Shown here: positions 1 to 64,000 of the stretch, piece by piece | Position numbering within the stretch: position 1 is the stretch's first letter | Layout of the letters: each line of letters opens with the position of its first letter | Origin: Thiohalocapsa sp. | Lineage (GTDB): Bacteria > Pseudomonadota > Gammaproteobacteria > Chromatiales > Chromatiaceae | Length of the DNA stretch: 64,000 bases | Assembly (NCBI GenBank): GCA_028277725.1 | Contig: JANQFX010000034.1 | Span: 56,523 to 120,522 of the forward strand | Direction of reading: 5' to 3' | Translations under genes and position numbers: made by a program | The notes under the pieces: generated by a model | Seen by the model: only the letters and a program-made list of their open reading frames with translations | What the model was told of the DNA's origin: nothing | Database searches by the model: none

Positions 1-496
1 CGTGGCCATCGCCACGGTCTCGGACAGCCGTAGCGAGGCCGACGATACCTCCGGCGACTATCTGTGCGAGCAGGTCGCCGCCGCCGGGCACCGCCTGGCC
101 GACCGCCGTATCTGCCCCGACGACGTCTACGAGCTCCGGGCGCTGTTCTCGGCATGGATCGCGGAGCCGGGGGTGCGCGTCATCATCAGCACTGGAGGCA
201 CCGGCATCACCGGCCGCGACAGTACGCCGGAGGCCGTGGCGCCACTGTTCGATAAGGCCATCGACGGCTTCGGCGAGCTGTTCCGGCAGGTGTCGTTCCA
301 GGACATCGGTGCATCCACGGTGCAGTCCCGCGCCGTGGCCGGCCTCGCCAACGGCACGCTGGTGTTCTGCCTGCCGGGCTCCACCGGTGCCTGCCGCACG
401 GCCTGGACCAGCATCCTTGCGTCCCAGCTCGACAGTCGCACCCGGCCCTGCAACTTTGCGCAACTCATCGCGCGCTTCGACGAGCATCGCACATGA
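1..496 (+). CDS. moaB: MoaB/Mog-type molybdopterin adenylyltransferase family protein, 5' partial
   Basis: Molybdenum-cofactor biosynthesis protein of the MoaB/Mog fold, which binds molybdopterin and, in Mog, adenylylates it. The visible part opens with [18 protein letters not shown], the conserved N-terminal strand and loop of the family. The substrate-binding [11 protein letters not shown] motif lies about one third along, and [10 protein letters not shown] near the C-terminus is also typical. A GTG at base 2 could be read as a start, but family members normally have some 10-15 residues before this strand, so the gene almost certainly begins outside the window. Its TGA overlaps the ATG of moeA (ATGA), so the two are probably translationally coupled. 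MoaB and Mog cannot be separated with certainty on this fragment. Confidence 0.9.
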
Positions 497-1746
497 GCGT
501 TGCCCACGGCTGCGGCGGCAACGACGCCGTCCTGTCGGTCGAGGCGGCGCTCGAGTTGCTGCTCGCCCATGCCCGACCCGTCCAAGGTACCGAGCGGCTC
601 CCCCTGGGCGCCGTGCTCGGGCGCATGCTCGCCGAGCCCATTTCGGCCCCGGTCGATCTGCCCCCTTGGGACAACAGCGCAATGGACGGCTACGCCGTGC
701 GCGGCGCCGACGTCGCCGACCACCCGGACCATAGCCTGGCCGTCTCCCAGCGCATCCCCGCGGGGAGTCGAGCGCAGCCGCTCGAACCCGGCACCGCCGC
801 GCGCATCTTCACCGGCGCGCCTGTGCCGGCGGGCGCCGATACGGTCGTGGTCCAGGAGGCGTGTGAAGCACTGGACGATGGCGCACGGGTGCGGCTGCCG
901 GCAGACGTCACCAGCGGTCACAACATCCGCTACCAGGGCGAACAGGTGCGGGCCGGAGCCGAGGTGCTGCCGGCGGGCACGCGCCTGGACCCGCAACACC
1001 TGGCCGTCGCGGCGTCCGTCGGCCGCGCCGATGCCCTGGTCCGACGGCGGCTGAAGGTCGCGATCTTCGCCAGCGGCGATGAACTGGTGGAACCGGGCCA
1101 TCCGCTGGGCGATGGTCAGATCTACAACTCCAACCGAACCCTGTTCCACGCCCTGCTCGGCACGCTCGGCTGTGAGGTACTGGACCTCGGCATCGTCGCG
1201 GACACGCCGGAGGCGACTCGTGCAGCGCTGGCCAGGGGTGCGGAGCAGGCGGACCTGGTGCTCGCAAGCGGCGGCGTCTCCGTCGGTGAAGAGGACCATG
1301 TGCGCCCCGCGGTCGAGGCCCTCGGGCGGCTCGACCTGTGGCGGGTGGCCATGCGGCCCGGACGTCCGCTCGCCTTCGGGCAAGTCGCCGGGACGCCCTT
1401 CATCGGCAGCCCGGGCAACCCCGTGTCGCTGTTCGTGACCTTCTGCCTGTTCGCGCGGCCCTTCATCCAGCGCATGCAGGGCATGGAGCCGATCCGCCTG
1501 CCGCGCGGCATCCGAACCTTGGCCGGATTCGATTTGCCCAAGCCGGTCAAGCGTCGGGAGTACCGGCGATCCAGGCTGGTGACGGGTGCCGGCGATATCC
1601 CGACCGTGGAGGCTTACGCGAGCAATTCATCGGCCGACCTGACCTCCCTGACCTGGGCCGATGGACTGGCGATCGTACCCGAGCATCGAACCTTCAACGC
1701 CGGTGAACCCCTGACCTTCCTGCCCTTCAGCGAGTTGCTGTCATGA
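493..1746 (+). CDS. moeA: Molybdopterin molybdenumtransferase MoeA
   Basis: Inserts molybdate into adenylylated molybdopterin in the cytoplasm, the last common step of molybdenum-cofactor synthesis. The 417-residue length is normal. Visible family features are the [14 protein letters not shown] segment near residue 57, the [18 protein letters not shown] segment, GDELVEPG, the [13 protein letters not shown] loop (MoCF-like molybdopterin-binding domain) and the FGSPGNP-like [13 protein letters not shown] stretch. It starts inside the moaB stop codon and its own stop overlaps the moaD ATG, giving a tight three-gene operon. The moaA, moaC and moaE genes are not in view. Confidence 0.96.
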
Positions 1747-1994
1747 TCCAGTTGCGCTACTTCGCCAGCCTGCGCGAGGCCGTCGGCATCGACAGCGAAA
1801 CCCTGACGCCGGAACGGGCCGGCACGGTGGATCAGATTCGCACCCTACTCCAGGCCCGTGGCGGTGCCTGGGCGGAGGCCCTGGACCCGTCCAGGCGGGT
1901 GCTCGCGGCCGTGAATCAACAGATGGCGCGGATGGACACGCCCGTGGAGGATGGCGACGAGCTGGCCTTCTTTCCGCCAGTGACCGGCGGCTGA
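1743..1994 (+). CDS. moaD: Molybdopterin synthase sulfur carrier subunit MoaD
   Basis: Small ubiquitin-like protein of 83 residues ending in the di-glycine VTGG. That C-terminus is adenylylated and thiocarboxylated and then donates sulfur to precursor Z through the MoaE subunit. The N-terminal [14 protein letters not shown] is the classic MoaD opening, and DGDELAFFPPVTGG is the classic end. It overlaps moeA by four bases (ATGA). MoaE, its obligate partner, is not downstream; the next gene is convergent. Confidence 0.95.
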   Translation: MIQLRYFASLREAVGIDSETLTPERAGTVDQIRTLLQARGGAWAEALDPSRRVLAAVNQQMARMDTPVEDGDELAFFPPVTGG

Positions 1995-2165
1995 GCGGCT
2001 CGGCGCAGACCGCCGCCGTCAACACCCGCCCCTCAACGCCCCCCATTCAAGGAACGAGTCAGAAACAGTCCCCCTTGTGCCGAGCGGTGGTGACTGCCGT
2101 ATCAGCAAGCCGAACGGTGATCGTTGTCGCGCTGCCGAGTTGTTTCACCTGTTCTTGGCCCGTGA

Positions 2166-3017
2166 CTAACGCCCATCGACGATCCGCCGCATCGCCTGCT
2201 GCACCCGGTTGCCGGGCACGGCGAAGCCGATGCCCACGTTGCCGCCCGCCGGCCCGATCAGTGCGGTGTTGATGCCGACGATGCGCCCGGCCAGGTCGAT
2301 CAGCGGACCGCCCGAGTTGCCGGGGTTGATCGAGGCGTCGGTCTGAATCAGCTCGCCCAGGCTGTCGTCGGCAATGCCCGTGCGCCCCACCGCGCTGACG
2401 ATCCCAGAGGTCACGGTCTGCCCGAGGCCGAAGGGATTGCCGATGGCGAGCACGAAGTCGCCGACCTCGAGCGTGTTGGAGTTCGCGAAGTCGAGCCTCG
2501 GCACGTCCATGGGCTGGATACGCAGCACCGCGATGTCGGTGCCTCGGTCGCGCCCGATGAGCCGCGCCTTGAAGCTGCGCCGGTCCTTGAGGGTGACGGT
2601 GATGTCGTGGGCGTCCTCGATGACGTGGGCGTTGGTCAGCACCAGCCCGCGAGCGCCGTCGATGATGACGCCGGAACCGACGCTCTGGCGCCGGCGCAGC
2701 TCATCCGGCGACGGCGGCTCGATGTCGAGCTGCTCCAGGAAGCGCCGGAACGCGGGGTCGTTCAGGAACGGATGGTCGTCCGGGTCCACATCGGAGATGA
2801 CTGCAACGTTGACCACGGCCGGCGTAATCCGCCGCAGCAGCGGCGCCAACGAGGGATACCCGGCGCCTGCCTTGACATAGGGGAAGCGCCCCCCCGGCCC
2901 CGACGTCGGCGCGGGCAGATCCTGCGTGCGCGGCAGGGACACGCAGCCGGCGAGTAGCACACAGGCCACAAGTGGTGCGACCCAGCCAACGCGCGACGGC
3001 AGCAACCCGCCAGCCAT
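2166..3017 (-). CDS. DegP/HtrA-like serine protease lipoprotein without PDZ domain
   Basis: Trypsin-like HtrA-family protease, probably anchored in the cell envelope. Using the ATG at 3017 it has 283 residues. The N-terminus carries a lipoprotein signal (VACVLLAGC, lipid-attachment Cys about residue 25). The catalytic triad is visible as TNAHVIED (His about 131), GTDIAVLRI (Asp about 161) and NPGNSGGPL (Ser about 235). The protein stops at QQAMRRIVDGR, exactly where DegP/DegQ/DegS continue into a PDZ domain. The next codons after the TAG give six residues and another stop, so no PDZ remnant follows. An ORF start at 3086 would overlap dacB and place 23 extra residues before the signal peptide, so 3017 is preferred. 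It lies 43 bp behind dacB and is probably cotranscribed. Confidence 0.85.
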   Translation of the reverse strand: MAGGLLPSRVGWVAPLVACVLLAGCVSLPRTQDLPAPTSGPGGRFPYVKAGAGYPSLAPLLRRITPAVVNVAVISDVDPDDHPFLNDPAFRRFLEQLDIEPPSPDELRRRQSVGSGVIIDGARGLVLTNAHVIEDAHDITVTLKDRRSFKARLIGRDRGTDIAVLRIQPMDVPRLDFANSNTLEVGDFVLAIGNPFGLGQTVTSGIVSAVGRTGIADDSLGELIQTDASINPGNSGGPLIDLAGRIVGINTALIGPAGGNVGIGFAVPGNRVQQAMRRIVDGR

Positions 3018-3060
3018 GCCCGGGCGGCCGATCGGAGGTCCCACGGGCCTGGTCTGCGCC

Positions 3061-4284
3061 TCAGTAGCGCGCAAGGGTCGGCGCATTGGCCAATGCCGTC
3101 GCCACCTGGTTACGGAAGCCGTAGGACACGCCCTGGTTGATCAGCAGACTGAAGGGCGTCCACTGCCCGTCGCGCCGCACCCAACCGGCGTAGCAGCTGA
3201 CACCGCGCAGGGTCCCGGTCTTGGCGCGCACATTCGGGTTGCCATCCTGCTGGCTCACCAGATGCCGATAGGGCGCCATGGCGTTGACCACATCGATGAG
3301 CTGCCGGCCGCTCAGCCGATTTCCGCGCGACAGGCCGGCGCCGTCCTCGATGCTGACGCTGTGCCAACCGAACTTGCGCCTCGCCCAGTCCTCCATGGTG
3401 CGCTGCGACTGCCCCATGCTGCTCTGTCCACCACGTTCGCCGAGGAGCAGGAACAGGTCATTGGCGACGAAGTTGGTGGAGTACTCCAGCATGTTCTCGA
3501 CCACCACGGACAGCGGTCGGCTGTTGCGATGCGTCAGCAGGGTCTTGGCACCCGCAGGCACCCTGCCCACCCGGACGTCGCCGCCGACGCGGATGCCGGC
3601 CGCCTCGAGCTTGAGTTCGAGTAGCTCGCCGACGTGATTCAGCGCGTTGGTGCGGGTCTTGAGGTTGACCCGATGGGTGCCGGCGCCCATGCCTGCGGCC
3701 ATGCGCCGCGCCGTCGGCGTGAGCTGGGTCTGGGATTCGGCGCTGCGGACCTGCCCGCCGGAGACGCGCACGTTGACCGTGTTGAAGTTCACGGCGAGCG
3801 CGGTCACCGGCGCGTCGTAGGGGTTGTGGCTGGACGAACGGCCCGGAATTCGGTCGCCGGCCGCAAACAGGCTGTCGTCCAGGCCGATGCCGGAGACGCT
3901 GCCGATGCCCGCGCGTCGCAGCGCGCGCGCGGCCTGGTCCAGCTCCTCCGATACCAGATAGGGGTCACCCTGGCCGATGACCCAGAGCCGACCGTCGCGG
4001 CTCTGGGCAAACTCGGTGGTGAATCGGTGATCGAGCCCCCAGCGGTCGATGGCCGCCAGCGCCGTGACCAGCTTCATGGTCGAGGCGGGAACCATGCCGC
4101 GGTCGGGGTTCTGGGCGATGACCATGCGGCCGCCCTCCTCCACCACCAGGCTCGCGTTGCCCAGCGCCATAGCTTGGCTGATGGGGTCGGCAACGGCCAC
4201 CGGCGCCGTCAGCCAGAGCATACCAGCGGAAACGACGGCGGCCAGATGGACGAATGGGCGCGCAAACGGGTGTGAAGCAGACAT
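3061..4284 (-). CDS. dacB: D-alanyl-D-alanine carboxypeptidase/endopeptidase (PBP4 family)
   Basis: Periplasmic class C penicillin-binding protein that trims pentapeptides and cuts D-Ala-mDAP crosslinks in peptidoglycan. The three active-site motifs are present: SxxK as PASTMKLV (Ser about 68), SxN as YSTNF, and KTG as RAKTGTLRGV. A signal peptide (FVHLAAVVSAGMLWLTAPVAVA) follows the chosen ATG at 4284, which has a good Shine-Dalgarno (GAAGGA, minus strand) about 8 bases upstream; a farther upstream in-frame start lacks this. At 407 residues it is somewhat shorter than E. coli PBP4. It lies between the biotin operon and the DegP-like gene on the same strand. Confidence 0.93.
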   Translation of the reverse strand: MSASHPFARPFVHLAAVVSAGMLWLTAPVAVADPISQAMALGNASLVVEEGGRMVIAQNPDRGMVPASTMKLVTALAAIDRWGLDHRFTTEFAQSRDGRLWVIGQGDPYLVSEELDQAARALRRAGIGSVSGIGLDDSLFAAGDRIPGRSSSHNPYDAPVTALAVNFNTVNVRVSGGQVRSAESQTQLTPTARRMAAGMGAGTHRVNLKTRTNALNHVGELLELKLEAAGIRVGGDVRVGRVPAGAKTLLTHRNSRPLSVVVENMLEYSTNFVANDLFLLLGERGGQSSMGQSQRTMEDWARRKFGWHSVSIEDGAGLSRGNRLSGRQLIDVVNAMAPYRHLVSQQDGNPNVRAKTGTLRGVSCYAGWVRRDGQWTPFSLLINQGVSYGFRNQVATALANAPTLARY

Positions 4285-4375
4285 GCTCGGGTCCTTCGCA
4301 CTGAATGGAGAGTCGCGACCGCGAGAGCTTAGCACGCTAACTCAGGCGCTCAGGGAGCGACCAATAGAGCCCGCC

Positions 4376-5930
<1,555 letters not shown>

Positions 5931-5934
<4 letters not shown>

Positions 5935-6746
5935 GCGCCGATGCCCTGCAGGAACTCCGCGACTGCAGCGCTGGTCTCTGCGCCATGCGAGAGCCAAGGC
6001 GCGTGCGCGGCACCCGGCAACACGCGGGTCTCGGCCTCCGGCATCAGCAGGTCCAGCCGCTCCGCCGCGGCGGCCGGAACCAGGGTGTCACGCTCGCCGA
6101 ATAGCCAAAGCGTCGGAGCCTGAACATCCGGCAACGGGCCGCGGAGGTCCTCCTCGCGCAGCAGTTCCAGACCCTTGGCCAGGGCCGCGGGGTTCGGCAC
6201 CGGGCGCGTTGCAATGGCCTCTCGCAAGCGGCGCAGCTGGCCCCGCAGGTCGTCGCTGCCGCGGAGCTGGAGGGTGAAAAACCGCTCCAGGGTGCCGGCG
6301 GGGTCCGCCAATAGCCCGTCGTGGAACTGCGCGAGCGTGCCCTCCGGCACCGCCACCTGCCAGTCCACGGCGCGCACGAAGCGCGGCGTCGACGCCAGCA
6401 GCACCAGCGCGGCGACGCGCTTGGGGGCAAGCCGCGCCGCCTGCAGGGCAACCAGCCCGCCGAGGGACCAGCCGACCCAGATTGCCGGTTCCTCCTCGTG
6501 CTCGGGCGTCTGCCGGGAGCTGTGCCCGGCGACCTGCTCCAGACAGGCATTGGCCCAATGATCCAGCGACCACTGATCGTCCGAGAAGGGCGCACCGCCG
6601 TGCCCGGGCAGGTCCACGGCAATGATCTCATGACCCGCCGTCATTGCCTCGGGCAGGCCGGACCAGACGCCGGCGTTCATGCCCCAGCCGTGGACCAGGA
6701 CCATTGGCGGGGCCATCGGTGGGACCGGGGGTTGATTTACGGTCAT
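5931..6746 (-). CDS. bioH: Pimeloyl-ACP methyl ester esterase BioH
   Basis: Alpha/beta hydrolase that removes the methyl ester from pimeloyl-ACP, ending the chain-building stage started by BioC. The start at 6746 overlaps the bioF stop as ATGA; the longer open frame upstream is antisense-like filler inside bioF. The oxyanion segment is VLVHGWGMNAGVW, the nucleophile lies in WVGWSLGGL, the acid in LFGERDTLVP and the histidine in LPGAAHAPWLSH. It has 271 residues. BioH inside the bio operon, rather than unlinked as in E. coli, makes the operon self-sufficient for pimelate formation. Confidence 0.95.
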
Positions 6747-8092
6747 GCGTTCTCCTTCGATCGCATCGAGGCGTGCTGCCGGCGCGGGAGCCGCGCGAGC
6801 AGCGAGAGCAGGTGGTCGATGTCGTCCCGCTGGTGCTCCGCCGAGAGGGTGATCCGCAGCCGCGCACTCCCCTTCGGCACCGTCGGCGGCCGAATGGCCG
6901 TGACCAGCACGCCCTGGCTTTCCAGGAACTGGCTCCACTCCAGCGCCAGCAGCGAGTCACCGGCCAAGAGCGGCTGAATCGGCGTATGGGACTCGATCAG
7001 CGGCAGGCCCAGTGCCGCGGCGCCGCGCCTGAAGCGACCAATGAGCGAGCGCAGGTGGTCCCGGCGCCAGGACTCGCGTATCGACAGCGCCAAGGCCGCG
7101 GAGGTGGCATGCGCCACCGCCGGCGGGAGTGCGGTGGTGTAGATATAGCTGCGCGCGCGCTGGATCAGGGTCTCGATCAGCGACGAGCTGCCGGCGACGA
7201 AGGCGCCGAAGGTCCCGAAGGCCTTGCCGAGGGTGCCAACCAGGATCGGCACCTCGCGGTCATCCAACCCCAACACATCCAGGCTGCCACGCCCGCCGTT
7301 ACCGATCACGCCCAGCCCATGGGCGTCGTCGGCCAGCAGCCAGGCGCCGGATTCCCGCGCGACCCGCGCCAGCTCGGGCAACGGCGCCAGATCGCCGTCC
7401 ATGCTGAAAACGCCATCGGTAGCAATGAGCGTGGCCCCATTGGCGCCGAGCATGCGTTCGAGCGCGTCGACGTCGCAGTGCGGATAGCGCCGCAGTTTCG
7501 CACCGGCGAGCTTGGCACCGTCGTTCAACGATGCATGGTTGAGTCGGTCCGCGAACAGGTGCTCGCCACGGGAACAGAGCGCACTGATGACGCCCACGTT
7601 GGCCATGTAACCGGTGGAGAAGAGCAGCGCCCGCTCGCGCCCGGTGAAATCGGCCAGGTCCCGCTCCAGACGCTGATGCGCTTCGCTGTGGCCGCTGACC
7701 AGGTGTGCCGAACCGCTGCCGACGCCGTAGCGCTCGACCCCATCGTGCAGGGCATCCACCACCGCCGGATGGGCGGCGAGGCCGAGGTAGTCGTTGCTGC
7801 AGAACGACAGCAGCCTGCGCCCGTTCACGACCGGTCGCACCCCCTGGGGGCCGTCCATGACCCGGCGCGTCCGCAACAGGTTCTCGCGCCGCAGGCGAGC
7901 GAGCTCCTGCTCCAGTGCGGCGGTCTTTCGGCCGTTGAGGTCCGTCAGCGGCGGCAGGCTTTCCTCCGGCTGGGTCGCGGACGACCCGGTGTGCCCGCCG
8001 TCCGGCCCCGACTCGGAGTCGAGCTCGGCCCGCCCGATGGGCAAGGGCCCGCGTTTGGCCGCGCACGGCTCGCGATCTGTTTCAGCACTCAT
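6743..8092 (-). CDS. bioF: 8-amino-7-oxononanoate synthase BioF
   Basis: PLP enzyme that condenses pimeloyl-ACP with alanine. Family signatures are SNDYLGLAAHP near the N-terminus, GSGSAHLVSGH, DDAHGLGVIG and the PLP-lysine motif GTLGKAFGTFGAF. With the ATG at 8092 the protein has 449 residues, about 60 longer than usual. The extra part (acidic, Gly/Ser-rich, no recognisable domain) precedes the normal opening RKTAALEQELARL. No later ATG or GTG with a good ribosome site is evident before the conserved region, so the extension may be real or an uncommon start may be used. The gene lies 34 bp downstream of bioB. Confidence 0.94.
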   Translation of the reverse strand: MSAETDREPCAAKRGPLPIGRAELDSESGPDGGHTGSSATQPEESLPPLTDLNGRKTAALEQELARLRRENLLRTRRVMDGPQGVRPVVNGRRLLSFCSNDYLGLAAHPAVVDALHDGVERYGVGSGSAHLVSGHSEAHQRLERDLADFTGRERALLFSTGYMANVGVISALCSRGEHLFADRLNHASLNDGAKLAGAKLRRYPHCDVDALERMLGANGATLIATDGVFSMDGDLAPLPELARVARESGAWLLADDAHGLGVIGNGGRGSLDVLGLDDREVPILVGTLGKAFGTFGAFVAGSSSLIETLIQRARSYIYTTALPPAVAHATSAALALSIRESWRRDHLRSLIGRFRRGAAALGLPLIESHTPIQPLLAGDSLLALEWSQFLESQGVLVTAIRPPTVPKGSARLRITLSAEHQRDDIDHLLSLLARLPRRQHASMRSKENA

Positions 8093-8126
8093 CGGCGGTG
8101 GCGGATGCGTTCGCTGGACAGCCGGA

Positions 8127-9230
8127 TCAGCGGGCCTGTTCGACCCGGGGGGATCGCGCGCGGTCGTGGTCGTTGGTGTGGCGGTGGCAGCCGCCTGGCT
8201 CCGCGCGGTCCGGCGCCTCGACGGTCTCGAAGGCGAGGCCGAGCCGCCCAAACAGCGCGCGATCACGGTCGCTGCCGGCGTTGTCCGTGGTCAGCAGCCG
8301 CTCGCCATAAAACACCGAGTTTGCCCCGGCCAGGAAACAGAGCGCCTGCAGCTCGTCGCTCATGTCGTCTCGACCGGCCGACAGGCGGACATAGCTGCCG
8401 GGCATCATGAGGCGGGCGGCGGCGATGGTGCGCACCAGCTCGAACGGGTCCAGGGCGTCGGTGCCGAACAGCGGCGTGCCCTCGATCTGCACCAGCAGGT
8501 TGATGGGCACGGACTCCGGGTGGGCCGGCAGATTGGCCAGCTGGCAGAGCATCGAAGCGCGGTCCCGGCGCCCCTCCCCCATGCCCAGGATGCCGCCGGA
8601 GCAGGTCTTGAGCCCGGCGGCGCGCACATGGTCCAGCGTCTCCAGTCGGTCTTGGTAGGTGCGCGTGCTGATCACCTGGCCGTAGAACTCCGGCGAGGTA
8701 TCCAGGTTGTGGTTGTAGTAGTCCAGTCCAGCGTCGGCGAGGCGCTGGGCCTGGCCGGCGGTGAGCATGCCGAGGGTGACACAGGTCTCCATGCCGAGCG
8801 CCTTGACGCCTTCGACCATGGCCAGGACCCGCTCCAGGTTCTTCTCGGTGGGATTGCGCCAGGCGGCACCCATGCAGAACCGGCTGGAGCCCACCGCGCG
8901 CGCCGCGCGGGCGGCGTCGAGCACCTGGTTCAGCTCCAGCAGGCGCTCGCGCTCCAGCGTCGTCTCGTGGTGGGCGCTCTGGGAGCAGTATCCGCAGTCC
9001 TCCGAGCAGCCACCCGTCTTGATGCTGAGCAGCGTGCTGAGCTGAATGAGGTTTGGGTCGAAACGCGCGCGGTGGCCGCGCTGCGCACTGAACAGCAGGT
9101 CGTTGAACGGCAGATCGAGCAGGGCCTCCGCCTCATCGACGGTCCAGTCGTGTCGTTCCGGGGCGGCGACGACCACGGGCGCCTCGCTTGGCTTGGGGGC
9201 TGCGTGCATGGGGGGTCCGAACTCTGTCAT
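8127..9230 (-). CDS. bioB: Biotin synthase BioB
   Basis: Radical-SAM enzyme that inserts sulfur into dethiobiotin. The [4Fe-4S] CxxxCxxC motif is [13 protein letters not shown] (Cys75, 79, 82). [13 protein letters not shown] and the conserved GGILGMGE loop are also present; RxSAGR (VRLSAGRDD) supplies ligands near the [2Fe-2S] cluster. It has 367 residues, with a His/Arg-rich tail beyond the conserved ANSVFYGE region. It is the first gene of the operon; a BirA-type operator lies just upstream. Confidence 0.97.
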
Positions 9231-9266
9231 TGCGGTAACCTGCTATGGTCTGGTGTATTCCGACCC

Positions 9267-9301
9267 GCTGTCAACCGATGTCGACACCTCAGGTTGACAG
9301 C
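9267..9301. promoter_or_regulatory. Probable BirA (biotin repressor) operator
   Basis: Perfect 10-bp inverted repeat GCTGTCAACC / GGTTGACAGC separated by 15 bases. It matches the known proteobacterial BirA site TTGTAAACC-N14/15-GGTTTACAA in spacing and in most positions, and lies 36 bp upstream of bioB. Each arm contains TTGACA on one strand (the minus-strand copy points to bioB), so repressor binding would cover a -35 element. A weak -10 (GACCAT) lies 18 bp from the minus-strand TTGACA. comF starts 67 bp away on the other side. Confidence 0.85.
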
Positions 9302-9367
9302 GATCGGATCGGACCAGCCCGCCCGAACCCGTGTACACGCCATCGACGGCCGCGGAGGATGCGCGTC

Positions 9368-10102
9368 ATGTCGACCCGACTAGGCCACTGGCCAAGCAAG
9401 GCCCTAGAACTGGTGTTCCCGCCCACCTGCGTGCTCTGCGGTGCCCCCGGCGACCTGGGGCGCGACATCTGCGCCGGCTGCCTCGCAGACCTGCCCCGCC
9501 TCGGCCTCGCCTGCGCGCGCTGCGCCCTGCCCCTACCAGAGGTCCTGGCCGGCGATCGCATTGCGCCGGAGGCGCTGCTCTGCGGCGGCTGCCGGCACAA
9601 GCCGCCACCCTTCGAACGCACCCATGCCGCGTTCCGCTACGAGCAAGCCCTGCCGGCGCTGGTGGGTGCTTTCAAGTTCCGTGCCCGCCTGAACACGCTC
9701 AGGCTTATGGGCCAGCTGCTTGCGGAGGGGCTCATCGAAGGGGATACCGAACGGCCGGAGGCCATCGTGCCGGTGCCGCTGCACCGCAAACGGCTGCGCG
9801 AGCGGGGCTACGACCAGGCCGCCGAACTCGCGCGAGTCGTCGGCGGTCGGCTCCGCCTGCCGGTGCTGGCCGAGGCCTGTGAGCGCGTCCGCTACACCTT
9901 GCCGCAGACCCAGCTCGAGGCCAGGGCCCGACATAAGAACCCCCGCGGCGCCTTCCGTGCCACGGGCGATCTCAGCGACAAGTACCTGGCCATCCTGGAC
10001 GACGTCGTCACCACGGGCAGCACGGTGTCGGAAGTCGCCCGCGTACTAAGGCACGCCGGCGCGAAGCGGGTGGATGTCTGGTGCCTGGCGCGGACGCCCT
10101 GA
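9368..10102 (+). CDS. comF: ComF family phosphoribosyltransferase-like protein
   Basis: ComF/GntX-type protein linked in other bacteria to DNA uptake and to the use of DNA as a nutrient. An N-terminal zinc-ribbon-like region has paired cysteines (CVLCG, CAGC, CARC, CGGC). The C-terminal type I phosphoribosyltransferase fold carries the PRPP motif LAILDDVVTTGSTVSE. The ATG at 9368 follows GGAGG by about 9 bases and gives 244 residues; in-frame starts further up run through the bioB operator. It is divergent from bioB, an arrangement seen in other gammaproteobacteria. Confidence 0.9.
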   Translation: MSTRLGHWPSKALELVFPPTCVLCGAPGDLGRDICAGCLADLPRLGLACARCALPLPEVLAGDRIAPEALLCGGCRHKPPPFERTHAAFRYEQALPALVGAFKFRARLNTLRLMGQLLAEGLIEGDTERPEAIVPVPLHRKRLRERGYDQAAELARVVGGRLRLPVLAEACERVRYTLPQTQLEARARHKNPRGAFRATGDLSDKYLAILDDVVTTGSTVSEVARVLRHAGAKRVDVWCLARTP

Positions 10103-10265
10103 GATCGTCAAGTACCTACGCAGGACGCAAGACCCCACTGCTCAGCTCGGCCCCGATACTTGACTACAAGCTCTGCGCAGGAGTTCGCCGCCAGAGGCGT
10201 CGCAGCCACCGAGCGTAAGCCGTTGCCAGGGAGCATGCTTGCCAATGCTCTGTGATCCCAGTGAA

Positions 10266-10412
10266 GGGCACCTCGAAATATTCGAGGTGCCCGTGCGGGG
10301 CAGGATGCCCCGCCATTCTTCAAGCGCCCAAGCGCTTGAACAATCGAGCGAAGCGGAAACCGCGTTTTCGCTTCGCGTCTTGAAGAATTGCCAGGACGGC
10401 AATTTTTCAAGA
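10266..10412. repeat. Chain of consecutive short-loop hairpins
   Basis: Successive inverted repeats within 147 bp. 10266-10292: 12-bp arms, loop ATA. 10295-10313: 8-bp arms GCGGGGCA, loop GGA. 10319-10340: 9-bp arms TTCAAGCGC, loop CCAA. About 10348-10373: imperfect arms around AAGCGGAAAC. 10378-10412: 15-bp arms with one G-T mismatch, loop AGGAC. The last has a T-tract in its descending arm (10403-10407) and could end transcription from comF. The order and tightness suggest a structured RNA or a palindromic repetitive element, not chance. Confidence 0.7.
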
Positions 10413-11140
10413 TCCCCTGAAGTCTTGCACCCGGCGGCTGGTGCCGCTCTGGGGCTTCTCGACGAGCTTGTGCAACCAAATGTCCTCGATCATGCGCCAA
10501 CGCCTTACAATTGGCCTATGCTCGATCATCATGGGGTCTGCCTCCGTGCGGGAGGTCGATGGAGTCCTGCAGCTCGAACTCGTAAACGGGATAGATCCAC
10601 CCCAATGCACGATTGGCTCCAACCATGCCGATTCCGCCCGACTGCGATCGCGGTTTAGTTCATTGGCGTTGATGCACCTTGGCCGCGACGCCGGCATACA
10701 GGGGGAATCCGGACACCTGATCCACCAGATCATCGAACGCTTCCCCGCTGGCCAACAGGGTTTGCAGGGTCAACGCCTTGCGACCCGCCCGTGGGGCGTG
10801 CCGCTATCGGGTTGCGATCCCTTCAGCGGCGCAGCCGTGGGCACTGGTGCGGGTATTCCTGTGTTCGCGTCCTATTGCGGTCGACGTTTCGAAAGGGTTC
10901 TGACGATCAATAAGGGGCCTTATCGCATCGCCCCCGTCCAGCTCGCTCCTATGACGATTCAAGGGGGTGCCAACTAGCAACCTCGACAATCCGGTGTGCG
11001 TGATTGGCCTCGCGTAAGGGCCCGTCGTGAACCCGGCGCAGGGATGCCGTCCACGCGCTGGTCACACATGGATCCACCAGGCAGTGGAGCAACCGAAGTT
11101 CTGCGGGCTTCGCCCATGTCGCGTGGCCCGTGAGCAAGGA

Positions 11141-11155
11141 CCGTCTTTAAGACGG
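11141..11155. promoter_or_regulatory. Palindrome upstream of rpfF
   Basis: CCGTCTTTAAGACGG, a 15-base near-perfect palindrome with a single central T, centred about 64 bp before the rpfF ATG. It could be an operator or a short attenuator hairpin; no known site is claimed. rpfF has a strong Shine-Dalgarno AAGGAG at 11197-11202. Confidence 0.4.
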
Positions 11156-11211
11156 CCCTAGACCATCGCACGCGCCCCGCGCGTCCTGCCTGACTGAAGG
11201 AGTGCAACACC

Positions 11212-12126
11212 ATGTCCGTCATCCTCAATGTCGATACCGCGAGCCTGTCTTTCACAGAGCCGAATGCCTACGACCATCTCACCACCGAATACGATCAGGC
11301 AACGTCCAGCTTCTGGTGCGTCATGCACGCCCGGCCGCGCCCGGTATTCAGCTCGGCGCTGCTGGCGGAGTGCCGGACGGTGCAACGCGCCGTTGCACGG
11401 CGCGCGCAGGAGGCAGACGCACCGCCGCTGGATTACCTCTTGCTCGCCTCGGACGTCCCGGGCACTTTCAATCTGGGCGGTGACCTGGCCCTTTTCCTGA
11501 AGCTGATCAAGGAGGGCGATCGCGCCTCGCTCTCCGCCTATGCCAGGGCCTGCATAGAAGTGAGCTATCACCAGTCCATCAGCCTCGGCCTGCCGATCAC
11601 GACCATCGCCTTGGTGCAGGGCGATGCCCTCGGGGGGGGCTTCGAATCGGCGCTGGCCTGCAATCTCATCGTCGCCGAGCGCGGCGTCCAGTTCGGCTTG
11701 CCGGAGGTGCTGTTCAATCTCTTCCCTGGAATGGGGGCCTTTACCTTTCTGTCGCGGCGGCTCGATCCGGTCCGTGCGGAGCGAATGATCCTGAGCGGCA
11801 AGATCTATGCCGCCGAGGAGTTGTACGAGATGGGCGTCGTCGACGAACTGGCCGAACCCGGCGAGGGGGTGGCCGCGGTGCAGGCGCTGATGGCGCGCAG
11901 GCGCCGCCGTCATCTGGCGTTCGACGCGATGCGCCAAGTGCACCGGCAGCACCATCCAGTGACCTACGATGAGTTGCTGTCCATCACCGAGTTGTGGGTG
12001 GATACGGCCCTGCGTCTGTCGGCGAAGGACCTGCGTACCATCGAGCGCCTGCTCAAGGCGCAAACGTTGCGTGCGCCCACCACTTCAACGACAGTCAAGA
12101 CCGAGCCGGCGCGAGCCGCCGGCTGA
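11212..12126 (+). CDS. rpfF: RpfF-type DSF synthase (crotonase family)
   Basis: Enoyl-CoA hydratase-fold enzyme that dehydrates and hydrolyses 3-hydroxyacyl-ACP to a cis-2-unsaturated fatty acid, the diffusible signal factor. Diagnostic RpfF features are GTFNLGGDLALF, VQGDALGGGFESALA with Glu145 and GLPEVLFNLFPGMGAF with Glu165. These align with catalytic Glu141 and Glu161 of Xanthomonas RpfF, offset by four. EMGVVDELAEPGEGV and the helical tail WVDTALRLSAKDLRTIERL also match. It has 304 residues. Convergent with rpfC, as in Xanthomonas. An ordinary crotonase is unlikely given the length, glutamates and neighbours. Confidence 0.93.
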   Translation: MSVILNVDTASLSFTEPNAYDHLTTEYDQATSSFWCVMHARPRPVFSSALLAECRTVQRAVARRAQEADAPPLDYLLLASDVPGTFNLGGDLALFLKLIKEGDRASLSAYARACIEVSYHQSISLGLPITTIALVQGDALGGGFESALACNLIVAERGVQFGLPEVLFNLFPGMGAFTFLSRRLDPVRAERMILSGKIYAAEELYEMGVVDELAEPGEGVAAVQALMARRRRRHLAFDAMRQVHRQHHPVTYDELLSITELWVDTALRLSAKDLRTIERLLKAQTLRAPTTSTTVKTEPARAAG

Positions 12127-12220
12127 GACGAGAACCCGTCCGATTCTCGACAGGCCGTTGCCCCGAGCGCAGGTTCCGGGGCGGCGGCGCCAGGCTCTCG
12201 GGGGTTGCCGGAGCTTTGCA

Positions 12221-14768
<2,548 letters not shown>

Positions 14769-14785
<17 letters not shown>

Positions 14786-15851
14786 GACTCATGGGGGAGT
14801 CGACCCCGTCCAGGGTATCGCGCAAACGAGCATGGATGTCCATGGCGCCGTCGAGCACGGACAGGAACGCGCGCAGGCAGTCGGGGTCCAGCATCGAGCC
14901 CGAAGACCGCTGGAGGTGGGCCAGCACTTGCGGTAGCGGCCAGGCCGGTTTGTAGGGCCGTTCCGACATCAGCGCGTCGAATATGTCGACGACGGTGACG
15001 ATGCGGGCGGCCAGCGGGACATCCTCGCCGGCGACGCCGTTGGGATAGCCGCTACCGTCGAATCGCTCGTGATGGCTCAGCGCGATGGTTGCACCGAGCT
15101 GCATGGCCGGTGCCGGGCTGTCCGCGAGCAGGTCGTAGCCGAGCTGGGGGTGAGTCTTCATCACCGCCCATTCGTCGTCCGACAGGCGCCCGTTCTTGCG
15201 CAGGATCGAATCGGGTATTCCGATCTTGCCGATGTCGTGCAGTGGTGCGGCGTACTCGATCAGCTGGCAGAAACCGTCGTCCTGCCCGAGCTCACGCGCG
15301 AGCAGCGCCGCATATTGACCGATGCGCCGCACATGCTGGCCCGTATGGTTGTCGCGCAGCTCGCCCACCCGAGCCAGGCGCAGCAGCGTGTCCTGCTCGC
15401 GCTGTTCGATATCGGTGACCGCCTGTCGCACGCGCTTCTCGAGCCACAGGGCACGGTCCGAGAGCAACAGGTGATGTTCGCGAAAGCGCAGCAGGTTGCC
15501 GCAGCGCGCCTCGAATTCGATCGCGTCAACGGGCTTGGTGAGGAAGTCCGTGGCGCCGGCGCGCAGCGCCGCATGCCGGCTTTGCTTGTCCTCGGCCACG
15601 GTGACGACCATCACCGGTACGTCGGTGCAGTGAGGCAGGGCGCGGAACCAGCGGATCAGAGCACTGCCGGACAGGGTCGGCATACGCAGGTCTGTGATCA
15701 GCAGGTCGCAGCGGCAGTTCTTTGCCCAGCTGAGCGCTTCGGTGGGGTCCTGGAAGCAGTGCAGGTTGGCGTCCGGACGGGTGTTCCTGACCAGACGCTC
15801 GAGGATGCGCAGTCCGGTGCGCTGATCGTCGACGATGAGCACATCAAACAT
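14769..15851 (-). CDS. rpfG: RpfG-type response regulator with HD-GYP c-di-GMP phosphodiesterase
   Basis: Two-domain regulator: an N-terminal receiver (FDVLIVDDQ, phosphoacceptor Asp54 in LLITDLRMP, Lys in LTKPVD) and a C-terminal HD-GYP domain. The metal and catalytic motifs are intact: HDIGKIGIPD (HD at 205-206) and HHERFDGSGYPNG (GYP at 268-270). The output reaction is hydrolysis of cyclic-di-GMP when RpfC phosphorylates the receiver. The ATG at 15851 gives 360 residues and starts exactly at the receiver fold. It is upstream of and overlapping rpfC, matching the rpfG-(H)-C order of xanthomonads without rpfH. Confidence 0.93.
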
Positions 15852-15959
15852 GGTTATCGTCCACTTGTAGTGGGCCGCATGCCGAGGGCGGGATCCGGAT
15901 GGAACGCGCCCGCTGCATAGGCGACGGGGCACGATGCGGCGAGCGTCGGAGACGGTGGA

Positions 15960-17657
15960 TCATGATCGCATCACCAATGGCGCTGCCGGCGCGATGGCGA
16001 CCCCTTGGGCTAGCTCGGCGCCGAGCTGTCGGGCACACAGGAGCGTCTGCTCGGTCTCGATCGCGGTGACGGCCACGGCGCGTCGCAGCCCGTGAGCAAT
16101 GCGCGTCATCGCCTGGGCCTGCAGGTAGGTGGCATCGTCGACAGCCGACATCGTCGAGAACTCTGGACCCAGTTTCAGCAGAGTGACGGGCAGGTCCGCG
16201 AGCAGTTCCAAGGCCTCGACCCGGCCAGTCAGTCGGTCGACGGAGATGTGGCAGCCGATGGCGTGCAGCCCGCGGATGGTCCGCTCGGCCGCATCGGCAT
16301 GTGTCATGATCGCCTGCTCCGGGATCTCGATGCCCGGTGCCGCGCTGCTCCGCTGCGCCAGCGCCCGCTCGACGAACTCGACGAACGACTCATCCACCAG
16401 CGTCGAGGCCGTGATATTCACGTACAGCCGCCCGGCCCACCGTATGGCCTTGCTGCGCCTGTTGCTATCGACGATGCGCTGAATCACCCAGCGGTCGATG
16501 TCCTGGGCGAGTCCGAAGCGCGACGCGATCGGTAGCAGCACGCTCGGCGGGATCAACTGACCGGAGCGGTCGGACAGGCGCAACAGGACCTCGCTGGCGG
16601 GCGGCGGTCCGGCCGTGTCGGCACTTAGCGCCTTCAGGGGTTGGGCATTGAGCGAGATGGCATCGGACGCCAGCGCCTCGCGCAGGTGTTGGGCGATCTC
16701 CACGTCGGCGCTCAACGCGGCGCCAGCGGCACGCAGCCGCTCCGTGAAGACACGGGTCTCGCAACGCCCGGCGGACTTGGCTGCAAAACAGGCCATGTCG
16801 GCCTCCGAAAGGGCCTCTGCCACTGAGATCGTGCGCGACGTCAGCATCGTCAGACCCGCGCTGAGGCCCACTCTGAAGCCGCGCCCCTGCCAGGAGAAAT
16901 CTAGCCCGAGAATACGGCGGCGCAGCTCGGCTACGTGGCTGATGGCGTCTTCCAGGCTACAGCCGTTCAGTAGCAGCCCGAACTCGTCACCGCCGATACG
17001 GCCGACGGCGTCGGTGGCCCGGGTACGTTGGCGGAAGGTATCGGCGATCATGCCCAGTAGCGCATCGCCCGCCGCATGGCCGCAGGTGTCGTTGACCAGC
17101 TTGAAGTTATCCAGATCGAGAAAGCAGAAGATTGCTTCCGGACCACCGCGGCTGATGCTGCGCAAAGCCAGGTCGAGCTCCTGCTCCAGCGCGTAGCGAT
17201 TCGGCAGTCGGGTCAAACCGTCCGTCAGCGCCGATTCGCGGAGTTGCTCTGCGAGCGCGATCTCGTCGCCGATCTCGCGAAAGAAATAGGCCGTGAACGG
17301 CTCGCCGGCGACGAGGAGCCTGGTGGCGGAAATCTGGACGATGAGCTCGCTGCCGTTGGCACAGTGAAGGCGCAGTTCGCCCTCAGCAATGCAGTCGCCG
17401 GCGTCCGTGCCACTGTCGGCCTTGAGGACGGGGGCCTCCGGGAAGCAGTCCGCCAGATCCTGACCGACGATGCGATGACGCGGCAGGTCCAACAGTGCCA
17501 TTGCGGCGGGGTTGGCATCCAGGCAGCGTCCTTTGCGGTCAGTCAGCAACATGCCCATTGGTAGGGCGTCCAGGAGCAGCCGTTCGAGCGCGGCAGCGGC
17601 CGGCTGGGCGGTCATCGGATTGACCGCTGGGCGTGTAAGTGGCTGTGGACTGGCCAT
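15960..17657 (-). CDS. PAS-GGDEF protein with degenerate EAL domain
   Basis: Cytoplasmic cyclic-di-GMP enzyme of 565 residues. A PAS-like domain (about 20-140) precedes a GGDEF domain with intact LDLDNFKLVND, RIGGDEFGLL (222-226) and an allosteric I-site RATD (213-216) exactly five residues before GGDEF; it should be an active, product-inhibited diguanylate cyclase. The C-terminal EAL-like domain keeps YVNITAS, EIPEQAIM and LKLGPEF. It has lost the DDFG metal motif (VDRLTG instead) and the AEGVE glutamate (VTAIET instead), so phosphodiesterase activity is unlikely. It lies 108 bp upstream of rpfG on the same strand and probably opposes it. Confidence 0.9.
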   Translation of the reverse strand: MASPQPLTRPAVNPMTAQPAAAALERLLLDALPMGMLLTDRKGRCLDANPAAMALLDLPRHRIVGQDLADCFPEAPVLKADSGTDAGDCIAEGELRLHCANGSELIVQISATRLLVAGEPFTAYFFREIGDEIALAEQLRESALTDGLTRLPNRYALEQELDLALRSISRGGPEAIFCFLDLDNFKLVNDTCGHAAGDALLGMIADTFRQRTRATDAVGRIGGDEFGLLLNGCSLEDAISHVAELRRRILGLDFSWQGRGFRVGLSAGLTMLTSRTISVAEALSEADMACFAAKSAGRCETRVFTERLRAAGAALSADVEIAQHLREALASDAISLNAQPLKALSADTAGPPPASEVLLRLSDRSGQLIPPSVLLPIASRFGLAQDIDRWVIQRIVDSNRRSKAIRWAGRLYVNITASTLVDESFVEFVERALAQRSSAAPGIEIPEQAIMTHADAAERTIRGLHAIGCHISVDRLTGRVEALELLADLPVTLLKLGPEFSTMSAVDDATYLQAQAMTRIAHGLRRAVAVTAIETEQTLLCARQLGAELAQGVAIAPAAPLVMRS

Positions 17658-17986
17658 TGCGTTTGACTCGGCGGGAATAACGCTCCTCCATCACTATCAT
17701 TCGCCCTGGCATTCGCGCTGGGCACCGGCACGCGGACAAACGGGAACAGAACGCCGGGTCTAGGAAGCAGACACGAGCTGCTTTTCCAGTCATCTAAGTA
17801 TCGACGGGCGTTCAGGTGGTCGTCAATTGGAAATTCAACAGGTTGCCCGGCCGAATTCCATCCTTCCGAACCGGGACATTGTGCGTGAGCGCGGCGATTG
17901 GGGGCGGGTTCGCCGGTCAAGGCGAAGGCGTTCCGACCTGGCCTATCAGGGTCGGCGTCGTTTGATTGGGGCGGCGGGAGAGACGG
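17658..17986. other. Intergenic region, nothing recognised
   Basis: 329 bp upstream of the GGDEF-EAL gene and behind the secreted hypothetical protein. I looked for a cyclic-di-GMP (GEMM) riboswitch on the minus strand because of the downstream gene and did not find its conserved core. No open frame or clear terminator is seen. Confidence 0.5.
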
Positions 17987-18508
17987 TCAACGGACCGGCG
18001 GCGAGGAGCGGTCGTCGCCCCAGTAGACGACCCAACGGCTGCCATCGCGCCGCAGCCGTAGGAGCATGTAGTCCTCGAGCCCCCAGAAACCGGACTTGCC
18101 GAACTCCACCGGCGTAACGAACCAGACCAGGGCCTTGTCGGCGTCGAGCTCGGCTACCTGCACCCGGTCCGGCACCCAGGTGGCGGGGTCGCCTTTGCTC
18201 GTCAGGGTGTGCTTGGCCATGGCAGCGGCGAGTTCGGGGCTGAAACCCTGGCGATAGTGAGCGTAGAGCTGCTCGTAGCTGCGGAAGTCGCTGGGATCGC
18301 GCCAGTAGTCGGTCTCGAGCCCATAGGCGAAACGCGTGGCCTCGATCACTTCGCGCACCTCCTCGTTGGGCCCGCACCAGGCAAGCGTCGGCAGTAGCAA
18401 TAGCAGCAAGAGCAAAACCGGGCCGAAGCGGCGCGCCGACGGAGCGCGGATGCGAAACGGCGAGCCGGGCGGCTCGCCGTCACCGGTGCAGCCCGGCCGT
18501 GGTCTCAC
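17987..18508 (-). CDS. Secreted hypothetical protein
   Basis: 173 residues; family not recognised. A strong hydrophobic signal segment ([17 protein letters not shown]) ends in a Cys-Gly that might be a lipobox but lacks the usual -3 residue. It is preceded by an unusually long, basic, Pro/Arg-rich lead. The mature part is acidic and aromatic ([27 protein letters not shown]), with a C-terminal beta-rich segment ([25 protein letters not shown]) suggestive of an SnoaL/NTF2-like small domain, though I would not assign one. The GTG start overlaps the pckG stop as GTGA, supporting cotranscription with PEP carboxykinase. Confidence 0.7.
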
Positions 18509-20367
18509 CCGTTCAGGGCCCGCGACAAGTCCCAGACTGCCGGCGAGTGATAGAGCCGCGCGAGCTGCAGTTCGCGTTCCAACTCCAGCTCGTGCGGCAG
18601 ATGATCGCCGAAGCGGGTCAGCAGTTCTTCCTGATCCACGGTCTCCTTGCGGGCGATCTCCTTGTCGATGTTCATGATGGAGAAGAAGGCATCGGGCGAG
18701 AACCGGAGCCCCTCCCAGTGCAGGTCATCCCACCCCGGCAGCCAGCCGAGCGGGCTCTCGATGGCGGCCGCATTGCCATCGCATCGGTCGATGACCCACT
18801 TCAGCACCCGCATGTTCTCCCCGAAGCCTGGCCAAACGAACTTGCCATGCTCGTCCTTGCGGAACCAATTCACGCGGAAGATGCGCGGCGGCGTGGCGAC
18901 GTTCTGGCGGCCGATACGCAGCCAGTGCTTCCAGTACTCCGCCATGTTGTAGCCGCAGAAGGGCAACATGGCCATCGGGTCCCGGCGCATGGAGGCCTGA
19001 CCGATGGCGGCCGCCGTGGCCTCGGAGCCCATGGTGGCGGCCATGTAGACGCCGTGCTCCCAGTTATAGCTTTGGAAGGCGAGCGGGAAGTTCTTGCTGA
19101 CCCGCCCGCCGAACAGGAATGCGCTGATGGGCACGCCCGCCGGGTTCTCCCATTCGGGGTCGATGGAGGGGCACTGCCCGGCGGGCGCCGTGAAGCGGGC
19201 GTTGGGATGTGCCGCCGGACGCCCGCAGCCGGGGGTCCAGTCATTGCCTTGCCAATCGATCAGATGCTCCGGCGGCTCGTCCGTCAGGCCCTCCCACCAG
19301 ACATCGCCGTCGTCGGTGAGCGCGCAGTTGGTGTAGATGCTGTTGGCGTACAGCGACGCGATGGCGTTGGGATTGGACTTCTCGTTCGTCCCCGGGGCAA
19401 CGCCGAAGAAGCCGTACTCCGGGTTGATGGCGTAGAACTTGCCGTCCTCCGGGTTCGGCTTGATCCAGGCGATGTCATCGCCGACCGTTGTGACCTCCCA
19501 ACCCTCGAAGCCCTCGGGCGGGATCAGCATCGCGAAGTTGGTCTTGCCGCAGGCGCTCGGGAAGGCGCCGGCGACATAGTGCTTCCTGCCCTCGGGAGAC
19601 TTCACGCCGACGATCAGCATGTGCTCCGCCAACCAGCCCTCGTCGCGGGCCATCACCGACGCGATGCGCAGGGCAAAGCACTTCTTGCCGAGCAGCGCGT
19701 TGCCGCCGTAGCCGCTGCCGAAGGACCAGATCTCGCGGGTCTCGGGGAAGTGGGTGATGTACTTGTCTTCCACCTTACCGGCACAGGGCCACGACACATC
19801 CTGCTCACCCGGCGCCAGCGGCGCACCAACGCTGTGCATGCAAGGCACGAAGTCCCCATGCTCGCCCAACACCTCCAGCACCGGCTGGCCCATGCGGGTC
19901 ATGATGCGCTGGTTGACCACGACATAGGGAGAATCAGTGATCTCGACGCCGATGTGGGCGATGGGCGAACCCAGCGGACCCATGCTGAAGGGAATCACGT
20001 ACAGGGTGCGCCCACGCATGCAGCCGTCGAAGCGCTCGTTCAGCAGTGACCGCATCGCCGTCGGCTCCATCCAGTTATTGGTGGGGCCGGCGTCCTCCTC
20101 ACGCTCGGAGCAGATGAAGGTGCGGTTCTCCACGCGGGCGACGTCGCTCGGGTGGGAGCGGGCCAGGAAACTGTTCGGGCGTTTCTCGGAGTTGAGGCGG
20201 ATGAAAACGCCGGCGTCGACCATCTCGTTGCAGAGGCGGTCGTACTCGGCCTGGCTCCCGTCGCACCAGTAGATGCGCTCGGGCTTGCACAGGCGGGCCA
20301 TTTCATCGACCCAGTCGAGAAGTTTGCGGTTGTTGGTGCGGCTCGCGCCGTCGTGAGTGGTGGTCAT
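18505..20367 (-). CDS. pckG: Phosphoenolpyruvate carboxykinase (GTP)
   Basis: Converts oxaloacetate and GTP to PEP and CO2, the entry step of gluconeogenesis. At 620 residues it has the length of the GTP-dependent family, not the ATP-dependent PckA. Family motifs: the P-loop [13 protein letters not shown], the hyper-reactive-Cys environment around that loop, [22 protein letters not shown] and the guanine-pocket stretch [18 protein letters not shown]. It begins [20 protein letters not shown]. Upstream is a 350-bp region shared with the divergent transglycosylase-like gene. Confidence 0.97.
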
Positions 20368-20719
20368 AAGCTTCCAGTTCTCCCGCTGCGGATCTTGGGG
20401 ACGGGGTGAGAGACGAGTGCGAGGTTACCGACAGCCCCTCGCCCATGCAGGACTTCCCGAACCTTGGATGATCGGGGACAAGTTCCAACGAAGCCGCGGT
20501 TCGACCCGGGTGAAAACCCGTAGCCTCGCCGCAGGGGCTGCCCATCGACACGGATACTCAAGGCAAGATTCGCGCCAGTCAACGCTAAGGTTGTGCCCGG
20601 TTGTGCCCGGCATGGGACAATGCCGCCGACCGCGGCAGTCCGCCCGGACAGTCGAAGCGGATGGAACCGACCGCCTCACCCTGTCCCGCCGCATCCTGGG
20701 CAGTCCTGAGAGACCGTCG
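20368..20719. other. Divergent intergenic region with a 10-bp tandem repeat
   Basis: Lies between pckG and the divergent transglycosylase-like gene, so it should carry promoters for both. The only structures I can support are a perfect tandem pair of GGTTGTGCCC at 20589-20608 (one helical turn apart, a possible regulator site) and a small GAAA-tetraloop hairpin CGGGT-GAAA-ACCCG at 20507-20520. No gene is seen. Confidence 0.5.
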
Positions 20720-22378
20720 ATGCACCTCATCCATCTCAACACGATCGTCATTGCCGCCGTGCTCCTGTGTCTCGCCGCGGGGCCACCGCATGCCGCGCCG
20801 CTACTGCCAGAACCTGTGGCGAGGTCTGCGCCCGATGCCGCATCGGCGCAGCTGGACGCCGTGGAGCGCTTCCAGGTACTCGCCCACCGCCGTGCACGCG
20901 ACTACGACCGCGCGCAGGATATCCGTCCGCGGCAACTCCTGGCGCTGCTCGATGTCGCCGAACGCACCGGCTACAGTCTGGGCCAGCTGTTGGCCACAGG
21001 CGAGCACGAGAGCGCGCACACCTGGAACGACTTCGTTCGGCCGACCCTCGGCGGCGGGCGCCTCGGCTCCGCCGCGGGCGTGTGGCAGTTCCAGCCACGC
21101 ACCTTCGGTCGCATCATCCATCTGTATGGCGACGATCTGCTCGCCCTGACCGAGGCCGACCCGGTCGCGGGTCGCCGTCGGCTGGACATCGGCTTCGGCC
21201 CCTTCTGTGACGGCCACGTGCGGCTCATCATCCGGGACACGGCAGACGGGCTGCGCGACCCGACTGACCAGGAACTCAAACTGCTGCGCCACAATGTGGT
21301 GGTGCTGGCCTTCTCCAAGTATTTGTTGAGCCGCGACTCGGGCGCCACTGACCCGGTGGAGGACTACCTGTTCCATTTTCTTGGCCCGACGCAGGGCCGA
21401 AGGGTCCTGACCCACGCCCGTGGTCCCGACCGACATACACGTACCGTCAGGCCGCCGCCACGCTCGCAAGCCGACCCCGCCGCGTCCCATGCCAGGGCCG
21501 CACCGACCCCGGCGGACCGGCTACCGGCGCGCCCCGTGGAGCTGCTGAAGCTCGCCCCGCGCGGCTACATTCAGCCGGGCTCTCGGCCGTCCGATGCGAT
21601 GCTGCGGCGCCCTGGACAGACTGCACCCCGCGTTCGGGACTCTGCGTCTGCGCCCCTACTGCGCCTGGTTCCACGATCACTGGGCGGGTCGACACCCAAT
21701 TGGCATGCACCGCACGGCTATGCCTACGATTCGACCGTCGTCCGCGGCAATACCGGCATGTTCTACCGGGACGGCCTAGGCCGCACCGACCCCTACACCT
21801 GGGCCGAGTTCCTGCAACACATTGCCCGCCGCGTGAAGGCGGACCAGCAACCGAAGCTGGTGCGCGCCAAATACGGCGTCGGCTTTCGCCTCGAGGGCGG
21901 CGACATGCCACGTTGGGCCTTCGACCCGACCAACCCGGGCGCGGACCTGGCGCTACGCTTGGCCGACGGCAGCCGCCTGGCCATGCCGAAAGCGCGGCTC
22001 ACCGAGCCTCTGACCCTCACCGAGATGCGCGACTATCAGCGCCGGCTGCTCGCGTTGGTGCGCCTTGGACCGGGCCCAGGGCCGACGGATACGCTGAGCG
22101 ACGCCGCGGCGCACATGCTGCATCGGCTCGGTCTGCTCGGGCCGGACCCTTTCGATGCGCTGGCCGTGGATCTGGGGCTGGGCTTCGGCCATCGCCTACG
22201 CACCACGACTCCAGCGGTGCGGGACGCCCTACACGCCTTCCGCGAACTCGTGGGCAAGGCACCACCGGATGACCCGGCGAACATCGACCTGGTCCTGCCC
22301 GCGGAGCACGCGGCGATGGAAGCCTACGGACGGCGTATTGCGCATTTCATCGCCGACTCGGAAGCTACCAAAGACTGA
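20720..22378 (+). CDS. Exported transglycosylase-like (SLT-fold) protein
   Basis: 552 residues from the ATG at 20720, which directly precedes a signal peptide (MHLIHLNTIVIAAVLLCLAAG). Residues about 65-230 resemble a lysozyme-like lytic transglycosylase core: YSLGQLLATGEHESAHTWN contains the candidate catalytic Glu (E97 followed by Ser, as in the SLT E-S motif), followed by GSAAGVWQFQPRTFGRII. The middle (about 240-330) is Pro/Ala-rich and looks like a linker. The C-terminal half has WHAPHGYAYDSTVV and a helical peptidoglycan-binding-like segment (LSDAAAHMLHRLGLLGPD). Function is inferred: cell-wall remodelling in the periplasm. The open frame extends far upstream but that part is not protein-like. 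Confidence 0.75.
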   Translation: MHLIHLNTIVIAAVLLCLAAGPPHAAPLLPEPVARSAPDAASAQLDAVERFQVLAHRRARDYDRAQDIRPRQLLALLDVAERTGYSLGQLLATGEHESAHTWNDFVRPTLGGGRLGSAAGVWQFQPRTFGRIIHLYGDDLLALTEADPVAGRRRLDIGFGPFCDGHVRLIIRDTADGLRDPTDQELKLLRHNVVVLAFSKYLLSRDSGATDPVEDYLFHFLGPTQGRRVLTHARGPDRHTRTVRPPPRSQADPAASHARAAPTPADRLPARPVELLKLAPRGYIQPGSRPSDAMLRRPGQTAPRVRDSASAPLLRLVPRSLGGSTPNWHAPHGYAYDSTVVRGNTGMFYRDGLGRTDPYTWAEFLQHIARRVKADQQPKLVRAKYGVGFRLEGGDMPRWAFDPTNPGADLALRLADGSRLAMPKARLTEPLTLTEMRDYQRRLLALVRLGPGPGPTDTLSDAAAHMLHRLGLLGPDPFDALAVDLGLGFGHRLRTTTPAVRDALHAFRELVGKAPPDDPANIDLVLPAEHAAMEAYGRRIAHFIADSEATKD

Positions 22379-22424
22379 AGCGAAGCGACGCGGAGTCGGG
22401 TGGGGTTTGGCGCAGGGAGCGGAA

Positions 22425-23327
22425 TCAGGCTCGCTCGTCGAGGTCTTCCAGACACAGTGCCAGGGTCTGACGCCAATCCGGCAGGGTCAGGCCGAAGGTC
22501 TCGCGGAATCTAGTGGTGTCTAGCACCGAATAGGCCGGGCGCCTGGCGGGCGCCGGGTACTCGCTGGTGGGGATCGGTGTCAGTTCGCAGTTGGAGCCGA
22601 TCGCGTCGCGTATGGCGGTTGCGAATCCGTACCAGGACACCGCGCCCGCGCTGGTCACGTGATAGAGCCCCTTGACCTGCTTGATATCCACCGCACCGGT
22701 GAACACTGCATGCATCACCTGGGCCGTCACCTCCGCGAGCATGCGGCTCCAGGTCGGCGTGCCCACCTGGTCGTCGACGATGCGAAGTTCGTTGCGCTCG
22801 CGGAACAGGTTGCGCATGGTCAGCAGGAAGTTGCGCCCCCGCACGCCGTAGACCCAGGCGGTACGCAACACCAGCGCGTCGGCCGCCGAGTCCAGCAGCG
22901 CCAGCTCACCGGCGCGCTTGGTCTGGCCATAGACGCTTAGCGGCGCGGGCTCATCGTCCTCGCGATAGGGGTGATCGGTCTGGCCCGAGAACACGAAATC
23001 CGTCGAGTAATGCACCACCGGCACGCCGGCGCCCGCGGCAAGCCCGGCGAGCACGTGCAAGGCGTCGGCATTGATGGCCTGGGCGACCGCAGGCTCGCTC
23101 TCCGCCTTGTCCACGGCTGTGTAGGCGGCGGCGTTGACCACTGCATCCGGCCGCGCCTCGGCGAATACCCGACGGACCGACGACGCATCCAACAGATCGA
23201 TGGCGGGACCGGTCTGTCCGGTCATGGAGGCGGCGATGACCTGCCCCACCGGAGCCAGGGTGCGACGCAGCTCGCAACCCACTTGGCCGTCGGAACCGAT
23301 GAGCAGAATACGGGGCGTTTTGGACAT
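22425..23327 (-). CDS. rfbD: dTDP-4-dehydrorhamnose reductase
   Basis: NAD(P)H-dependent short-chain reductase making dTDP-L-rhamnose, a precursor of surface polysaccharides. The 300-residue protein has the Rossmann motif LIGSDGQVGCELR, VVNAAAYTAVDKAE, STDFVFSGQ, the catalytic YGQTK and the RTAWVYG segment. The other dTDP-rhamnose genes (rfbA, rfbB, rfbC) are not adjacent; it sits behind ssb on the same strand, 67 bp away. Confidence 0.94.
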   Translation of the reverse strand: MSKTPRILLIGSDGQVGCELRRTLAPVGQVIAASMTGQTGPAIDLLDASSVRRVFAEARPDAVVNAAAYTAVDKAESEPAVAQAINADALHVLAGLAAGAGVPVVHYSTDFVFSGQTDHPYREDDEPAPLSVYGQTKRAGELALLDSAADALVLRTAWVYGVRGRNFLLTMRNLFRERNELRIVDDQVGTPTWSRMLAEVTAQVMHAVFTGAVDIKQVKGLYHVTSAGAVSWYGFATAIRDAIGSNCELTPIPTSEYPAPARRPAYSVLDTTRFRETFGLTLPDWRQTLALCLEDLDERA

Positions 23328-23394
23328 ATCGAGTCAGTGGGCTGGTTGGCAAAACACGTAAGCGGCATGCGGCCACTGGGCCGCACCTGCCGCG

Positions 23395-23952
23395 TCAGAA
23401 GGGAATATCGTCGTCGAAGCCGGAGTCACCTGGGAAGCCGCCGTCCGACACGCCTCCCGTATTGCCAGGCCCGGAGGCGGGTCCGGGCCCCGGGTCGGCA
23501 CTCGCACCAATCGCACCTCCGGCGGCGACAGTGCCGGCGGCCTGGGGCGCGCCCCCAGGCGCAGGGGCGGTGCCATAGGCCGGGCCTTGGCCCTGGCCGG
23601 CGCCGCGGCTGTCGAGCATCTGCATTGTGCCCTCCATGTCCACGACCACCTCCGTGGTGTAGCGATCCTGCCCACTCTGATCCTGCCATTTGCGGGTGCG
23701 CAGTTTCCCCTCTAGATAAACCTTGGAACCCTTGCGTAGGTACTGGCCGGCGATCTCCCCCAGCCTGCCGAAGATCGACACACGGTGCCATTCCGTGCGC
23801 TCCTGTGGTTCGCCGGTGTTCTTGTCCTTCCAAGACTCACTGGTCGCCAGCCGCAGGCTCGCCACGGCCATGCCGCTCGGCATGTAGCGCACTTCTGGAT
23901 CCGCGCCCAAGTTCCCAATGAGTATGACCTTATTGATTCCGCTGCGCGCCAT
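23395..23952 (-). CDS. ssb: Single-stranded DNA-binding protein
   Basis: Essential replication and repair protein. The start at 23952 ([27 protein letters not shown]) is the canonical SSB opening. The OB fold runs to about residue 110 ([35 protein letters not shown]). A long Gly/Pro/Ala-rich linker follows, and the acidic tail [11 protein letters not shown] is the conserved tip that recruits partner proteins. It has 185 residues. It sits behind the YajR-type MFS gene, a common order in gammaproteobacteria. Confidence 0.97.
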
Positions 23953-24025
23953 CTGAATCCTCCGCCCAACCTGGGCTAGTTGTCGCAGTGGGTTTCGTTG
24001 GCGAGGTCGATCGCCAACACAGCAC

Positions 24026-25429
24026 TCACCGGGAGACCGGCACCACCGCGACTGCAGCCTGCAATCTTGCCCAATCGACGCGAGCACTGTCCACTTTCAG
24101 GTGCGCGACGCCCTCTTCCGGTGCGACCGCCGCCTCTTCGACGCCGGGGACGGACAGCAGGCGCGCCTCGATGTCGCCCAACGCGCGCGGCGACAGGTCG
24201 CCCAGGGGTAGCAGGTGCGGCTTGAGCGCCGACGGTGGTCGCAGGCGTGCGGCCACCAGGAGCCACACCAGCGCTGCGCCGGCGCCGACGAAATAGACCG
24301 CATCGGCACCGAACTGCTCATGCGCGAGCCCGCCCAGCAGGCCACCGAGGAAAGCGCCGACGAACTGCGCGCTGGAGAACACGCCCATGGCCGTCCCCTT
24401 GGCGCCGGCGTGCGCCGCCTTGGACACGAGCGACGGCAGCACCGCTTCCAAGAGATTGAACACGGTGAACATGACGGTCAACAGCACCAGGGCGCCCCAG
24501 ACGCTGGGCGGCAACAGACCGAAGCCGAGCAGCGCAATCCCGAGCCCCGCAGCGGAGCCGATCAGCACCCCGCGCACCCGACCGGCTCGCTCGGCGAGCA
24601 GGATGAAGGGCACCATGAGTCCGATGGCCAGCAACACCACGGGCAGGTAGATCTGCCAATGCCGAGCCGGCGGGATGCCCGCCTCCGCCAAGGACAGGGG
24701 CAACACCACGAACAGACTGACCATGGTGAGATGCAGCAAGAAGATCCCGGCGTCGAGCCTGAGCAGCGTGCCGTTGCGCACCACGCTACCGAGCTGCGAG
24801 AGCACCGGCTGCGCATCCCGGTGCACGCTGGAGCGCGCCGGCGTCGGCACGACCCAGGCCAAGAGCGCCATGCCCAGCACGGCGAAGCCGGCGGTCAGCC
24901 AGAAGATGCCGCCGACGCCGATCTGCTCGCCGAGCACCGGCCCGAGCACCAGGGCGACAGCGAAGGACAGTGCCACGCTGATGCCGATGGCCGCCATGGC
25001 ACGGGTCCGTACGGTCTCGCGGGTCAGGTCCGCGGCCAGCGCGATGGTTGCGGCCGCGATGGCGCCGCTGCCCTGCAGCGCGCGGCCGATGATGACGCCC
25101 TGGATGGAATCCGCCCCGGCGGCGATGACGCTACCGATCGCGAAGAGCGTCAGTCCACCCAGGATCACGGGCTTGCGGCCGATGCGGTCCGACAGCAGAC
25201 CGAACGGAATCTGCAGCAGCGCCTGGGTGAGCCCGTAGGCGCCGATGGCGAGCCCGATCAGCAGCGGCGTGGCGCCATCCAGGTGCTCGGCGTAGAGCGC
25301 GAACACCGGCAGGATCATGAACAGCCCGAGCATCCGCATGGAGAAGATTGCGGCGAGCCCGCCCGCGGCGCGCATTTCCAAAGGGGTTAGAGATGGGATT
25401 GCCGGCTGCGGCTGAACGGATCGTTGCAA
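24026..25429 (-). CDS. YajR-like MFS transporter with C-terminal ferredoxin-like domain
   Basis: 12-segment major-facilitator carrier of 467 residues. It closely resembles E. coli YajR ([28 protein letters not shown] motif [41 protein letters not shown]). After the last helix comes a soluble domain (about 395-467, [24 protein letters not shown]) matching the YAM domain of YajR. Substrate unknown; a proton-driven drug or metabolite efflux role is inferred. The start is a TTG at 25429; an ATG at 25375 would remove residues (SLTPLE) that align with the YajR N-terminus. Precedes ssb. Confidence 0.88.
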
Positions 25430-25623
25430 GGCGAGAGTCTCGACTGGAATGGGATAGAAAGACCAAGCGGGGCGCTATCCTATCAGCTCGAGCGACGCCT
25501 GTGCCTCGACGGAGGGCACCCGCAAGGCGGGCGCAGGTCGACACATCCGTGCGGACACGCACCGCCGAGACCGACGCGGCTCTCGGTCGCTTCGTAGGTG
25601 TTCTCAAGTTGGTGAGGACCTTT

Positions 25624-26085
25624 TCAGCGGCGGCGTGGAATACCGCGATTGGCCAGTTGGTCGGCGCGCTCGTTGTCGGGGTGGCCGCTGTGACCCTTGA
25701 TCCAGCGCCAACTCACACGGTGCGGCAAGAGGGCCTGATCCAGCCGCTGCCACAGATCTTGGTTCTTCACAGGCTTGCGCTCGCGGGTCTGCCAGCCATT
25801 GCGCTTCCAGCGCGGCATCCACTTCTCGACGCCGTCCTGCACATAGCGCGAGTCCACTGAAATGACGATGCTGGTCGGGCGTTTCAGTGCCTCCAGGGCC
25901 TGGATCACGGCCATCAGCTCCATGCGGTTGTTGGTGGTCTGGGGTTCGCCGCCGCAGAGTTCCTTTTCGTGCTCTCCCCAACGCAACAGTGCACCCCAGC
26001 CGCCGGGGCCTGGGTTTCCCTTGCAGGCGCCGTCGGTGTAGAGCTCAACCGCCGTGGGTGTGGGCGCAGTCGTTCCCTCAGTCAT
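25624..26085 (-). CDS. rnhA: Ribonuclease HI
   Basis: Degrades the RNA strand of RNA-DNA hybrids. All four catalytic acids are visible: [15 protein letters not shown] (Asp), [10 protein letters not shown] (Glu), SVDSRYV (Asp) and [15 protein letters not shown] (Asp, with the His loop before it). The 153-residue length is standard. The ATG at 26085 overlaps the end of the upstream methyltransferase by 8 bases. The usual neighbour dnaQ is absent. Confidence 0.96.
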
Positions 26086-26854
26086 GGCCGTGACTCCGAG
26101 CGGTGGGCTCTGCCGACGTGGCCGGCAGGAGCGGCGGAGGTTGGCGCCAGGCCGGCAGCCGGTGGATGCGCGCGGGCACACGCTTGATGGCGCGCACGGC
26201 GAACACGCCGCCGAAAATGGGCCAGAAGCGCGCGCCCGCGGTTTCCAACCAGTCTGTACCCGGCGCCAGTGCGCGCCTGAGCGGTGGTCGAAACGCGAGC
26301 ATGTCTCTGGACTCCTGCTGAAAACCCAAGAGGCGCAGCCAGTCGCCCACGCGAAACGGCGTCAACTGCCCTCCACACCAGGGCACTCGACGCCGGCTCG
26401 CGGGACGAGGCCACCAACGCGCCAGCCCCCAGGTGCTGAGCGGATTGAAGAAGAACAGGATAACCCGCCCCTCGGGTATCAGCACACGCTCGACCTCACG
26501 CAACACCCGGTGCGCCTCTTCACAGAAGTCCAGGGTGTGCGGCAACAGGACGGCGTCGACGCTCGCCGTGTCCAGCGGCAGTTCGAAGGGCAGAGCCCGC
26601 ACTCCCACCGTGTTGCCGGAGTTCGGCTCCAGGGCGTCACCGATGACGACCCGCTGCCGGATACGACAGCTATCCATGGCATCGGCGAACTGCGCCTCGG
26701 CGCCGAACTGCACCAGGTAATGACCGAAGCTATCGGCCAGCAGCCGCTCGAGGCAGACGGTCTCAGCGTGGGCGACGTAACGGCCCACGGGGGTTCGATA
26801 CCAGAGGCCGAGCTTGGTCAGCGGATCGCCGTCCCGCGCCGCGCAGGCCTTCAT
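26078..26854 (-). CDS. YafS-like SAM-dependent methyltransferase
   Basis: Class I methyltransferase of 258 residues from the ATG at 26854 ([20 protein letters not shown]); a GTG at 26902 would add 16 residues. The fold is recognisable from [24 protein letters not shown] and [21 protein letters not shown], as in the YafS family found between gloB and rnhA in E. coli. The motif I region is weak, with no clear GxGxG (FGAEAQF). It overlaps rnhA and is divergent from mltD, reproducing the E. coli neighbourhood without gloB. Substrate unknown. Confidence 0.85.
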
Positions 26855-26954
26855 GACACCGAACCCGATATCGCCGGATGGGCGTCGGGCACCGGCCGCC
26901 ACACCGAAAAGCAGACGAACGGTAACAATTCAACGTGTTTGGGCATGGCGAACT

Positions 26955-26970
26955 TAAGGGATATCCCTTA
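26955..26970. promoter_or_regulatory. 16-bp perfect palindrome between the methyltransferase and mltD
   Basis: TAAGGGATATCCCTTA is perfectly self-complementary over 16 bases and lies in the divergent promoter region, about 100 bp upstream of the methyltransferase ATG and 66 bp upstream of the mltD ATG. It is a good candidate operator for a dimeric regulator; I do not match it to a known one. An A-rich stretch (GAAAAAACAATAA) follows toward mltD. Confidence 0.55.
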
Positions 26971-27035
26971 GACTCCGTCATGAGAAAAAACAATAACTAA
27001 CACACCCAACCTATCCATTGCGTCAAGTAACTGCC

Positions 27036-28151
27036 ATGCTTAACGAAAAAAGTTGCTCGTCCACCGGGGGATGCGGGCTTGCCCGCATGGTGCGGCGTGC
27101 GCCACGACCCATGCTGCTCTTGTCGGTTCCGGCCCTGGCCTGCCTGCTGCCCGGTTGTGCATCCAGTCCCGGCGACGGTGCGGCCGACGTCGACTACTAT
27201 GGACCGCGCACCGTGTCGGCGCGCGAGTATGGCTACGTCCGCCCTGCCGCCGACGTCCAGGTCGTGGGACGCGGTACCCGTCACACCTATGCGGGCCGCA
27301 ACAGCAACGACCTCTGGGAGCGCATCCGTCGCGGCCCCGGGCTCCGCATCCGCCACCACGCCAAAGTCGAGCGCGCGGCCCGCGCCATGGCGCGCAACCC
27401 GCAGTATCTTACCGACCTCAATCGACGCGCGCGGCCCTACCTGCACATGATCGTCGACGAACTCGAGCGCGCCGGGCTGCCCACCGCGTTGGCGCTGCTG
27501 CCCGAGGTCGAGAGCCGCTACAACCCGCGTGCCGTCTCGCCCGTCGCCGCCTCCGGCATGTGGCAGTTCATGCCCTACACGGGCCGCGAGATGGGCCTCA
27601 CCCAGAACAGCGCCTACGACGCCCGCAACGATCCGCTGGCCGCGACCCGCGGGGCCATCGCCTACCTGCGACAATTGCATGACGAAATGGGCGGCGACTG
27701 GGCGCTGGCGCTCGCCTCCTATAACTGCGGCCCCGGCTGCGTGCGCCGCGCCATGCGTCGGCATGGCTCGCGAGACTTCTGGAAGCTGAGCGCCCTGCCC
27801 GCCGAAACCGAGAACTACGTGCCCAAGCTGATGGCCGTGCTGGAGCTGGTGGAGTCCCCCGAACGCTACGGACTGCGCATGCCCGAACTGCCGAACCGCC
27901 CAGCACTGGAACTGGTCCACGCCAACAGCAGCATCAGCCTGAGCGAGGTTTCGCGGCTGTCCGGCGTGTCGCTATCGCAGCTCAAGAGCCTGAACCCCGG
28001 CTACAAGCTCGGCCGCACCCCCGCCGCAGGGCCGCACCGCGTGCTGGTGCCGGCCGGCTCCGGCCATAAGGTGCGCAAGGGGCTGGTCAAGGCCGGCAAG
28101 CTGAGCCGCTCCGACCTGGCCGATACCCGCCGCCGCCGCAGCAACAGCTGA
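27036..28151 (+). CDS. mltD: Membrane-bound lytic murein transglycosylase D (lipoprotein)
   Basis: Cuts glycan strands of peptidoglycan with 1,6-anhydro product formation. The lipobox LACLLPGCAS anchors it in the envelope. The SLT domain carries the catalytic Glu in LALLPEVESRYNP, then SPVAASGMWQFMPYTGREMGL and ASYNCGPGCVRRAM, matching MltD. One LysM-like repeat (SSISLSEVSRLSGVSLSQLKSLNP) remains at the C-terminus; E. coli MltD has two. The ATG at 27036 is preferred; a TTG at 27018 would add six residues. 371 residues. Confidence 0.95.
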   Translation: MLNEKSCSSTGGCGLARMVRRAPRPMLLLSVPALACLLPGCASSPGDGAADVDYYGPRTVSAREYGYVRPAADVQVVGRGTRHTYAGRNSNDLWERIRRGPGLRIRHHAKVERAARAMARNPQYLTDLNRRARPYLHMIVDELERAGLPTALALLPEVESRYNPRAVSPVAASGMWQFMPYTGREMGLTQNSAYDARNDPLAATRGAIAYLRQLHDEMGGDWALALASYNCGPGCVRRAMRRHGSRDFWKLSALPAETENYVPKLMAVLELVESPERYGLRMPELPNRPALELVHANSSISLSEVSRLSGVSLSQLKSLNPGYKLGRTPAAGPHRVLVPAGSGHKVRKGLVKAGKLSRSDLADTRRRRSNS

Positions 28152-28187
28152 TCGCACGCCTCCGGGGCTCGACGAGCCCCCACGCCC

Positions 28188-28213
28188 CCCCTAGCCGACC
28201 CCCCTAGCCGACC
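28188..28213. repeat. 13-bp tandem duplication before hrpB
   Basis: CCCCTAGCCGACC occurs twice in perfect tandem (28188-28200, 28201-28213) in the C-rich gap between mltD and hrpB. Thirteen is not a multiple of three, so the duplication shifts frame, and it introduces a TAG in the hrpB frame at 28192-28194. Confidence 0.8.
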
Positions 28214-28332
28214 CCGCCCTGGCCGACCGTCCCCCTCCTCACCTGCCCGACCGATCCACCCCCATCTCCCCCGCCCTTCCCATCGAGCCGGCGCTGCCGG
28301 ACCTGCGCGCGGCCCTGGCCCGAGGCCATGCG

Positions 28333-30795
28333 GTGCTGAGCGCGCCCACGGGCTCGGGCAAGACCACGTGCGTGCCCCTGGCACTCCTGGATGAGGCCTG
28401 GCTCGCCGGGGGCGCCATCCTGATGCTCGAACCGCGTCGGCCGGCCGCACGCATGGCTGCGGCGCGCATGGCGGCGGTGCTCGGCGAGACCGTCGGCGCC
28501 ACCGTCGGCCATCAGGTTCGCTTCGAGCGGCGCATCGGTCCGGACACGCGTGTCCAGGTGCTCACCGAGGGCATCCTGACCCGACGGCTGCAGGCCGACC
28601 CCGAACTGCCCGGTGTCGGCCTGCTCATTTTCGATGAGTTCCACGAACGCGGGCTGAACGCCGACCTTGGGCTCGCCCTCGCCCTGGACGCGGCAGACCT
28701 CCGGGAGGATCTGCGCATCCTGGTCATGTCCGCCACCCTCGACGCGGAGCCCATCGCCGCTCTGCTAGGCGGCGACCGCCGCTCGGCGGCAATCGTCCGC
28801 GGGGCCGGTCGCAGCCACCCGGTCTCGATCCGACACATCGAGCGCACGCCGCGTAACCTCATCGACGCCGCGGCCCGGACCATCCGCACCGCGCTCGCCG
28901 AGCACACCGGCGATCTGCTGACGTTCCTGCCCGGCGCGGGTGAGATCATGCGTCTCCGAACGGCCCTGGGCGACCTGCCCGATACGGACGTGTTGCCGCT
29001 ACACGGCAGCCTCTCCATGGTCGAGCAGGACAAGGCCCTGCGACCAGCGCCAGGCAGCCGCCGCCGGGTAGTCCTGGCGACAGACCTCGCCGAGACCTCC
29101 GTCACCATCGAGCGCATCGGCATCGTCGTCGACACCGGACTCACCCGGAAGCCCCGATTCGAGCCCGGCCCGGGCATGTCGCGGCTCGTCACGCAGGGGA
29201 TCTCGCGCGCCTCGGCCGAGCAGCGCTCGGGCCGTGCCGGGAGACTCGGCCCCGGCCACTGCATCCGACTCTGGACGGCGGACGACCATCTCCGCAGGCC
29301 CGAGCATCGCCCACCGGAAATCGTCGACACAGACCTAGCCCCGTTGGTGCTGGAACTGGCACTCTGGGGCGTGTCTGACCCCGATGAATTACGCTGGCTG
29401 GACCCGCCACCGTCGGCCGCGTGGGCACGGGGTGTCGCGCTGCTGACCAGGCTCGGCGCACTCGACGGCACCAGGCGAATCACCGCTGCGGGCAGGTGCA
29501 TGGCGGCTTTGCCCGTGCATCCCAGGCTCGCGGCGATGCTCTCTCGGGCACCCGCTGCAGCCAGGCGCACCGCCTGTGATCTTGCGGCGTTACTGGAGGA
29601 GCGCGACCCCTGGATTGGCGGCGAGGGTCTCCCCAGGCCGGCAGACCTCGCGCCTCGGCTGGCCGCGCTCGCGGGGCATCGGCAGGAGCGCAGCGGTACA
29701 CGCAGCCTCGACGGGTTCGATCGCCGCCGCCTCGGCGCCGTCGAACGCGCAGCCAAGCAGCTCTGGCGCCTAATCGAGAACGCCCCCGGCACCGAACCGG
29801 CCGACTCGACCCCGCCGGCGACGGCCGATGCGCTGCTCGCCCTCGCCTACCCGGATCGCATCGCCCAGAACCGGGGGCGTGATGGCCGCTTTCTGCTCGC
29901 CTCCGGCGCGGGCGCCGTGCTGCCGCCGGATGATCCGCTGCTGGCATCGGACTACCTGGTGATCGCCGACCTGGAGGCTGCACGCGGCGATCACCGCATC
30001 CGCGCCGCGCTGACCTCCGACCGCGCCACGCTCGAGGCCCTGTTCCCGGACCGGATAGGACAGACGGAGCGGCTCGCCTGGGACACTCGGCGCGGCGGCG
30101 TACTGTGCCGCCGCGAGACGACCCTCGATGCCCTGGTCCTGGACTCCAGCCCGGCACCCATCGACGATGCCGACGCGGCTCTGGCACTGTTGCTGGAGGC
30201 GGTCGGGCGAGACATCGCATCGACCCTGGACTGGACCCCCACGGCCCGGCAGGTCCAGGCCCGGGTGGCACTGGCCCGGCGGCTGGAGCCGGAGGGCGAC
30301 TGGCCCGACCTGTCGGATCGGGCCCTGGCCGTCAGCCTGTCCGACTGGCTCGCACCCTGGCTCCAGGGCAAGACCCGCCTCGCGGAGGTTCGCGCCCTGG
30401 ATCTGTTGGAGGTGCTCCGGGCAGCACTGAGTTGGGAAGGCGCCCGGCGGCTGGACGAGCTGGCGCCGACTCGGCTTCGTACACCCGCCGGGACCGAGCG
30501 CACCATCGACTATACGGACGGCTCCGACGAGCCGGTGCTCAAGGCACCCATGCAGGAGCTGTTCGGCGCCGCCGAGACACCGGCCATCTGGCAGGGCCGC
30601 CAGCCGCTGCTCCTGCACCTGCTCTCACCGGCCGACCGGCCACTGCAGGTGACCCGCGACCTCGCCGGCTTCTGGCGCGGTGCCTACGCCGAGGTCCGCA
30701 AGGAGATGCGCGGGCGCTACCCCAAGCACCATTGGCCGGAGGACCCGTCCCGGTCGCAACCGGTGAAGGGCGGCCTGAAACGCAACCTGGCCTGA
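28333..30795 (+). CDS. hrpB: ATP-dependent helicase HrpB
   Basis: DExH-box RNA helicase-like protein of the HrpB family. Walker A is APTGSGKTT, Walker B DEFHERGL, motif III VMSATLDAEP, motif V ATDLAETSVTIE and motif VI QRSGRAGRLGPG. The C-terminal HrpB-specific region ends in YPKHHWPEDPSRSQPVKGGLKR. The first standard start codon in frame is the GTG at 28333. Family-like sequence (LPIEPALPDLRAALARGHAV) extends about 20 residues upstream of it in the same frame without any ATG, GTG or TTG after the stop at 28192. The true start is therefore probably a rare codon (CTG at 28219 or 28243, or ATC at 28264 or 28282), or this copy is trimmed. 820 residues from the GTG. Confidence 0.93.
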   Translation: MLSAPTGSGKTTCVPLALLDEAWLAGGAILMLEPRRPAARMAAARMAAVLGETVGATVGHQVRFERRIGPDTRVQVLTEGILTRRLQADPELPGVGLLIFDEFHERGLNADLGLALALDAADLREDLRILVMSATLDAEPIAALLGGDRRSAAIVRGAGRSHPVSIRHIERTPRNLIDAAARTIRTALAEHTGDLLTFLPGAGEIMRLRTALGDLPDTDVLPLHGSLSMVEQDKALRPAPGSRRRVVLATDLAETSVTIERIGIVVDTGLTRKPRFEPGPGMSRLVTQGISRASAEQRSGRAGRLGPGHCIRLWTADDHLRRPEHRPPEIVDTDLAPLVLELALWGVSDPDELRWLDPPPSAAWARGVALLTRLGALDGTRRITAAGRCMAALPVHPRLAAMLSRAPAAARRTACDLAALLEERDPWIGGEGLPRPADLAPRLAALAGHRQERSGTRSLDGFDRRRLGAVERAAKQLWRLIENAPGTEPADSTPPATADALLALAYPDRIAQNRGRDGRFLLASGAGAVLPPDDPLLASDYLVIADLEAARGDHRIRAALTSDRATLEALFPDRIGQTERLAWDTRRGGVLCRRETTLDALVLDSSPAPIDDADAALALLLEAVGRDIASTLDWTPTARQVQARVALARRLEPEGDWPDLSDRALAVSLSDWLAPWLQGKTRLAEVRALDLLEVLRAALSWEGARRLDELAPTRLRTPAGTERTIDYTDGSDEPVLKAPMQELFGAAETPAIWQGRQPLLLHLLSPADRPLQVTRDLAGFWRGAYAEVRKEMRGRYPKHHWPEDPSRSQPVKGGLKRNLA

Positions 30796-30841
30796 ATCCC
30801 GCCGGCGGCGGGGTCAGCCTCCCGGCCGCTCCGGGACAGAT

Positions 30842-31555
30842 TCATCGCGGGGTGCGGCGAGCCCCGGCGGCAGGCTGCTGCACCGAACCCGAACCCACTT
30901 GCAACGACCGTGCCGCGCAAGCCGCAACGAGTCCGGCGACGTCCTCGAACAGCAGGGCCGGCCCGGTGTGTCGCAAGGCCTCGGCGCTGTTGTAACCCCA
31001 GCCCACGGCGGCGAAGGCGATGCCCGCCGTCCGCGCCGCCTCGGCGTCTCGGATCTCGTCCCCGACGTAGAGGGCGCGATCCGCAGGGACGTCGCAAGCA
31101 CGTAGCATGCGTTTCAGCCGGGCACCCTTGCCATGCAACGACGCACCCGTCTCGATGCACTCGATCAGCGCCAGGGTGTCGTCGCCGAGCACCGCACGCG
31201 CGTTGTCACGGCTATTGGACGTGGCAAGGCCCAGCCGGACGCCCGCACCACTGAGCCCGCACAGCGCAGCATGCACGCCTGGAAAGGGCCGGATGCGCTC
31301 GATGTCCATCGCCATGCGGTGGCGCAGATCCCGCGCAACCAGGGGCAGCTTCCAGCCGGCCACGCGCAGATGGCGCAGAATGTCGTGAGCGCTCATGCTG
31401 CGCAGCAACGGCTCCTCCTCCTTCGTAACGCGTCGGAAGCGCCAGCGGGCCGCGACGGCATTCAGCTCCGACAGGAACCACGGAAAGCTGTCTGCGAGCG
31501 TGCCGTCGAAGTCGAAGATCACCAAGTCGTAGGGCGCCCTTCCGCGCTGTCCCAT
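30842..31555 (-). CDS. HAD-superfamily phosphatase (phosphoglycolate phosphatase-like)
   Basis: Haloacid-dehalogenase-fold hydrolase of 237 residues. The nucleophile motif is VIFDFDGTLADSF, motif II LATSNSRDNA, the lysine lies in LHGKGARLKRML and the acidic motif is LYVGDEIRDAEAA. The cap resembles Gph/PGPase enzymes; the substrate cannot be stated. The ATG at 31555 has a strong GGGAG ribosome site and is favoured over a very long upstream antisense frame. It is divergent from the TauE-type permease; the two ATG-like codons share the tetramer CATG at 31553-31556. Confidence 0.88.
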   Translation of the reverse strand: MGQRGRAPYDLVIFDFDGTLADSFPWFLSELNAVAARWRFRRVTKEEEPLLRSMSAHDILRHLRVAGWKLPLVARDLRHRMAMDIERIRPFPGVHAALCGLSGAGVRLGLATSNSRDNARAVLGDDTLALIECIETGASLHGKGARLKRMLRACDVPADRALYVGDEIRDAEAARTAGIAFAAVGWGYNSAEALRHTGPALLFEDVAGLVAACAARSLQVGSGSVQQPAAGARRTPR

Positions 31556-31580
31556 GCCGTTACTCCCGGAGCATCCACCG

Positions 31581-32339
31581 TTGGAATTGATCGAACTCGC
31601 CGCCCTGCTCTTCGTCGTCGCACTCGCCGCCGGGGTGATCGACGCCATGGCCGGCGGCGGCGGGCTGATCACGGTGCCGGCCCTGCTCTGGGCCGGCCTG
31701 CCGCCGGTGCAGGCGCTGGCGACCAACAAGGCCCAGTCGGTGTTCGGCTCCTTCGCCGCGACGGTGCGCTTCCTGCGTGCCGGTGCCATCGACCTGCGCA
31801 CCGCCGCGGTCACCGTCGCCTGTACCTTCGTCGGCGCAGCGGCGGGCGCGGCGGCGATCCAGGTGCTGGCGGCGGATATCATCGCCGGACTGGTACCGGT
31901 CCTGCTCATCGGCTTCTCGCTGTACTTCCTCTTCTCGCCGAGGGTCTCGGACTTCGACTCCCGCCGCCGCATCGGCGACCTGACCTTCGCGCTGTCGGTG
32001 GGCGTCGGCGTGGGCTTCTACGACGGCTTCTTCGGCCCCGGCACCGGCACCTTCTTCGCCATCGGCTACATCGCCCTGCTCGGCTTCAACCTCAGGCGCG
32101 CAACGGCCAATGCCAAGCTGCTCAATTTCACCAGCAACCTGGCCGCGCTGATCCTGTTCTCGGCCGGCGGCGAGGTCATCTGGACCCTGGGCCTGACCAT
32201 GGCCGCGGGCCAGTTCATCGGCGGTTGGCTCGGTGCCCAGCTGGTGCTGACCCACGGCGCACGCCTGGTGCGACCGGCGCTGGTGACGGCCTCGCTTGCG
32301 GTATCGCTGCACCTGCTCTGGCAGCAGTACGCGCCCTGA
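31581..32339 (+). CDS. TauE/SafE-family membrane permease
   Basis: Integral membrane protein of the sulfite/sulfoacetate-exporter-like (TauE/SafE, DUF81) family, about 250 residues and eight hydrophobic segments. The family signature is seen twice: AAGVIDAMAGGGGLITVPALL with ATNKAQSVFGS, and VGFYDGFFGPGTGTFFAIG with ATANAKLLNFTSNLAAL. Substrate unknown. The TTG at 31581 is preceded by GGAG with 9-base spacing; an ATG at 31554 is possible but has no ribosome site. Confidence 0.88.
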   Translation: MELIELAALLFVVALAAGVIDAMAGGGGLITVPALLWAGLPPVQALATNKAQSVFGSFAATVRFLRAGAIDLRTAAVTVACTFVGAAAGAAAIQVLAADIIAGLVPVLLIGFSLYFLFSPRVSDFDSRRRIGDLTFALSVGVGVGFYDGFFGPGTGTFFAIGYIALLGFNLRRATANAKLLNFTSNLAALILFSAGGEVIWTLGLTMAAGQFIGGWLGAQLVLTHGARLVRPALVTASLAVSLHLLWQQYAP

Positions 32340-32440
32340 CAGGCTCCCCGGCCCTACCCAACCGTCGCGACTGCGGCCATCCGATCGGCCCCGCGGCAGC
32401 GGCACTTGGGACTGCCCATTCGCGCATCTACCTGGTACTC

Positions 32441-33760
32441 ATGGTCAAGCATCCCCCCCACCTCTGCTCCATCCTGTGCTTGCTGCTACCGCTGGTCGCG
32501 GCCTGCGGCGACACGCCGAGCCCGATCGATCCCTCGGATCAGGAGCGGAGCGAGACGCCGACCCAATCCCCGACGGAATCGAGGGCCGAGGCCATGGACG
32601 ACATGCCGCTGGAACACGCGGCCAAGCACATGGACCCCAAGTACGTCTGCCCCATGCATCCGAAGATCATCAAGGACGCACCCGGCGACTGCCCCATCTG
32701 CGGCATGGATCTGGTCGAAAAGCGGCTCGACCCGATGACGGGCAAGCATCCGGAGGTCGGCCTCACGCCAGCCGTGATCCAGACGCTCGGCGTGCGCACG
32801 GCCGAGGCCGAGCGCGGCACCCTGTGGAAGTTCATCAAGACCGTCGGGCGCATCGAGTACGATGAGACCCGCCTCGCCCACGTCCACCCGCGGGCGTCGG
32901 GCTGGATCGAGTCGCTGGACCTGCGCGCGGAGGGCGAGCCGGTCGACGCGGGCCAGCAGCTCGCCGAGCTGTACGCACCGGACATCCTGTCTGCACAGGT
33001 CGACTTCCTGCTGGCCCAGGACCGCCCAGCCGCCCGGCGCCGCGTCGACGAGGACAAGGCGCGTAACATCCTGCGCCTATTGGACGTGCCGGACGACGTC
33101 ATCCGCGACATCGAGCGCAGTGGTGAGCCGCGTAACCGCATCCCGGTGCGTGCACCCATCAGCGGCATCGTCACGCGGATGACCGCCCGAGACGGCATGT
33201 ATGTCACGGAATCCAGCGAGATGTTCAGTATCGCGGACCTGAGCCGCGTCTGGGTCCTGGTGGACGTCTACGAGCATCAGATCGACTGGGTCCGCGAGGG
33301 GCTGGAGGCCAAGATGACCATGCCGGCGCGGCCAGGCCGCAGCTGGAGCGGCCGGGTGGACTATCTCTACCCGGAGCTGGACCCGGAGACGCGCACCCTG
33401 ACCGTGCGCCTCGTGTTCGACAATCCCGACCGGGCGCTGAAGCCGAACATGTTCGCCGACGTGGCCATCTACGGCGGCCCGAAACACGAGGTGCTGAAGG
33501 TGCCGGCGGAGGCGGTGATCGTCACCGGCGAGCGCGAGAGCGTCGTCAAGGCCCTCGGTGACGGCCGCTTCCAGCCGGTGGACGTGGTCACTGGCATGTG
33601 GCGCGGCGGCGAGGTGGAGATCCTGTCCGGGCTCGAACCCGGCGACCGCGTGGTCGTGTCCGGGCAATTCCTGATCGACTCCGAGTCCGGCCTCAGAGCG
33701 AGCTTCGCGCGCTTGGCGGAGCCGGCGGACGCGACGGCTGCCGCGGGAGCTCAACCCTGA
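32441..33760 (+). CDS. cusB: Cu(I)/Ag(I) efflux periplasmic adaptor (CusB family) with heavy-metal-binding domain
   Basis: Membrane-fusion subunit of a CusCBA-type heavy-metal pump. The chosen ATG gives a lipoprotein signal (LCLLLPLVAAC) and 439 residues. A heavy-metal-binding domain follows at about residues 65-95, with CPMHPKIIKDAPGDCPICGMDL. The adaptor core shows TVGRIEYDETRLAHVHPRASG (barrel-sandwich), a short hairpin with YAPDILSAQ, RAPISGIVTRM and ADLSRVWVLVDVYEH. The frame is open far upstream but only this part is protein-like. Its 3' end overlaps an opposite-strand methyltransferase by 10 bp; cusA follows 739 bp later. Confidence 0.92.
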   Translation: MVKHPPHLCSILCLLLPLVAACGDTPSPIDPSDQERSETPTQSPTESRAEAMDDMPLEHAAKHMDPKYVCPMHPKIIKDAPGDCPICGMDLVEKRLDPMTGKHPEVGLTPAVIQTLGVRTAEAERGTLWKFIKTVGRIEYDETRLAHVHPRASGWIESLDLRAEGEPVDAGQQLAELYAPDILSAQVDFLLAQDRPAARRRVDEDKARNILRLLDVPDDVIRDIERSGEPRNRIPVRAPISGIVTRMTARDGMYVTESSEMFSIADLSRVWVLVDVYEHQIDWVREGLEAKMTMPARPGRSWSGRVDYLYPELDPETRTLTVRLVFDNPDRALKPNMFADVAIYGGPKHEVLKVPAEAVIVTGERESVVKALGDGRFQPVDVVTGMWRGGEVEILSGLEPGDRVVVSGQFLIDSESGLRASFARLAEPADATAAAGAQP

Positions 33761-34386
33761 TCCGTCAACGCAATGCCTTTGGTGATGATCGCAACCGTCT
33801 TTTCCGCGCCGCGCGAGCGGTCGACGCTGAGCGCATAGTTCGGGTCGATGGCGCGGAAACGCGCGATCCAGCCCTCGGGCGGGAAGATGGACAAGTGCGA
33901 GTGCCCGTCGTCGAAGCAGGCGATCTTGTGATACGCCTGTGGCGCGCAAGCGTCGATCTTGGCCAACACGGCGTCCAGGCGATCCGGCGGCAGGTGCTCG
34001 AGGAAGTCTGCACTGCATGCGAGGTCGAAGCCGCCGGGCAGGTCGTCCTCGATCAGGTTCAGCCGCAGAAAGCGCAGCTCCGGGTTTCGGGCCAGCAGCT
34101 TGACCAGTATCGGCGACAGCGCCCAGTCGCAACCGCAGACCTTGTCGAACCGGCCGAGCGCCTGCTCAAGGAAACGTCCGTTGCCGCAGCCGAGTTCGAT
34201 GACGTTGCGGCCTTCGCCGGCCAGCAGGCCCGCGTCCCCCGCGAGCCAGTTGTTCTGCCGATAGCCTGGATCTGCCTCGTGCAGAGACTGATAGTAGGCG
34301 GCGTCGAGCGGCGCCCCGGTGCCCAGCAGAGAGCGCCGCTTCCAGGGGAAGGGCAGGTTCAGGCGCATCGACATCGGGACTCCCAT
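33751..34386 (-). CDS. Class I SAM-dependent methyltransferase
   Basis: 211 residues with motif I VIELGCGNGRFLEQAL, CSADFLEHLPPDRLD and a C-terminal SVDRSRGAEKTVAIITKG. The target is unknown. It is transcribed against the metal-efflux genes and sits exactly between cusB and cusA, overlapping the end of cusB by 10 bp. This position is not normal for Cus operons and suggests insertion or rearrangement. Confidence 0.82.
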   Translation of the reverse strand: MGVPMSMRLNLPFPWKRRSLLGTGAPLDAAYYQSLHEADPGYRQNNWLAGDAGLLAGEGRNVIELGCGNGRFLEQALGRFDKVCGCDWALSPILVKLLARNPELRFLRLNLIEDDLPGGFDLACSADFLEHLPPDRLDAVLAKIDACAPQAYHKIACFDDGHSHLSIFPPEGWIARFRAIDPNYALSVDRSRGAEKTVAIITKGIALTDQG

Positions 34387-34499
34387 CGCGTTCTCGTTCA
34401 GTCGTCACCGTGCGTCGGCGCCTACTTCCATCGATGGAGAGGCACTGACAAACCTCGGCACAACGAATTGAATTATCGAATCATTTTTGCAGTTGCGCC

Positions 34500-37400
34500 A
34501 TGCATCAGGTAATACTCTGGTCACTACGCAACCGCTTCCTGGTGCTGGCGGCGTCGGTGCTGCTCGCGGGCTGGGGCCTGGCGGCGCTGAAGCAAACGCC
34601 GCTGGATGCGATCCCTGACCTGTCGGATGTGCAGGTCATCGTCAAGACCAGCTTCCCCGGCCAGGCGCCGCGGGTAGTGGAGGAGCAGGTCACCTACCCC
34701 ATCACGACCACCATGCTCTCGGTACCCGGTGCGACGGCGGTGCGCGGGTACAGCTTCTTCGGCGACTCCTACGTCTACGTTATCTTCGAGGACGGCACCG
34801 ACCTCTACTGGGCGCGCTCGCGGGTGCTGGAGTACCTCGATCAGGCCGCGGCGGCTCTGCCGGACGGCGTACAGCCACGGCTCGGTCCGGACGCCACCGG
34901 CGTCGGCTGGATCTACAGCTACGCGCTGGTGGATCGCACCGGCCAGCACGACCTGGCGCAGCTCACCAGCCTACAGAACTGGTTCTTGAAGTTCGAGCTG
35001 CAAAGCCTGCCCGGCGTCGCCGAGGTCGCCACCGTCGGCGGCATGGTGCGCCAGTATCAGATCGTCATCGACCCGGACAAGCTGCGCGCCTACGGCATCC
35101 CGCTCAGGCGGGTCATGGACGCGGTGCGCGACGCGAATCGCGACGTCGGCGGCTCGGTGCTGGAACTGGCCGAGGCCGAGTACATGGTCCGCACCCGCGG
35201 CTATCTCAGGTCCCTGTCCGACATCGAGCTGATCCCGGTGCACACCCCCGCCGCCGGAACACCGGTGTTGCTGCGCGACATCGCCCGCGTGCAGACGGGC
35301 CCAGAGATGCGCCGGGTCGTCGCCGACCTCGACGGCGAGGGCGAGATCACGGGCGGCATCATCGTCATGCGCTCCGGCGAGAACGCGCTGGCCACCATCG
35401 ACGCGGTCGAAGCACGGTTGGAAGAGCTCCGCGCGGGACTGCCGGCCGGCGTCGAGATCATCGAGACCTACGACCGCTCCGAGTTGATCCTGGAGGCGGT
35501 CGACAACCTGCAGGAGAAGCTTGTCGAGGAGCTGGTCGTAGTCGCGCTGATGTGCCTGGCCTTCCTGGTCCACCTACGCTCGGCGCTGGTGGTGGTCATC
35601 AGCCTGCCGCTCGGCGTGCTCGCAGCTTTCGTCGTCATGAACGCCCAGGGCATCAATGCCAACATCATGTCCCTCGGCGGCATCGCCATTGCCATCGGTG
35701 CCATGGTCGATGCATCCATCGTCATGATCGAGAACGCGCACAAGCACCTGGAGCGCTTCGAGGACAAGCACGGACACCGACCCACGGGCGACGCCCACTG
35801 GCGCGTCATCGGCGAGGCCGCAGTCGAAGTCGGGCCGGCGCTGTTCTTCAGCCTGCTCGTCATCACGCTGAGTTTTCTGCCCGTGTTCGCACTGCAGGCG
35901 CAGGAAGGGCGGCTGTTCAGCCCGCTGGCCTACACCAAGACCTATGCCATGGCCGCGGCCGCCGGGCTCGCCGTGACCCTGGTGCCGGTGCTCATGGGCT
36001 ATCTGGTGCGTGGGCGCATCCCGCCGGAGACCAGGAACCCGCTCAATCTGCTGCTGATCCGCCTCTACCGCCCGCTGCTGCGCCTGGTGTTGCGCCTGCC
36101 GCGGACCACGGCACTGCTGGCGCTGCTGGTGCTCTGGAGCACCATGATCCCCATCGCCGGCGTCGGCGGCCTGCTTGCGCCGCTGAAGTGGCCCATGGCG
36201 ACCCTGTCGGTTGCATCCAGCGCCGCCGGCTGGCAGTGGGGCTCGGCACGGGCGGAGTCGGCCATGGACGTGGTGGAGGGCTGGCAGCAGGGGCTCGCCG
36301 ACGCGTGGCGGGAGGGTTTGCAGGGCGTGCCGGTACTCGCCGGCTGGCACCGCGGGTTCGGCTCCGAGTTCATGCCGGACCTGGATGAGGGCGATCTGAT
36401 GTACATGCCCACCACCCTGCCCGGACTCTCCATCGGCAAGGCACAGGCGCTCCTGCAACAGACCGACCGGCTCATTGCGAGCGTGCCGGAGGTGGAGCGG
36501 GTGTTCGGCAAGATCGGGCGCGCCGATACGGCCACGGACCCGGCGCCCCTGACCATGATCGAGACCCTGATCCAGCTGAAGCCCAAGTCCGATTGGCGGC
36601 CGGACCTGACCCTGGATGGGCTCATCGACGAGCTCGACGCGACGGTCGACCTGCCCGGCGTCACCAACGCCTGGGTCATGCCCATCAAGACCCGCATCGA
36701 CATGCTCGCCACCGGCATCAAGACGCCGGTGGGGGTCAAGATCGCGGGGCCGGTCCTTCAGGAGATCGAGCGCATCGGCCAGGACGTGGAGCGCGCCCTG
36801 ATGCGGGTGGACGGCACCGCGTCGGCCTACTCCGAACGGGTCGCCGGTGGACGCTACATCGAGATCCGCCCGGACCGGCTCGCCGCGGCGCGGGTCGGAC
36901 TAAACGTCAGCGACATCAACGATACGGTCGCCGCGGCCATCGGCGGCATCAATGTCAGCCGCACCGTCGAGGGGCTGGAGCGCTACCCGATCAACGTCCG
37001 CTTTCCGCGCGAACAGCGCGACGACATCCAGAAGCTCCGCGAGCTGCCCATGGTCACGCCCACGGGCGCGCAGGTACCGCTGGCCCAGGTCGCCGAGGTC
37101 GTCGTCGCCGACGGCGCGCCCATGCTCAAGAGCGAGAACGCCCGCCTGAACGGCTGGACCTTCGTCGACATCCGCGGCCGCGATCTGGGTGGCTGGATCG
37201 AGGAGGCCCGCGAGGTCGTGCGAGAACAGGTCGAGCTGCCGCCCGGCTACTCGCTCACCTGGTCCGGCCAGTACGAGTACATGCAGCGCACCCGGGAGCG
37301 CCTGGCGCAGGTGGTACCCGCGACGCTCGCGATCATCTTTCTGCTGCTGTACCTCACCTTCCGCGGCATCACCCAGGCACTGATCGTGATGCTGTCCCTG

Positions 37401-37835
37401 CCCTTCTCGCTGGTCGGGGGTCTCTGGCTGATCTATCTGCTCGGCTACAACTGGTCCGTGGCGGTGGCTGTCGGCTTCATTGCGCTGGCGGGCGTCGCGG
37501 CGGAGTTCGGCGTCGTCATGCTGGTGTATCTCGACAACGCGCTCGAGCGCAGGCGTGCCAACGGCAGCCTGCGTACCCTGGCGGACCTGAAGCAGGCCAT
37601 CATCGAGGGCGCGGCGCTACGCATCCGCCCGAAGGCGATGACCGTCGCCACCATTTTCGCCGGCCTGCTCCCGATCATGCTGCTCGGCGGCGTTGGCGGC
37701 GAGGTTATGCGGCGCATCGCCGCGCCCATGGTCGGCGGCATGATCACGGCGCCGCTGCTGAGCCTGTTCGTGATACCCGCCATCTACCTGCTCTGGCGCC
37801 GGCGCTCAAGCCTTGCTGGACAGGGTCTAAACTGA
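34500..37835 (+). CDS. cusA: Cu(I)/Ag(I) efflux RND transporter CusA
   Basis: Inner-membrane proton-driven pump of the heavy-metal RND family, 1111 residues. TM4 has the proton-relay Asp in GAMVDASIVMIENAHK. The three copper-binding methionines of E. coli CusA (573, 623, 672) have counterparts in GDLMYMPTTLPG (Met636), APLTMIETLIQL (Met686) and TRIDMLATGIKTP (Met735), each offset by 63. The offset is explained by an insertion between TM7 and GSEFMPDLDEG (roughly APLKWPMATL to GWHRGF). C-terminal helices include GFIALAGVAAEFGVVM and RPKAMTVATIFAGLLPI. The outer-membrane partner CusC is not in the window. Confidence 0.95.
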   Translation: MHQVILWSLRNRFLVLAASVLLAGWGLAALKQTPLDAIPDLSDVQVIVKTSFPGQAPRVVEEQVTYPITTTMLSVPGATAVRGYSFFGDSYVYVIFEDGTDLYWARSRVLEYLDQAAAALPDGVQPRLGPDATGVGWIYSYALVDRTGQHDLAQLTSLQNWFLKFELQSLPGVAEVATVGGMVRQYQIVIDPDKLRAYGIPLRRVMDAVRDANRDVGGSVLELAEAEYMVRTRGYLRSLSDIELIPVHTPAAGTPVLLRDIARVQTGPEMRRVVADLDGEGEITGGIIVMRSGENALATIDAVEARLEELRAGLPAGVEIIETYDRSELILEAVDNLQEKLVEELVVVALMCLAFLVHLRSALVVVISLPLGVLAAFVVMNAQGINANIMSLGGIAIAIGAMVDASIVMIENAHKHLERFEDKHGHRPTGDAHWRVIGEAAVEVGPALFFSLLVITLSFLPVFALQAQEGRLFSPLAYTKTYAMAAAAGLAVTLVPVLMGYLVRGRIPPETRNPLNLLLIRLYRPLLRLVLRLPRTTALLALLVLWSTMIPIAGVGGLLAPLKWPMATLSVASSAAGWQWGSARAESAMDVVEGWQQGLADAWREGLQGVPVLAGWHRGFGSEFMPDLDEGDLMYMPTTLPGLSIGKAQALLQQTDRLIASVPEVERVFGKIGRADTATDPAPLTMIETLIQLKPKSDWRPDLTLDGLIDELDATVDLPGVTNAWVMPIKTRIDMLATGIKTPVGVKIAGPVLQEIERIGQDVERALMRVDGTASAYSERVAGGRYIEIRPDRLAAARVGLNVSDINDTVAAAIGGINVSRTVEGLERYPINVRFPREQRDDIQKLRELPMVTPTGAQVPLAQVAEVVVADGAPMLKSENARLNGWTFVDIRGRDLGGWIEEAREVVREQVELPPGYSLTWSGQYEYMQRTRERLAQVVPATLAIIFLLLYLTFRGITQALIVMLSLPFSLVGGLWLIYLLGYNWSVAVAVGFIALAGVAAEFGVVMLVYLDNALERRRANGSLRTLADLKQAIIEGAALRIRPKAMTVATIFAGLLPIMLLGGVGGEVMRRIAAPMVGGMITAPLLSLFVIPAIYLLWRRRSSLAGQGLN

Positions 37836-37903
37836 GAGTGAGACCATGGGCGATGGGTGCCGCCCGACGGCCGCCTTGACCGCACCACCCAGCGGAGGCC
37901 GAC

Positions 37904-38149
37904 ATGCTGCTGAAAGACCAAGACACCGGAAAGCTCGTGGAGGTGCTCGCAATCACCGACCTCTACAGCCCGTTGCACAAGAGCCTGGTGGGCCGCTTGC
38001 ATTACGGCGAGGAGCCGCAGGACCCGGCCTACTTCGAGAAGAATCGACTGCGCTTCGCCTCCGGCGAAGCTCTGCCGCGCTGCTGGACGGATCCACACTA
38101 CCGGGATGAGGAGATCGCCGCCTTCGCCGGGCGCACCGCGGCGGACTGA
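37904..38149 (+). CDS. Small conserved-looking hypothetical protein
   Basis: 81 residues with a good ribosome site (GGAGG, 7 bases before the ATG). Sequence features: KDQDTGKLVEVLAITDLYSPLHKSLVG, then GRLHYGEEPQDP and LPRCWTDPHYRD. No signal peptide or membrane segment. I do not recognise the family. It follows cusA by 68 bp on the same strand and may be part of the metal-efflux transcript; one Cys and two His near the C-terminus and middle could bind metal, but that is speculation. Confidence 0.75.
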   Translation: MLLKDQDTGKLVEVLAITDLYSPLHKSLVGRLHYGEEPQDPAYFEKNRLRFASGEALPRCWTDPHYRDEEIAAFAGRTAAD

Positions 38150-38394
38150 GGCGGGCAAGCACAGCCCTACGTCCCGTCAGTCGGACGCGCCGCCGGCCGC
38201 CTCGACGCCGGGCCGACGGCGACGAGGCTGTCGGCTACGCCGATGCTGCAGGTGACGGCCAAACCCGAATGGGATGCCAACCCGAGGCCCGCAGCGAGCA
38301 GAAAGGCCAGGCACCAGAGCGAGTCGCCGCGCCCCGTCCCAGGGCAAGGAATAGGTTGTAGAATGCCAGCAGCCGGACACCACAGGCTCGCCGC

Positions 38395-39567
38395 ATGTCT
38401 TCAGCGACTCGCAGGACCACCCCCGGAACCGAAGCGGTTGGACGCCGTCCCTGGCGTCTGTCCAGTCGGTTTGGTGCAATCGCCCGGACCGTCCTGCGGG
38501 CACGGCTACCGTTGATCTGTTGCCTGTTCGTGGCGCTCGCCCAAGGCACACTCGCGCGGGCCGCGGACGCATCCGACCCCGACGATGGCCTCGACGCCGG
38601 CTTCGACGACGGCGCCATCTATGAGATCCACTACCCGGACTGGTTCAAGGCCGGCTTCCTGGACCTACCGCAGGACGCCGCCGATGCGGCCGAGGCCGGC
38701 AAGCAGGGCCTGTTCCTGTTCTTTAGCACTCAGGGCTGTTCCTACTGCCACCTGTTCATCGAGAAGAGTCTGGGTGATCCGGCCATCGCCGAGCGACTGC
38801 AGCGGCACTTCGAGGCCCTGGGTCTCGAGATCTTCTCCGATGCCGAACTGACCGACTTCACCGGCAACAGTCTGCCGGTCAAGGACTTCGCCATCGTGGC
38901 AGGCGTCGAGTTCGCGCCGACACTGGTATTCGTCGATACCGACGGACAACCGCTACTGAAACTCACCGGCTACTACGCACCCGCGCGCTTCGCCCAGGTG
39001 CTGGACTACCTGATCGACGGCCACCACGCGGACATGACCCTGCGCGACTACCTCTCCGACAGGGCAGCGGGTGCGCACGACGCCGTCTGGTCCATGAGGG
39101 ACGACCCGCTGTTCGACGCCCCGCCCTACGCTCTCGCCCGTGATCGGATGCCCGCGGAGCGCCCCCTGCTCGTTCTGTTCGAGGATGAGGACTGCACCCG
39201 TTGCACGCGCTTCCACGCCGAGGTCCTCGGCGACGAGGACATCCGCTCCGCGCTCACGGGCTTCGACCTGGTGCGACTCGACACCGGCGACGCCGAAACG
39301 CCCGTGCTGACCCCGGACGGCCGCCGCACCAACCCACGGCAATGGTACGAGACACTCGGTTTCACCGAACTGCCGGCGCTGGTCTTTTTCGACGAACAGG
39401 GCGAGGAGGTGCTCGCGACCGATGCCGTGGTGCTGGCAAGCCGCATGCGGAACAGCCTCGGCTTCGTCACCGAGCGGGCCTACGAGCGGGGCTGGAACTA
39501 CCAGCGCTACGCCCGCAGTCAGGCACTCAAGAAGGCGCAGTCGGGCGGCGGGACATCGGGCGACTAG
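38395..39567 (+). CDS. Periplasmic protein with two thioredoxin-like domains
   Basis: 390 residues. A signal segment ([20 protein letters not shown]) follows a basic lead. Domain 1 (about 75-215) has the active-site CxxC in [11 protein letters not shown] and the cis-proline in VEFAPTLVF, resembling the SoxW/thioredoxin_2 type. Domain 2 (about 245-370) has a second CxxC in [12 protein letters not shown] and TELPALVFF. Two complete redox centres in one chain are uncommon. The likely role is a periplasmic thiol-disulfide exchange protein; the position behind the Cu/Ag pump may mean protection of thiols during metal stress. Confidence 0.82.
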
Positions 39568-39830
39568 CCAGTGGCCGCTGCCCCGCCGGCGCGGTCACAT
39601 CATCGCGGCAAGGATTTCGCTCCCCCGCCGCGTTCAGGATCATCGAGGAACGGGTCAGCGCACCGCCGATGCGGACCTTGCCTTGCAAGGGTTGCATGAC
39701 ACGGTCGTATTCGGCCATGTCGACACACATTGATGCCAGCATCACGTGTGATCCGCATCCGGCCCGAACAACAGCACCCCGCCGTTCTGGTATGTTCTTC
39801 CGTCGGAGCAGCCACCGAGCCGAACTGAAC

Positions 39831-40547
39831 ATGAAGGCCATGATCCTTGCCGCCGGGCGCGGCAACCGCATGCGGCCGCTGACGGACCACACGCCAAAAC
39901 CGCTGCTGACCGCCGGCGGGCGGACGCTGATCGAGCATCAGATCGAAAGACTCAAGGCGGCCGGCTTCACGGAACTGGTCATCAATCACGCGCACCTGGG
40001 TGAACAGATCGAGGCGCACCTGGGCGACGGCTCGCGCTACGGAGTGTCCATTCGTTATTCCCCGGAGGGCCGCGCCATCGGCCACGACGGGGCACTGGAG
40101 ACCGGCGGCGGCATCCTGAAGGCGCTACCGATGCTCTCCGACGGCACCGAGCCCTTTCTCGTCACCAACGGCGACGTCTGGTGCGACTTCGACTACGGCC
40201 GAATGACCACGCAGGATGCCATCGCGGACCGCGACCTCGCGACCATCGCGCTGGTGGATAACCCCGGCCACAATACCGACGGGGACTTCGCGCTGGCCGG
40301 CGGCCGGGTCACCCGTGACAGCGGCGACAAGCTCACCTTCGCCGGCATCGGCCTTTATCGGCCGGCGCTATTCGCGGGCCATGATCCCGATGCACCGCCA
40401 ACGGCCTTCCCGCTCGCGCCGCTGCTGTTCGACGCCATGGACCGCGGCCTGGTGAGCGGCCTCAAGCACACCGGCCGCTGGCTCGACGTCGGCACACCCG
40501 AGCGGCTGGAGCGGCTGGACCGGATGCTAACCGAAGAAGCGGGCTGA
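39831..40547 (+). CDS. murU: N-acetylmuramate alpha-1-phosphate uridylyltransferase MurU-like
   Basis: Nucleotidyltransferase of 238 residues opening with [26 protein letters not shown], the MurU/sugar-1-phosphate transferase signature. [14 protein letters not shown] holds the metal-binding Asp, [16 protein letters not shown] the C-terminal motif. In pseudomonads MurU makes UDP-MurNAc in a fosfomycin-resistant recycling route, usually next to the kinase AmgK. AmgK is not adjacent here, so the assignment rests on sequence alone. Confidence 0.85.
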
Positions 40548-40584
40548 GCCCGGTCCTCAACGCCGACAGCAGCGCATCCAACCC

Positions 40585-42021
40585 ATGGGCCAGGACATCA
40601 CCGACACCGAGTTCACGGCCGCAGACTTCGCGGAGTTCAAGGCGCGGCTGCGCACCGAGACGGACCTGCTGGCGAGCTGGTTCGCCGAGGATTGCTTCGC
40701 CGACACGCCTCGCGAGGCGGGCTTCGAGCTGGAGGCCTGGCTGGTGGACCGTCGCCACCGTGCACCGGCGCCGGTGATCGAGCCGCTGCTCGAGGCCATG
40801 GACGACCCGCTGGTCGTCCCGGAACTGGCGCAATACAACCTGGAGCTCAACGGCACGCCGTTGTTGCTCGGCGGCGACGCGCTGAGCGGCCTCGCCGCGG
40901 AGCTCAAGCGCACCCTCGCACGTGTCCGAGAGGCCGCTTCCGAATTGGAGGCGGACGTCCTCACCTGCGGCATCCTGCCGACACTGCGGGCAGACCACAT
41001 GGTCATGGCGCAGATGACACCCCGCGAGCGCTATCGCGCGCTCAACGAGCAGATCCTGCGCCTGCGCGAGGGCGCACCCATCTGGCTCGAAATCCACGGC
41101 GAACAGCCACTGACGTTCGAGCAGCGCGACGTGATGCTCGAGGCCGCCGCAACCTCGTTCCAGATCCATATCAAGATGTCGGCGGCGGAATCGGCGCGGG
41201 TCTTCAACGCCTCCAAGATCCTGTCCGCGCCCATGGTCGCCATGGCATCGAACTCACCCTTCCTGTTCGGCCGCGAACTCTGGTGCGAGACGCGCATCCC
41301 GTTGTTCGAGCAGGCCGTCTCGGTCGGCGGTAGCCCGCTGCGCGAGCGCGTCAGCTTCGGCATCAACTACGCCTGGGGCACGGTGCTCGATGCGTTCCGT
41401 GCCAACATCCGCCGCTACCCGGTGCTGTTGCCACATCTGATGGATACACCACCGGAACAGCTCGCCCACCTGCGCCTGCACAACGGCACCATCTGGCGCT
41501 GGAATCGACCCCTGATCGGCTTCGACACGCGGCCCGGCCAGACCCCGATTCCGCACCTGCGCCTGGAGCACCGCGTCGCCGCCTCCGGGCCGAGCGTCCT
41601 CGACAATGTCGCCAACGCCGCCTTCTACTTCGGCGCCGTCCATGCCCTGGCAAGGGCCGAGGAGCCGCCGGAGCGGCGCATTCCATTCCCGCAGGCGAGG
41701 GCCAATTTCTATCTCGCCGCCGAATACGGCCTCGACGTCCGCGTCGCCTGGGAGGATCGATCGCGCGTCGCGTTGTCCGAGTTGATTATCGAGCACCTGC
41801 TGCCGCTCGCCCATATCGGCCTTGCGGACCTCGGAGTGGACGCCGTCGAGCGCGAGCACTGGCTCGGCATCGTCGAACAGCGGGTGCGCACCAACCGCAC
41901 CGGTGCCCGTTGGCAGCGCGCCTGGGCCGCACGCTACGGCCGCGACTGGGAGGGCCTCACCGATGCCTACCTGGAACGCCAACTCAGCGGCCGGGCGGTG
42001 CATGAATGGACCCTGACCTGA
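40585..42021 (+). CDS. Glutamate-cysteine ligase-like (GCS2) carboxylate-amine ligase
   Basis: 478-residue member of the GCS2 family of ATP-dependent carboxylate-amine ligases. Visible parts: REAGFELEAWLVD (substrate-binding Glu region), LAQYNLELNGTPLLL, MTPRERYRALNEQI, ATSFQIHIKMS and ASNSPFLFGRELWCETRIPLFEQA. The reaction is probably formation of a gamma-glutamyl peptide bond, possibly gamma-glutamylcysteine, but YbdK-like enzymes of this family have weak activity and the true substrate is uncertain. The downstream M14 gene follows directly and may be coupled. Confidence 0.83.
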   Translation: MGQDITDTEFTAADFAEFKARLRTETDLLASWFAEDCFADTPREAGFELEAWLVDRRHRAPAPVIEPLLEAMDDPLVVPELAQYNLELNGTPLLLGGDALSGLAAELKRTLARVREAASELEADVLTCGILPTLRADHMVMAQMTPRERYRALNEQILRLREGAPIWLEIHGEQPLTFEQRDVMLEAAATSFQIHIKMSAAESARVFNASKILSAPMVAMASNSPFLFGRELWCETRIPLFEQAVSVGGSPLRERVSFGINYAWGTVLDAFRANIRRYPVLLPHLMDTPPEQLAHLRLHNGTIWRWNRPLIGFDTRPGQTPIPHLRLEHRVAASGPSVLDNVANAAFYFGAVHALARAEEPPERRIPFPQARANFYLAAEYGLDVRVAWEDRSRVALSELIIEHLLPLAHIGLADLGVDAVEREHWLGIVEQRVRTNRTGARWQRAWAARYGRDWEGLTDAYLERQLSGRAVHEWTLT

Positions 42022-42113
42022 GGCCCGCAACAAACCAGACCACCCGACACGCTCGTACAGACCAACGCGCCATCATCTCGTACCGAGCCCGCCGAACCCG
42101 AGGAATTCGAGCC

Positions 42114-43220
42114 TTGCCGACCCCCGCCGACCCGACGACTGCCGACCCGAACGCCAGCGACCTCAGCGCCCCGCAATCGGAGCCGACACCATTACACGAG
42201 CTCGATGCGCTGCCCGATGACCTGCTGGACCTGGACGCGGCAGGTCTCGGCCGACTGCTCGACGGCCCGACCCTGATCCACCTGTCCGGCCAGCGCCAAC
42301 CGCCGCTGTTCGTGTCCGTGCTGATGCACGGCAATGAGACCGTCGGCTGGGAGGCGATCCGCTCCGTGCTGCGCGACTACGAGGTCGGCGGCGGCGAGCG
42401 GCCGCTGCCGCGGGATCTGGTCCTGTTCATCGGTAACGTCCGCGCCGCCGCGGCCGGCATGCGCCACCTGCCCGAGCAGCCGGACTTCAACCGCGTCTGG
42501 CCGGGCTCCGAGTTGGCGCACACGCCCATCCATGACGTCATGCAACAGGTGGTGGAGCGTGTCGCCGCCCGCGGTCTGTTCGCGAGCATCGATCTGCACA
42601 ACAACACCGGCATCAACCCCCACTACGCCTGCGTCAACCTCATCGACAACCGCTATCTGCACCTGGCGACCCTGTTCTCCCGGACCGTGGTCTACTTCAC
42701 CCGACCGCGCGGCGTGCAATCGCAGGCCATGGCGGCACTGTGCCCGGCCGTGACGGTGGAGTGCGGCAAGGTGAAGGACCGGCTCGGCGTGGAGCACGCG
42801 CGGGAGTTCATCGACGCCTGCCTGCACCTGTCGCAGATCCCGGACACACCGGTGCCGGAGCACGATATCGACATCTTCCACACGGTGGCGCGCATTCGCG
42901 TCCCCGACAACGTCGACTTCGCCTTCCCGCCGGCCACCGCTCCGCTGGTGCTCTCGCCGACCTTGGAGCACCTGAACTTCCGCGAGCTATCGCCGGGCAC
43001 TGCCTTCGGCAACTGCGGCGATGCACGCCCGCCGCTGGACGTCCGCGACGAGTGGGGCCGGGACGTCGCCCGGCGCTACTTCGTCTGCGAGGACGGCGAG
43101 CTGCGGCTGAGACTGCCGGTGATGCCGTCCATGCTCACCTGCGACGCCGAAGTCATCCGCCAGGACTGCGTCGGCTACTTGCTGGAGCGCTACGACCGGC
43201 ATCTGCCGCGGCGGAGTTGA
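42114..43220 (+). CDS. Succinylglutamate desuccinylase/aspartoacylase-family (M14) zinc hydrolase
   Basis: Zinc carboxypeptidase-fold amidohydrolase. Zinc ligands are suggested by VLMHGNETVGWEAI (His and Glu of HxxE) and SIDLHNNTGINP (second His), with the catalytic Glu probably in AVTVECGK. About 368 residues from the TTG at 42114, which has AGGA nine bases upstream. An ATG at 42006 inside the GCS2 gene is possible but adds 36 poorly protein-like residues. Substrate unknown. The last 90 bp are the intact member of a direct-repeat pair whose decayed copy lies 8.9 kb downstream. Confidence 0.85.
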   Translation: MPTPADPTTADPNASDLSAPQSEPTPLHELDALPDDLLDLDAAGLGRLLDGPTLIHLSGQRQPPLFVSVLMHGNETVGWEAIRSVLRDYEVGGGERPLPRDLVLFIGNVRAAAAGMRHLPEQPDFNRVWPGSELAHTPIHDVMQQVVERVAARGLFASIDLHNNTGINPHYACVNLIDNRYLHLATLFSRTVVYFTRPRGVQSQAMAALCPAVTVECGKVKDRLGVEHAREFIDACLHLSQIPDTPVPEHDIDIFHTVARIRVPDNVDFAFPPATAPLVLSPTLEHLNFRELSPGTAFGNCGDARPPLDVRDEWGRDVARRYFVCEDGELRLRLPVMPSMLTCDAEVIRQDCVGYLLERYDRHLPRRS

Positions 43221-43226
43221 TGGCGT
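43134..43226 (+). repeat. Direct repeat copy 1 (3' end of the M14 gene), possible attachment-type site
   Basis: The last ~87 coding bases plus a few bases past the stop of the aspartoacylase-family gene recur at 52050-52142. In the first 57 ungapped positions I count five mismatches; homology continues with one single-base gap to the shared TTGATGGCGT. This copy encodes the intact C-terminus (LTCDAEVIRQDCVGYLLER). Confidence 0.85.
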
Positions 43227-43249
43227 AGGAAGCAGGCTGATGTGCGAGA

Positions 43250-43417
43250 GTTATACCCGTCGCGCATGGGTTTTCGGGAAAGCGAGGTGCGCTCCTCGTG
43301 CCTGAGAGCAAGGCACGCCGACGAGTCATAGCCTCACTATGACGAGGAGGCGTAACGCAGCGCTCGGGTGCGAGGGGCGTGCATCGCGACCGAAAACCTG
43401 TGTGTGACGGGTATAAC
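43250..43417. repeat. 168-bp element with 28-bp terminal inverted repeats (MITE-like)
   Basis: Left end GTTATACCCGTC-N7-GGTTTTCGG (43250-43277), right end CCGAAAACC-N7-GACGGGTATAAC (43390-43417): 12 + 9 perfectly complementary bases interrupted by seven. The interior has smaller hairpins, for example CGTGCCT...AGGCACG and GTCATAG-CCTCA-CTATGAC. It encodes nothing and ends two bases before a truncated SMR start codon. It may be a miniature inverted-repeat transposable element or a cruciform-forming RNA element. Confidence 0.7.
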
Positions 43418-43419
43418 AC

Positions 43420-43467
43420 ATGGCCTGGGTGTACCTGATCATCGCCGGGATCTTCGAGTGGGGCTGG
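43420..43467 (+). pseudogene. N-terminal stub of an SMR-type (SugE/Gdx-like) exporter
   Basis: Sixteen codons, MAWVYLIIAGIFEWGW, match the first transmembrane segment of SugE/Gdx small-multidrug-resistance proteins, including the essential Glu (E13). After this the frame continues into unrelated sequence and stops 13 codons later. Only the 5' end of the gene survives. Confidence 0.7.
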
Positions 43468-43740
43468 CCTGGTTCGGCGGGCTGCTGCTGGCGGGCTGTG
43501 CTTCGGCGCCGCTGAATCGCACCGAGCTGATGCCGGTGCCGGGCATATTCGAGAGCGGTCGGTTCGACCCTGTTGCGGATCGACCGCCGGAGGCCCGGCT
43601 TCTTAGAGACCGAGATTCTGTTTGCCACCGACCGCGATCCCGCGCAGGCCGGCGACCTGGAGCGGCACTATGCGAGTCGCCGCGGCTACTCTGTGCGTCT
43701 CGGCCGCACGCGTATCCTGCATGACAGCTGTCCTGAGCCC
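43458..43740 (+). pseudogene. Frameshifted, truncated lipoprotein of DUF900/esterase type
   Basis: Beginning at a GTG inside the SMR stub, one frame reads VGLAWFGGLLLAGCASAPLNR (lipoprotein signal), then LMPVPGIFESGRFDPVADRPPEARLL. At about 43605 a single extra base shifts the reading; the next frame continues sensibly as ETEILFATDRDPAQAG and RRGYSVRLGRTRI. The joined sequence resembles the N-terminus of DUF900-type alpha/beta hydrolase lipoproteins (LMPTP...LPPE...YATDR pattern). No catalytic domain follows, so it is a 5' remnant with a frameshift. Confidence 0.65.
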
Positions 43741-43770
43741 TTCTCGTATCGACCGAGGCACGGGGGGCCG

Positions 43771-43791
43771 ATGAAGCGAGTGGCGCTTCAT
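43771..43791. promoter_or_regulatory. Inverted repeat upstream of mscS
   Basis: ATGAAGCG-AGTGG-CGCTTCAT, perfect 8-bp arms with a 5-base loop, 64 bp before the mscS start. It could be an operator or a terminator stem for the upstream remnant (no T-tract follows). Confidence 0.4.
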
Positions 43792-43854
43792 TCGTGCCGG
43801 TGCCCGGGTGATTCGGCGCCGTTCTTTCTGACGTAGCACCAAGAGAGAGACACC

Positions 43855-45546
43855 ATGCGCAGAGAACAGTCAGCGACAGAAGAACGTTGCCGCCGCTCGA
43901 TCAACACCGCGCTGGCGCTCGTGTTGTCCATCGCCTGTCCATGGACCGCCGCCGCTGATGCCGCCGAGCGCCCGGTCGAGGCGGTGCCGGTTGCGGCTTC
44001 CCAGGTCACCGTGGAACTGGCGGAGGTCGTCGTGGACGGTCACCTGGTCATGAAGGTGCGCGGCACGGCCTCGTATCCCGCGGCACGACGGGCCCGGTTG
44101 ATCACCCGGAACATCGTCGCGGCGGCCCGAGACGAGAACTTCGCCGATGACGATCTCACCCTCCGTGTCGATGGCGAGCGCACGCTGCTGCTGGCCGGCG
44201 AGCGCGTGCTGCACGAGATCTATGACGCCGATGCACAGATCGAGGGCCTGACCCGGGAGGTGCTGGCGGCGGATATCCAATACCGGGTGCAGGAGGTGAT
44301 CACGGCCTATCGCCACGACCGAGAGCCCGAGGTGCTGCTGGAGAAGACCGGCTACGCGCTGGCGACGGTGATGCTGGCGGCGACGTTGATCTTCGGCTTC
44401 GCGAAGGCGTTTCGGCTCTTGGCAGATCTGCTGGATCGACGGTTGCAGACGCAGATCCGGACCTTGGAGCAGAGGTCTGCACGGCTGCTGCGCTCGCGTA
44501 ACCTGACCCGGGGGCTGCGAGCGCTGACCAAGGCCGTGTTTCTCGCGCTGGTAGCCCTGACCCTGTACCTGAGTACGCAGTTCGTGCTCGGCCTCTTTCC
44601 CTGGACGCGCCGTTTCGCCGATTGGCTGTTCGGCCTGATCTTGAGTCCGCTGCAAGAGATCGGTCGCGGAGTGCTGGGCGCCATCCCGGACCTCATGTGG
44701 CTGATCATCCTGTTCTTCATCACCCGCTACCTGCTCGGGACTATTCGCGCCTTCTTCCGCGGCGTCGAGAACGGGTCGGTGAAACTCGCGTCTCTCGAAC
44801 GGGACCTGGCCCTGCCGACCTACCGCATCGTTCGGCTGGTGGTGATTCTGTTCGCCATTGTCATGGCCTATCCCCACATCCCCGGTTCCGACTCGGCCGC
44901 GTTTCAGGGGCTTTCGGTGCTGGTGGGGCTGATCATCTCGCTGGGCTCGCAGTCCATTATCGGCAACATCATCGCCGGCTACAGCCTACTGTACCGCCGT
45001 CCGTTCAAGATCGGCGACCGCATCAGAATCGCCGACACCGTGGGCAGTGTCACGGAGCTGCGGGTGTTGACCACGCGGTTGCAGTCGCTGAAGAACGAGG
45101 AGATCGTCATCCCGAATACCATGGTCCTGAACGAAGAGGTCATCAATTACTCAGCGCGTGCGCGCGAACAAGGGCTGATCCTGCATACGACGGTCGGCAT
45201 CGGCTACGAGACACCCTGGCGGCAAGTGGAGGCCATGCTGAAGGAGGCTGCGGAGCGGACCGGCGGGCTGCTCAAGCAGCCGAAGCCCTTCGTGTTGCAG
45301 CATGCGCTCGGCGACTTTGCAGTGACCTACGAGATCAACGCCCACTGCAACGACGCCAACAATATGGCGCAGATCTACTCCGCGCTGCACCGCAACATCC
45401 TGGACGTGTTCAACGAGTACGGCGTGGCCATCATGACGCCGTCCTACATCGCGGACCCGCCGGAGCCGAAGCTGGTGCCGAAGGAGCAGTGGTATGCGGC
45501 ACCGGCCAAGGCGTCGGAAGCCGCCGACACCACTCCGCGGCGTTGA
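43855..45546 (+). CDS. MscS-family mechanosensitive channel with periplasmic N-terminal domain
   Basis: 563 residues. A signal peptide (INTALALVLSIACPWTAAADA) is followed by a periplasmic domain (about 45-160). Several membrane segments follow (about 165-185, 220-245, 275-300, 325-345), then the pore helix and MscS signature GLIISLGSQSIIGNIIAGYSLLYRRPFKIGDRI. The beta domain contains TRLQSLKNEEIVIPN, followed by the C-terminal cage domain. Likely role: release of solutes on hypo-osmotic shock. It has a purine-rich ribosome site (AAGAGAGAG). It is the best-preserved gene of the 43-52 kb segment. Confidence 0.9.
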   Translation: MRREQSATEERCRRSINTALALVLSIACPWTAAADAAERPVEAVPVAASQVTVELAEVVVDGHLVMKVRGTASYPAARRARLITRNIVAAARDENFADDDLTLRVDGERTLLLAGERVLHEIYDADAQIEGLTREVLAADIQYRVQEVITAYRHDREPEVLLEKTGYALATVMLAATLIFGFAKAFRLLADLLDRRLQTQIRTLEQRSARLLRSRNLTRGLRALTKAVFLALVALTLYLSTQFVLGLFPWTRRFADWLFGLILSPLQEIGRGVLGAIPDLMWLIILFFITRYLLGTIRAFFRGVENGSVKLASLERDLALPTYRIVRLVVILFAIVMAYPHIPGSDSAAFQGLSVLVGLIISLGSQSIIGNIIAGYSLLYRRPFKIGDRIRIADTVGSVTELRVLTTRLQSLKNEEIVIPNTMVLNEEVINYSARAREQGLILHTTVGIGYETPWRQVEAMLKEAAERTGGLLKQPKPFVLQHALGDFAVTYEINAHCNDANNMAQIYSALHRNILDVFNEYGVAIMTPSYIADPPEPKLVPKEQWYAAPAKASEAADTTPRR

Positions 45547-45552
45547 ACCTGC

Positions 45553-45800
45553 TCAATACTCCAACTCGAAGGCGGCGCCCGCGCCGACGTCGCCTGCGCC
45601 CACGTCGCTCTCGAAGCGGACCTGCGGGGCGAGTCTCGGGCCGAAGACGGCGCGCGGGTCACCGCCCTCCAGACCCTGACGCGCGCCCAGGTGTAAGCGC
45701 TCGCCGAGGGCGCGCCCGCCCTCCAACGTCGTCCCACCCCACCGGTCGCTGTCGACTTGGAGCCGATCCAGGCCGAGACCGACGCGCAACGAGATCCGGC
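45553..45800 (-). pseudogene. C-terminal remnant of TamB-like protein
   Basis: On the minus strand one frame reads GRISLRVGLGLDRLQVDSD, then GGRALGERLHLGARQGLEGG and PQVRFESDVGAGDVGAGAAF, ending FELEY and stop. This pattern (hydrophobic beta strands, SDVGAG-like repeats, terminal aromatic) is that of the extreme C-terminus of TamB/DUF490 proteins. It starts abruptly in the middle of a TamA-like frame (next entry). Its stop lies 7 bp from the convergent mscS stop. Confidence 0.6.
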
Positions 45801-46075
45801 CGGTCCACCTCGATGTCGATGGCCGCGTCGCAGTAACCGAAACCGCACAGCACGTCGTCCAGGCGCAGGCGGTCGGCCTCGGCGCGCATAATCAGCGCGA
45901 TGGGAAGAACGGGCTCGTTGCCGAGCGCGACGAGCATGGATGCGCTCAACAGAGCGGCATCGATCGGTGCATCACCCAAGGGCTCCAGCTCCACCGCGTA
46001 GCCGAATCCGCTGGTCTGCGAGCGGCCGGGCTGCGCCAGACACAGGTACAGCATCAGCAATGCCGGGAGCATCAT
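45800..46075 (-). pseudogene. N-terminal remnant of TamA-like POTRA protein
   Basis: From an ATG at 46075 the minus strand encodes a signal peptide (MMLPALLMLYLCLAQPGRSQ) and a POTRA-like domain: GFGYAVELEPLGDAPIDAAL, then IMRAEADRLRLDDVLCGFGYCDAAIDIEVD. The RAEAD...L...GYxDA pattern is that of the first POTRA domain of TamA/Omp85-type assembly proteins. The frame runs on as low-complexity Arg-rich residues to 45659, with no barrel. TamA precedes TamB in normal operons, so an internal deletion joined the start of tamA to the end of tamB. Confidence 0.6.
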
Positions 46076-46626
46076 CGGACGGATCACCGGGCGGTCCGCG
46101 GGCGGAGAGAACGGCTCGGCGCGGCATTGGAGGCATCGGACCGCCCTCGTCACCGAGCGCCTGGCCCATGTCTTCCAGAGATCCGCCGCCGATGCTGCTA
46201 GGTCCATGGCGTACCGAGCAAGGGGCGGCTTGTTTGTCGGGAGTGTAGCCAAGGTCCTGCCCTCGCCTGCATTGGCACAGAGGGCGGCCGCGAGGTGCCT
46301 GAGCAACCGGACGGCAGCTCGCCGCGGACCTAAGGCCGCCGAAATCGCCCAGGGAACTCAGGAGCTAGGCGACCGAGCCGAGGTGCGACCAGACCGCAAG
46401 GCCCGTTGCGGCATCGGCGCCGGGCCATCGACTGCTGAGTTTCTCTTCATCGCGGCACAGTCACCCGGCCGCGGTCCGGCGTCGGCCTTGTCATGAGTCC
46501 CGAGATCAGTCTTGCTGCCCCCCGGTAGGAGCAATCGGCCGCTGCCGCCTTCGTGCAATACGACAACGATGAGGCCAAACTTGACTCGTCTGCAAGCATT
46601 TGGCGCCTCACCGCCGCCCACGGAGA
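46076..46626. other. Gene-free stretch between the tamA remnant and the AraC gene
   Basis: 551 bp with no open frame that looks like protein and no recognised RNA. It should contain the promoter of the AraC-type gene and formerly that of tamA. Confidence 0.45.
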
Positions 46627-47688
46627 ATGCAACACTTGGTCAGCCCAACCGGAACTCCAGAAGCAAAGACGCCGTTCCACTTCACCCGCGTCGATTATCG
46701 GTGGTTACTCAACGGCGAGTTCGAAGAGGCCAGCTTTTCTCCCGACAATGGTCATACGCGACAGCCTTACCCCATTGCACCGGAACTCGGCGAGGGTTGG
46801 TTGGAGCTCTTGCCTCTCGGGTTGGGAATGACGCTGTACCGTGGCGTACATCGGTTCAAGAAACGGGCATTCGGTCATCTTGTGACAGTGTTGGAGGCTG
46901 AGGTCCGCTACGACTCCCCAAGCTTCGCGGCCGTCGTTGCGTTCGGCAGCAAGATCTGTCATGCAGAGCAGTGTCCGCGCGCGGAGCTCATCTTCGGCCC
47001 CGGGACGGCGCTGTTCCGCCATACCGATTGGTTGAAGGTCGTCGCCAAGGTCGATGCGTCGGCGAACAGCGAGATCGTCGGCCTGACGCTGAGCGATGAA
47101 CAACTCGGCTTGCTGTTGGGGGAAGCCGAGAGCGCGTCCCTAAAACGAACGCTGAGGGTAGACGCGCTGCCGAGCGTCGCGGTGCACCGCCTGCCGCCGC
47201 GCCATGCTGAACAACTGCGAGCGGCCATCAGTCCACAGACGACGGGGACACTGCGGATACTCCAGGCCCAAGCCAAGGCCGTCGGCTTCCTCGCCACCCT
47301 GGGCACCGATTTCGGTTCCGGCGCATCGTCCTGGGAGCATCGGACCGCGGCGCCGGCCCGAGTGCGAGAGATCCATGACCGTTTGTCGACACTGGAGGGC
47401 AAGTTGCCAAGCCTGGACAGCTTGGCGCGGGACGCTGGCCTCTCGGCACGGCAACTCAACGCACTATTCGCGGCCGAGTACGGGGCGCCGATCCATAGCT
47501 TCATCACCGCGCAACGCCTGCATCAAGCGCGTGCAGCCGTCTGCGATAGCGATATCCCACTCAAGGTGTTGGCGGCACGCCTCGGCTACTCCCACGTCAA
47601 CCACTTCATCACCGCCTTTCGCCGCATGTTCGGCTACACACCCGGTTCTCTGCGACGCGGTCCCGGCAGGAACCCTGAATCGCCCTGA
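46627..47688 (+). CDS. AraC-family transcriptional regulator
   Basis: About 353 residues. The N-terminal half (about 30-220) is an effector/cupin-like domain without close recognition. The C-terminal half is a double helix-turn-helix AraC domain: LARDAGLSARQLNALFAAEYG, then IPLKVLAARLGYSHVNHFITAFRRMFGYTPGSLRR (second HTH and signature). The start is uncertain (ATG 46627, or TTG 46600); neither has an ideal ribosome site. Base composition looks less GC-rich than the flanking core genes, in keeping with acquisition. Target unknown; the PEP-CTERM gene is next. Confidence 0.88.
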   Translation: MQHLVSPTGTPEAKTPFHFTRVDYRWLLNGEFEEASFSPDNGHTRQPYPIAPELGEGWLELLPLGLGMTLYRGVHRFKKRAFGHLVTVLEAEVRYDSPSFAAVVAFGSKICHAEQCPRAELIFGPGTALFRHTDWLKVVAKVDASANSEIVGLTLSDEQLGLLLGEAESASLKRTLRVDALPSVAVHRLPPRHAEQLRAAISPQTTGTLRILQAQAKAVGFLATLGTDFGSGASSWEHRTAAPARVREIHDRLSTLEGKLPSLDSLARDAGLSARQLNALFAAEYGAPIHSFITAQRLHQARAAVCDSDIPLKVLAARLGYSHVNHFITAFRRMFGYTPGSLRRGPGRNPESP

Positions 47689-47962
47689 TCGCCGATCCGT
47701 ATCCCGCGCTTCCGTCGCGCGTAGAGATGCGTCGCTCTGGCGTAGAACAAGTCGCTCGAACACGCCGAGCCCCTCGCGGACAATTCGGTGGTGCCGAGAT
47801 TCTCCAAAGCCCATCGCGTCACGCTCAAGAATGACGGCCCGTCGAGTGCAAGACCCGATGGGTCCGATGTCATGACTCCAAGGCAGCTACGGGTCGCGAG
47901 GTTTCGGGGAAGGCTCGTCCGAGAGCAGCCCTCCATCTCATGCCAGCTACAAGAGGTTCCCC

Positions 47963-48634
47963 ATGCCCACATTTGCTTTCCACACCCGCACCAAGTCCCG
48001 ACGCGTCGCGGGCACGATCATGTTGCTCCTGACCGGATTGCTTGGATCGTTTTCGACGCAAGCCGCATTGGTGACTTACACCCTTTCAGGTATCAACATG
48101 AACGGCTCCCTAGACGGAGTCTCATTCTCCAACGCCAGTTGGTCCATCACCGGCGAGGGCGACACGGCGAATGTGCAAGCGATTTCCCAGGGCGGGATTT
48201 CTGGTCTGTCGAACTTTCTTGCACCCACCATCACGATTGCCGACGCCTCCAACGACTGGTCCGTTCAATTATTGGATACAGTCGACTCAGCGTGGGGCGT
48301 TGCTTCGTTCGACTTAAACTCGATTGGGCAGGACGTCTCCTACAGCAATTTTGCGCTTGTGAATACGTCGACTTTTGAGGGACCGGGCTTCATTAGCGCC
48401 GTCGTCCCCGCGAACGCCAGTGACCTTGTGACCCCCGTGCTACTCAACGGGTTTAGCTTGCAGTCGACGGGAACCTTCGCTACCTCGGGCGGGGATTTGG
48501 TGATCGACGAAGATCAGGGCGCTTCGCCGTCGACCTTTCAAGTGGTCGCTTCGGTGCCGTTGCCCGGAACCCTTGCACTGCTTGCGTTGGGCATGATCTG
48601 GATCGGTCGCGAGCGGCGACGTCGTGTCTCTTAA
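47963..48634 (+). CDS. PEP-CTERM-type exported protein
   Basis: 223 residues: a signal peptide (AGTIMLLLTGLLGSFSTQAA) and a Ser/Asn/Gly-rich beta-type body (SFSNASWSITGEGD, TIADASNDWSVQLLD). The C-terminal sorting signal is VPLPGTLALLALGMIWIG followed by RERRRR, i.e. the VPxP motif, hydrophobic stretch and basic end of PEP-CTERM proteins recognised by exosortase. The VPLPGT spelling is a common variant of VPEPxT. Ribosome site AGAGG is 7 bases before the ATG. Exosortase is not in the window. Base use is more AT-rich than the neighbours, suggesting transfer. Confidence 0.82.
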   Translation: MPTFAFHTRTKSRRVAGTIMLLLTGLLGSFSTQAALVTYTLSGINMNGSLDGVSFSNASWSITGEGDTANVQAISQGGISGLSNFLAPTITIADASNDWSVQLLDTVDSAWGVASFDLNSIGQDVSYSNFALVNTSTFEGPGFISAVVPANASDLVTPVLLNGFSLQSTGTFATSGGDLVIDEDQGASPSTFQVVASVPLPGTLALLALGMIWIGRERRRRVS

Positions 48635-48841
48635 GATCCGCTGGGGATAGCCTCGATGTTTGCCAAGCCTGCCGGTGTGAACAGACTGGCATGCATGCGT
48701 CGTCAGCGACCACTTGCTCATCTTCAGCATCAACCTTGCATCGTACACCTTGGCGCTGCCACACAAGGCCATCATCCCCGCAGACGTCTGACTTCGATTG
48801 TGACGTCGGACGGATTGCAATCGCGAGGACACGGTGGCTAG

Positions 48842-49195
48842 GTTGCGGATGCCGGCCGGCTCGCCTGCTACGACCGCCTCAGCGGACGCGCACCGACACC
48901 GCCCGTTGCGCGCGCACCGGCCATCGACCCCGCACCTGCCGCTGCCGTCGCCATGAGCGCGCCGGCCGCGGAAGACCCGGCGCCGGCTCCAGCACCCGGC
49001 CTCGACTTCGGCGCGGACACGTCCATGCTCAGCCGCGCCTGGAGCTTCGATCCGGACAGCGAGCCCTAGCTGATCAAGTTCTACCGGCCCAACTCTCTCA
49101 GCCCCGTCCGCTGGCAGAGTTGCACGAACGACCGCCCCTTCACGCCGCTGCTCGAAGCCACCAGCGTCTACGACGGCAAACTGGACAAGAAGGCT
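48842..49195 (+). pseudogene. pldA (outer-membrane phospholipase A) N-terminal remnant
   Basis: One frame reads ADAGRLACYDRLSGRAPTPP, an Ala/Pro-rich linker, then TSMLSRAWSFDPDSEP, a TAG stop (49067-49069), and onward LIKFYRPNSLSPVRWQS with LEATSVYDGKLDKKAES. ACYDRL, LSRxWxFD, YRPNSLSPVR and LDKKAES(K) are the successive landmarks of the PldA N-terminal region before its barrel. The start is missing (a stop lies at 48839), there is an in-frame stop, and the barrel is gone; the frame stays open to 49468 with unrelated residues. A clear relic. Confidence 0.7.
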
Positions 49196-49548
49196 GAATC
49201 CTCTGCCATTGCGCTGGTGGAGGTGCATGCGCCGGAACAACTGGTGGTCATTCGTCGAGCCGGAGAGCTATTGGAGGCACCGGGGGTGCTGCGCAATCCC
49301 GTCCCGGTGCAGGCCCTATACGATCCGCAAGCCGCGAATGCCGCGACGCTGCGTAACCTAGTGAACAGCCCAACGCACTCGCCGGCGGCCCTCACCGACA
49401 GCCACCTAGGTTGGGCCTCCGACTTCGGCCCAGCCCATGCGAAGCCTTTCACAATGCGGCCGGGATAGAACGGTTGCGCCACCCAGGTTCATCATGGCAG
49501 CCACCCGGCGGGACGCATCCGGACAAGCGCCAAACCGCCCCTTCCAGG

Positions 49549-49968
49549 CTACAGCGGCCTGATCGCCACCTTGCGGAACTTGATCACTCCTGTCGCGTGT
49601 TGCAGCGTCAGGGGCCCTTCCGTGTAGGTGTCGTCCGTCAGCTCCACGGTCTTCTCGCCGTTCAGAAGGAAGATGCCGCTGTTCGCGTCATCGCTCGCCC
49701 AGAACTCGGCGTACACCTCGACGTCCTTGTAGCTGGCCTTAGTGCGAAGGTGCGCCGGGGTCTCGCTGCTGCGTTCATCCGCAACGATGGCCCCGTCCTC
49801 AACGCGCCAGTTGCTTTCTCCAACCTGCTCCCACTCACTGCCGATGGTCTCGCCATCGAACAGCGATTGCCATCCAGACCCGGACGGCTCCACTGCCCAG
49901 GACGGAAATCCAATGACGGTGGCGATAGAGAACAGCGAGGGGGCAAGGATACGGAGCTGTTTGGACAT
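49549..49968 (-). CDS. DUF1080 (3-keto-disaccharide hydrolase-like) protein with internal deletion
   Basis: 139 residues from the ATG at 49968, with a signal peptide (LAPSLFSIATVIGFPSWAVE). The N-terminal DUF1080 part is recognisable: GWQSLFDGETIGSEWEQVG, WRVEDGAIVADE, and VEVYAEFWASDDANSGIF. The sequence then passes directly to LLNGEKTVELTDDTYTEGPLTLQHATGVIKFRKVAI, the normal family end. The roughly 70-80 central residues (the YEVQI-to-NxxEI strands of the lectin-like sandwich) are missing, so the fold is probably broken although the frame is intact. Confidence 0.65.
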   Translation of the reverse strand: MSKQLRILAPSLFSIATVIGFPSWAVEPSGSGWQSLFDGETIGSEWEQVGESNWRVEDGAIVADERSSETPAHLRTKASYKDVEVYAEFWASDDANSGIFLLNGEKTVELTDDTYTEGPLTLQHATGVIKFRKVAIRPL

Positions 49969-50265
49969 GACTTGTACCTGGTTTGCTTCCGGGGGACCGA
50001 TGCGTGCTGATGCGTCAAGTTGGTCATCCTTGTGGTTGTCGAGCACCGCCCGCCCAGAATCAAACCTAGATGGAGTCGTCGGACGGTCGTCAGGGTGCGT
50101 CCTGCAGGGTGCTGAGCAAGGCACGACGAGGCGGAGTCGCCATCTAGGTTGGAGCACACTCTGAACCCCAACACTGTGCAACCGGCGTGGTTGAATATGC
50201 CTCGCCGCATGCTCGCATCAACCCTGCTCGCCACCACACGCTGACCCCGGAGCACCCAGAGGAAC

Positions 50266-50586
50266 ATGGAACCCCTGCTGATCTTCACCTCCATCACCGT
50301 CTTCATGCTGATGTTCAAGATTGGCATCAACCGCAGTCCATCGGAGCTACTCAGCCTATGGCAGCATCCGGGGCGCGTCGCCGGCTCACTACTGGCGGTG
50401 CTGGTCATGGTTCCGGCGGTGTTTCTGGCAGTCGTCTGGCTGTTTGCCTTGCCCACCGAGGCCGCTGTCGCCCTGGCACTCTTGGCCGCGGCGCCGGGCG
50501 CGCCGCTGACCACCAAGCGCTCGGAAATCGCTGCCGCCGATCCGGAGTATGTCAGCAGCCTACAGCTGTCCTTGACCCGTTCTTGA
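50266..50586 (+). pseudogene. Truncated bile-acid-symporter-type (BASS) carrier
   Basis: 106 residues with ribosome site AGAGGA. The sequence MEPLLIFTSITVFMLMFKIG, then LAVLVMVPAVFLAVVWLFAL and ALLAAAPGAPLTTKRSE, ending SLQLSLTRS, matches the first three helices of BASS-family transporters. It stops after the APGAPLTTKR loop and SLQLSL, where a full carrier would continue for another ~200 residues. A downstream scrap in another frame (about 50740-50830, LHIEVTADGKIELEALPAP then stop) looks like the tail of some other gene. Confidence 0.65.
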
Positions 50587-50874
50587 TCCGGCCCAAGTCG
50601 ACTTCTGATAGCCTAAGGGCGGGTCAAGCGCGCCTGCAATGCTCGTAGACGAAGAAACGACGACTCCAATGCCCAGGTTGAACGCGCGACCAGCAGTCCT
50701 TGTGCCGATTCGAAGGAGCCGCAGCGAGTAGATTCTTAACGGGCTCGATGCAACGAGTGAAGCTATCGGACTGCATATAGAGGTGACCGCTGACGGGAAG
50801 ATCGAGCTGGAAGCGCTGCCTGCCCCCTGACGATCAAGGCAGCGCGCCCCCCGATATCGTTGACAGGAGACGAC

Positions 50875-51930
50875 ATGACCCGAATGATGCCCATCCAGAT
50901 CGTCGCGGCACTGGCATGGATATCGACCGTTCCGGTCCAGGCCGAGGTCGCGCACGAGCAAGCCGTCGCGTCTCTGGAGCAGACGCTCGTGGAACTCGCG
51001 GCGGAGGGCATCGGCACCGTACTGACCGCGGTCGCCGACAGCACGCGTGCCCTGGGCGAGACCTATCGGCGGTTGGCCACGGCCGAAACCGAGCGGCCAC
51101 CGGGCAGCCCCGAGCGCTGGCTGGAATCACGCTCGACCCTCGGCAACACCACCGGGGTGAGAACCTGGCCCGACGACATCGACGCGCCCCCAGCCTTTCA
51201 GGCGCCGTATCCCGCCTTCTACAGCTACTCGGGTGACCAGTTGAGCGAGTCGGTCCTGCGGGAATTCGACCTGTTCGAACGGTTGGCTCCGACGTTGCGC
51301 GGCGACTACGAGAGCTTTCCCTTCTCCTGGGTCTACTTGACGACCAGTGACAACGCCATGGCGATCTACCCCTACGTGCCGATTGAGGAAGCGGTCAACA
51401 ACGGCACGCCCACCGAGACCGAGTTCTATCAGGCCGCGGACGTCGAGAACGGACGGGTCGGTTGGACCAGGCCATACCTGGATCTGGTCGGCGCCGGCAT
51501 GATGGTGACGGCCTCCTACCCCATCCAAGACGGCAACCGACTGCTCGGGGTCGCCTCCCGCGACATCACGTTGAAGCAGCTGACCCGGTCCGTCCTGTCC
51601 CGCCTTGGGCGCGATGGCAGCATTGCATTGATGGTCGACGAAAAGGGGCTTGCGATCGATGCCAGCGACCCTGCGTTGGCGGCCGAAATCGAAGACGTCA
51701 ACACCAAGGCACGGGCGGCGGTCCTCTACTACCGAACCGCCGAGGGCCTGCAAGGCGCCGGCGGCGATCAGGCCGTTGCGTCGGCCCACGGCAGGATCAA
51801 TGCCCTGGTCGAGGCGACGCTCGCCAAGGTCGGGACTGCCGACCACGCGCCCGTCGAGGTCGATGGTGAGCGGACACTCGCTGCGCACATCGGGAATACG
51901 GGGTGGGTGCTCGTGCTGGTTCACCCCTGA
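50875..51930 (+). CDS. Periplasmic double-Cache sensor domain protein without signalling domain
   Basis: 351 residues. A signal peptide (IQIVAALAWISTVPVQAE) follows the ATG at 50875 (AGGAG five bases upstream). The body is a dCache-type ligand-binding domain: a long N-terminal helix, then FPFSWVYLTTSDNAMAIYPY, VGWTRPYLDLVGAGMMVTASYPI, LLGVASRDITLKQL and a membrane-distal second lobe ending NTGWVLVLVHP. The protein ends exactly where chemoreceptors and kinases have their second transmembrane helix, and no HAMP, kinase or MCP domain follows in any frame. It is either a solute-binding partner protein or the sensor half of a truncated receptor. Confidence 0.75.
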   Translation: MTRMMPIQIVAALAWISTVPVQAEVAHEQAVASLEQTLVELAAEGIGTVLTAVADSTRALGETYRRLATAETERPPGSPERWLESRSTLGNTTGVRTWPDDIDAPPAFQAPYPAFYSYSGDQLSESVLREFDLFERLAPTLRGDYESFPFSWVYLTTSDNAMAIYPYVPIEEAVNNGTPTETEFYQAADVENGRVGWTRPYLDLVGAGMMVTASYPIQDGNRLLGVASRDITLKQLTRSVLSRLGRDGSIALMVDEKGLAIDASDPALAAEIEDVNTKARAAVLYYRTAEGLQGAGGDQAVASAHGRINALVEATLAKVGTADHAPVEVDGERTLAAHIGNTGWVLVLVHP

Positions 51931-52049
51931 GCGACCGAACCTACCTGCCAACCCACAGGGCGTCCAGTCAGGCCCGGCCAGCACTTGATGTGAGATGGAT
52001 GTCGACCTGGGCGTCCCGGTGATGCTCTGAACGGGGCGATGTGTCACGG

Positions 52050-52142
52050 CTCACCCGCGACGCCGAAGTGATCCGCCAGGACCGCGTCGGCTAGTCGCTG
52101 GAGCGCCAGGACGGCACCTTCCGCGGCGGGATTGATGGCGTT
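52050..52142 (+). repeat. Direct repeat copy 2 (decayed 3' end of the M14 gene)
   Basis: Imperfect copy of 43134-43226. Read in the same frame it gives LTRDAEVIRQDRVG, a TAG (52092-52094), then SLERQD, so it is no longer coding. It ends at the stop codon of the convergent VanZ-like gene. Faint similarity may extend upstream (CCCGGTGATGC near 52016). Confidence 0.85.
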
Positions 52143-52509
52143 AAGATGCGACACGCGCCCGCCAGGCGCGCAGCAGCAGTGCCCTTCCAGCGACATAGAA
52201 GCCCAAGCCGACGGCGTCGGCCAGCAGGTCGAGGGCGGAACCCTCCCGATGCGGCAAGAGCGACTGGACCAGCTCCAGGACGAGCCCGTAGGCCAACAGC
52301 AGGATCAGACGCCGGGGCAGCGCCACCCGACCGGGCCAGCCCAAATCCGCGAGCAACGCCAGTACCAGGAAGGCCGCGACGTGATTGGCCTTGTCCCAGC
52401 CGAGACCCGGGGGATCGGGCTGTGGCGTCAGGGCCAGATAGGTAATGGCCAGCAGGGAGAGCCAGAGCCCCGCCCGCGCCGCCTGTTTGACCGGCCGGTT
52501 CAGCCCCAT
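52141..52509 (-). CDS. VanZ-like membrane protein
   Basis: 122 residues with four hydrophobic segments. Typical VanZ-family features: LTPQPDPPGLGWDKANHVAAFLVLA (the DKxxHxxAF motif), LVLELVQSLLPHREGSALDLLADAVG (the E-Q...R..D..D motif). The start at 52509 overlaps the upstream YqaA-like gene by 10 bases. Function in these short bacterial homologues is unknown. Its stop codon lies at the border of direct-repeat copy 2. Confidence 0.85.
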   Translation of the reverse strand: MGLNRPVKQAARAGLWLSLLAITYLALTPQPDPPGLGWDKANHVAAFLVLALLADLGWPGRVALPRRLILLLAYGLVLELVQSLLPHREGSALDLLADAVGLGFYVAGRALLLRAWRARVAS

Positions 52510-52937
52510 TGCGTCGCGCCCATGTCGTAGAACCACAAGAACACCGCATAGCGCGCGCCCTTGCCCAGCCCCGAGAGCAGCGTCACCAACCAGAACGGCG
52601 CCCGCATCAGGCCCGCGACGAAGGTGAGCGGATCGCCCACCAGGGGTAACCACGACAAGAGCAGCGTCCAGATGCCCCAGCGGCCGTACCAGGCGCTTGC
52701 CTTGCCGAGTTGGTCCGGCTTGAAGGGGAACCAGGGTCGATCCTGCCAGTGCAGCAGCCAGCGGCCGAGCGCCCAGTTGACCAACCCCCCCAAGGTGTTG
52801 CCGAGGGTGCCCCACAGCCAGAGCGGCCAGGGATCGTAGCCTGCGGCGCACAGGGCGAAGAGCGCCACTGCGGAACCCATGGGTAGCAGGGTCGCGGACA
52901 GGAAAGCGGTGACGAAGAGGCCAAGGTAGCTTTCCAC
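52500..52937 (-). CDS. YqaA-family inner-membrane protein (DedA-like)
   Basis: 145 residues with several membrane helices. The YqaA/SNARE-associated DedA-like pattern is visible: FLSATLLPMGSAVALFAL, WGTLGNTLGGLVNWALGRWL, WGIWTLLLSWLPLVGDPLTFVAGLMR and LGKGARYAVFLW. Related proteins have been linked to lipid handling at the membrane, but no function is known for this subfamily. Coupled to the VanZ-like gene. Confidence 0.88.
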   Translation of the reverse strand: MESYLGLFVTAFLSATLLPMGSAVALFALCAAGYDPWPLWLWGTLGNTLGGLVNWALGRWLLHWQDRPWFPFKPDQLGKASAWYGRWGIWTLLLSWLPLVGDPLTFVAGLMRAPFWLVTLLSGLGKGARYAVFLWFYDMGATQWG

Positions 52938-53080
52938 TCGGTTGGGTGCTCGGAGGTATTGGTGCGGTTGCGGGTTGGGGGAATCTGGTTCCGCCGGTCT
53001 GTCCTGGGGCCCTTGACGTCACAGGGCCGGCACTGCGCCGAGCCTGCGGCAGGCCGATTGCAAGTCGGCGGTCCCCGAGG

Positions 53081-53452
53081 TCAGGATAGATCCGCGGCGT
53101 GACGTTTCAGGTCGGCGAGGGCGCAGACCTCGAGCGCCTTCTCGTGGGTTGAGCGCAGCATCACCCGTGGTGCGCAGCCGGCCTCGAAGGCCTGGCGCCA
53201 GCGGGCGGCACACAGGCACCAGCAGTCGCCGGGTTTCAGGCCGGGAAAGTCGAACTCCGGCACGGGTGTGATCAGATCGTTGCCCTGCTCACGCGAGTAC
53301 TCCAGAAACTCCTTGGTGACGCGGGCGCAGACGGTGTGGGAGCCCAGGTCCTGCGGGCCCGTCTCGCAACTGCCGCTCCGGGTGAAGCCGGTGCGCGGGG
53401 AGTCCGAGCAGGGTTCCAACGGCTCGCCCAGTACGTTATTGCCTTTCGACAC
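53081..53452 (-). CDS. DUF2237 family protein
   Basis: 123-residue cytosolic protein matching DUF2237: KGNNVLGEPLEPCSDSPRTGF, DLGSHTVCARVTKEFLEYSREQGNDL, then FPGLKPGDCWCLCAARWRQAFEAGCAPRV. The conserved cysteines and the CWCLCA motif might bind metal or be redox active, but nothing is established. It stands alone between the YqaA-like and MFS genes. Confidence 0.85.
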   Translation of the reverse strand: MSKGNNVLGEPLEPCSDSPRTGFTRSGSCETGPQDLGSHTVCARVTKEFLEYSREQGNDLITPVPEFDFPGLKPGDCWCLCAARWRQAFEAGCAPRVMLRSTHEKALEVCALADLKRHAADLS

Positions 53453-53677
53453 CTAGGATGCCCCCTGAAGTCGATCAAGAAAATGGTGCTTTGCCTGTGC
53501 TGCGACATGGTTTGCCTCGAAGCGATGTCGGTCGCGGGCGGTGTCCGCATCCGTCCGGTGGAGTGTAACGCGCCTTCTTGGCACCTTGCTTCAGCTCGGC
53601 ATGGCGCCAGCCGAGGCTGGGCACCGCGAGGTCGGGCGACGAAGACCGCGAAGATTGGGAACCTGCACGCCCAATCC

Positions 53678-55024
53678 TCAACGGCGTGGTTGCCAGCCCA
53701 TCGCCGCCTCCTTGCCGCCCCCGACGTCGACCCGCCACAGCAGTGCTCCACCGATGGCAAACAGCAGCAGGATCGGCAGCAGCGATAGCCGCGGGTCGCC
53801 GGCCAGCGCCGCCGCGCTCCCGACCAGGAAGGGCCCGAGCACCGCGGCGAATTTGCCCACCATGTTGTAGAAGCCGAACAGCTCCGCCGTCTGCCCCACC
53901 GGAATCAGGCTCGCGAACAGCGATCGGCTCAGCGCCTGGATGCCGCCCTGCACCAGTCCGATGCTGGCCGCCAGGGCATAGAAGTGCTCGACCCGCGTCA
54001 TCTGGGTCGCGGCCAGCACGACGAGCACGTAGACGCCGATGGCGCCGAGGATGGCCGGCTTGGGACCGAAGCGCGTGCCGAGCCGCCCGAACAGCAGCGC
54101 TGCGGGGAAGCCGACGAACTGGGTGATCAGCAGCGCAACCATCAGGCTGGAGGACTCGAAGCCGAGGTCCAACCCGAACTTGACGGCCATGAACATGATG
54201 GTGTCGACGCCGTCGATATAGAACCAATATGCCAGCAGAAACAGGAAGGTATTCGGCAGGGCGCGCACCTGTCGAAAGGTGCCCGCAAGCTCTTGGAAGG
54301 CGCGCGAGATCGCCTCGCCGAGGGGCCGCCTCAACGTGCGCCGCGTCTCGGGCACCAACAGCGCCAGCGGCAGGGCGAAGAGTGTCCACCAGAGAGCGAC
54401 GGCGAGGAAGGCCGCGCGCACGACCTCGCCCTCGTCGGCGAAGCCGAAACGTTCCGGCATCAGCACCGCCAGCACGCAGGCCGCGAACAACAGACCGCCG
54501 CCGAGGTAGCCGAGCGCATAGGCCAGCGACGAGGCGCGTTCGTAGCGCTCGGGCGGCGCGACGTCGGTGATCAGCGCGTCGTTGAAGATGTTGCCGCCGA
54601 AAAAGCCAAGCAGCCCGGCCAGATAGAGCAGCAGCGCCGCCTGCCACTGCCCCGCGCCGAGCCAGTAGAGCGCCGCGGTGGCCAGCACACCAAGCAGCGA
54701 AAAACCGAGCAGAAAGCGTTTCTTGGCACCGAGCTGATCCCCCAGGGCACCCAGGATCGGTGCGCACAGCACCAGGATCAGGCTGGCCGCGCTCGAGGTA
54801 TAGCCGAGCCACTGGGTGCTTTGGGCTGCGGGCAAGTCCCGTGCCCAGAACTGGCTGAAGAACACCGGGAAGAAGCCCGCGATGACCACGGTCGCGAAGG
54901 CCGAGTTGGCCCAATCGTAGAAGGCCCAGGCGAGGGTGCGGCGGCGGCTGGCCCGATCGTCCGGCACCCGCTGCCGCAGGCCCCTGCCGTCTGACACCAC
55001 CACGGCGGACGTGGGCCGCGTCAA
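53678..55024 (-). CDS. MFS transporter, UMF1/Atg22-like
   Basis: 448-residue, 12-segment carrier. The N-terminal AWAFYDWANSAFATVVIAGFFPVFF and GALGDQLGAKKRFLLG are signatures of the UMF1 (vacuole-effluxer Atg22-like) branch. YWFYIDGVDTIMFMAVKFG and QALSRSLFASLIPVGQTAELFGFYNMVGKFAAVLGP confirm it. Bacterial members are thought to export amino acids or similar solutes; substrate unknown. The TTG start overlaps the stop of the response-regulator gene (TTGA), indicating cotranscription with the two-component pair, which may control it. Confidence 0.88.
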   Translation of the reverse strand: MTRPTSAVVVSDGRGLRQRVPDDRASRRRTLAWAFYDWANSAFATVVIAGFFPVFFSQFWARDLPAAQSTQWLGYTSSAASLILVLCAPILGALGDQLGAKKRFLLGFSLLGVLATAALYWLGAGQWQAALLLYLAGLLGFFGGNIFNDALITDVAPPERYERASSLAYALGYLGGGLLFAACVLAVLMPERFGFADEGEVVRAAFLAVALWWTLFALPLALLVPETRRTLRRPLGEAISRAFQELAGTFRQVRALPNTFLFLLAYWFYIDGVDTIMFMAVKFGLDLGFESSSLMVALLITQFVGFPAALLFGRLGTRFGPKPAILGAIGVYVLVVLAATQMTRVEHFYALAASIGLVQGGIQALSRSLFASLIPVGQTAELFGFYNMVGKFAAVLGPFLVGSAAALAGDPRLSLLPILLLFAIGGALLWRVDVGGGKEAAMGWQPRR

Positions 55025-55638
55025 GACACCTCACCGCCCGCGATCATCACCATCCGCACCAGCTCCGCCAGGGAATCGGCGCGCATCTTGTCCATGACCC
55101 GGGCGCGGTGCACCTCGACCGTCTTGGCGCTGACGCCGAGGGCAGCGGCGATCTCCTTGTTGGACTTGCCGTCGGTGACCATGGCCATGACCTCGTGCTC
55201 GCGCGGGGTCAGCTCCGACATGCGCGCGGTCAGGTCCGCACGCTGCGACCGAAGGGCGCGCTGCTTTTCATCGTATTGCAGGGCGTTCCTGATACTGACG
55301 ATCAGCGCCTCGTCGTCGAAGGGCTTCTCGATGAAATCCACGGCGCCGTTCTTCATCGCCTTCACCGCCATGGCCACGTCGCCGTGGCCGGTGATGATGA
55401 TGACCGGAATGCGTTGCTCGCGCCGCGCCAGATAGGCCTGCAACTCCAGACCGCTCATGCCCGGCATGCGCACGTCCAGCAGCAGGCAGCCTGCGCGTCC
55501 GGGAAAGTAGGCGTCGAGAAAGCCCTGGGCCGAATCGTAGGTCTCCACATGCATGCCCATGGACTCGATGAGCCACTTCAAGGAGCTGCGCATGGCCTCA
55601 TCGTCATCGACGACGAATACGGTTTCTTCTGCTTGCAT
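55021..55638 (-). CDS. FixJ/NarL-type response regulator
   Basis: 205 residues: receiver (VFVVDDDEAMRSSL, Asp in LLLDVRMPGMSGLE, Lys in FIEKPFDDE) and LuxR-type HTH (LTPREHEVMAMVTDGKSNKEIAAALGVSAKTVEVHRARVMDKM). The VEKPFDD-type loop and EKPF are typical of FixJ/TtrR/TodT regulators. The ATG at 55638 overlaps the kinase stop codon by one base (TGATG). Partner: the histidine kinase immediately upstream. Confidence 0.93.
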   Translation of the reverse strand: MQAEETVFVVDDDEAMRSSLKWLIESMGMHVETYDSAQGFLDAYFPGRAGCLLLDVRMPGMSGLELQAYLARREQRIPVIIITGHGDVAMAVKAMKNGAVDFIEKPFDDEALIVSIRNALQYDEKQRALRSQRADLTARMSELTPREHEVMAMVTDGKSNKEIAAALGVSAKTVEVHRARVMDKMRADSLAELVRMVMIAGGEVS

Positions 55639-58262
55639 CAACTCATTCCCGCCGCCGCCGGCGGCTGCTCGATTACTGTGGTGTCTTGCACGTCCGCCGC
55701 CACGTCGGCGAGCGGCAGGCGGACCTGGAACAGGGTGCCCTGACCAGGCTCGGACTCGGCACGGATCTCGCCGCCGTGGTCTTCGATAATGGTCTGACTG
55801 ATGGCGAGCCCCATGCCCATGCCGCTCTCCTTGGTGGTGTAGAAGGCGTCGAACAGGTGTTCCATGCGCTCCGCCGGGATACCGGGACCATTGTCTACCA
55901 CACCGACGACGGCGTGATCACCGTTGACGCGGGTGAAGACCGCCAGGCGCCGCTCGTCGGCGGGCCGTTCCGCCAGCGCATCCAGGGCGTTACGCACGAG
56001 GTTGAGCAACACTTGCTCGATCTGCACGAGATCGATGCTGACCGGGATCTCGATGTCGACGAGATCCTGCTCGATGCGCAGATCGAGCTTGGCGGTCTCG
56101 AACTCGACGAAACCGCAGACCTCGCGCGCCGGGTAGTTGAGGTCCATCACCGCGCGGGTCGGCGCTTGCTTGCCCACCAAGGCGCGCAGCCGGCGGATGA
56201 TCTCGCCGGCCCGTTGCGCCTGGCTCGAGACCTGGCGCATGGCCTCCACCAGCGGTTCCGGGTCCATGACGCCGTTCTGCAGCCGGCGGCTGGCCCCCTT
56301 GGCGTAGTTGACGATGGCCGCCAGCGGTTGGTTCAGCTCGTGCGCCATGCCGGTGGCCATTTCACCCATGGTGCTGAGACGACTCACATGTACCAGTTCG
56401 GATTGATGCTGGCGCGATTCCTGCTCCGCGCGACGCACCTCGGTGATGTCGCGCGCATAGATATTGACGTAATCGAGGTCCGGGATGGGCACGAACAGCA
56501 GCGAGTAGACCTGCTCACCCTGATCGTCCTCCAGCTCGCGATCTTGCCCATCCTGCAGCGCCGAGCGCACCTGATCGATCCAGGCCGTCGGCAACAGGCG
56601 ACCGGAGCTGGTACCCCAACCCCGGGTCAACTCCAGGCTCGCCGCGTTGGCGTAGACGATGAGCCCTTCACAGTTGACGCGCAGAATCGGGTTCGGGCTC
56701 TCGCTCGCGAAACGCGCCAGACCCGTGATCTCGCGCTCCGCCGCCTTGCGCTGTGTGACGTCGTGGATGTAGAGCGTGTAGACACGCTCCGTGTCGATGT
56801 CGATGGGCACGATGGACATCTCCACCGGCAGCTGTGAGCCGTCGGCCCGCTGCGCTCGCAGCTCGCCGCGGGCATGGGGCCGCCGATGGTCGATCTGCCA
56901 ACGGCCGGACTCGGCGAGCATGCCCAAGAAGGCTGCGTGCTCCGATGGGTCTAGGAAGCGCCGCGCAAAATCGCTCTGGATCGCGTCGCTCGGATCGAAC
57001 CCGAGCATCGATTCCGCCATGGGGTTGAAGTCGATGATCAGCCCGGCTCGGTCCAGGGTCACGATGGCATCCAGCGATGCCTCCATCACGGCCGCCTTCA
57101 GGGCCTCGGTCTCGCGCAGGGCATGCTCGTGTCGGCGGCTCATCTCCTCACGCGCCTTCAGCACCAGGTTGGTGAAGTGCTGGATCCAATCCTCCAGCAG
57201 CAGCAGCTGGTTGCCGCCGCGCTTGAAGTTGGGCTGCTGGATGTCGAGCGCCCGCTGCGAGAAGCGCGTCATGCGCGCCAACACCCGGTTCAGCCGCGCC
57301 GAGACCAGGTAGATCAGGAGTGTGAAGACCACGACGAAGGCGAGTGCAGCGATCACCCGCTGCTTGCGCACCACGTCCACCACCCGGCTTGTGATCGCCT
57401 CGACGCTACTGTTCGGGATGAAGGTCGCGAACAGCATGTTCCAGTTGGAGCCCTCGTACTCGGGTAGCGACTGGGAGGTGACGACGAACCGATCCTTCCA
57501 CTGCTCGAGCTGGGTGCCGATGATCAGGTGCTGGGGCGCGTCGGATGCGAGAATGCGCAGCTCGTCGGCATCCACCAGTGCTACCGCCGAGTCGTCGTCG
57601 GAGACACCGCCCTCCGCCGCCGACAGAAAGGCCGCGTCCACCGGGACCACGACCACCAGATGGCCCATGCCGTAGCCGCTGGCATCCTCGACGCGGTCAC
57701 TGACCACCAGGAAGGGCCGGTCGCCGACGCGCGCCAGGACGGTATGCACGTCATCGCCCTCGCCCACCCAGGCGCTGGTGTCGGCGAGCATCTCCGTCGG
57801 CAGCGGTGCGGCGCCGGCTTGGTAGATCTCGCGCACCTGGCCCCGGGTATCCATCAGCAGCACATGGCTGGGGGCGAGCAAGGCGTTGCGGCCGAAGAAG
57901 TCCGGCAGCCAGAAGGGCTGGAACTTCTCGTACACCACGGGTTCCACGTCCTCCTCCGGAAACCAGAACAAGGGTTCCAGGTACTGCGCCAGCCGCCGAT
58001 GGTTGGCCAGAAGACGTGCCGTGGCGGCATAGTTGGTCATGTACTGGTCGAAGCGCAGCAGGCTCTCCCGCGAGCGCAGATCGAGTCGGGCGCTGAGTTC
58101 CTTGTTGAAGATCTCCGCCACCCGGCGATTCTGGAGCTGGTCCAATACGCCCCAGACCGCCAGACCGACCACGACGCCGATCAGCATTGCGATCAGCGGC
58201 ATCGGCAGGTTCCGCAACACCCGATACACGGCGGGCTTGATGGAGAGTCTCGGAAGCTTCAC
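55638..58262 (-). CDS. Membrane sensor histidine kinase with double PAS, FixL/DctB-like
   Basis: 874 residues. TM1 (about 21-40), a large periplasmic Cache-like sensor (about 45-295), TM2 (302-322), a linker, PAS domain 1 (about 385-500, IVTLDRAGLIIDFNPMAESMLG), PAS domain 2 (about 515-620), then HisKA (GMAHELNQPLAAIVNYAKG) and HATPase (NLVRNALDAL, DNGPGI, GMGMGLAIS). The HELNQPLAAI form of the H-box is that of FixL/DctS/TtrS kinases paired with FixJ-type regulators, as here. The ligand is unknown; a carboxylate or similar small molecule would be the default guess for this sensor type. Confidence 0.92.
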   Translation of the reverse strand: MKLPRLSIKPAVYRVLRNLPMPLIAMLIGVVVGLAVWGVLDQLQNRRVAEIFNKELSARLDLRSRESLLRFDQYMTNYAATARLLANHRRLAQYLEPLFWFPEEDVEPVVYEKFQPFWLPDFFGRNALLAPSHVLLMDTRGQVREIYQAGAAPLPTEMLADTSAWVGEGDDVHTVLARVGDRPFLVVSDRVEDASGYGMGHLVVVVPVDAAFLSAAEGGVSDDDSAVALVDADELRILASDAPQHLIIGTQLEQWKDRFVVTSQSLPEYEGSNWNMLFATFIPNSSVEAITSRVVDVVRKQRVIAALAFVVVFTLLIYLVSARLNRVLARMTRFSQRALDIQQPNFKRGGNQLLLLEDWIQHFTNLVLKAREEMSRRHEHALRETEALKAAVMEASLDAIVTLDRAGLIIDFNPMAESMLGFDPSDAIQSDFARRFLDPSEHAAFLGMLAESGRWQIDHRRPHARGELRAQRADGSQLPVEMSIVPIDIDTERVYTLYIHDVTQRKAAEREITGLARFASESPNPILRVNCEGLIVYANAASLELTRGWGTSSGRLLPTAWIDQVRSALQDGQDRELEDDQGEQVYSLLFVPIPDLDYVNIYARDITEVRRAEQESRQHQSELVHVSRLSTMGEMATGMAHELNQPLAAIVNYAKGASRRLQNGVMDPEPLVEAMRQVSSQAQRAGEIIRRLRALVGKQAPTRAVMDLNYPAREVCGFVEFETAKLDLRIEQDLVDIEIPVSIDLVQIEQVLLNLVRNALDALAERPADERRLAVFTRVNGDHAVVGVVDNGPGIPAERMEHLFDAFYTTKESGMGMGLAISQTIIEDHGGEIRAESEPGQGTLFQVRLPLADVAADVQDTTVIEQPPAAAGMS

Positions 58263-58397
58263 GGCGGTGGAGGTGCGTCTCGTCGGGCCTGTAGTCTAGT
58301 CGAAGGGGCCGCATCGACGCAGTCGGCCCAGCGGCAACCCGCCGCGTCACCCCGCACCATGCGTGACAACATCGCCATTCGCCCGCAACATCAAGGC

Positions 58398-58916
58398 ATG
58401 AAAAGCAACATCGAAACCGATACCCTGACCCCGAAAACCCTCGCCATGGCCCGTGCCCCCGGGCTGTTCCGCAGGCTCGCCACCATAGCCTACGACCTGC
58501 TGCTGCTATGCGGCGTCGTTGTCGTGGCCGCGGCGCTCTACTACACGCTCTACCAGGGGATCAGCGGCAGCGAGGTCATCGACGGCGTCGCGATGCTCCT
58601 GTTCCGAGCCTACCTGGTTGCGGTCATCTTCGGTTACTACTTGTACTTCTGGACCGGCGGACGACAAACCCTCGGCATGCGCGCCTGGCGCACTCAGGTG
58701 GTGCGAACAGATGCCAGGCCCCTGGGGGCAGCGGACGCCGTGCGTCGCCTGCTGTTCGCCACGCTCACCCTGGCACCGGCCGGCGCCGGGCTGCTCTGGG
58801 TGCTGTTCGACCGCGACGGACTCGCCTGGTACGACCGGCTGTCCGCAACCCGCCCGGTCCTCACCGCCAAACACCGCGGCAAGACCAGCAAGCGTGGCGC
58901 CGACGCGGCAGCCTGA
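58398..58916 (+). CDS. RDD family membrane protein
   Basis: About 172 residues. The RDD domain begins APGLFRRLATIAYDLLLLCGVV, where the usual R-x-x-A...D spacing is visible (RRLATIAYD), followed by helices and a GRQTLGMRAWRTQVVR segment, characteristic of the family. The basic C-terminus (TAKHRGKTSKRG) is cytosolic. Function unknown. Start choice uncertain: ATG 58398 used; 58359 and 58446 are alternatives. Confidence 0.8.
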   Translation: MKSNIETDTLTPKTLAMARAPGLFRRLATIAYDLLLLCGVVVVAAALYYTLYQGISGSEVIDGVAMLLFRAYLVAVIFGYYLYFWTGGRQTLGMRAWRTQVVRTDARPLGAADAVRRLLFATLTLAPAGAGLLWVLFDRDGLAWYDRLSATRPVLTAKHRGKTSKRGADAAA

Positions 58917-58954
58917 ATCGACACCGGAACACCTTAAGAGAGACCCCAGGCACC

Positions 58955-59593
58955 ATGGACTACCGCATCGTCCCGGTCACACCTTTCGAGCAGAACTGTA
59001 CCCTACTGCGCTGCCCGCACACCAAGGCCGCTGCCATCGTCGACCCGGGCGGCGAGCCCGAGCGTATTATCGACGAACTGACCGCCATGGACGCCGAGCC
59101 CAGCATGGTCCTCTTGACCCATGGCCACGTGGATCACGTCGGCGCCGCGCCGGCCATTGCCGAGCGGCTCGGCCTGCCGATCATCGGCCCGCACGCGGAC
59201 GACGCCTTTTGGCTCGATGCCCTGCCGCAGCAAGCGCAGATGTTCGGCTTCCCGCCCCACGCGGCCTTCCGCGTCAACCGCTGGCTCGCCGACGGCGAGA
59301 TCATCGAACTCGGTGAGCGGCGGCTCCAGGTACTGCACTGCCCCGGCCACACGCCGGGCCACGTGGCGCTGTTCGATGCCGACGCCCGTCTTGCGCAAGT
59401 CGGCGACGTGCTCTTCGCCGGCGGCATCGGGCGTACGGACTTCCCGCGCGGAAACCACGCCGACCTGCTCGCCTCCATCCGCGACCGGCTGTTTCCCCTC
59501 GGAGACGACGTCCGTTTCATCCCGGGCCACGGCCCCATGAGCAGCTTTGGCGAAGAGCGCCGCCACAATCCCTTCCTCCGCGGCCATGCCTGA
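58955..59593 (+). CDS. Metallo-beta-lactamase-fold hydrolase, YcbL/glyoxalase-II-like
   Basis: 212 residues. Zinc-binding motifs: THGHVDHVGA (HxHxDH), LHCPGHTPGHVAL, VGDVLFAGGIGRTDFPRG (bridging Asp) and FIPGHGPMSSFGEER. This set is that of the YcbL subgroup, which hydrolyses S-lactoylglutathione-type thioesters; the C-terminal substrate domain of classical GloB is absent. Start ATG 58955. Follows the RDD gene by 38 bp. Confidence 0.9.
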   Translation: MDYRIVPVTPFEQNCTLLRCPHTKAAAIVDPGGEPERIIDELTAMDAEPSMVLLTHGHVDHVGAAPAIAERLGLPIIGPHADDAFWLDALPQQAQMFGFPPHAAFRVNRWLADGEIIELGERRLQVLHCPGHTPGHVALFDADARLAQVGDVLFAGGIGRTDFPRGNHADLLASIRDRLFPLGDDVRFIPGHGPMSSFGEERRHNPFLRGHA

Positions 59594-59705
59594 ACACGGC
59601 GAGCCCATTTCCAGCTGATCTGCAGCACAGTCCATCGCCGTAGCGTCCATACTCCCCGTAGACACCCATCAACAATGGCGATCCGAGCCTGCAGCAGACC
59701 GAGCG

Positions 59706-60662
59706 ATGCGTAAACCCGGCCACCACCCCAGCAAAGGCGAGCACTCGCCTGGACCCCGAGGCCATATCCCAGCACCGGATCTGGGCAGGCCACGCGGGCG
59801 CCAGGATATGCAACGTGCGTCGCAGACGCGCCTCGCCAACGACGGCCTGGAAGGCACCACTGTCAAAGGCGCGGGGCTCAAAGGCAAGGGAGCCCATCGC
59901 GAACACCAACAGGGGCAGGGCAAACGCTTCGTCGAGCCCTACCCCTTCACCCCGGAACAGCGGACCGGCATCAGCGAGGCGCTGGCCGCTGTCGGACTGG
60001 GTGACGAGATGTCGCGGGAGATCTTCATCGGCGCCATCGCCTACGATCTCGCGGTACTCGAATCGGCGCCCTCGACCGTCGCCGACGCAACGGCTACCGC
60101 ACTTCCGCCGCCACCTGAGCCGCCGCGGCCGGAACCCGACCCGGGTGGGGCGCAGCAGGGCCGACCCCTCGACGGCGGCGCATTGGCGACCGCGGCGGCC
60201 TCCCTGTGCGCCTTGCTCGGCAAGCTCTCAGCTGAGCAGCAGCGCGCGCTCGGGGCCAGTTTGCGGGCGCACGACCCGTTTCAGCGCGATCATGGTCCGG
60301 ACTATCTGGCGGCGCTGAGAACGGAAATCGGGCGACTCGCGTCGACCGCCGCCGAGCTCGCAGAGACTGATGCTCAGCATGGCCGTGCTTCTGGCGACCG
60401 ACACCAGCTCTCCGGGGATTCCGCTGGCGGTAGGCATGGCCTGCCCGAGCAGGCCGCCAGCACCACTGAGGACGCGAGCACGAAGGCGGCGACCGCCTTC
60501 ATTCGCCACGCGGCCTCGGTCTACGAGCAGTGCTTCGACGGCCGCCCCGATGTCGATGCGGAACATCCCTTCATGCTCGCGCTCGGCGCCATCGCCGAGC
60601 ACACCGGGGTCGCAATCCCGATTGCGCCGGCGCAAGTTCAGCAAGCCCTGATAGGGGGCTGA
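59706..60662 (+). CDS. Hypothetical protein, not recognised
   Basis: 318 residues, no signal peptide or membrane segment. The N-terminal 75 residues are basic and Gly/Pro/His-rich (disordered-looking); the start may be the ATG at 59706 or an internal Met (about 59808). A folded block follows: RFVEPYPFTPEQRTGISEALAAVGLGDEMSREIFIGAIAYDLAVLE. A Pro-rich hinge leads to a helical region (LCALLGKLSAEQQRALGASLRAHDPFQRDHGPDYLAALRTEIGRL), then AFIRHAASVYEQCFDGRPDVD. I cannot assign a family. Codon use resembles its neighbours, so it is probably a real gene. Confidence 0.6.
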   Translation: MRKPGHHPSKGEHSPGPRGHIPAPDLGRPRGRQDMQRASQTRLANDGLEGTTVKGAGLKGKGAHREHQQGQGKRFVEPYPFTPEQRTGISEALAAVGLGDEMSREIFIGAIAYDLAVLESAPSTVADATATALPPPPEPPRPEPDPGGAQQGRPLDGGALATAAASLCALLGKLSAEQQRALGASLRAHDPFQRDHGPDYLAALRTEIGRLASTAAELAETDAQHGRASGDRHQLSGDSAGGRHGLPEQAASTTEDASTKAATAFIRHAASVYEQCFDGRPDVDAEHPFMLALGAIAEHTGVAIPIAPAQVQQALIGG

Positions 60663-60797
60663 GCTCACTCAGCATCGGCCGCTGGCGACCCATCCGCGGG
60701 ACCCCGTGGCTCGCCGTGCGTTCCTGGTAGCCGCGGGGTAACCCGCTATGCCGAGCCACACCTGGGGATGCACGCGCAGTCAGGCCCGCCAGTCCCC

Positions 60798-60803
60798 TAT
60801 AAT
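60798..60803 (+). promoter_or_regulatory. Candidate -10 element for the DUF349 gene
   Basis: A perfect TATAAT, set in CCTATAATCGCGCG, 31 bp before the ATG at 60834. No good -35 hexamer is seen at 16-18 bp spacing. Confidence 0.45.
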
Positions 60804-60833
60804 CGCGCGTTTTGCCCCGGACGCAGACCCGCG

Positions 60834-63731
60834 ATGTTCTTCAAGCAGCTCTTCGAGAAGGCACGTCTTCGCCAGGCCCATGCGCCGGCTCCGGACCCTG
60901 CCCAGCTCATCGAAACCGCCCGCAACGCACCGGAGGCAACGGCCCGGCGAGAGGCCTGTCGCCTCATCGTGCAACTCGATGTGCTGCGCAGCATCGCCGC
61001 CGAGGACCCGGACCCGGGCGTTCGTGACCTCGCCGGGGCACGGTTCCGGAAACTGCTCTGCGGACAAGACGACCAGAGTCCACCCGCCGCCGAGCGTAGC
61101 GCCGCCTTCGCCACCTGCGACGACCCCACTTTGATCTCCCAGGTCGCCCTGCGCGCCGCGGAGCCGGAGCTGCGACGCACCGCCATCGAGCGCCTGACCG
61201 ACCCCCGGCAACTGCTGATCTGCGCCGCCGAGGACGCACTGGCCAGCAACCGCAAGGCCGCCGCCGATCGCATCCATGACCGGGAGGTGCTGGAGCAGCT
61301 CGCACGGCTGGTCAGCAAGCGAGACAAGGGCGTCTACAAGCTCGCCAAGGAGCGGCTGAAGGCACTCCATGAGGCCAACGCACGGCCTCGACGCCTGCGT
61401 GCCCAGGCCGACGCTATCATCGACCGCCTCGAACGTCTCGGGCGCTTCGACAACTGGACCCAGGACCAGGCCCTGCTGCAACTACTGGACAGGGAGTGGA
61501 CCGAGGTCGAGGCAAGCCTGGGCGCGGACCTCGACGCCACGCGCCGCGAGCGGCGTGAGTCCCTGCGCAAGGACTTCATCGACGCCTACGAGGCCTATGC
61601 CCGCGACCACGAGTCCCAACTCGCGGAGGAACGCGCCAGGAGTGCCGCCGCCGAACGTCGACGTGAACTCATCGACGCGCTGCAGACGAGTGCGGAGCTC
61701 GGTGATCGCGATGCCCTCGCCGCCCGCATCGACGCGATCGAGCAGGACTGGACCGCCACCGAGTCCGCGGGCGCCGGCGAGTCCATCCGGAGGGCATACG
61801 CCAATGCCCTCGCCCATGCCCATCGACGGCTGAGTCAACTGGACGCGGAGCGCGAGCACGGCCTTGCCACCGAGGCCCTTCGCAAGGACGCGCAGAAAGC
61901 GCTCGCGGACGGCGAACTCGATCAACGGCGGGTCAATGCACTGAAGCAGCGACTGGACAAGCTCGGCGGCCGGGAGGGCCTGCCCGAATCGGCAGTCACG
62001 GCCGTCGATGCGGTGGCGTCCCGGTTCCGAAAGCACCGCGAACAAGTCCGGCGCAAGCTGCAGGCCCTGCCGAAACGGCTCGGCGAACTGGACGCCCATT
62101 TTGCCGCCGGTCAGCTCAAGCAGGCCGAGCCCCTGTACCAGAGCATCCGCGCCACACTGGAACACGCCAAGTCGGCCGGACTGCCGGCCGACGAGCGCGC
62201 CGACGCCGAGCAGCACCTGAGGGAGATCGAGCCACAGCTGCGTGAGCTCCAGCGCTGGCGCCGCTGGGGCGCGGACACCCGCAGGCAGAGCCTCTGCGAA
62301 GAGATCGAGCGCCTGGCCGCGGACACCGATCATGACCTCGAGCCGCTGGCCAACAGGCTCGCCGAACTCGCCGACGACTGGCGCGCCCTCGACCGCAACG
62401 GAGCCCCCGCCGAAGACGCCCTGCGGCAGCGGTTTCGCGCCGCCGCGGACGTCATCCACGAGCGCTGCAAGCCCTTCCACGAGGCGCAGGCCAAGATTCG
62501 CTCCGCCAACCGCGAACAGCGCCAGGCCCTATGCGAGCAACTGGAGACCTTCCTGGACCAGGTGGACTGGGACCGCATGGACTGGAAGAAGGCCATGCGC
62601 GCCGCACGGGAAATGCGCAACGCCTGGTCCGCGCTGGACGCCAACGCGCCCATGGACGTCCGGCATCGACGCGGCCAGCGCCCGTTGGAGGGCCGCTTCC
62701 GCAAGTCCCTGCACAAACTCGATGACGCGCTGAACGCCGAGCGCGAGCGCAACCTCGCCGAACGCCGGGAACTCATTGAGGAGATGCGCAAACTCGCCGA
62801 GGAGCCCGACCTGCGTCGTGCCACCGACGGCGCCAAGGCCCTGCAACGACGCTGGCAGCCGACGGTGACGGGTCGCCAGCGCGACGAGAACGCCCTCTGG
62901 AAGGAGTTCCGCGCCGCGGCGGACGCCATCTTCGCCCGACGCGAGGAGCAGTACCAGGCACGCAACGCGGAGCTGGAAGACAACCTGGCCACACGCCAGG
63001 CACTTTGCGCCGAGCTGGCCGCCGCCGCGGAACAGGTCGCTGAGGCAGACGCATTGCGCAAGGCCCTGCGCGAGCTCGACCAACGCTGGCGCGACACCGA
63101 GTCCCTACCGGTGCCCAAGGCCAAGGTGGCGTCCTTGGGCAAGCGCTGGGAGGAGAACCACGACGCGGCGGAGGCAAAGCTGACGCAACTCGAAGCACGA
63201 GGGGTTTGGTCCGGCCTCTCGGCCCTGGCGCAGCAAGCACGGTGGTGCGAGGACAGCGCCCGACGACTATTCGACGAGACCGCCGATGAGGCGCCCGAGG
63301 CGCAGGGACTGCGCACGGAATGGCAGACCCTGACGGCATCGGCTCAAGCCTCGGCGAAGCTCACGCAGGCCGCGGAACTGGTGTTCGCAACCGCGGCAGG
63401 GGACGCCGAGGCCCGCGCGGCGCTGCGGCAGCGGATGCGGGAAGCAGCCTCGGAGCGCGGCCGGCTCTGCCTGCGACTGGAGGTCGCCACCGGTGTCGAG
63501 TCACCGGCGGAGCTGGAGGCCCAGCGCATGGCACTTCAGGTGGAGCGACTCAAGGAGCGCATGGGCGCCGGCGCCGACGAGACGGACACCGATGACGCGC
63601 TGGCGCTGCTGCGCGCTTGGTACGAACTGGCCCCCGCCGAGCCGACACCAGGACTCGATCTCCAGGGGCGCTTGCAGCGGATCGAGCAAGCCCTCGCTGC
63701 CGGCCATGGAGAGCGAAGCGAAGGCCGGTAG
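60834..63731 (+). CDS. Large DUF349-repeat protein
   Basis: 965 residues, almost wholly alpha-helical, rich in Arg, Glu and Ala. Multiple DUF349-type units are visible as W-(x)-n-L...RFRAAAD patterns, for example LADDWRALDRNGAPAEDALRQRF and WQPTVTGRQRDENALWKEFRAAADAIFARR, followed by YQARNAELEDNLATRQALCAE. Such units repeat from about residue 200 to 790. The start MFFKQLFEKARLRQ is typical of the family; the frame is open 22 codons further up but those residues overlap the promoter. DUF349 proteins are widespread in gammaproteobacteria and of unknown function, possibly ribosome- or RNA-associated. Confidence 0.88.
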   Translation: MFFKQLFEKARLRQAHAPAPDPAQLIETARNAPEATARREACRLIVQLDVLRSIAAEDPDPGVRDLAGARFRKLLCGQDDQSPPAAERSAAFATCDDPTLISQVALRAAEPELRRTAIERLTDPRQLLICAAEDALASNRKAAADRIHDREVLEQLARLVSKRDKGVYKLAKERLKALHEANARPRRLRAQADAIIDRLERLGRFDNWTQDQALLQLLDREWTEVEASLGADLDATRRERRESLRKDFIDAYEAYARDHESQLAEERARSAAAERRRELIDALQTSAELGDRDALAARIDAIEQDWTATESAGAGESIRRAYANALAHAHRRLSQLDAEREHGLATEALRKDAQKALADGELDQRRVNALKQRLDKLGGREGLPESAVTAVDAVASRFRKHREQVRRKLQALPKRLGELDAHFAAGQLKQAEPLYQSIRATLEHAKSAGLPADERADAEQHLREIEPQLRELQRWRRWGADTRRQSLCEEIERLAADTDHDLEPLANRLAELADDWRALDRNGAPAEDALRQRFRAAADVIHERCKPFHEAQAKIRSANREQRQALCEQLETFLDQVDWDRMDWKKAMRAAREMRNAWSALDANAPMDVRHRRGQRPLEGRFRKSLHKLDDALNAERERNLAERRELIEEMRKLAEEPDLRRATDGAKALQRRWQPTVTGRQRDENALWKEFRAAADAIFARREEQYQARNAELEDNLATRQALCAELAAAAEQVAEADALRKALRELDQRWRDTESLPVPKAKVASLGKRWEENHDAAEAKLTQLEARGVWSGLSALAQQARWCEDSARRLFDETADEAPEAQGLRTEWQTLTASAQASAKLTQAAELVFATAAGDAEARAALRQRMREAASERGRLCLRLEVATGVESPAELEAQRMALQVERLKERMGAGADETDTDDALALLRAWYELAPAEPTPGLDLQGRLQRIEQALAAGHGERSEGR

Positions 63732-64000
63732 TCCCCGGTAGGCGTAGGCGCGTGCGTATTGCCGCAGTGGCGTAGGGGCGATAGACCCGCAGCCGCGGAG
63801 GCGATATGCAAAGCGCATCCGACACGCCGTCAAGCCATTCGCGCAGGGTCGGTGCGCAGCCCAAGCGCGGCCTTTGGCCGCGGCTTGTGGCGGAGCGCCG
63901 GCCCGGAGCGGGGCGAACCGGGGCACAAAGAAGTTGTCGCCAAGGACCGAGTCCTTGCGGCGGCAGGACGCCCCCGCAAGGTATCACGAGGGACACGCGA
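63732..64000. other. Right-end non-coding stretch with hairpins
   Basis: No convincing gene. Small perfect hairpins GCGGCC-TTT-GGCCGC (about 63868-63882) and AAGGAC-CGA-GTCCTT (about 63941-63955) are present. The composition resembles the hairpin-rich repeats seen near 10.3 kb, but I find no shared sequence. Confidence 0.4.

What the first reader, a model, noticed from the sequence alone, without database searches (positions are those of the whole stretch)
43134..52142. 8.9-kb segment bounded by direct repeats of a gene's 3' end: possible decayed island
The last ~90 bp of the M14 hydrolase gene (43134-43226) reappear at 52050-52142, with five mismatches in the first 57 ungapped positions and shared bases past the stop. 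The downstream copy has an in-frame TAG and abuts the VanZ-like stop codon. This is what insertion into the 3' end of a gene leaves: the element supplies a fresh gene end, and the displaced original end drifts. Everything between looks foreign or broken. No integrase remains, so an old tandem duplication of the M14 gene is the main alternative.
Basis: partly seen in the sequence, partly recalled or inferred. Interest (0 to 1): 0.85.

Follow-up and report, generated by a model that had tools for sequence, protein, structure and literature searches.

The report
Scrap-gene block lodged at gene's end
In this bacterium, very likely a purple sulfur bacterium, an 8.8-kb block of intact and broken genes separates two genes that lie side by side in six related genomes, and a 94-bp copy of the first gene's end stands on each side of it; the block likely entered as a mobile element that then lost its integration enzyme, which would make it an ordinary if well-preserved scar of an old insertion.

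Summary
Bases 43133-43226, the 3' end of an AstE/AspA-type (M14) hydrolase gene plus 6 bp, recur at 52049-52141: 87% over 94 columns, the only direct repeat of that class in the window. In 6 of 8 congeners that carry the gene it is directly convergent with a VanZ-like gene, and a seventh keeps a VanZ scrap; none has the block there or a second close gene copy. The right copy still abuts VanZ and carries the decay (in-frame TAG, frameshift), so it is the displaced end. Whole-gene duplication is not supported.

The "foreign island" part is only partly supported. No tyrosine or serine recombinase was found on the contig, no phage cargo in ten frames, no attP carrier, and no second copy of the gene end (to 3 mismatches) in 157 matching family genomes. 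Inside are four intact-looking frames (MscS-like, AraC, PEP-CTERM-like, Cache) and scraps (SMR, DUF900, TamB, PLA1, Uma2, SBF); TamB-PLA1 is native to the genus but sits elsewhere in relatives. I favour an old integrase-type insertion that lost its enzyme; relocation of chromosomal DNA is the live rival. The genome also holds a textbook tRNA-Lys island with a 90-bp repeat.

The parts
42006..43220 (+). intact M14-type hydrolase gene (AstE_AspA_cat, PF24827), whose 3' end is repeated
   Evidence: followed by a VanZ-like gene in relatives
43133..43226 (+). left copy of the direct repeat: M14 3' end, stop codon and 6 bp
43227..52048 (.). 8.8-kb block absent from this junction in the congeners read
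43250..43417 (.). 168-bp palindromic repeat (MITE-like), 23 bp after the left repeat, with other copies in the genome
43421..43469 (+). first ~17 codons of an SMR-type transporter gene (family name from recall), truncated
   Evidence: 88% DNA and 94% protein identity to a 108-aa frame in G004
43482..43722 (+). frameshifted scrap of a DUF900 alpha/beta-hydrolase gene
   Evidence: 69% then 88% identity in two frames to a 465-aa G005 frame with PF05990
43855..45546 (+). intact-looking MscS-type mechanosensitive channel gene, 563 aa
   Evidence: among nine congeners a 75% match only in G004
45552..46002 (-). TamB scraps: C-terminal piece and N-terminal piece, middle missing
   Evidence: G009 frame of 1589 aa with PF04357
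46600..47688 (+). AraC-type regulator, 362 aa, lying between the TamB and PLA1 scraps
47963..48634 (+). PEP-CTERM-like protein, 223 aa (below the Pfam and NCBIfam cut-offs)
48848..49216 (+). scrap of a phospholipase A1 (PLA1) gene with in-frame TAG at 49067
   Evidence: 53% over 123 aa to a G002 frame with PF02253; the scrap itself has no Pfam match
49217..49366 (+). scrap of a Uma2-family gene
   Evidence: 80% over 50 aa to a 308-aa G002 frame with PF05685; the scrap itself has no Pfam match
49549..50181 (-). 3-keto-disaccharide hydrolase-domain frame, 210 aa, domain matched in two stretches
50060..50153 (.). palindromic dispersed repeat (overlaps the start of the frame above)
50266..50586 (+). 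truncated SBF-family transporter, 106 aa, about half of the domain
50860..51930 (+). Cache/PDC sensor-domain protein, 356 aa
52049..52141 (+). right copy of the repeat: displaced, decaying M14 3' end; may begin near 52004
52141..52518 (-). VanZ-like gene whose stop codon the right copy abuts
   Evidence: PF04892, below cut-off
52500..52937 (-). VTT-domain gene, next gene of the ancestral order

Best explanation
An 8.8-kb block sits in the M14-VanZ junction of this genome and is missing from that junction in its relatives; it most likely arrived by one integrase-type insertion into the 3' end of the M14 gene, after which the recombinase gene was likely lost and gene scrap likely piled up. Shown: the junction without the block in relatives, the repeat, the intact left gene, and the decayed right copy still touching VanZ. 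Inferred: that crossover took place within the M14 3' end, that the entering DNA supplied the working gene end (or an identical one), and that TamB-PLA1 and other native genes were moved in during or after the event. Insertion itself I hold at about 0.93; the integrase-type mechanism has the figure below.
For: Empty junction: of 9 congeners examined, 8 carry a close M14. In 6 of those 8 (G001, G002, G003, G005, G008, G009) the next frame is a convergent VanZ-like one, with stops from 86 bp overlapping to 171 bp apart; two VanZ frames, the window's and G009's, were put to Pfam, the other five rest on sequence likeness. G004 keeps a VanZ scrap (by eye), and G006 has other DNA. Polarity: of 13 columns that differ between the copies in the MAFFT alignment (12 by BLAST), the right copy's state occurs in 0 of 8 relatives at 7, and its changes include a stop and a one-base deletion. 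Geometry: the left gene is whole and the repeat ends 6 bp past its stop, as expected of a gene-end att site (inference). Positive control: the same genome has a tRNA-Lys island with an integrase beside the tRNA and a perfect 90-bp repeat 7.6 kb apart, 43 bp of it past the tRNA end. Precedent: e14 in icd leaves a 163-bp duplicated gene end (PMC6379469, passages).
Against: No PF00589 match on contig C21 among the 11 of this genome, and the one PF00239 match lies elsewhere. Of ten frames of the block only the AraC one matched PHROGs. The M14 end does not look like a reused site: 157 of 210 family genomes match a 3-mismatch pattern of it and no row shows more than one match; 79 of 80 family loci have at least 200 b downstream and hold there no match to the gene end longer than 21 nt (short ones in 4 loci). 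No attP carrier in viral contigs (exact patterns), phages or plasmids. Both copies share two bases seen in none of 8 relatives and the 6 bases past the stop, so the end did not come from a distant donor. TamB-PLA1 is native and displaced. At 43215 the right copy matches 6 of 8 relatives and the left 1; at 43202 it is 4 against 3.
Confidence: 0.52

Rival explanations
1. Chromosomal relocation without an integrase: a segment of the cell's own genome, including TamB-PLA1, was copied or moved into the M14-VanZ junction by duplication and deletion, leaving a 94-bp duplication of the junction.
For: TamB and PLA1 lie together beside other genes in G002, G008 and G009, whereas in this genome DNA matching those neighbours is on contigs C85 and C69, where the stretches read hold no TamB or PLA1 match. 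Both repeat copies share lineage-only bases and the 6 bp past the stop. No recombinase on the contig.
Against: No second copy of MscS (the other 3 matches in this genome are distant) or of the Cache gene in this genome, and the second-best match of the block to its own genome is an 84-base dispersed repeat (which scored only 2 candidates per genome); the genome is 83.7% complete. The neat end of the repeat just past the stop codon is a coincidence under this reading. The two flanks stay syntenic.
Confidence: 0.3
2. Transposition that makes long target duplications, as reported for IS1549 and IS1634 (8 to 514 bp).
For: The length of the repeat fits the published range (PMC2266710, passages). 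A member of the genus is very rich in transposons (PMC9296519, passages).
Against: No transposase family among the frames scanned (not every short frame was scanned). No terminal inverted repeats of the block seen by eye.
Confidence: 0.06
3. Assembly chimera at the 168-bp MITE, which joins the M14 side to unrelated DNA.
For: The genome is a draft in 121 contigs. Contigs C79 and C82 begin and end inside a MITE copy that is 98% identical.
Against: Three MITE differences within 91 bp separate the copies and could be phased by reads of ordinary length (inference, no reads seen). The right junction has its own decayed M14 end next to VanZ, which a chimera at the MITE does not explain.
Confidence: 0.08
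4. Old tandem duplication of the whole M14 gene with loss of most of the second copy.
For: The right copy may extend upstream.
Against: No congener has two close M14 genes; second hits in congeners are at most 31% identical. The block is not a copy of DNA upstream of M14: no other direct repeat of this class in the window.
Confidence: 0.04

Closest known systems
e14 prophage in E. coli icd
   Same: insertion into the 3' end of a protein-coding gene; gene end duplicated (163 bp), displaced copy left as pseudo icd' (PMC6379469, passages)
   Different: e14 is a prophage; here no phage or integrase gene was found, and the displaced copy has decayed (stop, frameshift)
tRNA-Lys island on contig C38 of the same genome
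   Same: similar size (7.6 kb) and repeat (90 bp) reaching past the gene end
   Different: perfect repeat and integrase present
Islands in or near gene ends such as SGI1 in trmE and Tn5253 with its 83-bp attB (both from abstracts in a search listing)
   Same: insertion at a fixed gene-linked site; SGI1 at a gene's 3' end, Tn5253 with a site of similar length
   Different: those are elements with a known integration site used in many hosts; cargo and enzyme here are absent
Decayed, integrase-less att-flanked elements (CIME-like; recalled)
   Same: att-like repeats without a recombinase between them
   Different: content here includes native chromosomal genes found elsewhere in relatives

Membership tests
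integrative element in a gene's 3' end | direct repeats of the gene end flank the element | tested here: met
integrative element in a gene's 3' end | empty site in relatives | tested here: met
   6 of 8 congeners with the gene
integrative element in a gene's 3' end | target gene left whole, displaced end beyond the element | tested here: met
integrative element in a gene's 3' end | recombinase gene within the element | tested here: not met
   no PF00589 or PF00239 match at E <= 0.001 on contig C21
integrative element in a gene's 3' end | same site used by other elements | tested here: not met
   the pattern allows 3 mismatches, so copies as decayed as this one are missed (it gives 1 match in the window's own genome)
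integrative element in a gene's 3' end | mobile-element cargo | tested here: not met
   ten frames against PHROGs, only AraC matched; others against Pfam
integrative element in a gene's 3' end | excision to a circle | not testable with these tools
   needs cells or reads
IS1634-type transposon with long target repeats | transposase and terminal inverted repeats | tested here: not met
   no transposase family in the frames scanned; not every short frame was scanned; ends judged by eye
tandem gene duplication | second full or ancestral gene copy | tested here: not met

The most novel reading that the evidence does not exclude
The block is not a dead mobile island at all: the cell moved a piece of its own chromosome (TamB-PLA1 with neighbours) into a gene junction without any recombinase of its own, duplicating about 94-140 bp of target, a relocation mechanism that leaves island-like scars.
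Probability: 0.2. Interest if true: 0.5.

Novelty: new member of a known kind. Interest (0 to 1): 0.3.

Why it matters
Scars of this form are usually read as old islands. Here the empty junction, the polarity of decay and a fresh island in the same genome can all be seen, so it is a clean test case for how far repeat-flanked segments may be called islands when no enzyme remains and part of the cargo is native.

Tried and rejected
Dispersed-repeat reading: a search of the window's own genome with 43100-43430 found the 94-bp end at its two places only, unlike the 168-bp MITE in the same query (40 of 58 candidates were scored). Whole-gene duplication: not borne out. Rfam family in 36000-60000 or tRNA in the window as a target: none. 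Plasmid origin of the block: no near match. attP carriers: none. MITE target duplication as a mark of recombination: the copies read show no clear target duplication, so it said nothing. Low GC as a sign of foreign origin: only a mild dip, 59-69% inside against 64-70% in the flanks, not decisive. Integrases near M14 in the 80 family loci: integrase-like matches downstream of M14 in L103 (3.4 kb) and L144 (3.1 kb), no tRNA there and no copy of the gene end; not followed further. Papers: searches (Thiohalocapsa with genomic island, 3 papers listed; 12 of 80 listed) showed no report of this locus; that is the extent of the search.
Full report
What was checked. The window is contig C21:56523-120522 of an 83.7%-complete draft genome of 121 contigs. 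The repeat is as described: 94 columns, 87% identical, E 3.7e-25, far beyond shuffles. It covers the last codons of M14, the stop and 6 bp. A sample of 20 further stretches of 20 kb from the same genome plus the window (464 kb) gave three direct repeats of this class: this one, a dispersed 153-bp element, and a perfect 90-bp repeat of a tRNA-Lys end with an integrase beside the tRNA.

Empty junction. The M14 gene was sought in 56 genomes, the window's included; 42 had a match. Of the 9 congeners 8 have a close one, and G007 has only a 33% match. I read the DNA after the gene in all 8. A convergent VanZ-like frame follows directly in 6, with the two stops between 86 bp overlapping and 171 bp apart. 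In G004 a scrap of it remains before the next window gene (by eye), and in G006 other DNA follows. In G001 the contig ends about 0.6 kb after M14, beyond the VanZ frame. In four of the eight (G002, G003, G005, G008) the VTT gene and the next window gene (53081-53452) come in the same order. The flanks of the block are therefore collinear with relatives that lack it: this is an insertion, not a breakpoint between two distant regions.

Which copy is which. The right copy touches the VanZ stop codon, the place of the M14 end in relatives. Of 13 differing columns (MAFFT), the right copy's base is in none of 8 relatives at seven, and its changes include TAC to TAG and a one-base deletion. At two columns, 43202 and 43215, the right copy agrees with more relatives than the left does, so the left copy has changed too, or was supplied. 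Both copies share two bases seen in none of the 8 relatives, and the 6 bases past the stop. The two ends thus come from this lineage, not from a distant donor. That fits an element long resident in this species as well as duplication in place; the tRNA-Lys island of the same genome shows that an att repeat can run 43 bp past the gene end. The right copy may begin near 52004: profile tests lean that way (0 of 300, 18 of 2000, 1 of 139), a pairwise test does not.

What lies between. Pfam and blastx show an MscS-type channel, an AraC regulator, a PEP-CTERM-like protein and a Cache protein as long open frames, and scraps of SMR, DUF900, TamB, PLA1, Uma2 and SBF genes. A DNA search of 210 family genomes, which scored at most the best few candidates in each, found 73 with a match and none, besides the window's own, with the whole block; pieces match different places. 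TamB and PLA1 lie together in G002, G008 and G009 with 0.6 to 0.9 kb between the matched pieces against 2.9 to 3.0 kb here, where AraC and the PEP-CTERM-like gene stand between them. DNA matching their usual neighbours (a glycine-zipper-like and a dctA-like gene; names from recall) is present in the window's genome on contigs C85 and C69, and the stretches read there hold no TamB or PLA1 match. So part of the block is native DNA in another place than in relatives, and broken. Among nine congeners MscS has a 75% relative in one (G004) and Cache a 50% relative in one (G006).

Mechanism. For an integrase-type event speak the place at a gene end, the whole left gene, the repeat that stops 6 bp past the stop codon, and the living example in the same genome. 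Against it speak the lack of a PF00589 or PF00239 recombinase on the contig, of phage cargo in ten frames, of attP carriers and of reuse of the site. Duplication and deletion would explain the native cargo but makes the neat repeat end a coincidence. I put the integrase-type reading at 0.52 and relocation at 0.30. An assembly chimera at the MITE is possible, but it leaves the decayed M14 end beside VanZ unexplained.

Known kind. e14 in icd is the nearest precedent (163-bp duplicated end, PMC6379469, passages). A member of the genus is known for transposon load and structural variation (Thiohalocapsa sp. PB-PSB1; PMC9296519, passages). The finding is a good example of a known kind of scar. It fails three membership tests for an intact integrative element, so I file it as a likely remnant that works like one, not as a proven member.

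Noticed in passing
G000:C38 (L266) 415-8150: Intact-looking 7.6-kb island in the tRNA-Lys(ctt) gene of the same genome: integrase beside the tRNA, perfect 90-bp repeat, an 865-aa frame without a Pfam match and small frames.
   Followed up: partly
window 43250-43417: 168-bp palindromic MITE-like element with six further places in the genome plus one weak partial match; two of the six are partial copies at the ends of contigs C79 and C82.
   Followed up: partly
window 10265-10417: A copy of a 153-bp dispersed repeat that also stands, cut, at the first bases of four of the contigs sampled (C15, C58, C63, C69); likely a cause of assembly breaks.
   Followed up: no
window 50060-50153: Palindromic repeat shared with other family genomes and with contig C10 of this genome.
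   Followed up: no
window 45552-46002 and L220 8009-8342: TamB matches are reduced to its two ends both here and in G002, with the middle missing, while G009 has a 1589-aa open frame and G008 keeps about 5 kb between the two ends.
   Followed up: partly
L103 8178-9221 and L144 6777-7289: Integrase-like matches 3.1 to 3.4 kb downstream of the M14 gene in two family genomes, without a copy of the gene end or a tRNA there.
   Followed up: partly
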